Source: Eubacteriales Family XIII. Incertae Sedis bacterium
Lineage (GTDB): Bacteria; Bacillota; Clostridia; Peptostreptococcales; Anaerovoracaceae
Assembly: GCA_031260885.1 (NCBI GenBank)
Contig: JAISKP010000101.1
Span: 1 to 34,319 of the forward strand
Length of the DNA stretch: 34,319 bases
Direction: 5' to 3'
Numbering within the stretch: the first letter of the stretch is position 1; each line of letters opens with the position of its first letter. Below, piece by piece: positions 1-34,319 of this stretch. The position numbers and the translations under genes were made by a program. Below the pieces are notes generated by a model. The model was not told the origin of the DNA. It was given only the letters and a program-made list of their open reading frames with translations, and did no database searches.

Positions 1-1
1 C

Positions 2-982
2 GTATATGAGACCAATACGCGGACGGAAGGTCCCGCCGGCGGATATGCGGCGCGCGTTTACAGGATTGCATCGGAGAACAGAACCGGTCAGATCTGGGCA
101 CCGACCGATGCGATTGAAAAGACCTTTGAAGTCTCCGAGACGCTGAAATCCGCGCCGGAATTCAGGAAGCATCTGATCGATGAAAATCAGTGGTCCGGCA
201 ATCTTCATGATACGCCGATCCGCGGCGATTTTCTGACTTGGATGATCCCGGATGCGTTCGCAGACGCCGGAATGTGGGAGACACATCAGAAATTCAACGA
301 CTTTTTTGAAGCGGTCAACAGGGAACTCGATGAAGCATTTGCCGACGGTCGACTTCAGGAAGATGACCGGATTCAGATCGTGGGCATGAGCGGTGGTCGA
401 ACACCGGCGGAGATTCGGGCTCTTTGGCCGTTGGCGCTGAACGGATTTGAGAACGCGATCTTCTATTATGATTATGCCTATCCGACGAACTCCGGAAGGC
501 TGGATATGTTTGACAATGAAATGCAGATTTACGCGTCGGGCGTAAAAGCGAACTATATCACGAACATGTATCTGGATGCGGGCTCGTTCATCGGCTATTT
601 CACCGGGGAACGGCGCGGGATGGAACTGTTTACGATGAATTTGATCAGGGTCTATCAGGCGACAGGCATCCCGATCTTTTTGTTGTCGCTCGTCGGTCTT
701 GTCCTGTGCCTGATCCGGATCTTTCATAAACAAAAGCGAACCAAAAGCCTCGTGATACAGGCGGTCTTCATGCTCACGATGCTTGCGACAACCATCGCCG
801 TAATCGTCGGAATCTCATGGTTTGTAGATTTCATGGGACCGCCGGGCGGACCGTTTGGCGCGATGAAGTTCTATGCGGTCGGTGCCGTTCCGTGCGTCGT
901 CGTATTTGAAGTCCTCGGTCTGAGCAATTTTTACGCCGCGTGTACCGCACGGAGGAGCAGAAAAATAAATGAAACTGAATGA
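2..982 (+). CDS. hypothetical membrane-associated protein, 5' truncated; extracytoplasmic-type region followed by C-terminal TM helices
   Basis: Frame of ORF 242..982 stays open back to base 2 (VYETNTRTEGPAGGYAARVYRIASENRTGQIWAPTDAIEKTFE...), so the gene starts outside the window; hydrophobic segments near the C-terminus (IPIFLLSLVGLVLCLI; AVFMLTMLATTIAVIVGISWFV); overlaps next gene by 14 bp. Confidence 0.75.
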   Translation, partial: VYETNTRTEGPAGGYAARVYRIASENRTGQIWAPTDAIEKTFEVSETLKSAPEFRKHLIDENQWSGNLHDTPIRGDFLTWMIPDAFADAGMWETHQKFNDFFEAVNRELDEAFADGRLQEDDRIQIVGMSGGRTPAEIRALWPLALNGFENAIFYYDYAYPTNSGRLDMFDNEMQIYASGVKANYITNMYLDAGSFIGYFTGERRGMELFTMNLIRVYQATGIPIFLLSLVGLVLCLIRIFHKQKRTKSLVIQAVFMLTMLATTIAVIVGISWFVDFMGPPGGPFGAMKFYAVGAVPCVVVFEVLGLSNFYAACTARRSRKINETE

Positions 983-2132
983 AAAACTATACTTTCCCGT
1001 CATTTTTTTTACGATCGCGGTAGCGTGCCGCATCTGTCTTTTCCCGGTTGTTTTTCCGGATTATACGCAATTCTATGACCCTTGGATGACGTATCTGCGC
1101 GTATTTGGTCCCGAGTCCATCCTTCAGGAATTTTCACCTTACAATTCACCGTACCTGCTGCTCCTATGGCTTGGCAGCCTTTTGACGCCGTCAAACATGC
1201 TCGTGATCAAAGGATTTGCGGTGCTCTTTGACCTTTTACTGGCGCTCGGCGTGCTGAAAACCGTTGAAATCTTTAAACCTATCGGGAATACCCCGTACTA
1301 CGCGGCTACCGTCGCCTTGATTTTACCGACAGTGGTGATCAACAGCGCCGCATGGGGACAAAATGACAACATCATAGGTGCGCTGGCGGTCTGGTCGATC
1401 TACTTTTGTCTCAAGGATCGCAATCATCTGTCCTGGATCATTTTCGGCATTTCATTTGCCGTGAAGATGCAGGCAATATTCCTTGCGCCATTCCTGCTCG
1501 CTGTAGCGGTCAACCGCCGAAAAGGATTCGTCACGGGACCGTTACTTGCGGTTGCGTCCTGTCTTGTTTTATTGTCCCCGACGCTCCTCGTAGGGGATAC
1601 GCCCGGTCGCATTATCGGTTTTTTGATTCACGGGACGGATCCGATGCTCGGCGTGAAAAATCTGGCTTGGTGGGTCGCAAATCTCTGGCAGTGGTTCCCC
1701 AATAATTTCGATCAGCTCCGGCTTATCGGCGTAGCCCTCGGATTTTTTGCGGCAGTGGCGCTTGTGGTCTATGGGTTCAAAGCAAGTAAGTTCAGCAGGG
1801 AGACCATTTTGATCTTAGCCGCATTTTGCCTGATCATCCTTCCGTTTGTACTGCCGCAGATGCAGGGCAGGTACTATTATCAGGGGGAAATCGTGTTGTT
1901 CGTGTTAGCGTTTATCCTGCCGGGGAGCGCGTGGTTTGCATTTATCATGCAGGTCGTGACCATGTCCACATTTTACATTGCGTTCGCCGGTGCAGATTCC
2001 CACCACTGGGCGTTTGCGGTATTGTCCCTCGGCGTCGTGTTGGTATTGATCGGTCTTTTCAGGGCAAATGTACTGCTGCGAAAGCAAGAGACCGTGCGTG
2101 AGGTAATCGTGCGGGAGGCAGCCGCAAATTGA
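969..2132 (+). CDS. polytopic membrane glycosyltransferase, GT-C-like (mannosyltransferase/GT39/GT87-like)
   Basis: 387 aa, many TM segments; loop PDYTQFYDPWMTYLRVFGPESILQEFSPYNSPYLLLL and AAWGQNDNIIGALAVWSIYFCLKDR typical of GT-C mannosyltransferase-like proteins; close paralog at 10670..11884. Confidence 0.75.
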   Translation: MKLNEKLYFPVIFFTIAVACRICLFPVVFPDYTQFYDPWMTYLRVFGPESILQEFSPYNSPYLLLLWLGSLLTPSNMLVIKGFAVLFDLLLALGVLKTVEIFKPIGNTPYYAATVALILPTVVINSAAWGQNDNIIGALAVWSIYFCLKDRNHLSWIIFGISFAVKMQAIFLAPFLLAVAVNRRKGFVTGPLLAVASCLVLLSPTLLVGDTPGRIIGFLIHGTDPMLGVKNLAWWVANLWQWFPNNFDQLRLIGVALGFFAAVALVVYGFKASKFSRETILILAAFCLIILPFVLPQMQGRYYYQGEIVLFVLAFILPGSAWFAFIMQVVTMSTFYIAFAGADSHHWAFAVLSLGVVLVLIGLFRANVLLRKQETVREVIVREAAAN

Positions 2133-2240
2133 ACCTTTACCGGGGATGTGGTATAATTTCGAGAAAGCAAAATCCGCTGTATGCAACAATATGAGCGGTT
2201 TGAGATCGGCGCGAGGGTTTTGCGGGAGAATTTATTTTTT

Positions 2241-3047
2241 ATGGGATTACTGATAAATATTCTTAAAGATCATATCAAATGGCGGCATCAGATTTTCAAG
2301 CTTGCCAAATCCGATATTATCAAAACATACAGCGGTTCTGCACTCGGCTGGGCGTGGGCTGTCATCAAACCGACCATCCTCATTCTGATTTTCTGGTTCG
2401 TCTTCGAGATCGGGCTCAGGGTTCAGAACGGTGCCGAAGGCATCCCGTTCATTCTTTGGCTGATCAGCGGGCTCGTCCCATGGTTCTTCATGGATGAGAT
2501 GATCACGGGCGGAACGATGGCCTATCTTGTGTACAGCTATCTCGTCACGAAGATGAAATTTCCGGTTTCGACCATCTCGACGTTTATCGGCGTCTCAAAA
2601 TTGATCGTGAACCTCTTTTTGATGGCCATTGTGGTTGTCATCTTCTGCCTATATGGGCGGTTCCCGGATATCTATTATCTGCAGCTGCCTTTCTACATCC
2701 TGCTCATGTTCTTATTTTTCGTGAATTGGGCGCTCTTTGCCGCGATGCTGTCGGCGATCAGCAAAGATTTTATGAATGTCGTTGCATCACTGGTCACCGC
2801 TGTATTTTGGATGTCCGGCGTCATGTTCAACGTGCGTGGGATCGAAAATCCGGTGATCAAAACGCTGCTCAAGTTCGATCCGGTCACCTTCCTCGCGGAA
2901 GGTTTCCGCGATGTGTTCATCTACAAGGTCTGGTTTTGGGACAAGCCGTATGATTGTGCGGCATTTGCGGTCATGTTGCTTCTGATGATTATTCTGGCGC
3001 TGTGGAGTTATAAAAAACTCAATAAAGAAATTCCGGATGTGTTGTAA
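2241..3047 (+). CDS. ABC transporter permease for polysaccharide export (Wzm/TagG/RgpC-like)
   Basis: MGLLINILKDHIKWRHQIFKLAKSDIIKTYSGSALGWAWAVIKPTILILIFWFVFEIGLR; ABC2-type polysaccharide permease pattern; adjacent ATPase; ORF could extend to 2181. Confidence 0.9.
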   Translation: MGLLINILKDHIKWRHQIFKLAKSDIIKTYSGSALGWAWAVIKPTILILIFWFVFEIGLRVQNGAEGIPFILWLISGLVPWFFMDEMITGGTMAYLVYSYLVTKMKFPVSTISTFIGVSKLIVNLFLMAIVVVIFCLYGRFPDIYYLQLPFYILLMFLFFVNWALFAAMLSAISKDFMNVVASLVTAVFWMSGVMFNVRGIENPVIKTLLKFDPVTFLAEGFRDVFIYKVWFWDKPYDCAAFAVMLLLMIILALWSYKKLNKEIPDVL

Positions 3048-3778
3048 TGGCAAAGACGGTGATCGAATTCAAAAATGTGACGAAGGTCTACAAGCTTTAC
3101 AAAAATGACAAGCTCCGCTTGCTGTCACTCTTCTGGAAGGGCGTGAATCACGGTGAAAAACGAGCCGTCGACGACGTGAGCTTCACCGTAACGCAGGGCG
3201 AGTCCGTCGCGCTCATCGGGCGCAACGGTGCCGGTAAGTCCACGATCCTGAAAATGATTACAGAGGTAACTTATCCGTCCGAAGGCGAGATCATCGTGGA
3301 CGGACGGGTCAGTGCATTGCTTGAGCTTACGGCCGGCTTTGACGATGAACGTTCGGGGCGGGACAATATCTATCTGAAAGGTCAGATCATGGGACTTCGC
3401 AACCGGGAGATCAACAAAATTGAACCTGAGATCGTTGACTTTGCGGAGCTCGGCGAATACATCGATCAGCCTGTGCGTACCTATTCAAGCGGTATGCGCG
3501 CAAAGCTCGGCTTCGCGATCAATGTTTGTATCGATCCGGAGATATTCATTGTGGATGAAGCGCTCAGTGTCGGAGACGCGGTGTTCCGCGAAAAGTGCCT
3601 TCAGAAGGTTCAGGAGATCATCGCACGTGATAATGTGACGCTGATCTTCGTGACGCATGCGATCAAGGATGCGCTGAATTTCTGCAAGCGCGGGATCGTC
3701 ATAAAGGACGGCAGGATTGTGTGCGATTGCGGCATCGACGAAGCGGCCGAATATTACGAAGAACATATGGCGGAGTGA
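3047..3778 (+). CDS. ABC transporter ATP-binding protein for polysaccharide export (Wzt/TagH/RgpD-like), short form
   Basis: Walker A GRNGAGKST, signature YSSGMRAKLGFA, Walker B IFIVDEALSVGD; start overlaps permease stop. Confidence 0.92.
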   Translation: MAKTVIEFKNVTKVYKLYKNDKLRLLSLFWKGVNHGEKRAVDDVSFTVTQGESVALIGRNGAGKSTILKMITEVTYPSEGEIIVDGRVSALLELTAGFDDERSGRDNIYLKGQIMGLRNREINKIEPEIVDFAELGEYIDQPVRTYSSGMRAKLGFAINVCIDPEIFIVDEALSVGDAVFREKCLQKVQEIIARDNVTLIFVTHAIKDALNFCKRGIVIKDGRIVCDCGIDEAAEYYEEHMAE

Positions 3779-3860
3779 CAAAAGAAAAACCGCATTCAAA
3801 TATTTCAATATAGAATAGAAATAGAACAGAACGAGAAATTTTGAGAGGATCGCAGACGAA

Positions 3861-4760
3861 ATGAAAATATTGATTACAGGCAGCAACGGACAGCTCGGCA
3901 ATGAACTTGCGGACATCCTATCGACGGGAAAGGGCGAAATCGGCGCGATTGATCCCGCTTATCAAGGTGCCGCGGTCACAAGCATCGACGTTGCGGAACT
4001 CGATATCACGAATGGAAAAGCTGTTACGGAATATGTGAAATCCGAAAATTTCGACCTGATCATCAACTGCGCGGCCATGACGAACGTCGACGCCTGCGAG
4101 ACGAATTTTGAGACAGCGCTCAGGGTAAACGCGCTCGGTGCACGCAATCTCGCGGTGGCTGCAAATGAAACCGCGTCGAAATTCGTACACATCTCGACAG
4201 ATTATATCTTCGGCGGTGACGCCGATATCCCTTATGCGGAGTGGGACACGCCTGCCCCCGCGACGGTCTACGGAAAGTCCAAGCTCTTAGGCGAGCGCTA
4301 TGTCTCAGAAGCCTGTAGCCGTGCTTTCATCTTCCGCACATCTTGGCTCTACGGTTATGTCGGAAACAACTTCGTGAAAACGATCATCGGACTTGCACAG
4401 AAAAATGAACATATCAAGGTTGTATACGATCAGGTCGGCAATCCGACGCATGCAAACGACCTCGCCTATCACATTCTGAAGGTCGCACTGACCGATGTGT
4501 ACGGCTTTTACCACTGCACGGGCAGCGGCATCTGCAGTTGGCATGAATTCGCGACAGAGATCGTCAGGCTCACAGGACTCAGTTGCATCGTAGATCCCTG
4601 CACGACGGATGAATTTCCGCGCCCGGCACCGCGCCCTGCGTATTCTGCGATGGACAATCTCATGCTCCGCAGTACGGTCGGCGATGAGATGCGCGATTGG
4701 AAAGATGCACTGAAACACTTCATGGACAAATTCTATTCGGACGCCGCGAATGCTTCATAG
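3861..4760 (+). CDS. rmlD: dTDP-4-dehydrorhamnose reductase
   Basis: MKILITGSNGQLGNELADIL...HISTDYIFGGD...YGKSKLLGERYV...FRTSWLYGYVGNNFVKTI...RPAYSAMDN: RmlD signature throughout. Confidence 0.95.
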   Translation: MKILITGSNGQLGNELADILSTGKGEIGAIDPAYQGAAVTSIDVAELDITNGKAVTEYVKSENFDLIINCAAMTNVDACETNFETALRVNALGARNLAVAANETASKFVHISTDYIFGGDADIPYAEWDTPAPATVYGKSKLLGERYVSEACSRAFIFRTSWLYGYVGNNFVKTIIGLAQKNEHIKVVYDQVGNPTHANDLAYHILKVALTDVYGFYHCTGSGICSWHEFATEIVRLTGLSCIVDPCTTDEFPRPAPRPAYSAMDNLMLRSTVGDEMRDWKDALKHFMDKFYSDAANAS

Positions 4761-6036
4761 ATTTCTGACGAATGATCAAAATATCGACCGGAACAGCTAT
4801 CTGTGGAATATGACGGGTACCATGATTTCGTCCTTTCAGTCCACCATTCTGCTGATCGTCGTGACGCACACGCTGTCGCTTGAATACGCGGGCATCTTTT
4901 CGTTTGCTTTTGCGAACGCCTACATGTTTCAGGCCGTCGGTCTGTTCGGGATGCGCAACTATCAGACGTCGGATGTAAAACACAAATACAGCTTCTATGA
5001 TTATTGCGGCAGCCGGCTCATTACGGCGCTCTTAATGGTCGCGCTGTCTGTCGGATTTGTCCTCTATCTTTCCGTTACAAATGCATACACGGTTGAAAAG
5101 AGCCTGATCGTCTTTCTCATGTGTATCCTGCGTCTCATTGACGCCATAGAAGACGTCGTGCACGGCTTTTATCAGCAAAACGGCAGACTCGATGTCGCCG
5201 GGCGGGCACTGACGATTCGGGTCATCGTAACCTTTCTCTGTTTCATGGTTCTGATCATCGTCCTGAAAAATCTGCTCGCCGCCCTGATCGCGACGATCAT
5301 CCTCGGCATGCTCGTTTTCGCATTGGTCACAAAATCCGCCATCGGAGATTTTCTCACGGACGCGGAAAGAAAACACGACCGGAAGCATGTATTCAGCCTG
5401 TTGAAGACGACGATCCCCGTATTTTTGGGACTGTTTTTGTCCATCTATCTGAGCAACGCGCCGAAGTATGCGATCGACGGGCTGATGGACAACGAGGCGC
5501 AGGCCTACTACAATTTTCTGTCCACGCCGGCCTATATCATCACGCTGCTCAACAGTTTCATTTACAATCCGATCATCTACAAGGCATCCAACGCATGGCA
5601 CGACGGAGAAAGTCGCGTGTTTTACAAGATCATTTTCCGTCAGTTTTTCTTCATCGTGCTCATTACGGCGGGTTGCGTCGGTATCGGTTATTTGATCGGC
5701 ATTCCCGTGCTGACCTTTATCTTCGGTACGAACCTCGCCGCATATAAAACGGAATTTATTCTGCTGCTGGTCGGCGGCGGGTTTTGGGCGCTGACAGGAT
5801 TTCTTGTCATCGTCATCACGATCATCCGCTTTCAGAAGAGCATTGGCATCGGCTATATTCTCGTGTCAGCAGCGGCATTCTTTACGGTGCCGATGATGGT
5901 GGAAACGACCGGGCTGACGGGCGCTGCGCATGTCTATCTCATGATTACCGCGCTCTTAAGCGTCGTGTTCGCGATCTTTCTGATCATCGGTCTTCGGCGA
6001 AAAGGAAAGAAGAATCGGGAGGAATTGGCTCTATGA
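4750..6036 (+). CDS. polysaccharide flippase, Wzx/MATE-like oligosaccharide translocase
   Basis: 428 aa, ~12 TM-type hydrophobic segments; N-terminal NSYLWNMTGTMISSFQSTILLIVVTHTLSLEYAGIFSFAFANAYMFQAVGLFGMRNYQTSD typical of polysaccharide biosynthesis proteins. Confidence 0.85.
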   Translation: MLHRFLTNDQNIDRNSYLWNMTGTMISSFQSTILLIVVTHTLSLEYAGIFSFAFANAYMFQAVGLFGMRNYQTSDVKHKYSFYDYCGSRLITALLMVALSVGFVLYLSVTNAYTVEKSLIVFLMCILRLIDAIEDVVHGFYQQNGRLDVAGRALTIRVIVTFLCFMVLIIVLKNLLAALIATIILGMLVFALVTKSAIGDFLTDAERKHDRKHVFSLLKTTIPVFLGLFLSIYLSNAPKYAIDGLMDNEAQAYYNFLSTPAYIITLLNSFIYNPIIYKASNAWHDGESRVFYKIIFRQFFFIVLITAGCVGIGYLIGIPVLTFIFGTNLAAYKTEFILLLVGGGFWALTGFLVIVITIIRFQKSIGIGYILVSAAAFFTVPMMVETTGLTGAAHVYLMITALLSVVFAIFLIIGLRRKGKKNREELAL

Positions 6037-7883
6037 TTGCAGCGCTCTTTTATATCATCACCTATTTTGCACTGACGTGCGGCGTCTATCTGTACGCAAA
6101 GTCGGAACAAAAACAGAATGCGTTCCTTTGGATTCCCGTCAGCCTGCTGCTCTGTGAATGCTATTCGGCGGTGATCGCGGGACTGCTCTCATTGGTTCAT
6201 ATCCCTGTGGATTTAGTCTCCATCGGCATCGCATATCTGATTGCGGCGGCACTTCTTTTTTTCCGGATCCGGAGGCAGAGAAAAAGGCAACAGTTTGAGC
6301 TGCGCATTGCGGACATCGCGTTCGGTCTGATCCTGCTTCTTTTGATCGCGGTCATGGGTTATATGCGCTTCTGGACCGCAAATCCGATCATCTTTGCGAC
6401 GATCGACCCGGCGGAACGCTTCGGAAACGCGATGAACATCGCCGTTTTAAAGAGCGTTATCACGCATTTTCCAAATCTGTATTTCATCCAGCTTTCGGGT
6501 TCGCTCTTCATCCAGGCGATGAATCCGTTTTTCCCCGGCGTACTGCCGTTCCGGTTTTTTGAGATCAAAGATCTGTTGAACCTGTGGTTTACGGGTGCGC
6601 TGTTTTACGGTGCCGCGGGCTGCTATATGAAGAACCGGTTTTCGAAGATCATCGCCTTCATTCTGACGTTTGCCTTCGTGGCGGGCTTTCCGTGGAACAA
6701 TCAGCTCTGGGGATTTGTCTATCCCGGCGTCGCGCTGAATCTGATCATACTCGTACTGATCGGTGCCACGCTGCTGCTGCAGGACAGGCTTGACCGGATG
6801 CCGGCTTACCTCATCATTGCGCTCGGTTGCTTTGGGGTCGGCGTCTGCTACACGCTCTATGTGCCGCCGCTCTATATCGCCGCCTTCCTCGCCATTGCGC
6901 TCTATTTGTACAGGAAACGTAAAGCCGGGCGCAATAACGCGCTCAATGCGGAAGGGTTTACCGGGCACAACGCCGACCATCGTCAGACCGCGCGTCCGCT
7001 CCGCACGCTGTCCTTCTGGGGGCATCTGGCCGTCACCGAGATTTCGGTCTTTATCATTCCGACCGTGTGGACGGCTGTCAACACGTTGGCGCTCGATGCC
7101 GGCGGCGAATCCAATGTCGGCAATTCCATTACGGCGGAAGGGGCCATCTACCGAAATCTGTTCACGGACTTCATTCCATATGTCCCGTTCGCATTCTACT
7201 TTCTTTACCGTGCGTGCAGGAAAAAAGAGTTCGATTTTAGCTCGATCTTTTCCATTGTCTTTGCCATCTTTCAGATCGGTCTTTTGGTCATGATGCTTCA
7301 GGGGAAGATCAGCACTTACTATTATTATAAAGTGTACTTCGTTACATGGTTCATCTTTCTGTTCCTCGCGTGCCTTGCCGTCGATCAGCTGAGCAAACAC
7401 GTCTCGGCAAAGCGGCTCATCGCGGTATATCTGATCTGCTGGATGCTCGTGGGCGGTGTCGGGATCTTGGGACTCGACAGCAAGCTGTCCGCACGCTATC
7501 CGCTGGCAAATCCGCAGCCCGGCGCGGACGTTTCATTCCGTATTTACACGAACAACCTCTTCTATTTCCCGCCGCCCGGCGTGAACAACATCATCAATAT
7601 CAATTGGGATTTCATCAACCTGTGCACGGAGGCGCAGCGGCTTTCCGCGGAGGCGGGCGAAACCGCGCGCATCGAAATGGTCACGGACAGCTTTCAGAAT
7701 TCGTTCTGGAAGGATGCGCTCACGAGTCAGCTCCTGATCTTCCACGAAGGGATGCCACAGGAGAAAGAAGGTCTCTGGATCGTCCTACCGGACAATGCCT
7801 ATTACGAATTTGACAAAGAATATCTTGACAGTTTGCCGAAATTGTACGAAAATGAACGCGGATTCGTAGTGAAGCCCGTATAG
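6033..7883 (+). CDS. large polytopic membrane protein, GT-C-like or Wzy-like, with C-terminal soluble tail
   Basis: ATGA overlap with preceding stop at 6033 (gaggaattggctctATGATT); 616 aa, many TM segments; the ORF extension upstream to 5784 overlaps the flippase out of frame and is unlikely. Confidence 0.75.
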   Translation: MIAALFYIITYFALTCGVYLYAKSEQKQNAFLWIPVSLLLCECYSAVIAGLLSLVHIPVDLVSIGIAYLIAAALLFFRIRRQRKRQQFELRIADIAFGLILLLLIAVMGYMRFWTANPIIFATIDPAERFGNAMNIAVLKSVITHFPNLYFIQLSGSLFIQAMNPFFPGVLPFRFFEIKDLLNLWFTGALFYGAAGCYMKNRFSKIIAFILTFAFVAGFPWNNQLWGFVYPGVALNLIILVLIGATLLLQDRLDRMPAYLIIALGCFGVGVCYTLYVPPLYIAAFLAIALYLYRKRKAGRNNALNAEGFTGHNADHRQTARPLRTLSFWGHLAVTEISVFIIPTVWTAVNTLALDAGGESNVGNSITAEGAIYRNLFTDFIPYVPFAFYFLYRACRKKEFDFSSIFSIVFAIFQIGLLVMMLQGKISTYYYYKVYFVTWFIFLFLACLAVDQLSKHVSAKRLIAVYLICWMLVGGVGILGLDSKLSARYPLANPQPGADVSFRIYTNNLFYFPPPGVNNIININWDFINLCTEAQRLSAEAGETARIEMVTDSFQNSFWKDALTSQLLIFHEGMPQEKEGLWIVLPDNAYYEFDKEYLDSLPKLYENERGFVVKPV

Positions 7884-7998
7884 CCGAAAAAAATACCTGA
7901 AATTCATAATATTCATATGGGGGTATGAAGGGGAAAATGAACAGAATGGTATTCATATAATAATTTATATAAGGGTATCTGCATTACGGAATCGAAAA

Positions 7999-9450
7999 AT
8001 GGTTTTTTCTTCGGCAATCTTTATTTTTTGTTTTCTCCCGCTCTGTCTGCTCGGCTACTACTTGGTGCCGAAGCGATTCAGAAATTACTTCTTCCTTTTC
8101 ATGTCTATTCTTTTCTATGCATACGGAGAGCCGAAATTTGTCTTCGTCATGCTCCTTTCGGTTCTTGCAAACTGGGTCTTCGGTTTACTCGCGAATCGCT
8201 ACAGGACACAAAAGACCGCCATCCGATGGGTGCTTGCCGCTATGGCGGTATTTAACGTCGGAATTCTGTTTGCTTATAAATACCTGAATTTTGTGATCGA
8301 GAACGTCAATACGGTCTTTCATATGCAGCTTCCGAAAACGGAACTTCTGCTCCCGATCGGTCTTTCGTTTGTGACGTTTCAGGCGATGTCCTACGTGATC
8401 GATATCTATCGCGGAAGTGCGCAGTCCCAAAAAAGTCTTCCGAATACCGCGCTGTACATCCTGATGTTTCCGCCGCTCATCGCAGGTCCGATCGTGCGCT
8501 ATGAAACGGTCGCGGATCAGATCACGAACCGCACGACAAGGGCAGATGATTTTTCCAGAGGTGTCAGGCGTTTTATCTTTGGATTTGCAAAGAAAGCCAT
8601 CGTCGCAAACAGTGTTGCGATCACCGCAGATGAGATCTTCAGCAATTCGAATTTCTGGTCGCTAACGGTGCTGACTGCCTGGATCGGCATCCTCTGTTAC
8701 ACACTGCAGATTTACTTCGATTTTTCCGGATACTCCGATATGGCGATCGGTCTGGGACTGATGTTCGGCTTTCATTTTCGTGAAAATTTTAACTATCCCT
8801 ATATTTCGAAGACCGTCACGGAGTTTTGGCGGCGCTGGCATATATCGTTGAGCAGTTGGTTCCGCGACTACGTCTACTTCCCGTTGGGCGGTTCCCGCGT
8901 CCGCACAAAAGGGCGGCTCGTCTTCAACCTCTTCGTCGTATGGATGTTGACGGGCATCTGGCATGGTGCAAGTTGGAATTTTGTCCTCTGGGGATTCTTC
9001 TATTTCGTGTTGCTTACCTTTGAGAAGCTCTTCGGCATCCCGGGGAAAGTGGCAGGCAATCCGGTTCTTGCAATTCTATACCGCCTCTTTACGATTTTGT
9101 GTTTCACGGTCGGTTGGGTCATCTTCCGGGCACCGGACATCGGCAGTGCGTTGAAATACACGCAGATCTTATTTCTGGGCAGATACGGGTTCAATAAGGT
9201 GATGTTGCTCGACGGAGATGCGCTGTACTATCTGGCTCAGAACTGGGTGATCCTTCTGATCGCAATCATCGGCTGTACGCCTGCGGTGAAGTGGGCATAT
9301 CACCGGGTGAAGGCAGGTCTTCGTGAAAACAACGGCGGGCTTCTTGCCGTGCAGATCAGCGAGAACGTGATCTGCCTTGTATTGTTCGTGATTGCGCTCG
9401 CGTTTATGGCGAGCGGTCAGTATAATCCGTTTATCTATTTTAATTTTTGA
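7999..9450 (+). CDS. MBOAT family O-acyltransferase (AlgI/DltB-like), copy 1
   Basis: MVFSSAIFIFCFLPLCLLGYYLVPKRFRNYFFLFMSILFYAYGEPKFVF; LQIYFDFSGYSDMAIGLGLMFGF; EFWRRWHISLSSWFRDYVYFPLGGSR; catalytic-His motif GIWHGASWNF. Confidence 0.95.
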   Translation: MVFSSAIFIFCFLPLCLLGYYLVPKRFRNYFFLFMSILFYAYGEPKFVFVMLLSVLANWVFGLLANRYRTQKTAIRWVLAAMAVFNVGILFAYKYLNFVIENVNTVFHMQLPKTELLLPIGLSFVTFQAMSYVIDIYRGSAQSQKSLPNTALYILMFPPLIAGPIVRYETVADQITNRTTRADDFSRGVRRFIFGFAKKAIVANSVAITADEIFSNSNFWSLTVLTAWIGILCYTLQIYFDFSGYSDMAIGLGLMFGFHFRENFNYPYISKTVTEFWRRWHISLSSWFRDYVYFPLGGSRVRTKGRLVFNLFVVWMLTGIWHGASWNFVLWGFFYFVLLTFEKLFGIPGKVAGNPVLAILYRLFTILCFTVGWVIFRAPDIGSALKYTQILFLGRYGFNKVMLLDGDALYYLAQNWVILLIAIIGCTPAVKWAYHRVKAGLRENNGGLLAVQISENVICLVLFVIALAFMASGQYNPFIYFNF

Positions 9451-10676
9451 ATTTGGAATTTGCATCGGAGTCATCGAACGGTATATCGAAGGTGGACAAG
9501 AACAAAAAAATTTGGAAAACAATAAATAAAGCCTTCATCATTGGATTCCTGCTGATGATCGTGCTTCCGGTCGCCTTTTTCAATATGGAAACAGGTGCGG
9601 TTTCTGAGAATGAGAAGCGGCTGTTTGCAAATCTCCCGAGCGTGCATGCCACGGACGGAAGCTTTAATGAGAATGTCCGAGCGGAATTTTCAGACTGGCT
9701 CGGTGACCGGATCGGATTCAGACAATCGTTGGTGCGGACGGCATCGCACATAAAGCTGTCCGTGTTGCACGAGTCCCCGTCGTCGATCATCCATGTCGGG
9801 CAGAACGGCTGGTATTACTATGCGGAGCAGGGGAACATTCTGATTGCAAAGGGGCAGTATGATTTGACGGAGCCAATGCTTCAGAGAATCGCAGCGAATC
9901 AGCAGGCCATCAGCGATTATTACAAGCAAAACGACGTGGATTATTACCTCATGATCACGCCGGCGAAGACAAGTATCTATCCGGAGTTCGTGGGCGTCGG
10001 AAGCTATACGCTCCGAGAGACGCCGGTCGATGTCGTGGAAAGGTATCTGGCTGAAAATACGGATGTGCAGATGATCAATCCGAAAATGACCCTGATCGAA
10101 AATAAGGATAAGGGGCAGCTGTTCCTGAAACAGGATTTTCACTGGACAAATCTCGGCGCTTATTACGCATACCGGGCGACGATCGAGCATTGGAACAGAA
10201 CCGGTCTCCTGCACGATGTGCCGATTGAGGTGCATGTGGAAGATATCGATTATGGGACGGGAGAGGTGTCCGGTTATTTCGGCGGGGCGGATTTTCTGAA
10301 TGCGGAAATCGCGCCATCCGTCCGGTGGCGTGAAAACGCGGTGCAGCTTGAGGACGGAATCTATTTTAAAGAAATCGAAGCCATCTGCGCCGGAGCTGAA
10401 TCGGGTGAACTGATCGCGTCGCTTGCAGTCTATGAAAATCCAAAGGTTCCGTCCGGACGGTTGTTGATCTATGGAGATTCACAGATCATGCCGGAAAGAA
10501 AACTGCCGCGCTGCCTGTCGGAACACTTTTCCATTGTCGTGAACACCGGGATCCGACCCGAGTTCAATCCCGAACTGGAGGCCTTCGTGCAGCCGGACGT
10601 GGTGATCTACAGCTGCAGCGAGCGGAACATCAACGCCAGCCTCCATGGAATCGATTTCCTGTCGAAGATTCAGTAG
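9447..10676 (+). CDS. SGNH/DHHW-type polysaccharide acylation accessory protein (AlgJ/AlgX-like), copy 1
   Basis: Single N-terminal TM; ENEKRLFANLPS; YYLMITPAKTSIYPE; KQDFHWTNLGAYYAY (DxHW motif); LIYGDSQ; TTG start at 9447 overlapping the MBOAT stop, alternative GTG at 9492. Confidence 0.85.
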   Translation: MNLEFASESSNGISKVDKNKKIWKTINKAFIIGFLLMIVLPVAFFNMETGAVSENEKRLFANLPSVHATDGSFNENVRAEFSDWLGDRIGFRQSLVRTASHIKLSVLHESPSSIIHVGQNGWYYYAEQGNILIAKGQYDLTEPMLQRIAANQQAISDYYKQNDVDYYLMITPAKTSIYPEFVGVGSYTLRETPVDVVERYLAENTDVQMINPKMTLIENKDKGQLFLKQDFHWTNLGAYYAYRATIEHWNRTGLLHDVPIEVHVEDIDYGTGEVSGYFGGADFLNAEIAPSVRWRENAVQLEDGIYFKEIEAICAGAESGELIASLAVYENPKVPSGRLLIYGDSQIMPERKLPRCLSEHFSIVVNTGIRPEFNPELEAFVQPDVVIYSCSERNINASLHGIDFLSKIQ

Positions 10677-11884
10677 GGAAACAAATTTTCTCTTTCAGAA
10701 CTGTCCTGTTTCAAGGATTGTATATGTGTCAAGACAAGACCGATTAGCGTGAGAACTACTCCGAGTGACAGAATCGCAAATGACCAATGTCTCGTATCGG
10801 CGCCGGCGGACGCGATATAGAAAGTGGATATTGTCACAACTTGCATCAAATATATGAACCATGCCGTGCCGGGCACGACGAACGCCATGGCGAGCAGTAC
10901 GATTTCCCCCTGATAGTAGTATCGACCATGCATCTGAGGCAAAACAAACGGAAGAACAATCAAACAAAACGCCGCGAGCATCAAAATGGTTTCCCTACTG
11001 AACTTCTTTGCCTTAAATCCATATACAACAAGCGAGACGGCAAAGGCAAATCCGATTCCCACGCCGACAAGGCGAAATTGATCAAAATTATTCGGAAACC
11101 ACTGCCAGAGATTTGACATCCACCAAACCATGTTTTTCACACCAAGCATGGGTCCCGTTCCCCTTACCAGAAAACCGATAATGCGTCCGGGCGTATCGCC
11201 TATAAGTAGGGTCGGTGAAAGTAAAACAAGGCAAGAAACGATAGAGAGCAGCGGTCCCTTGATGAATCCCTTGCGGCGGTTTATCGCGACCGCGAGCAAA
11301 AAAGGTGCAAGAAAGATCGCCTGCATCTTCACCGCGAATGAAATTCCGAAAATAATCCAGGACAGATTGTTGCGGTCTTTCAGACAAAAGTAGATCGACC
11401 AAATCGCAAGCGCGCCAATAATGTCGTCATTCTGACCCCATGCTGCGCTGTTGACCACCACAGTGGGTAAAATCAGGGCGATGGTAGCTGCACAATACTT
11501 TGTATTTCCATCAGGCTTAAAGATCTCGACTGTTTTCAGTACGCCGCCCGCTAACAGCAGGTCAAAGATCACCGCGAGTCCTTTGATCACGAGCATGTTT
11601 GAGGGCGTCAAACGGCTGACTAGCCACATCAGCAGCAGGTATGGTGAATTGTAGGGCGAAAACTCTTGGAGAATGGATTCGGGACCAAACACGCGAAGAT
11701 ATGTCAGCCATGGCTCATAGAATTGAGTATAGTCCGGAAAAACAACAGGGAATAGGTGTATGCGACACGCCACCGCGATCGTCAGAAAAACGACAGGGAA
11801 ATACAATTTTTCGTTGAGCTTCAATATTGACAATTTTTGATTCAATCCAAGAATCCCTCTTCCCATATGAACAATGGAATGCAA
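10670..11884 (-). CDS. polytopic membrane glycosyltransferase, GT-C-like, paralog of 969..2132
   Basis: Aligns nearly end to end with 969..2132 (KLNEKLYFPVVFLTIAVACRIHLFPVVFPDYTQFYEPWLTYLRVFGPESILQEFSPYNSPYLLL...), roughly 80-85% aa identity by eye; paralog-equivalent start would be a TTG at 11824. Confidence 0.75.
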   Translation of the reverse strand: MHSIVHMGRGILGLNQKLSILKLNEKLYFPVVFLTIAVACRIHLFPVVFPDYTQFYEPWLTYLRVFGPESILQEFSPYNSPYLLLMWLVSRLTPSNMLVIKGLAVIFDLLLAGGVLKTVEIFKPDGNTKYCAATIALILPTVVVNSAAWGQNDDIIGALAIWSIYFCLKDRNNLSWIIFGISFAVKMQAIFLAPFLLAVAINRRKGFIKGPLLSIVSCLVLLSPTLLIGDTPGRIIGFLVRGTGPMLGVKNMVWWMSNLWQWFPNNFDQFRLVGVGIGFAFAVSLVVYGFKAKKFSRETILMLAAFCLIVLPFVLPQMHGRYYYQGEIVLLAMAFVVPGTAWFIYLMQVVTISTFYIASAGADTRHWSFAILSLGVVLTLIGLVLTHIQSLKQDSSERENLFPY

Positions 11885-11906
11885 TTTTTACAGTATTTGT
11901 GGCATT

Positions 11907-12158
11907 TTATGATTTGGAAGATAGGTGCAGAAGAATGTTGTTCAGCAAGTCTCCGACATTCAAAAAACCTTGAATCTCGCCCATTGTAAATTTGATTCCA
12001 AATTGATCTTCGATCTCTGAAATGATCTGGAGATGCATGAGCGAATCCCATCCGTCTATATCTTTCGCTGTCGTTGTCTCGAAAACATCAAGGGTTTCAT
12101 TGTCGAATATATCCCTGAGAATTTCTGTGAGTTTTTCAAATGCAGCTTCCCTTTCCAT
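11907..12158 (-). CDS. stand-alone acyl carrier protein
   Basis: 83 aa; TTTAKDIDGWDSLMHLQIISEIEDQFGIKFTMGEIQGFLNVGDLLNNI; DSL phosphopantetheine-attachment motif in GWDSLMHL. Confidence 0.92.
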   Translation of the reverse strand: MEREAAFEKLTEILRDIFDNETLDVFETTTAKDIDGWDSLMHLQIISEIEDQFGIKFTMGEIQGFLNVGDLLNNILLHLSSKS

Positions 12159-12336
12159 ATCAATCCTCCTGTTTCATAAATGCTCTTCTCGATTCATGGA
12201 ATCTCAAGAATTAAATGATATCATACCTTCAAACGTGCGTAAAGCCAAGCGATCTTGTCGGACTTTAAAAACACACCTCTTTATGGTAAGATTAAGCGTC
12301 GATAAAATTCAGGACTTACAGGAACAAGGAATTAAC

Positions 12337-13176
12337 ATGAAAACAGTATTGGTAACGGGATCATCAGGCTATATCGGGAAGCATGTCGTCGCAGCGCTTC
12401 TTGCAAAAGATCACCTCGTAATTGCAAATGATCTCGTACCGAGCAACACAGATGCCCACGTCACAAATTCAACAGAAGATATTTTTTCCGGAGAAAAGGA
12501 CATCTATGAACGACTTGGAAAGCCTGATATTGTGATTCATTTAGCTTGGGAAGCGGGGTTTATCCACAACTCGCCATTGCACTTACTCAGACTGTCCGAT
12601 CATTTTCGCTTTCTGACAGATATGGCAGCAGGCGGCTGCAAGAACATCGCCGTCATGGGTTCCATGCATGAGGTTGGTTTCTACGAGGGTGCCATCACGG
12701 AAGATACGCCCTGTAATCCGCTTTCTCTTTATGGCATCGCAAAGAATGCACTCCGCCAAGCCCTGCTTCTTGAATCAAAACAAAATGATTTCAACCTCTA
12801 TTGGCTGCGCGGATACTATATCTACGGAGACGACAGGCGTGGTAGTTCGATCTTTTCAAAGATCGCGCGCGCTGCGGATGCCGGCGAAAAGGAGTTTCCA
12901 TTTACGACAGGGAAAAACAAATATGACTTCATTTCTATTGACGGACTTGCCACGCAGATCGTCGCAGCATCGACACAAACGAAGGTGTCTGGTGTTATCA
13001 ACGTTTGTTCGGGCAAGGCAGTCAGCCTCGCTGAACAAGTTGAAGCCTTCATAAAAGAAAATGACTTCGATATTACGCTGAAATATGGCGCTTTCCCTGA
13101 TCGCGAATATGATTCGGGAGCGATTTGGGGAGATGACACAAAGATTCAGACCATCCTTTTAAACGAAAAGTTCTGA
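12337..13176 (+). CDS. NAD(P)-dependent sugar-nucleotide reductase/epimerase, Tll/RmlD-like SDR
   Basis: MKTVLVTGSSGYIGKHVVAALLAKDH (Rossmann GxxGxxG); GSMHEVGFYEGAITEDTPCNPLSLYGIAKNALRQALL (YxxxK); 'ggaacaaggaattaacATG'; upstream extension to 12022 overlaps the ACP gene and is unlikely. Confidence 0.85.
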   Translation: MKTVLVTGSSGYIGKHVVAALLAKDHLVIANDLVPSNTDAHVTNSTEDIFSGEKDIYERLGKPDIVIHLAWEAGFIHNSPLHLLRLSDHFRFLTDMAAGGCKNIAVMGSMHEVGFYEGAITEDTPCNPLSLYGIAKNALRQALLLESKQNDFNLYWLRGYYIYGDDRRGSSIFSKIARAADAGEKEFPFTTGKNKYDFISIDGLATQIVAASTQTKVSGVINVCSGKAVSLAEQVEAFIKENDFDITLKYGAFPDREYDSGAIWGDDTKIQTILLNEKF

Positions 13177-13193
13177 AAGGTACACGATAAGCA

Positions 13194-14687
13194 ATGGTAT
13201 TTTCATCTGCAGTGTTCATGTTCGTATTTTTGCCAATCTGTTTGATTGGGTATTATTTGATGCCCAAGCTCGTTGCGAAAAACATTTTTCTTCTGATTAT
13301 GTCCCTGCTCTTCTACGGTTATGGAGAACCGAAATTTCTGTACATCATGTTGCTTTCCGTACTCATCAATTGGTTGATCGGTCTTGCGATCAACCAATTC
13401 AGAACCCGAACAATTTTGCCAAAAGCACTGCTGGCGTTTATGGTTGTATACAACATCGGCATTCTGTTTGTGTATAAGTATCTGAATTCGATCATTTCGA
13501 ATGTAAATAGCATCTTTGATACAGATTGGCCTCATCCCACGCTATTCCTTCCCATTGGAATTTCCTTTTTCACCTTTCAGGCAATGTCCTATGTAATCGA
13601 TGTTTACAGAGGGGTTGCGCCGGTGCAGAAGAATTTTTTCAATACTGCACTTTATATTTGTCTGTTCCCACCTTTGATTGCGGGGCCTATTGTTCGGTAC
13701 ACTTCCATCATGGATCAGCTCACGGATCGCAAATTCCGATTTGATGATTTTTCCTGTGGCATCAAGAGGTTCATTATCGGACTATCAAAAAAACTCATCA
13801 TTGCAAATCTGATTGCAGTCGTTGTGGATCAGGCCTACAGTGCTTCCGATGTAGGCAGTCTCAGCATCTTGATGGCTTGGTTCGGTGCGTTTGCTTACCT
13901 GATTCAACTCTACTTTGACTTCTCCGGATATTCCGATATGGCGATCGGACTCAGCCGAATGTTCGGCTTTAAATTGAATGAGAATTTCAATTATCCGTAC
14001 ATATCCAAATCGATCGTTGAATATTGGAGCCGGTGGCATATTTCATTAAGTACGTGGTTTCGGGACTACCTGTATTTTCCGGTATTTCGCACACTGCAAT
14101 CCAGAAAAAATCCGTTGACAGGCAAACGCTTTTCGATTCGAACATGTGATTTCACCGCATTGTTTGTCGTTTGGATTTGTTGCGGTACCTGGCATGGTGC
14201 AGGAATAAAATATCCACTGTTTGGGCTCTATTGGTTTGTTTTCATTGTGATAGAGCGCCTTGTCGAAGAACACCTCAAGAAGAGGAGAAAGCAATTAAAA
14301 CTGCAGAAAAAAAAATCGAGCGCCGGTATCCGCGCATTGCAACATGTCTATACAATATTCGTGGTTCTGATCGGGCAGGTTATATTCCGCGCAAACGGTC
14401 TTCGGGAGGCGGTGCGATATCTGCTCGTCATGTTCGGCGTTTCCGGCTCTGCGACTGCAGTTTTCGATGAAAAGACACTTTTTCTCATTCAGGACAACTG
14501 GGTGTTGCTGATCATCGCTGTGATCGCATGTTGCCCTGTACTGAAAGTGCTTGAGAAACGATTTACGGGAAACGCCGCGATCGCGCTTGAACTCGTAGGA
14601 AATCTACTATTAATGATCTTATTCCTTGTATGCGTATCTTACACTGTCAACAACAGCTATAACCCATTTATTTACTTCAATTTCTAA
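13194..14687 (+). CDS. MBOAT family O-acyltransferase (AlgI/DltB-like), copy 2
   Basis: MVFSSAVFMFVFLPICLIGYYLMPKLVAKNIFLLIMSLLFYGYGEPKFLY; LYFDFSGYSDMAIGLSRMFGF; EYWSRWHISLSTWFRDYLYFP; GTWHGAGIKYPLFGLYW. Confidence 0.95.
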   Translation: MVFSSAVFMFVFLPICLIGYYLMPKLVAKNIFLLIMSLLFYGYGEPKFLYIMLLSVLINWLIGLAINQFRTRTILPKALLAFMVVYNIGILFVYKYLNSIISNVNSIFDTDWPHPTLFLPIGISFFTFQAMSYVIDVYRGVAPVQKNFFNTALYICLFPPLIAGPIVRYTSIMDQLTDRKFRFDDFSCGIKRFIIGLSKKLIIANLIAVVVDQAYSASDVGSLSILMAWFGAFAYLIQLYFDFSGYSDMAIGLSRMFGFKLNENFNYPYISKSIVEYWSRWHISLSTWFRDYLYFPVFRTLQSRKNPLTGKRFSIRTCDFTALFVVWICCGTWHGAGIKYPLFGLYWFVFIVIERLVEEHLKKRRKQLKLQKKKSSAGIRALQHVYTIFVVLIGQVIFRANGLREAVRYLLVMFGVSGSATAVFDEKTLFLIQDNWVLLIIAVIACCPVLKVLEKRFTGNAAIALELVGNLLLMILFLVCVSYTVNNSYNPFIYFNF

Positions 14688-14700
14688 TGGAAAACGAGCG

Positions 14701-15891
14701 ATGAAGAAATTTCACAAGCCTAAAAATTTAATGCTAATGATTTGGTTTCTGGCTGTTATCCTATTCTTATCAGCTACGAATGCATCCTGGTTTACTTCCA
14801 TCGTAAAACCCGAGCTACAGGGAATCAACCTCGAAAACGCAAAGAGCCGCACCGATAGTTGGGATATGAAATTTCGCGCGTATTTCCATTACAAAGAAAA
14901 GCTCCTTGACATCTGTGGACTTTCATACCTGATTTTAAACAAAAAAACTGCTGACAACTTCCAGTTTGTAAAGGATCAATATAATACGATGCAGTTTACC
15001 GAACCAAACTGGAATGCGGCGCACGCAATCGAAAGCATCACGGTGCTGAATGATCGTTTCGCCGAAAGAGGAATCCCCTTGGTTTATGCTGTGTTTCCGC
15101 CAAGATTTAACGCAGATGACTTCCCTTTGTCTCATGAAGTTGATTTCAATGGTCAACGTGATGAGAACATTATGAACGAGACGGAAAAAGCCGGTGTCAA
15201 TGTACTGGATATCGGGCGTATTTTGGGAGTTTCGGAGCAAATTGTGTTCAAAACAGATCTTCACATGAAGACTGAAACAGAGTTTCGTGCGGCAAAGGTT
15301 CTTTCATCCAAGTTGATGGATATGGGGTTGGATTTTAAAAATTTCGATGAAATCTATGATCCTGCAAATTATACGATTGTGAGCCATCCTTTCATGGGAA
15401 ATCTGTCGAGATCAACCGGGAAGTATTTCACGCTTGGGATTGATGATTTTGAAATATACTATCCGGGCTTCCCAACGAATTTCACATTAATCAATCCTTC
15501 CGCACACCTTGAAAAGCACGGAGACTTCACCAAAACACTGATGAATGGTTATGAAGATGATCTTGAGGAAAATCCGATGCCTTACTGGGTGTTAAATTAT
15601 TTGCAGTATCCCAGTCCATATTATAGGATCAGCAATCACAATATTGAGGACGGTTGTAGCTTGCTCTTCATCATGGATTCCTACACCATGCGCGCCGCTA
15701 CATTCTTGGCATTAGGCGCCAAAGAAATTACCGTTGTAGATCCAAGAGGCGAAGGTGGAAATGAGATCTTAAAAACCCTTATGGCAGAAGGGGACTTTGA
15801 TGCGGTTATTGTGACGTTTTCAGGAAGTGACCTTTATAATGCGATCGATTTCTCACAGCCAGTGCAAGCAGCACCGCAGGCAGACCAATGA
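14701..15891 (+). CDS. SGNH-like polysaccharide acylation accessory protein (AlgJ/AlgX/DltD-like), copy 2, divergent
   Basis: 396 aa from ATG 14701; N-terminal TM anchor; QIVFKTDLHMKTETEFRAAKVL in place of the DHHW-type motif; LLFIMDSYTMRAATFLAL candidate nucleophile; immediately follows MBOAT copy 2. Confidence 0.72.
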   Translation: MKKFHKPKNLMLMIWFLAVILFLSATNASWFTSIVKPELQGINLENAKSRTDSWDMKFRAYFHYKEKLLDICGLSYLILNKKTADNFQFVKDQYNTMQFTEPNWNAAHAIESITVLNDRFAERGIPLVYAVFPPRFNADDFPLSHEVDFNGQRDENIMNETEKAGVNVLDIGRILGVSEQIVFKTDLHMKTETEFRAAKVLSSKLMDMGLDFKNFDEIYDPANYTIVSHPFMGNLSRSTGKYFTLGIDDFEIYYPGFPTNFTLINPSAHLEKHGDFTKTLMNGYEDDLEENPMPYWVLNYLQYPSPYYRISNHNIEDGCSLLFIMDSYTMRAATFLALGAKEITVVDPRGEGGNEILKTLMAEGDFDAVIVTFSGSDLYNAIDFSQPVQAAPQADQ

Positions 15892-15925
15892 GCTGTTCAA
15901 ATGCAGCATCCCAGTCCATTGAAGA

Positions 15926-17650
15926 TCAAGCATCCTCGCAAATAAATGTTTTATTTGGCACAAACGCATCCGTTCGAACAGCATAACGTCCTTCGCTCAA
16001 ATGTTCAAAGCCAAGTACATCATAGATATGTTCAACCATCTTGTTTTTTTGTGTCGGTAGATACGCCCCTATTATTCTTTTCCCGCCTGCGTTTCTTGCA
16101 GTTTCAACCGCGGTATTTATGATGAATTCCTCCATGCCACGCTTGAGTACCCTGCAGCTCATAAACCAGTTCTCTATATAAAATGTATCTTCATCCTCGC
16201 GACGCAGAATGAGCACTGAAATCAGACCGTAGTCTCCGAACTTATCCCTTAGCGAAAACGTCAACGGAAAATATTTCGGGTCAGCCGCAATCCGTTCCGC
16301 ATCTGCGGCGGTGTACCGCACCGTGCATAGATTGAATTGATTTGACCGCTGTGAAAGCTGTGCGGCGCGCGGGATGTTGAATTCGGTGAAGCCCGTGGTC
16401 GTTGCAATCATTTCAAGACTTTGCAGATATTCATCAATGGATGCATGTTCCCGCATATGCACGGTGCGATCCGCTTCCGCCCGATACTGTTCCGTACGCG
16501 CACCGTCGGCATCCGTGTAAGCCGGCGTCTCAAAAAGATTTAGTGATGTTAGAAATGTAACATAGTCCGAAGGATCCTCGGGAAGTTCGGGAACCGTAAT
16601 CTCCGGGATCATGCTGCGCACGAGGTCACGCTCTACAGGGTTGTCATCTATAAATACAAGAGAATCCATTCCGATATTCAGCGTTTCCTGAATCATTCGG
16701 ATATTACCGGCTTTATCCTGCCAATTTGCGACAAACATGGATATATCCGTGAGCCTCAACACCATATCGGCATGCTTTTCAAATGGCTCTTTCGCTGCAG
16801 CCTCTTCATTTTTACTGCAAACGGTCAGCAATATCCCGCGTTCTTTTAACTTTTTCAGCCAACACTGAAATTCTGAAAACGCATGCCCGCGACCGAGTTC
16901 GCCGAGCTCTATCGCATTCAATCCGTCATCGCCGATCACGCCGCCCCACAATGTGTTGTCGAGATCGAGCACAACGCACTTCTTTGTCTTTCCTCGAATG
17001 GCCTCAATCGTATCAAGCGTCAGCGCAGCCACGTCCGGTAAAGCGTCAAGCCGGATCGCAAGTTTGGCAGCGTAGTACATTTTCTCATCAAACAAATGTG
17101 ATCTGCCGTACGCATTCTGTATGTATGCGAGGTCGATAAGATGGATATCCTTCCGCCCTTCTGCAGTCCTCATAAGTCCCATATTGAGGCTTCGCATCTG
17201 GTAGATAAACGATTCCTTGATTTGCACGCCGTGGTTGCCGAAAATCCGATCATCTCTCTCCGCAGGCAGATACTGCAAAATCTTACAGCCGGATCTTGTT
17301 GCGATACTGTCCCAATAGCCCTGAATGCGGGACAGGGTATCCGCTGCGAATGATCCGCATTCGTTCAGCGGTCTATCACAATAAGACTCGTAAAGTTTTT
17401 GAGCCGAAATAAATATTAAAATATAGTCCGGACGAAAGGCGTAAACCTCGGAAGACGGATCGTACAGCTGATACTCGATCTGATTGTAATCAGTGTTGAA
17501 CACATTCAGATTGATATCCCGATAAGCGCCAAATGCTTGCAATGCCATCGCCAGCATTTGTGTCGCGCTATCCCCTAAAACCGCAAGACGAATCTCGGGA
17601 AACCCACTGACATCCTTCTTTAATTGTTTCTTTAATTCGGAAAATTTCAT
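15926..17650 (-). CDS. FkbH-like HAD-IIIC family protein with N-terminal GDSL/SGNH-like and C-terminal GNAT-like domains
   Basis: IRLAVLGDSATQMLAMAL (N-term); KKCVVLDLDNTLWGGVIGDDG...LTVCSKNEEAAA...MVLRLTDISMFVANWQDKAGNIRMIQETLNIGMDSLVFIDDNPVERDLVR (HAD/FkbH core); RSNQFNLCTVRYT...LRDKFGDYGLISVLILR (GNAT-like). Start trimmed from 17695 to ATG at 17650. Confidence 0.92.
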   Translation of the reverse strand: MKFSELKKQLKKDVSGFPEIRLAVLGDSATQMLAMALQAFGAYRDINLNVFNTDYNQIEYQLYDPSSEVYAFRPDYILIFISAQKLYESYCDRPLNECGSFAADTLSRIQGYWDSIATRSGCKILQYLPAERDDRIFGNHGVQIKESFIYQMRSLNMGLMRTAEGRKDIHLIDLAYIQNAYGRSHLFDEKMYYAAKLAIRLDALPDVAALTLDTIEAIRGKTKKCVVLDLDNTLWGGVIGDDGLNAIELGELGRGHAFSEFQCWLKKLKERGILLTVCSKNEEAAAKEPFEKHADMVLRLTDISMFVANWQDKAGNIRMIQETLNIGMDSLVFIDDNPVERDLVRSMIPEITVPELPEDPSDYVTFLTSLNLFETPAYTDADGARTEQYRAEADRTVHMREHASIDEYLQSLEMIATTTGFTEFNIPRAAQLSQRSNQFNLCTVRYTAADAERIAADPKYFPLTFSLRDKFGDYGLISVLILRREDEDTFYIENWFMSCRVLKRGMEEFIINTAVETARNAGGKRIIGAYLPTQKNKMVEHIYDVLGFEHLSEGRYAVRTDAFVPNKTFICEDA

Positions 17651-17691
17651 AGTTCTAATCATACTATATAATAGTGGAAATTGCATCCGTC

Positions 17692-18474
17692 TCACAGTTT
17701 GTTGCTGTCGTAGGCTTTGCTGTACCGCTTAATGAGCATTTTTGCGATGGGCTTCGGCCAGTACCTTAAGAACATCTCGTAATCCTCATTGTAGCGCTGT
17801 CCGTTCGCGACCATGTTCGTCGTCTGGGATTCGGCATAGATGCGGTGTCCCATCAGCAGCTCTTTGATGTAGAGGAAGTCCCCTTTTTCCTGCGCAAGGC
17901 GGGAGATGGCTTCCCAATCATGGCTGTTGTTGTAATTCGTCACGAAGTCCAGCGCCGGGAAGCGCTTCTTGTTGTAGGTGGATCCGGGGCAGTTGACCGG
18001 ATAGCCGAAGGAAAAAACCCTGTTTCGCAGAAAACGACTTCCCTTTGCAACCGAAAACGGCACGCACATGAAGCGCTTGATGCGCAGGATATGGTTGCTT
18101 TCCGTGCGCACACCGTTTCGGAGCTCATAGTAGTTTGTGAATGCCACGATCGGGTTCTTGCTGCTTTCAAGGGCGGTCATCGTCTTTTCCGCAAATTCCG
18201 GCTCGTAATAATCATCCTGATGCGCGAGTGTCACGAAATCCGTCTCCGCCTGGGCATAGGCGAAGTTCCAATCGCGCGGCGAACTTCCGCCCGCCGGATT
18301 GACGCGAACCTCAAGACCGTATTTGTCGGCTACGCCGCGGATCGTATCGTTCGGCGTCGACGTGGAGATGAGTATTTTGCTCGGAATCGTCTGTGCGCAC
18401 AGCGTTGCAGCCGCCTCATCGAGGAAGGCGCTTTCTTTATATGCACAGATGACGAAGGTGTGATTCGTTGTCAT
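17692..18474 (-). CDS. glycosyltransferase family 2
   Basis: HTFVICAYKESAFLDEAAATLCAQTIPSKILISTSTPNDTI...DFVTLAHQDDYYEPEF: GT-A fold, acidic (HQDD) metal motif. Confidence 0.88.
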   Translation of the reverse strand: MTTNHTFVICAYKESAFLDEAAATLCAQTIPSKILISTSTPNDTIRGVADKYGLEVRVNPAGGSSPRDWNFAYAQAETDFVTLAHQDDYYEPEFAEKTMTALESSKNPIVAFTNYYELRNGVRTESNHILRIKRFMCVPFSVAKGSRFLRNRVFSFGYPVNCPGSTYNKKRFPALDFVTNYNNSHDWEAISRLAQEKGDFLYIKELLMGHRIYAESQTTNMVANGQRYNEDYEMFLRYWPKPIAKMLIKRYSKAYDSNKL

Positions 18475-18486
18475 GGATTGGATCCT

Positions 18487-19482
18487 TTACGATGCTTTGC
18501 AGTAGACAGCCGCGAAAAGCTTCATGAGTTTCAGCTTATGAATGCGCAGGAAGACGGCAATCGGAACCTTCACGCTCAGCGCTTCGCCTTTCAGTCCGTA
18601 AAGCAGGAAGCGGTTCTTTTTAAAGTCCGGGAAACGTTCCTGAATCCAGTCAAATAAGACATGGTAGGTCTCCAGATACTTTTCCTTCGTGCTGGTTCTG
18701 CCGGAATGGAGCAGGTAATACATGGGGATCTTGGCGAGGAAGTACTCCCGAAGCCGTTCCGTTTCAAAATGCAGACTGTACATTTTTTCCATCCAAGGGA
18801 TGATCGCAACATCGTCCCGAAATCCTTTGTGTGCACTGTTCGAAACGCTGGCTTCGTTGAAAAACCAGTTGTAGCCCTCGTAGGCGATGAAGCCGAATTT
18901 CTTCGTTAGACCCGCTTCGCTGACGGAAAAGACCACGTCCTCGCCGATGTTGTTATCGAAAAATTCGATGTGTTTTTCTTTTATAAAGGATGCGCGGTGG
19001 ATCTTGCCCCAGGCAAAGGTGTTGATATACTGAAAATATCCCTTGCCGATGATGCGCTTGCGCGATACGATCTTGCCTGTGGTATTCGGTCGTTTATGTC
19101 CGCCGATCACGACATCGCAGTCTCCGGCCTCGATCGCGTCATAGAACGTACGGATATAGTCTCTATCAAAATAGTCGTCCTGATCGATGAAGAGGATGTA
19201 CCTCCCGTTTGCAAGCGATAGACCCTTGTTGCGCGTTGCGGCCACGCCCATATTCGGATGCGAAATGACACGGATCGCGGCTTTCGGATTCCGGTCAGGA
19301 TCCGCGTATGCATTCATGATCTGTTTGGATTCATCGGTCGATCCGTCATCGAGCAGGAGGATCTCCACCGCGTCAAAACGGTCGAAGTCGTTTTGAAGGA
19401 TGCTGTCTATGCAGCGGTTCAGATATTCTGCGCCGTTGTATACGGGAACGATGATGCTGATTTCAGGGATGCCGTTTTTCAT
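18487..19482 (-). CDS. glycosyltransferase family 2
   Basis: ISIIVPVYNGAEYLNRCIDSILQNDF...ILLLDDGSTDESKQIM...GRYILFIDQDDYFDRDYI. Confidence 0.93.
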   Translation of the reverse strand: MKNGIPEISIIVPVYNGAEYLNRCIDSILQNDFDRFDAVEILLLDDGSTDESKQIMNAYADPDRNPKAAIRVISHPNMGVAATRNKGLSLANGRYILFIDQDDYFDRDYIRTFYDAIEAGDCDVVIGGHKRPNTTGKIVSRKRIIGKGYFQYINTFAWGKIHRASFIKEKHIEFFDNNIGEDVVFSVSEAGLTKKFGFIAYEGYNWFFNEASVSNSAHKGFRDDVAIIPWMEKMYSLHFETERLREYFLAKIPMYYLLHSGRTSTKEKYLETYHVLFDWIQERFPDFKKNRFLLYGLKGEALSVKVPIAVFLRIHKLKLMKLFAAVYCKAS

Positions 19483-19501
19483 TTTACCGATGGATCGTTT
19501 T

Positions 19502-20428
19502 TCATCTGTACAGCTTTGTAAGCATGTTCAGCTTCACTTCAAAGTCCTGTCGCGTCTTTTTGCTCAGCGAGTTTAAGATCAGACCGCAGGTCAGGGAGAG
19601 CATGGACGCGATGGCGATGAAACCCGTTGCGATCAGCGTGAGGATGTGGGGCACGAACAGCGTCTGGATATAGGTGACGAGAATCGGAATGAAGAGTCCG
19701 AGGGTGATGAGCGCCAGCACGAGCGCGATGCCGCCGAAAAAGGTGAGCGGCTTGTAATCCTTGAACAGGACGCCGATCGTCTTCAGAACCTTAAAACCAT
19801 CCGAGAAGGTATTGAGCTTCGATACGCTGCCTTCCGGGCGGTCGCGGTAGCCGACGGGAATCGTCGCCAGATGCATGTTTTTGTCGAGCGCATGGATGGT
19901 CATCTCGGTTTCGATCTCAAAGCCCATCGACAGCACGGGAAAGGACTTGACGAAGAGGGTGCTGAATCCGCGGTATCCCGTCATGATGTCCGTCACATTG
20001 CCCTTGAAGAAGGTGTTGACGAGCTTGCGCACGAGGACGTTGCCCGAATTGTGGAACATGCGCTTGTTTTCTGTGAAATAGGTGGAGGACAGGCGGTCGC
20101 CGATGACCATGTCCGCACCTTCGTTCAGCACTTTATCTGCGATCTCCCGCGCGTGCTCCGCCGGGTAAGTATCGTCGCCGTCTATCATCAGATAGCATTC
20201 GGCGTCGATGTCGCGAAACATGGCGCGGATGACGTTGCCCTTCCCCTGCTTGCGTTCATAGCGCACGATGGCACCGGCCTCCTTTGCGATCACATCCGTT
20301 CCGTCTTTGGAATTGTTATCGTAGACGTAGATCGCTGCCTCCGGCAGGGCGGCGGCGAAATCTGAGACGACCTTTGCGATGGTCTGCGACTCGTTGTAGC
20401 AGGGTATCAGTACGGCAATACGATCCAT
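19502..20428 (-). CDS. DPM1/GtrB-like GT2 with C-terminal TM helices (lipid-phosphate glycosyltransferase type)
   Basis: RIAVLIPCYNESQTIAKVVSDF...VYDNNSKDGTDVIAKE...CYLMIDGDDTYPAEHA...two hydrophobic segments near C-terminus. Confidence 0.9.
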   Translation of the reverse strand: MDRIAVLIPCYNESQTIAKVVSDFAAALPEAAIYVYDNNSKDGTDVIAKEAGAIVRYERKQGKGNVIRAMFRDIDAECYLMIDGDDTYPAEHAREIADKVLNEGADMVIGDRLSSTYFTENKRMFHNSGNVLVRKLVNTFFKGNVTDIMTGYRGFSTLFVKSFPVLSMGFEIETEMTIHALDKNMHLATIPVGYRDRPEGSVSKLNTFSDGFKVLKTIGVLFKDYKPLTFFGGIALVLALITLGLFIPILVTYIQTLFVPHILTLIATGFIAIASMLSLTCGLILNSLSKKTRQDFEVKLNMLTKLYR

Positions 20429-20433
20429 TTGTG

Positions 20434-22380
20434 TTACCTCCTCTGGCTTTGCATTCTCTCGAGCTTTTCGCGCTGTCTCGCGCGCAGTATTTTTCGTTCT
20501 TCGAAATAGCCTTTTCTGTTTGGACCGAGCAAAAGGCGTTTGATGTCGTGCAAGACGTTGTAGAGCGGACCCGCCTTCTCTTTTAGCACTTCATTCATGC
20601 GGTGATAGGTCGCGATCGCACGCATAAACCGGATCCGCCGGGCGAGAATCCTAAGGTAATCGATGTAGGTGTAGAACAGATAGTGCATGCTCTTCAGGAT
20701 GGAATTTGAGCTGCGGACGTAATGGGACAGATTCGAATACTCGAGCTCGGCATAGTCGTCCGACATCACGTAAGCGGGATAGTATCCTGCACTCTGCGCC
20801 GCGTAGGGGTAGATCCGTTCGATCGAATGCAGGATCGTCCCGTCTGAATCGAGCGGCTCTTCCGGAAAGTCCTCGTATTGCCAGCCGTAATCGAAGAGCT
20901 CTTTCAGCGCATCGCCGCGAAACCAGAATGCACCGCCAAAGGGACAGATCGGCGAGATGAAATACGAAATGGGTGAACGCAGTCCCAACCGCTTGTGAAG
21001 CGCTTCCACATTGTTGAAATTGACCGTCCACTCGTTTCCCATGATGGAATAGAATATCCCATGGTTCGGGGGCGGTGCCGCCAGGATGCCGAGTCTTCTG
21101 TCCTTCTCGAAAGTTGCAATCACATTGTCCACATAGGTTTTGTTCGGTAGCAGGTTCTCGTTGATCTTATACGACCAGCTCCAAGCGATGTCGAGACCGC
21201 TCTGGTTGCTCTTCTTTTCCTTCCAGAAGCACAGGAGATCGTACTGCGCCGGTACGTCGGCCAGCGCTACGAGCAGGGCGCTTTCGCTGCGTCCGCGGTT
21301 TTCTGCGATGCGGATCTCCGTTTTGTTCGGCAGTTTTTCAAAGAGGGCACGGATGCCGTCCGCCTTTTCTTCTGTGTTTGTCGTGATGTAGATATCCGAA
21401 CTTTCCGGCATGCTCTCCGCATAGTGCAGGGCTTCCTCAAACATGTCCGGAAAGTACATATGCATCAGCAGCGCCGTCTTCATGCGTTCATGCGCATGGT
21501 CGGCACCCGCCAAATGTACACTGAGCGGCAGGATGCGGTTGAGCCCGAGCGCACGGACAAATTCATAGTGATAGAACACCCGGATCAGTTTTTCCCAGAT
21601 CAGATCGGTGTCGTAGTCCGTATGATCCCTTAGATAATTCAGCGCCTGCCTGGGCTGCTCCCCGGCGTTGATCTCGAGCGTATCCGTGACGAAGAGCTTG
21701 ACCTTCACAAACGGAAAACGACTGTAGAGCAACTTCATCGGATGCAGAATCGTCGGATTCGGATGTTCCGGATCGATCTCCGGATGTGCGTATACATCCC
21801 AAGAATATCCCATATCCGCGAATGTCTTCGTGAAGACGGATTCGTGCAGCCCGATGGCATCCGCCCATGAATCGATGATCGGCAGCCTGTCCCAGTAAGC
21901 CTTCAACTTCGGTTCTCTCAGAAGGCGGTTTCCGAGTACGAGAAAGTAGGTCTGTACGTGCGCAGGGAGGCATTTCCACGGATTTTTTTTTGTGAAGTCA
22001 TCGCGGAATTCGTCATGCTGCGTGGCGCCCCAAAAATCGAGCCCTCTGCCGGACATCTCATCAAACATCTCGGAGAACGGAAACACCGGACCGAAGACCG
22101 TGTCGTTTGCGAGGATGACTTCGTCATATTCCGCGGCGTGATCCCAACCGAGCTTTTCGAGCCCGAACTTATATGCCCAGGTGTCAAAGCCTTCGTTGTG
22201 CCGCGTATAGATTTCCTTCGTGTGCTTTTCAAATAAGGTGCGGGAATCATCCGTGATTTCACCGTTGCTGACGACGATCAGGCGGCTGATGTGCGCCGCC
22301 AGATTTGTAAGATAGTAGTCGATACATCTGTCTGCGATGCCTTTTTCGTCATAAAAAACAAAGATGGCAGCTCTATTCAT
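20434..22380 (-). CDS. rhamnan synthesis protein F family (RgpF-like)
   Basis: AIFVFYDEKGIADRCIDYYLTNLAAHISRLIVVSNG...EGFDTWAYKFGLEKLGWDHAAEYDEVILANDTVFGPVFPFSEMF...DFWGATQHDEF typical RgpF opening; good SD (GGAAAGG) upstream of ATG at 22380. Confidence 0.88.
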   Translation of the reverse strand: MNRAAIFVFYDEKGIADRCIDYYLTNLAAHISRLIVVSNGEITDDSRTLFEKHTKEIYTRHNEGFDTWAYKFGLEKLGWDHAAEYDEVILANDTVFGPVFPFSEMFDEMSGRGLDFWGATQHDEFRDDFTKKNPWKCLPAHVQTYFLVLGNRLLREPKLKAYWDRLPIIDSWADAIGLHESVFTKTFADMGYSWDVYAHPEIDPEHPNPTILHPMKLLYSRFPFVKVKLFVTDTLEINAGEQPRQALNYLRDHTDYDTDLIWEKLIRVFYHYEFVRALGLNRILPLSVHLAGADHAHERMKTALLMHMYFPDMFEEALHYAESMPESSDIYITTNTEEKADGIRALFEKLPNKTEIRIAENRGRSESALLVALADVPAQYDLLCFWKEKKSNQSGLDIAWSWSYKINENLLPNKTYVDNVIATFEKDRRLGILAAPPPNHGIFYSIMGNEWTVNFNNVEALHKRLGLRSPISYFISPICPFGGAFWFRGDALKELFDYGWQYEDFPEEPLDSDGTILHSIERIYPYAAQSAGYYPAYVMSDDYAELEYSNLSHYVRSSNSILKSMHYLFYTYIDYLRILARRIRFMRAIATYHRMNEVLKEKAGPLYNVLHDIKRLLLGPNRKGYFEERKILRARQREKLERMQSQRR

Positions 22381-22414
22381 AAATGGTGCCTTTCCAAACG
22401 TTATTTCTTCGAAA

Positions 22415-22443
22415 AGTATACCATGGAGACCGTTTCAGCACAA
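22415..22443 (-). promoter_or_regulatory. candidate sigma70-type promoter for the rgpF-like minus-strand operon
   Basis: Minus strand TTGTGC - 17 bp - TATACT with TGG before the -10. Confidence 0.45.
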
Positions 22444-22472
22444 TTGCAAGTTCGCGTCATGTATGCGATAAT
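22444..22472 (+). promoter_or_regulatory. candidate sigma70-type promoter for the SMR pair
   Basis: TTGCAA (22444-22449) - 17 bp - GATAAT (22467-22472), only 9 bases before ATG 22482. Confidence 0.45.
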
Positions 22473-22481
22473 CATTTAGTC

Positions 22482-22850
22482 ATGAACGAAAAACTTTCAG
22501 ATTTAAATAAGCCGGATAAGACCTATAAATACAGCGGCATCGGCGTGGCGCTCATGGTTGTGTCTTCGCTCTGCGCCTGCATCGGTCAGATGTTTTGGAA
22601 ATTGTCCGCGACCGGAACACTTCTTGAACTGATTCTCGGACTGTTCCTGTACGGCGTCGGCGCGGTCGTGATGCTCGTCGCTTACAAATTCGGAAAACTC
22701 TCCGTATTGCAGCCGATCATGTCGCTGAACTACGTGTTTGCGATCGTGATCGGGATCCTTGTTTTCAGTGAAACGATGTCCGCATTGAAGGTCGGCGGGA
22801 TCGCCGCGGTGATCCTCGGCGTCATTTTGATCGGTGGCGAAAATGAATAG
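22482..22850 (+). CDS. small EamA/SMR-like membrane protein (ArnE-like flippase subunit candidate)
   Basis: ATG at 22482 (MNEKLSDLNKPDKTYKYSGIGVALMVVSSLCACIGQMFWKLSATGT...IMSLNYVFAIVIGILVFSETMSALKVGGIAAVILGVILIG): 4-TM half-size EamA pattern. Confidence 0.82.
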   Translation: MNEKLSDLNKPDKTYKYSGIGVALMVVSSLCACIGQMFWKLSATGTLLELILGLFLYGVGAVVMLVAYKFGKLSVLQPIMSLNYVFAIVIGILVFSETMSALKVGGIAAVILGVILIGGENE

Positions 22851-23181
22851 CGCTGCGCTCATTACAATGCTTTTATCTATGACAGTTATGGGCTCTGTCG
22901 CCGCGTTGTTTTTTAAGCGCGCCTCATCCTTTAAGTCCCTAAAGGCACTGATCACAAACATCAATCTGTATGTCGGCGTCTTCTTGTATCTCATCTGCGC
23001 CGCGCTGAATATCATCGTGCTGCGCTATCTGGATTATTCCGTCGTGCTGCCGATCACATCGCTCACCTACATCTGGACGCTGATCATCGCGGCGATCTTT
23101 TTGAAAGAAAAGGCGACAAAGCGCAAGGTGTCCGGTCTCTGTCTGATCATCGTGGGCGCGGTGCTGATCGCCTTCGCGTAA
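22843..23181 (+). CDS. small EamA/SMR-like membrane protein (ArnF-like partner)
   Basis: Overlaps previous gene stop (gtggcgaaaATGAATAG); LITMLLSMTVMGSVAALFFKRASSF...LPITSLTYIWTLIIAAIFLKEKATKRKVSGLCLIIVGAVLIAFA; alternative GTG start at 22834. Confidence 0.82.
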   Translation: MNSAALITMLLSMTVMGSVAALFFKRASSFKSLKALITNINLYVGVFLYLICAALNIIVLRYLDYSVVLPITSLTYIWTLIIAAIFLKEKATKRKVSGLCLIIVGAVLIAFA

Positions 23182-23219
23182 TTTACCGTTCAAATTTACC
23201 ATTCAAATTTACTATTCAA
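23181..23219. repeat. 13-bp tandem repeat, 3 copies
   Basis: ATTTACCGTTCAA / ATTTACCATTCAA / ATTTACTATTCAA, starting at the last base of the preceding stop codon. Confidence 0.9.
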
Positions 23220-23229
23220 ATATGATAAT

Positions 23230-23455
23230 GAGAATAGTTCCCGAACGAAATGCGTTCTCGGCAGATAGAGGGGCTGTTTTACGCCGAAAAGTCGTTTCGT
23301 TCGGGATTTCACCGTCAAATTGAGAATAGTTCCCGAACGAGATGCATTCTCGACAGATAGAGGAGCTGTTTTACGCCGAAAAGTCGTTTCGTTCGGTTTT
23401 TTTATCTAAAAGCAGGACTCATTCTCGAACGAGATGCGTTCTCGGCAAGGCGGGT
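23230..23455 (+). repeat. hairpin-repeat array A (about 92-bp unit spacing, 2 full units + partial)
   Basis: CCCGAACGAAATGCGTTCTCGGC...GCCGAAAAGTCGTTTCGTTCGGG (23240-23305), second unit from 23332, third left arm from about 23424; units separated by two alternating spacers. Confidence 0.9.
23332..23403 (+). terminator. possible intrinsic terminator formed by the second hairpin unit + T7
   Basis: CCGAACGAGATGCATTCTCGAC-loop-GCCGAAAAGTCGTTTCGTTCGG followed by TTTTTTT at 23397-23403, downstream of the plus-strand SMR pair. Confidence 0.45.
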
Positions 23456-23494
23456 TTGTTTTGTATTCAAATGTTCATGTGTGTATCCGATTTG

Positions 23495-24391
23495 CTACCG
23501 CTGACACCAATCTGCAAACGGGTGATAGGTATATGCGCCGATCGCATTTTCCAGTTTCCCCGCATCAAAGACCGTATCTCCGGATTCGATCTTGAGCGCC
23601 GTTTCCGGCCAAGACACAAACCGGACCTGTACGCCGTACCGACGCGCAATCAAATCGGCCATTTCCAACAGACTGTAATCCTCGCCGCCGATGTTGAACA
23701 CATCGTTCTCGCACGCTGCGGACAGAGAAGCCTTGATTAATATTTCACAAAGATCGCCCATATCGGTAAGCGTGCGCCGGATCTTTCCGTCACCGTACAG
23801 TGTAATGTCTTCGGCATTCGTCGCTTTTTTCAACATGAATTCTGCGGTTCCGTAGGACGACGCGCCGGCAATCAAGGTTCCGTACGGAATGCAGATCCGG
23901 AAAATGCAGTATGAAATCCCATACACGCGATGGTACATTTCCAGATACTGTTCGCATGCAAATTTATTGATTGCATAGACCGTCTTAAATTCTTTCTCCG
24001 CATCCTCCCTCAGTGCCCCAGGTCTTCCTTTATAGACAAGCCGCGTAGAAGGAAAGATAATTTTTGCCCGTGAATTGTGTTTCCGGTAAGCACGCAGCAC
24101 CCAGAGCAACGCACGTTCATTGATGTCGATGAACAAATCGAATTCATCAAACCCGTTTTCGCTTCCGGTCTTTCCCACAAACATGAAGAGCAGATCACAG
24201 TCGAAATCGATCAGGTCCGTCGACGCTTCGCTGAAGAGATCCACGCTCGTATAGTTCGCAAGCCCATCAGCCTGTGTTTCTGCTTTATCGTAGAGCGCAA
24301 TTTCATAGCTTTCAGGATCGCGCATCAACACATGGATCAGATTTCGTGCAATATAGCTGTTTGCGCCGATTATAGATATTTTCTTCTTCAT
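23495..24391 (-). CDS. NAD-dependent epimerase/dehydratase (SDR), candidate NDP-sugar 4-ketoreductase
   Basis: MKKKISIIGANSYIARNLIHVL (Rossmann); IFPSTRLVYKGRPG...YAINKFACEQYLEMY (YxxxK); last gene of the dideoxysugar operon; start trimmed to ATG at 24391. Confidence 0.85.
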   Translation of the reverse strand: MKKKISIIGANSYIARNLIHVLMRDPESYEIALYDKAETQADGLANYTSVDLFSEASTDLIDFDCDLLFMFVGKTGSENGFDEFDLFIDINERALLWVLRAYRKHNSRAKIIFPSTRLVYKGRPGALREDAEKEFKTVYAINKFACEQYLEMYHRVYGISYCIFRICIPYGTLIAGASSYGTAEFMLKKATNAEDITLYGDGKIRRTLTDMGDLCEILIKASLSAACENDVFNIGGEDYSLLEMADLIARRYGVQVRFVSWPETALKIESGDTVFDAGKLENAIGAYTYHPFADWCQR

Positions 24392-25419
24392 TACGCTCCT
24401 TTTGCCAATTTTAGAAATCCATCCACCATTTCGGATTGCCGCAATAGAATCCCATAGTTCTCTTCTCTGACGTCCGGTTCGTGAATGCACTGCACAAATC
24501 GCTTCAGCGATTTTGCAAACGCATCATCCGACGGAAGTTCCCGCGTTTCCGTGGCATCGCCGTGCGTGATTTCGACGGTCGGCACAAAACCTGCCGGTGC
24601 CGTCAGAACGCGCCCGCTGCGAAGAGATCCCAAGCTCCCCCAGACTTCCAAATCGCACTTATAGCTGTTATCCATACCAAAAGCGATCTGCGCCGTGACG
24701 CCCCGATCATTCACTAGCGTCGCCGACCCGTAGACATCCACCTCGAACGCGTCCGTATGATTTGACTGCGCGCACAGGATCCGCGCGGTATCGCCGAGCA
24801 GCATTCCGGCATATTTGATCGTATAGCCGCCGCAATCAAACAGCGCGCCGCCGCCGAGCGCTTTATCATATCTGAAATCATTCCCGGCCCTCTTCGGAAA
24901 TCCGAAAGAGATTCGGTAGAGACGCACGTCACCGATCTCGCCGTCCGCAATCAAATCCTGAATTGCATTCAACTGATCGTGAAATGCAAACATGTAATTC
25001 TCATGAAGCGCGAGCGCCCCGGAAGCGGCCAGCTCCGTCAGCGCTTTTGTGTCCGATGCCGCCAACGTAGACGGTTTTTCGATCAAAACATGTTTCCCAT
25101 TTGACAACGCTTCCTTTGCCCACCGGAAATGCAACGCCGGCGGAAGCGGGATATACAAGGCGTCTATTTCGTTCGAAGCTGCAATCGCGCCGTACCCTTC
25201 GAAGAGCTTCCCGCCGTAAGTATCAATAAAAACTTGTGCCTTTCGATGCTCCTCTTCCAACGTCGCATTTACGATCGCCGGCGCAGGCGGATTCTGTCCG
25301 AACCGCTCCTCTGCGGTGCAGACCGCAAGCCCGGCAAATTCCAATTCTTCTATCTGCTGCAGTGCCGGCATAAAACGCCGCAGGGCTATTTCCGAAGGAC
25401 ATATTACACCGATTCTCAT
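24391..25419 (-). CDS. Gfo/Idh/MocA family oxidoreductase, candidate NDP-hexose 3-ketoreductase
   Basis: MRIGVICPSEIALRRFMPALQQIEELEFAGLAVC...IDALYIPLPPALHFRWAKEALSNGKHVLIEKPST...GGGALFDCGGYTIKYAGMLLG: EKP motif; AGGA upstream of ATG 25419; TAATG overlap with next gene. Confidence 0.92.
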   Translation of the reverse strand: MRIGVICPSEIALRRFMPALQQIEELEFAGLAVCTAEERFGQNPPAPAIVNATLEEEHRKAQVFIDTYGGKLFEGYGAIAASNEIDALYIPLPPALHFRWAKEALSNGKHVLIEKPSTLAASDTKALTELAASGALALHENYMFAFHDQLNAIQDLIADGEIGDVRLYRISFGFPKRAGNDFRYDKALGGGALFDCGGYTIKYAGMLLGDTARILCAQSNHTDAFEVDVYGSATLVNDRGVTAQIAFGMDNSYKCDLEVWGSLGSLRSGRVLTAPAGFVPTVEITHGDATETRELPSDDAFAKSLKRFVQCIHEPDVREENYGILLRQSEMVDGFLKLAKGA

Positions 25420-25499
25420 GATCCTATGTTCCCTTTCCATATCGTCCGGCTTTTCGCGCATCCTGCGATTCAGTCCCCGGGGCGGATCTCCGCAGGACG

Positions 25500-26891
25500 T
25501 TATATCGGCAGCAGCGACAGCAGGTTTCTCAGTTGAATATTGAGGCAATTGTTCACCTGCATCAGATCGCTCAGCCCACTGTAGTCCACCCAAAAATAAT
25601 TCTCCGGAAGCTCGGTCAGCGCATCTTCAGGTATTTTCATAATGACATTCCGGTTTTGCTCGTGATAAAATCGCCCGCCTTCTTCCGAAAGAACGACGTC
25701 CAAGATGATTCCCGCTTTGTTTGCCGATTGCGTTTCAAATACATCTTTCACCGCATCCTTAAAATTCAAATATTGATTTGCTTCGAGCTGTATGCTGGGT
25801 CCGATCTCTATTTTATCAAAGGTGCCGATTTCGGAGCGCAGTGAAACCAAGTATTTTGTAACGCCGCCCACATCTTTGAGCAGCAACACAAAGGTTGCCG
25901 CGCCGATTGCCTTGAAGAGGGGCTGCGTCCAGTGCTGTACCTCTCTGCCCGAGATGGAAATATCATAATAACGAACCATGAAATTCGCGGACTTCCTGCA
26001 GGTAATTCCGTATTCGTTTACTTCCCAGTCAACGAGTTGGTATAGCGGGATCAGGGTGTTGTGAATATTGTGAAACATCTTGTAATTGTTGATCGGCTGA
26101 TACAGCTTCGTAATGGTATCTGCCGGGTCTGTTTCGAAAATGGATTTATAAAATCCGAAATCGTGGAAATTGTTTTTCACAGTTTTCAGTTCTTCCGGTG
26201 TCAAACGGTAGGTGCTCAGCGGAATGCCGGAGAGCACCGTTCTCGTATCCATATTGACCAGATTGTCAATGCCCATCAGTGTCTTGATCTGCCCCAAAGT
26301 CATCCATTTAAAATTCGGATAAACTTCAATCTCATCTTCCACTTCCAAGATCATATTGCGGTTTCTCTTTTTATAGAAACGCGCCGCCTGTTCCGATTGA
26401 ATCTGATCATAGATCACATGGTACTGCTTTGAGTTTTCGAAAAGTTCAAAGTAGGTCGGAAGATCCCCGCCGTGGGCGCGCGTGAAATTGCTCTTAGTTG
26501 CCTGAATGGTCGGTGACAGTTGCACGTGATTGACGTTTCCGGGTTCGATTTTAGCCTGCATGAGGAAATTCAAAACACCGTCGATCTCTTTGCAGAGGAT
26601 GCCCAGATATCCGATCTCCGGTTGAAGGATGACCGGTTGCTCCGAAACGAGTGCGCCGTCTTCAAAACGCCGGATTCCTTTTATTGAGAAAAAACTGCGC
26701 TTCCGGTTCAGGATTTCACCGTTGTAATCATCATAAAACCAGAACGAACTGTCGCTAATACCGCTTTCTTGTATCACTACGGTGATACTTTTATTCAGAT
26801 TCTCTATCCAATCCAATATCTGATCGGTAGAGTTTACATTTCCTTCCGTGTTCTTCCATGATTCCAGAACAGCAAAGATCCATTTATTCAT
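25500..26891 (-). CDS. NDP-hexose 2,3-dehydratase family protein (EvaA/TylX3-like)
   Basis: 463 aa with two internally homologous halves (SEQAARFYKKRNRNMILEV...FKWMTLGQIKTLMGIDNLVNMDTRTVLSGIP vs SEEGGRFYHEQNRNVIMKI...YFWVDYSGLSDLMQVNNCLNIQLRNLLSLLP), characteristic of this family. Confidence 0.9.
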   Translation of the reverse strand: MNKWIFAVLESWKNTEGNVNSTDQILDWIENLNKSITVVIQESGISDSSFWFYDDYNGEILNRKRSFFSIKGIRRFEDGALVSEQPVILQPEIGYLGILCKEIDGVLNFLMQAKIEPGNVNHVQLSPTIQATKSNFTRAHGGDLPTYFELFENSKQYHVIYDQIQSEQAARFYKKRNRNMILEVEDEIEVYPNFKWMTLGQIKTLMGIDNLVNMDTRTVLSGIPLSTYRLTPEELKTVKNNFHDFGFYKSIFETDPADTITKLYQPINNYKMFHNIHNTLIPLYQLVDWEVNEYGITCRKSANFMVRYYDISISGREVQHWTQPLFKAIGAATFVLLLKDVGGVTKYLVSLRSEIGTFDKIEIGPSIQLEANQYLNFKDAVKDVFETQSANKAGIILDVVLSEEGGRFYHEQNRNVIMKIPEDALTELPENYFWVDYSGLSDLMQVNNCLNIQLRNLLSLLPI

Positions 26892-27867
26892 TTATTGATT
26901 CCCCTGCGTTCGGCTGCACGTTCCGCATATCTTTAACGACAAACTGTGGAGATTCATTCATCGATATGTAAATTCTTCCGACATATTCGCCGAGCATACC
27001 GAGCAGGATCATGATGACGCCGCCGATGATCAGGATGGCGGACATCATGGAACTGTAGCCCGCAGCGGTCTCCGGATAGATGATCTTATATACGATCGTA
27101 AAGATTGTGAATAAAAACCCGATCACGGAAACGACCAGACCAAAACCGGTAGCAATGCGCAGGGGTTTTACGGAAAAAGCCGTGAAGCCATTCATCCATA
27201 GGCTGATGAGTTTTAGCAGGGTATAGCCGGAGGATCCATCCGTCCGGCGTCTATGCTGGATCGTTACGTTCGCGATGCTGTTTGTCGTCCGTATGATCAA
27301 TCCCCAGATATAGGGATAGGGATTTGTGTATCTGCAGATTTCATCGATCACATATTTCCGTGCAACAAAGAAACTTGTCAGGCGCACATGCTTGGGTTTT
27401 CCGACAATGGATTCCATCATGAAGTTGTTTGCCTTGGATCCCAATTTTCGAAACCCGTTGTCTTTTCTGTCTTCGTATTGTCCGTAAACGACGTCGAAAC
27501 CTTCATGCAGTTTGTCGAGCAAAGTGAAGATTTCTTCCGCCGGCGTCTGTCCATCATCGTCCATCGTGAAGACATAGTCGCCGGAACACCTGTGGTATCC
27601 TGCCATGAGCGCGGCATGCTGGCCGAAATTCTTCGCCAAGCTTAACGCGATGACATCCGTTCTCACCGCGCACATCGCATCGATCACGGACCAGACATCG
27701 TCCGGCGAATTGTCGTTGACCAAAATGATCTCATAGATATATTTGGATGCATATTCGGACGCCTTCAGAACCGCGTCAATCTGCGAAACAACGGTCTCAA
27801 TTGTTTTCTCCGACCTGTAACAGGGTATGACAAATGAAAGTTTTTCCACGTTATTACCGATCCCCAT
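26884..27867 (-). CDS. undecaprenyl-phosphate glycosyltransferase-like GT2 (ArnC/GtrB-like) with two C-terminal TM helices
   Basis: KLSFVIPCYRSEKTIETVVSQID...EIILVNDNSPDDVWSVI...ALSLAKNFGQHAALMAGYHRCSGDYVFTMDDDGQTPAEEI; C-terminal LRIATGFGLVVSVIGFLFTIFTIVYKII and AILIIGGVIMILLGMLGEYVGRIYISMNESP. Confidence 0.93.
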   Translation of the reverse strand: MGIGNNVEKLSFVIPCYRSEKTIETVVSQIDAVLKASEYASKYIYEIILVNDNSPDDVWSVIDAMCAVRTDVIALSLAKNFGQHAALMAGYHRCSGDYVFTMDDDGQTPAEEIFTLLDKLHEGFDVVYGQYEDRKDNGFRKLGSKANNFMMESIVGKPKHVRLTSFFVARKYVIDEICRYTNPYPYIWGLIIRTTNSIANVTIQHRRRTDGSSGYTLLKLISLWMNGFTAFSVKPLRIATGFGLVVSVIGFLFTIFTIVYKIIYPETAAGYSSMMSAILIIGGVIMILLGMLGEYVGRIYISMNESPQFVVKDMRNVQPNAGESINE

Positions 27868-28873
27868 ACATCTTCTCGTAATACTTCGTATATTCACCGG
27901 ATACGATGTTGCCCCACCAATCGCGGTTGTTCAGATACCAGTCGATGGTAATCTTGATGCCGTCCGCAAACATCGTCTCGGGCGTCCACCCGAGTTCGTT
28001 TGTGATCTTGGTGGGATCGATGGCGTAGCGCAGGTCATGACCTTTCCGATCCGTGACGTAGGTGATGAGGGATTCCGACTTGTCTAAAGCACTGATAATC
28101 AGCTTGACGATGTCGATGTTTGTCATTTCATTGTGTCCGCCGATGTTGTAGACCTCGCCGACCCGCCCCTCCCGGATGATCAAATCGATCGCCTTGCAGT
28201 GGTCCGCGACGTAGAGCCAGTCGCGCACGTTGAGCCCCTCTCCGTAAACAGGCAGCGGCTTGTCCGCAAGACAGTTTGCGATCATGAGCGGAATGAGCTT
28301 TTCCGGAAATTGATAGGGACCGTAGTTGTTCGAACAGCGCGAGATCGTCGCCGGAAATCCGAAGGTTCGCTGATAGGCCTGAACGAGCAGATCTGAGGAC
28401 GCTTTCGATGCGGAGTACGGGCTGCTTGTGTGGATCGGCGTCTGCTCGGTGAAGAGCAGATCCGGTCGGTTCAAGGGCAGATCGCCATATACTTCGTCGG
28501 TCGAGACCTGATGATATCTTGGAACCTTGTATTTACGCGCGGCGTCGAGGAGCACCTGCGTGCCGAGAATATTCGTCCGCAGAAAGATCGCAGGATCCTC
28601 AATCGAGCGGTCGACGTGCGACTCCGCCGCGAAGTTCACGACGATGTCGAATTGCTCGTCTTCGAATACGCTGTCCACCGCGTCGCGATCCGTGATGTCC
28701 GCTTTGACGAATTTGAAATTCGGATTCTTCAGCGCAGCTTCAAGCGTCTCGAGATTGCCGGCATAGGTCAGCGCGTCGAGTCCGACGATCACGTCGTCCG
28801 GATGCTTTTCAAGTTCGTAATAGACGAAGTTTGCGCCGATAAATCCGGCCGCGCCGGTCACAAGTAGTTTCAT
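27854..28873 (-). CDS. rmlB: dTDP-glucose 4,6-dehydratase
   Basis: MKLLVTGAAGFIGANFVYYELEKHPDD...AAESHVDRSIEDPAIFLRTNILGTQVLLDAARKY...HQVSTDEVYGDL...YSASKASSDLLVQAY...NNYGPYQFPEKLIPLMI. Confidence 0.97.
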   Translation of the reverse strand: MKLLVTGAAGFIGANFVYYELEKHPDDVIVGLDALTYAGNLETLEAALKNPNFKFVKADITDRDAVDSVFEDEQFDIVVNFAAESHVDRSIEDPAIFLRTNILGTQVLLDAARKYKVPRYHQVSTDEVYGDLPLNRPDLLFTEQTPIHTSSPYSASKASSDLLVQAYQRTFGFPATISRCSNNYGPYQFPEKLIPLMIANCLADKPLPVYGEGLNVRDWLYVADHCKAIDLIIREGRVGEVYNIGGHNEMTNIDIVKLIISALDKSESLITYVTDRKGHDLRYAIDPTKITNELGWTPETMFADGIKITIDWYLNNRDWWGNIVSGEYTKYYEKMYGDR

Positions 28874-28933
28874 TTTGCCTCCTCTAACTGTAACAACTTC
28901 CGTGTGCCATGGGGGATGGTTCTCTTAGCACGA

Positions 28934-29800
28934 TTAGTCTGTCAGCAATGCCAGCAGATATTCCCCATAGTTCGTCATCTTGAGCGCCTCGCCGGACTGT
29001 TGGAGCTGCTCATCACTGATGAACCCCTTCCGCCATGCGATCTCTTCAAGACAAGCGATGTAAAAGCCCTGTCGCGACTGCACAGCTTCGACGAATAACG
29101 ACGCTTTGATCATCCCGTCCGGCGACCCCGTATCGAGCCACGCCATGCCCCTGCCTAAAAGTTCCACCTTGAGATCGCCCCGTTCACGGTAGACATTGTT
29201 CACAGATGTGATTTCGATCTCGCCTCTTGCAGACGGCTTGACGGCCTTCGCAATCTCGACCACGTCGTTTTCATAGAAGTAAAGACCCGGCACCGCATAC
29301 TTCGATTTCGGGTATTCGGGTTTTTCCTCAATGGAGATGACATTCATGTCCTCGTCGAATTCGACGACGCCGTACGAGCGTGCATCTACGACAGGATAGC
29401 CGAATACGGTCGCGCCTTTGAGGCTCGTCACCGCATGATCCAAAATATTCGAAAGCGTCTGTCCATAGAAGAGATTGTCCCCAAGAATCAGGCAGACGCT
29501 GTCCGTTCCGATGAACTCCTCGCCGAGAATAAACGCGTCCGCGAGTCCCCGCGGCGTTTCCTGTACTTTATATGAAAATTCCACGCCGAAATCGCTGCCG
29601 TCGCCGAGGAGCGTTTCATAGTTGCCGATGTCCTCGGGTGTCGAAATGATAAGAATTTCGCGAATTCCCGCGAGCATCAGGATCGACAGCGGATAGTAGA
29701 TCAGGGGTTTGTCATAGATCGGGAGCAGCTGCTTTGAGACCGCCTTCGTCATCGGGTAGAGCCGTGTGCCTTTGCCGCCGGCAAGTACAATGCCTTTCAT
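28934..29800 (-). CDS. rmlA: glucose-1-phosphate thymidylyltransferase
   Basis: [57 protein letters not shown]...[11 protein letters not shown]; start trimmed from 29833. Confidence 0.97.
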
Positions 29801-29881
29801 GTTTTTCTCCATTCGGTGTGTGAACTGATGCACAGTTTCAATTAATGACAGCGAGATCTTTCCAAGCTGAATTCAATAAAT

Positions 29882-29915
29882 ATTTTACCATACAATCCCT
29901 TTGAATGAACGATGT
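29882..29915 (-). promoter_or_regulatory. candidate extended -10 promoter for the rmlA-rmlB-dideoxysugar operon
   Basis: Minus strand reads ...TTCATTCAAAGGGATTGTATGGTAAAATATTT: TGG+TAAAAT extended -10, weak -35; about 80 bp upstream of rmlA. Confidence 0.35.
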
Positions 29916-30077
29916 TCTTTTTAGGACTTTTGAGGACCTTTTGAGGGTTTGATTGAAAGCCTGATTGAAGGTTCGCGCCTACTTCAATTGACAATGTCTA
30001 TGAGGCATACTGAATCATTGATTGAAATCTTGATGGGGGTCGCGTCTACCTCTGAATGGTAATGATCGTGGAGATCT

Positions 30078-30974
30078 TCAGCGCGTGGGAAACGTTCCGG
30101 TGAAGTTCCTGCGCAAGGGAATTTTTTTCGCACATAACTTCTTCACGAAAACGCCACTTCTGACTTCTGCCCACGTAGCCCGGATCACTTCATAACCCAA
30201 CTCCCGTAATCTATCCTCTCTTATTTTCTCGTCATAGAGTACATCGTCTTTCTTGAATTTACTGTTCCCATCGTATTTGCTGTTTTCCTTGTATTTGATT
30301 TTCCCGTCGAGCTCCAAAATCACTTTTCGATCGCGCAATTCCCAGAACATATCAACACGTGCAATAAAATCTTTTTCTTTACGAATAATGAGTTGTTGTT
30401 GTGGTACCACAAACCCTGCCTGATAAATCGAGATCCATGCGATTGTTTCGAGCGCAGACTCACATTGTTTCGTGGAAAATCTAAGAAGTTTTCCGAGGAT
30501 TCGCCGCCCGTTCATGCCTCGTTTGTTTTCAATCTCTTCAAGGAGTTGTTCCCTGCTAAACAAATCGTTAAACAAACAATGATTGATGGAGACCAACAGG
30601 GATTCGGGAGAGTCAAACTTTGCCAGATCACAGACTGTCCGGATCGGACTCGCGGCAAGTATGCCGCTCTCAATTGTAGAAGCACGATCGCGTTCACCGT
30701 AATGCCAACGAATTATATCTTCTGACATACGTGTCGTACTGATGCAATGCGCACGCATCTCAAAAGGATCTGTTCGCGCAATGCCGCGTGCAGCGGCAGC
30801 ACTTTGCCCCGTAAACATCAATTGCTTGCGGCGATTCGCAAGTAATATACACAGTTCAAGGTGTCTTTGGTTTTCCGGCATGTCAAACCATTCCTTACGC
30901 GTAGTATAGTACTTCCCCGCGATCTGGACGTATTCATCTTTGTTTAAATGTTTAGTAGAGTATATCATTTCCAT
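30078..30974 (-). CDS. DUF559/AbiEi-like protein (N-terminal regulator-like region, C-terminal nuclease-like domain)
   Basis: FWELRDRKVILELDGKIKYKENSKYDGNSKFKKDDVLYDEKIREDRLRELGYEVIRATWAEV resembles DUF559/VSR-like C-termini; N-terminal half resembles AbiEi-type/DUF559 proteins (TGQSAAAARGI...ASPIRTVCDLA). Confidence 0.65.
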   Translation of the reverse strand: MEMIYSTKHLNKDEYVQIAGKYYTTRKEWFDMPENQRHLELCILLANRRKQLMFTGQSAAAARGIARTDPFEMRAHCISTTRMSEDIIRWHYGERDRASTIESGILAASPIRTVCDLAKFDSPESLLVSINHCLFNDLFSREQLLEEIENKRGMNGRRILGKLLRFSTKQCESALETIAWISIYQAGFVVPQQQLIIRKEKDFIARVDMFWELRDRKVILELDGKIKYKENSKYDGNSKFKKDDVLYDEKIREDRLRELGYEVIRATWAEVRSGVFVKKLCAKKIPLRRNFTGTFPTR

Positions 30975-31110
30975 ATATTACAATATATAACAATACATTG
31001 CAAGGGGGTTTTGAAATTTCCCGGAAACTTTTGAGAAATAGATACAATAAATGTTCTGGTGTTTTGATAAATGATCTCAACAAGTGCCGAAAGTACCGAA
31101 TATGCCGCAA

Positions 31111-31280
31111 GTGTCGAGAACGCATTTCGTTCGGGAACTATTCTCATTTCGACGGTGAAATCCCGAATGAAACGACTTTTCGGCGTAAAACAGCCCCTCT
31201 ATCTGTCGAGAACGCATCTCGTTCGGGAATGAGTCCTGCTTTTAGATAAAAAAACCGAACGAAACAACTTTTCGGCATGT
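31111..31280 (-). repeat. hairpin-repeat array B, inverted relative to array A
   Basis: Reverse complement contains GCCGAAAAGTTGTTTCGTTCGGTTTTTTTTATCTAAAAGCAGGACTCATTCCCGAACGAGATGCGTTCTCGACAGATAGAGGGGCTGTTTTACGCCGAAAAGTCGTTTCATTCGGGATTTCACCGTCGAAATGAGAATAGTTCCCGAACGAAATGCGTTCTCGAC, matching array A. Confidence 0.9.
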
Positions 31281-31347
31281 TTGGCGCACTTCCGCTACCA
31301 CAGGGACGCTATCCCGGGACGCACTTCCGCGACACTACTCCGCGACG

Positions 31348-32052
31348 CTATTTCTTTGCGGTGGTGTAGTACTGAGCACCCAGCGGGAGCCAGCGCAGCC
31401 CCTTTTCGATAAAGTCGAAGAACTTGTTTCGCCACAGGAAGAAGAGTATGTAGCTTTTGCTGACGTCTCGGAAGCCGGATTCCCTGAGCTGTTTGGTCAA
31501 ATAGGATGCTTTTAGCATCGCGGCGCCCTTGTCAATGTCATTTGTCTTGAAGATGTGGCTTGTAACCGGATTCGCCGGATTGTGCTCGAAGATGATGAGC
31601 AGCCCTTCCGGTTTTAATATCTTTGACAGGGCGGCAAGATATTCTGCATGTTCCGCCGGCGGGATGTGATGCATGACGACGCTGACGAAGATGCAGTCGA
31701 TGCCATCGGGATAGGTGCGCTCCAATTCCTCGGGCGTGCTGACCTTTGTGAATTCGCCTACGGACAACGTTTTCTTTGCGACTTCAATGGATAGCTCTGA
31801 AATATCGCAGCCGAAAATTTGCGCTTCCGGATAGGCGGCATGGATGAACGGAATGTTGCGTCCTGTGCCGCAGCCGAATTCCAAGAGGCTACCGCGAAAG
31901 TCCGGCAGGATTTTCGTCAGTAGATCGATCTTGTATTTTGCAAATTTATCGAGATTGCCGCCTCCGAATACACCGAGCGCTTCTTTCAGTTGCGCGTCAT
32001 ATTCATCGGCCATATCATCAAAGGTGGATTCGGTAATATTTGTGTCATCCAT
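31348..32052 (-). CDS. class I SAM-dependent methyltransferase
   Basis: GSLLEFGCGTGRNIPFIHAAYPEAQIFGCDISELSIEVAKK...IDCIFVSVVMHHIPPAEHAEYLAALSKILKPEGLLIIFEHNP; start trimmed to MDDTNITEST at 32052. Confidence 0.9.
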   Translation of the reverse strand: MDDTNITESTFDDMADEYDAQLKEALGVFGGGNLDKFAKYKIDLLTKILPDFRGSLLEFGCGTGRNIPFIHAAYPEAQIFGCDISELSIEVAKKTLSVGEFTKVSTPEELERTYPDGIDCIFVSVVMHHIPPAEHAEYLAALSKILKPEGLLIIFEHNPANPVTSHIFKTNDIDKGAAMLKASYLTKQLRESGFRDVSKSYILFFLWRNKFFDFIEKGLRWLPLGAQYYTTAKK

Positions 32053-32126
32053 TATTTTCCCCAGCGTTTTATGATAAAATACCATTAGCGTTTAGATCAT
32101 CATATCGTAAAAAACAGGAGAAGTAC

Positions 32127-32687
32127 ATGGGAAAGATCAACGTCATAGCGACAAAACTGGAGGGCGTGTTCATCATCGAGCCGACGATCTTCGGGGATCC
32201 CCGGGGCTGGTTTTACGAAGCCTGGTCTGCGCGTGACTATAAAGCGGCGGGACTGAACTATGATTTTATGCAGGACAACAAGTCCTTTTCCGAGAAGAAG
32301 GGCACGTTGCGCGGCATCCACTTTCAAAACGGCGAACATGCGCAAGCGAAGCTCGTCTCGTGCGGGCGGGGTGCCGTCATCGACTTTGCGGTGGATCTGA
32401 GAAAGGGCAGTCCGACCTATACACAGTGGGTCTGTGCCGAACTCACAGAAGAAAATAAAAGGCAGTTTATGATTCCGCGCGGCTTCGGACACGCATTTCT
32501 GACGCTTACGGACGATGTGGAATTTTGCTATAAGGCCGACAACTTTTACAACTACGAAGCGGACCGCAGCATCCGCTACAGCGACCCGGACATCGCGGTC
32601 GACTGGGGTACGAATGAATTGATTCTGTCAGACAAGGATAAGAACGCACCGCTGCTACGGGACAGCGACTGCAGTTTCGAATATTAG
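32127..32687 (+). CDS. rmlC: dTDP-4-dehydrorhamnose 3,5-epimerase
   Basis: FIIEPTIFGDPRGWFYEAWSARDYKAAG...FMQDNKSFSEKKGTLRGIHFQ...VIDFAVDLRKGSPTYTQWVCAELTEENKRQFMIPRGFGHAFLTLTD; AGGAGAAG upstream of ATG 32127. Confidence 0.97.
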   Translation: MGKINVIATKLEGVFIIEPTIFGDPRGWFYEAWSARDYKAAGLNYDFMQDNKSFSEKKGTLRGIHFQNGEHAQAKLVSCGRGAVIDFAVDLRKGSPTYTQWVCAELTEENKRQFMIPRGFGHAFLTLTDDVEFCYKADNFYNYEADRSIRYSDPDIAVDWGTNELILSDKDKNAPLLRDSDCSFEY

Positions 32688-32756
32688 GTGGGAAAGTCGG
32701 GACAACCGGGGACGGTTCTTAAGTGCCCTACAAGTTTGAATAATATTAGGTAATAA

Positions 32757-34319
32757 ATGGCTTCAATTGATTCTACCGGTGAAAGAACATGTAAATTGGA
32801 CATATCGCGTTTGGATATTGTCTATGTCACTTATTGTTCCTCGGAGTGGATCGATCGATGTTTTTCTTCTTATGAACAGAGCCTCTATCCGACAGATCAG
32901 ATCAATATCGTTGTGGTTGACAACGGTTCAACGGACGATACCATAGAAAAGCTAAAAGCGATCAAGGATAAGAGCGCGCTCAAATTTAATTCATTTGAAA
33001 TCGTGTCGCTCGGTAAGAACACGGGATTCGGTCGGGCGAACAACACCGGTTTTTCAAAAGGCAGTTCGGACATCGTCTGCTTTTTCAATATCGACACTGA
33101 AATTTTTCCGGAAACGCTGGTCAATCTTACCGGTGAGATAGAATCTTCCGATGCGCGGGCGGGCGTATGGGAACTGCGGCAGTTTCCTTATGAACATCCC
33201 AAAATGTATGATATCGTGACCGGGAATACCGAATGGTGCAGTGGTGCGGCTTTTGCGGTGCGGCGAGATGTGTTCAGCAAGGTCGGTGGATTTGATAAGC
33301 ACCTCTTTATGTATACCGAAGACGTGGATCTCAGCTACCGGATCCGCGCACTCGGATACGATCTCAAATACACGCCGAAGGCCGGAATTTTACATTATGC
33401 ATATCGTACGGCAAATGAGATCAAGCCGTTGCAGTACATCGGTAGCATTTCGAATAATTTATTGCTGAGGTACCGCTTCGGATCCTGCAGGGATATTCTG
33501 AAAGGTCATAAGTTATACTTTTCTTTTCTGACACACCGCGGCATGTTCAAGGGGTCGCGCAAAGCGCTGGCGAAAGCGTATCTGAAGAATATTATTACTT
33601 CGGTGATCTTTTGGCTCTGGCGGTTTTCAAAAAAACGAAAAGTGAAAATAAAGCCAAGTTTCCTTGGTCTCGACTATGCGAAGCACAGAAACGGTGCCTT
33701 TTATGAAATCAAACACTTCGATCAACAGTCGGATGAGCGTCCGTTGGTCTCCGTAATCGTTCGGACGCACAGTCGTCCGGCGGTGCTCCGGCAGACCTTG
33801 ATCAGTCTCAGAAGACAGACTTATGACAACATCGAGATCGTCGTGTTCGAGGACGGCGCACCAACGGCGCAGGCGATGATCGAAAATGAGTTTTCGGATC
33901 TGAACATAAAATATGCTGCCTCGGGCGAAAAGATCGGACGTTCGAACGCCGGTAACTATGCGATAGAATCGGCGAGTGGGAAGTACATCAACTTTTTGGA
34001 CGATGACGATTTATTTTTCGCAGATCATATCGAGGTCATGGTGAAGTACCTGCTTGATACGAATATGAAAGCGGCCTTTGCGTTGGCGAATGAGACAGCA
34101 ATCATCGTTAAGAGCAAAGAGCCATACGAATTTGAAATTATCTCGGAAGAAGAGCGATATCATCAGAAATTTGTCCGGCTTCTTCTTCTGCGCAGCAATT
34201 ACATCCCGATCCAATCCATGCTGTTTGAGCGCGAACTTTTTGAAAAGTACGGCGGTCTCGATCCGCAGCTCGACCTCTTAGAGGACTGGGATCTATGGGT
34301 ACGCTATGCCCTGACGACG
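32757..34319 (+). CDS. two-domain family 2 glycosyltransferase, 3' truncated by the window end
   Basis: Open from ATG 32757 to the last base (521 codons), absent from the ORF track; domain 1 LDIVYVTYCSSEWIDRCFSSYEQS...IVVVDNGSTDDTIEKL...NTGFGRANNTGFSKGSSDIVCFFNIDTEIFPETL...MYTEDVDLSYRIR; domain 2 PLVSVIVRTHSRPAVLRQTLISLRRQTYDNIEIVVFEDGAPTAQ...YINFLDDDDLFFADHIEVM. Confidence 0.95.
   Translation, partial: MASIDSTGERTCKLDISRLDIVYVTYCSSEWIDRCFSSYEQSLYPTDQINIVVVDNGSTDDTIEKLKAIKDKSALKFNSFEIVSLGKNTGFGRANNTGFSKGSSDIVCFFNIDTEIFPETLVNLTGEIESSDARAGVWELRQFPYEHPKMYDIVTGNTEWCSGAAFAVRRDVFSKVGGFDKHLFMYTEDVDLSYRIRALGYDLKYTPKAGILHYAYRTANEIKPLQYIGSISNNLLLRYRFGSCRDILKGHKLYFSFLTHRGMFKGSRKALAKAYLKNIITSVIFWLWRFSKKRKVKIKPSFLGLDYAKHRNGAFYEIKHFDQQSDERPLVSVIVRTHSRPAVLRQTLISLRRQTYDNIEIVVFEDGAPTAQAMIENEFSDLNIKYAASGEKIGRSNAGNYAIESASGKYINFLDDDDLFFADHIEVMVKYLLDTNMKAAFALANETAIIVKSKEPYEFEIISEEERYHQKFVRLLLLRSNYIPIQSMLFERELFEKYGGLDPQLDLLEDWDLWVRYALTT

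Follow-up and report, generated by a model that had tools for sequence, protein, structure and literature searches.

The Dlt system (DltA-DltC-DltB-DltD) D-alanylates teichoic acid by means of a loading enzyme, a stand-alone carrier protein, an MBOAT and an SGNH protein. Its loader is an AMP-forming ligase, and its tyrosine is located in the microprotein DltX. The AlgI/AlgX, PatA/PatB and WssH/I pairs consist likewise of an MBOAT and an SGNH-type partner, but use acetyl-CoA (shown for PatA) and have no dedicated ACP or loader. In the tetronate and methoxymalonyl-ACP pathways, FkbH and a stand-alone ACP give glyceryl-ACP from 1,3-bisphosphoglycerate (1,3-BPG), an activity known or proposed for homologues (PMC7489565). 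Native gellan gum bears L-glyceryl and acetyl esters, as PMC9104527 and PMC4432689 quote it from Kuo et al. (1986), which makes it a chemical precedent: a bacterial exopolysaccharide esterified with glyceryl. No report on the enzymes adding glyceryl to gellan was found in the literature searched.

The stretch of DNA analysed here (34,319 nucleotides, hereafter the window) contains a polysaccharide locus that resembles these systems in part. It shares with Dlt the plan of loading enzyme, stand-alone carrier, MBOAT and SGNH protein, whereas its loader, an FkbH-type HAD-IIIC phosphatase, is expected to use 1,3-BPG as its source, and the group transferred is predicted to be glyceryl. With the tetronate and methoxymalonyl-ACP pathways it has FkbH and a stand-alone ACP in common, but the window holds no recognised polyketide synthase, FabH-like enzyme, FkbG, FkbI or FkbK, and the glyceryl group is predicted to end up on an exported glycan. 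We consider it likely that the window encodes a module for the extracytoplasmic acylation of a polysaccharide, organised as in Dlt but supplied by glycolysis.

Gene content and composition of the window

Family profile searches recovered the ACP, MBOAT, SGNH and FkbH genes at the positions given in a preliminary description, and on both strands as stated there. The stand-alone ACP (83 aa; PF00550, 28.5 bits) lies at 11907-12158 on the minus strand, and directly downstream of it follows a GT87-like membrane glycosyltransferase (10670-11884, minus strand), whose match to PF09594 is weak (22.7 bits, below cut-off). MBOAT2, an AlgI-type protein of 497 aa (PF03062, 73 bits), and SGNH2, a membrane-anchored SGNH/AlgX-like protein of 396 aa (PF16822 ALGX, 30 bits), occupy 13194-14687 and 14701-15891 on the plus strand. 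The FkbH-type HAD-IIIC gene is found at 15926-17650 on the minus strand and encodes 574 aa from the ATG at 17650; an in-frame GTG at 17695 is an alternative start. Between ACP and MBOAT2, a GalE-like NAD-dependent epimerase/dehydratase (12337-13176, plus strand; PF01370, 83 bits) probably makes the sugar that gets modified. The four cassette genes are thus contained within 5.7 kb, in three transcription units on both strands, and do not form one co-directional operon.

A second MBOAT/SGNH pair, absent from the preliminary description, was observed 3 kb upstream on the plus strand: MBOAT1 (7999-9450; PF03062), a paralogue 51% identical to MBOAT2, and its partner SGNH1, an ALGX/DHHW-like protein (9447-10676; PF16822, 44 bits).

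The genes for the GT87-like protein, ACP, epimerase, MBOAT2, SGNH2 and FkbH make up one block of low GC3 (0.43-0.54; P = 0.0007 for any run of six genes), while MBOAT1 (GC3 0.63) and SGNH1 (0.645) are both outside. Judged by GC3, the block of six genes is of foreign composition and MBOAT1 of resident composition. Its composition makes MBOAT2/SGNH2 the likely partner of FkbH and ACP in the window; MBOAT1/SGNH1 is probably a separate, ordinary O-acetylation pair outside the module.

Two other assignments were rejected. As the preliminary description had it, no polyketide synthase was recognised in the window by profile search, and there is no FabH-like condensing enzyme in the window near FkbH either. 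In the assembly (79% complete), the ketoacyl synthase matches amount to one of full length and two short fragments, so that leftovers of a polyketide pathway do not explain the locus. A membership in Dlt itself was discarded, since no DltA was found in this 79% complete assembly, where the best match to TIGR01734 scores 127 bits and the cut-off is 560; no AMP-binding gene was recognised in the window either.

Candidate loading enzyme and carrier protein

The window FkbH consists of FkbH_N (PF21211, 202.9 bits), a HAD-IIIC domain with DxDxT and a C-terminal domain with a conserved Cys motif, and matches TIGR01686 FkbH with 313.5 bits. Its DxDxTxW and MSCR motifs are intact, as they are in 111-112 of 112 FkbH proteins, and the structure 3slr is a solved relative (390 bits). 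By analogy to the polyketide enzymes, FkbH is predicted to dephosphorylate 1,3-BPG and to load glyceryl onto the ACP. The closest FkbH (53%) belongs to locus L076, an FkbH-ACP-MaoC-SDR-MBOAT-SGNH operon. In the tree, the window FkbH is placed outside the main clade of FkbH proteins, in a small clade adjoining KSIII-type FkbHs without MBOATs. Another relative, L171, is encoded in an FkbH-ACP-MaoC-SDR locus with no MBOAT within 18 kb.

The ACP carries the phosphopantetheine serine S39 in the motif G-W-D-S39-L (codon 12044-12042). It is a stand-alone carrier protein with a DSL serine, not a DltC equivalog according to NCBIfam, and is predicted to carry the C3 acyl group. Its top BLAST matches (∼51%) are ACPs of FkbH-ACP-MBOAT operons. 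The HMM of MBOAT-linked ACPs scored it with 100.3 bits, compared to 73.5 bits for the KSIII-type and 62.1 bits for the flagellar-type HMM. Non-MBOAT-linked ACPs tested against the MBOAT-linked HMM, of KSIII and flagellar type, scored at most 84.7 bits; only that of L171 was higher (90.5 bits). By HMM score the window ACP thus falls into the MBOAT-linked type, below the main-clade members, which score at least 110.7 bits.

Transferases and the origin of the MBOAT

MBOAT2 has the WHG motif at 333-335 with the catalytic His334, and its C-terminus reads F-I-Y494-F-N-F, an FXYXXF acyl-tyrosine motif (function according to PMC12148441). In contrast to Dlt, the tyrosine is therefore found inside the MBOAT, as in PatA. 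MBOAT2 matches the DltB structures 6bug and 8jem (E 4e-26), but scores 171 bits with the DltB equivalog model, below the cut-off of 375, and is of AlgI type in the tree. SGNH2 has conserved D186, H188 and S327. A sequence search of the SGNH proteins against the PDB gave nothing useful, but fold comparison matched the predicted SGNH2 model, of moderate confidence, to PatB1, DHHW, AlgX and AlgJ structures with probability 1.00. In sequence and fold type, including FXYXXF and WHG, MBOAT2/SGNH2 thus resemble the AlgI/AlgX, PatA/PatB and WssH/I pairs; a conserved partnership with ACP and FkbH sets the present locus apart from those. The predicted role of MBOAT2 is transport of the acyl group through the membrane, that of SGNH2 its transfer onto the polysaccharide.

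The same resemblance raises a different reading, that both pairs of the window are AlgI-type O-acetyltransferases using acetyl-CoA, and that FkbH and ACP serve a cytoplasmic transferase elsewhere with a C3 acyl group; N-acylation of an amino sugar, the apparent task of KSIII-type FkbH loci, would be one example. AlgI-type MBOATs are common, and relatives of MBOAT2 (E<1e-40) occur in 150 of 243 Clostridia genomes. MBOAT1 and MBOAT2 are sisters in the tree (100/95), and their nearest kin, L244 and L245, have no FkbH nearby, so that the MBOATs of the window group with those not linked to FkbH. MBOAT-free FkbH-ACP combinations also exist, both in polysaccharide loci of the window's own family and in L171. 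However, the window contains no recognised KSIII, PglD-type acetyltransferase, aminotransferase or other acyltransferase family, its ACP fits the MBOAT-linked ACPs, and the foreign block joins ACP and FkbH to MBOAT2/SGNH2, not to MBOAT1/SGNH1. In addition, there are other cases in which FkbH-ACP has acquired an AlgI-type MBOAT, namely the clade of L061, L069-L073 and L137, and L152. We therefore regard O-acetylation by both pairs as unlikely and assume that MBOAT2 is the ACP-dependent MBOAT of the window. A further candidate for such a coupling, L128, was dismissed, since its AlgI-like MBOAT turned out to be a separate gene, additional to the other MBOAT of the locus.

For the main operons, the phylogeny gives a clearer picture. 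MBOATs linked to FkbH are sister to those of operons encoding a DltA-like ligase, ACP, MBOAT and SGNH protein, in one clade with 100/100 support, and on this tree the MBOATs of the two operon types are of common descent. From this relationship it follows that FkbH would have replaced the DltA ligase, which lends support, for the main operons, to the analogy drawn in the preliminary description. The window copy appears to be a looser variant, because of its AlgI-type MBOAT and the position of its FkbH apart from the main clade.

Conservation of the operon and the proposed pathway

Among 388 Clostridia genomes, 23 have a main-clade FkbH. In all 21 readable loci of these, ACP and MBOAT are encoded on the FkbH strand with the MBOAT within 4.2 kb, compared to none of the 11 other FkbH loci having an MBOAT; the co-occurrence expected for a functional link is thus conserved in relatives. 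In a set of 51 non-redundant main-clade loci with at least 5 kb of flanks, 40 have an MBOAT, never on the opposite strand, and 49 an ACP; a nearby MBOAT is missing in 11. Loci in which all four genes form a co-directional operon include L023, L076 and the majority of the main clade; the fourth protein of the main-clade operons folds like SGNH proteins, DltD and PatB among them. Within the family to which the window belongs, one genome has a tight FkbH-ACP-MBOAT-SGNH operon with gaps of only 22, 2 and 13 bases, whose ACP is ∼53% identical to that of the window. The FkbH-ACP-MBOAT operon spans many Clostridia families, with Butyrivibrio sp. XPD2002 and Eisenbergiella tayi DSM 26961 among the isolated carriers, and is also present in Alphaproteobacteria. 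Since the combination recurs as one operon in dozens of genomes, chance grouping is excluded. For the window itself, the mixed strands and the frequency of AlgI-type MBOATs in polysaccharide loci could speak for coincidental crowding of the four genes, but with conserved operons across phyla, the common composition block and the lack of MBOATs in the 11 other FkbH loci of the class sample, we consider this hardly credible.

Based on the biochemistry of polyketide FkbH proteins, FkbH would remove the phosphate from 1,3-BPG and transfer D-glyceryl to the phosphopantetheine arm of the ACP. As in DltB/DltX and PatA, the MBOAT would then accept glyceryl from the ACP on the cytoplasmic side of the membrane and pass it via the conserved His to its own C-terminal FXYXXF tyrosine, from where the SGNH protein, like PatB and DltD, would form the ester with a hydroxyl of the exported polysaccharide. 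We infer that this polysaccharide is the acceptor, and that the acyl group is glyceryl, or lactyl where MaoC and SDR are present. A MaoC dehydratase is encoded in 24 of 112 FkbH loci and an SDR in 20, and all nine SDR carriers among main-clade loci with full flanks also have MaoC. This constant association fits a dehydration of glyceryl-ACP to pyruvyl-ACP, followed by reduction to lactyl-ACP. A VOC protein may invert C2. The presence of MaoC and SDR in L076, the closest relative, and their occurrence in other FkbH loci would also be consistent with a system working as proposed but with a derivative in place of glyceryl, for instance lactyl or a C3 acid in oxidised form. For the window this appears improbable, as it encodes no MaoC, classical SDR reductase or VOC epimerase, although these functions could be encoded in other parts of the genome.

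That there is a widespread and modular family of such systems for surface glycans seems to us about as likely as not. They would feed on 1,3-BPG itself, with no ATP-dependent ligase involved, and place C3 hydroxy acids as esters on exported polysaccharides, with FkbH replacing DltA on a DltB-type MBOAT and also joined to AlgI-type MBOATs, while MaoC and SDR or VOC proteins tune the product. The pathway is apparently widespread in bacteria and undescribed: the open-access literature searched gave no earlier description of FkbH together with MBOAT, polysaccharide or Sinorhizobium. Papers on cyanobacterial peptides were rejected as precedent, because there glycerate is loaded by FkbH within an NRPS, and the MBOAT, which acylates a sugar, is unrelated. 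If the proposal is true, it adds a second carrier-protein-dependent route to surface glycan decoration beside D-alanylation, ties surface chemistry directly to glycolytic flux and assigns a function to those FkbH and 'HAD-IIIC' genes that do not belong to natural-product clusters. The genes are also candidates for the enzymes behind glyceryl and lactyl groups known on exopolysaccharides such as gellan. The alphaproteobacterial examples include Sinorhizobium meliloti, where the operon is located on pSymB (631084-636341 in strain 1021) near capsule-export genes and thus testable in a genetically tractable model; among Clostridia, it occurs frequently in those of gut and rumen.

Probable FkbH-dependent acylation in Clostridia and beyond

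FkbH, ACP, MBOAT and SGNH proteins constitute a real, conserved and probably new variant of carrier-protein-dependent glycan acylation. It follows the logic of Dlt, and its components all come from known families. A search of the open-access literature revealed no account of an MBOAT–SGNH pair supplied by FkbH.

Within the family of the window organism FkbH is uncommon, with 9 carriers among 200 genomes. Among the loci sampled from other genomes (L numbers), L023 from this family is a tight stand-alone FkbH–ACP–MBOAT–SGNH operon, whose ACP shares ∼53% identity with that of the window. With its FkbH as query, the search of 388 Clostridia genomes was sharply bimodal, giving 52–58% identity in 23 genomes of many families and at most 40% in the remainder. 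The preliminary description had proposed a functional link of ACP, FkbH and MBOAT, and their co-occurrence is indeed conserved in this Clostridia sample: at each of the 21 main-clade loci whose surroundings could be read, FkbH shares its strand with an ACP and with an MBOAT at most 4.2 kb away. The 11 FkbH loci that belong neither to the main clade nor to the subclade of the window (flagellar/legionaminic type and related) all lack an MBOAT. Named genomes contributed 80 further loci, chiefly from Lachnospiraceae and Oscillospiraceae; Eisenbergiella tayi DSM 26961 and Butyrivibrio sp. XPD2002 are among the carriers. Once near-identical copies had been dropped and only loci with at least 5 kb of flanking sequence were kept, 51 loci were left, with MBOAT in 40 (never on the opposite strand) and ACP in 49. 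Since the gene order differs from group to group, these loci reflect repeated association and not a single inherited block.

The system is not restricted to Firmicutes. The Rhodobacteraceae plasmid pSC52_6 is annotated with an acyl carrier protein, HAD-IIIC phosphatase, MBOAT, hypothetical protein and VOC protein, the hypothetical protein showing SGNH-like motifs. Sinorhizobium meliloti pSymB carries an MBOAT–SGNH-like–ACP–FkbH operon (L247; strain 1021, NC_003078.1, 631084–636341) ∼9–12 kb from RkpR-type capsule export genes, and 39 of 40 matching Sinorhizobium records contain it, the fortieth match being partial. We regard the existence of a general FkbH–ACP–MBOAT–SGNH system as highly probable.

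Main-clade FkbH without MBOAT, in three cases with ACP, adjoins phosphofructokinase-like and dnaX/recR-like genes (L109, L110, L112, L144), and at least two MBOATs accompany FkbH–ACP, like in the window, at L117, L128, L153, L106 and L114. A transketolase split into N and C halves occurs in 11–13 FkbH loci (L100, L102, L103, L111, L116, L125, L127, L152 and others). Own-family polysaccharide loci (L018, L019, L021, L022) combine FkbH–ACP with FabH-like KSIII, SDR and a second ACP, several also with PglC/PglD/DegT genes, and have no MBOAT; this set resembles tetronate glycerate-utilisation genes, but lies inside a glycan locus. On pSymB, RTX calcium-binding proteins are also encoded nearby, and other S. 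meliloti strains have the SGNH-like gene labelled as 'TonB-dependent receptor'.

Relation to DltA-like operons

The MBOATs most similar to those of FkbH operons, taken from genomes without main-clade FkbH, mostly sit in AMP-ligase–ACP–MBOAT–SGNH operons. In one tested operon the ligase reached 301 bits with the DltA model, which is below the equivalog cut-off, and the best match of the carrier was DltC. In a tree, the MBOATs of the main FkbH-linked and the DltA-like operons fall into a single 100/100 clade, to which AlgI-type MBOATs do not belong; within it the FkbH-linked proteins make up a 100/99 subclade. The loader was thus exchanged on a common chassis of carrier, MBOAT and SGNH, with either AMP-ligase or FkbH as the original one. 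This puts the earlier idea of FkbH in place of DltA into evolutionary terms. FkbH–ACP is also coupled to AlgI-type MBOATs of a separate dedicated clade (L061, L069–L073, L137 and others).

Clostridia commonly carry operons of DltA-like ligase, ACP, MBOAT and SGNH genes (L226–L232, L235–L237, L240–L243). In L228, L236, L237 and L240 the ligase and ACP genes are separated by an additional one, similar to PLP-dependent decarboxylases/racemases, which suggests that the ester group is an unusual amino acid or an amine.

The window locus

The window, from the class Clostridia, is part of a metagenome assembly of 2.06 Mb with 79% completeness. Profile matches confirmed the positions and families proposed for ACP (11907–12158, minus strand), MBOAT2 (13194–14687, plus), SGNH2 (14701–15891, plus) and FkbH (15926–17650, minus), while the epimerase between ACP and MBOAT2 (12337–13176, plus) and a second MBOAT/SGNH pair (7999–10676) had been overlooked. 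The polysaccharide setting was likewise upheld by an ABC exporter, a Wzx-like flippase, RgpF, several GT2, RmlA/B/D and NDP-hexose 2,3-dehydratase.

The module genes lie on both strands, from which one could argue that the window copy is not part of the system. However, six neighbours on the two strands, a GT87-like gene (10670–11884, minus), ACP, epimerase, MBOAT2, SGNH2 and FkbH, share a low third-position GC of 0.43–0.54 (mean 0.488, versus 0.636 for the remaining window genes; permutation P = 0.0007 for any run of six). SGNH1 on one side and the next GT2 gene on the other delimit this block exactly, leaving MBOAT1/SGNH1 outside. Further points against membership are that the window MBOATs are AlgI-type and nearest to MBOATs without FkbH, and that the window FkbH falls, close to the KSIII-type group, with L076, L077 and L171, among which only L076 has an MBOAT in its context. 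Yet L076, with the closest FkbH (53%), is a unidirectional FkbH–ACP–MaoC–SDR–MBOAT–SGNH operon, and the window ACP scores better on the MBOAT-linked ACP profile than all tested ACPs from FkbH loci without MBOAT. Since, in addition, no other recognised acyltransferase was found in the window, we consider it likely that its module works as proposed. In the window the probable FkbH-fed glycan acylation system is represented by a rearranged AlgI-type version.

The two MBOAT/SGNH pairs (7999–10676; 13194–15891) are paralogous, with MBOATs 51% identical and a different codon composition. Positions 23498–28873, encoding the NDP-hexose 2,3-dehydratase (PF03559, 426 bits), a GFO/IDH/MocA oxidoreductase and an epimerase, represent a dideoxy-sugar pathway of a type usual in natural-product clusters, here inside a polysaccharide locus. 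Three sizeable ORFs of this locus have no Pfam match (2–979, 6030–7880, 30081–30974).

Catalytic residues and predicted acyl group

The proposed mechanism follows from the established enzymology of the component families. In MBOAT–SGNH pairs the acyl group passes via a conserved His to the tyrosine of a C-terminal FXYXXF motif, from which the SGNH serine receives it (PMC12148441). Both window MBOATs contain WHG and a C-terminal FIYFNF, and SGNH2 has kept D186, H188 and S327. The SGNH2 model, of low-to-moderate confidence (mean pLDDT 57), matches PatB1, AlgX and AlgJ with a probability of 1.00. The fourth protein of main-clade operons has no Pfam match, and its predicted fold is like that of SGNH esterases, DltD and PatB.

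Among 112 FkbH loci, MaoC dehydratase was encoded at 24 and SDR at 20; in well-flanked main-clade loci SDR was accompanied by MaoC in 9 of 9 cases. By these enzymes glyceryl-ACP would be dehydrated to enol-pyruvyl-ACP and reduced to lactyl-ACP, a route that, if true, would account for lactyl substituents. Glycolytic 1,3-BPG gives rise to D-glycerate. A Glyoxalase_4/VOC protein of the methylmalonyl-CoA epimerase type, encoded in 28 loci (L114, L106, L113, L119, L120, L130, L170 and others), is a candidate epimerase that could invert C2 of the acyl-ACP thioester, which matters because gellan carries L-glycerate (PMC9104527) and not this D-form. In several loci the VOC gene lies beside FkbH–ACP on the opposite strand. 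Since neither VOC nor MaoC/SDR accessory genes were found in the window, D-glyceryl is predicted as the acyl group of its system.
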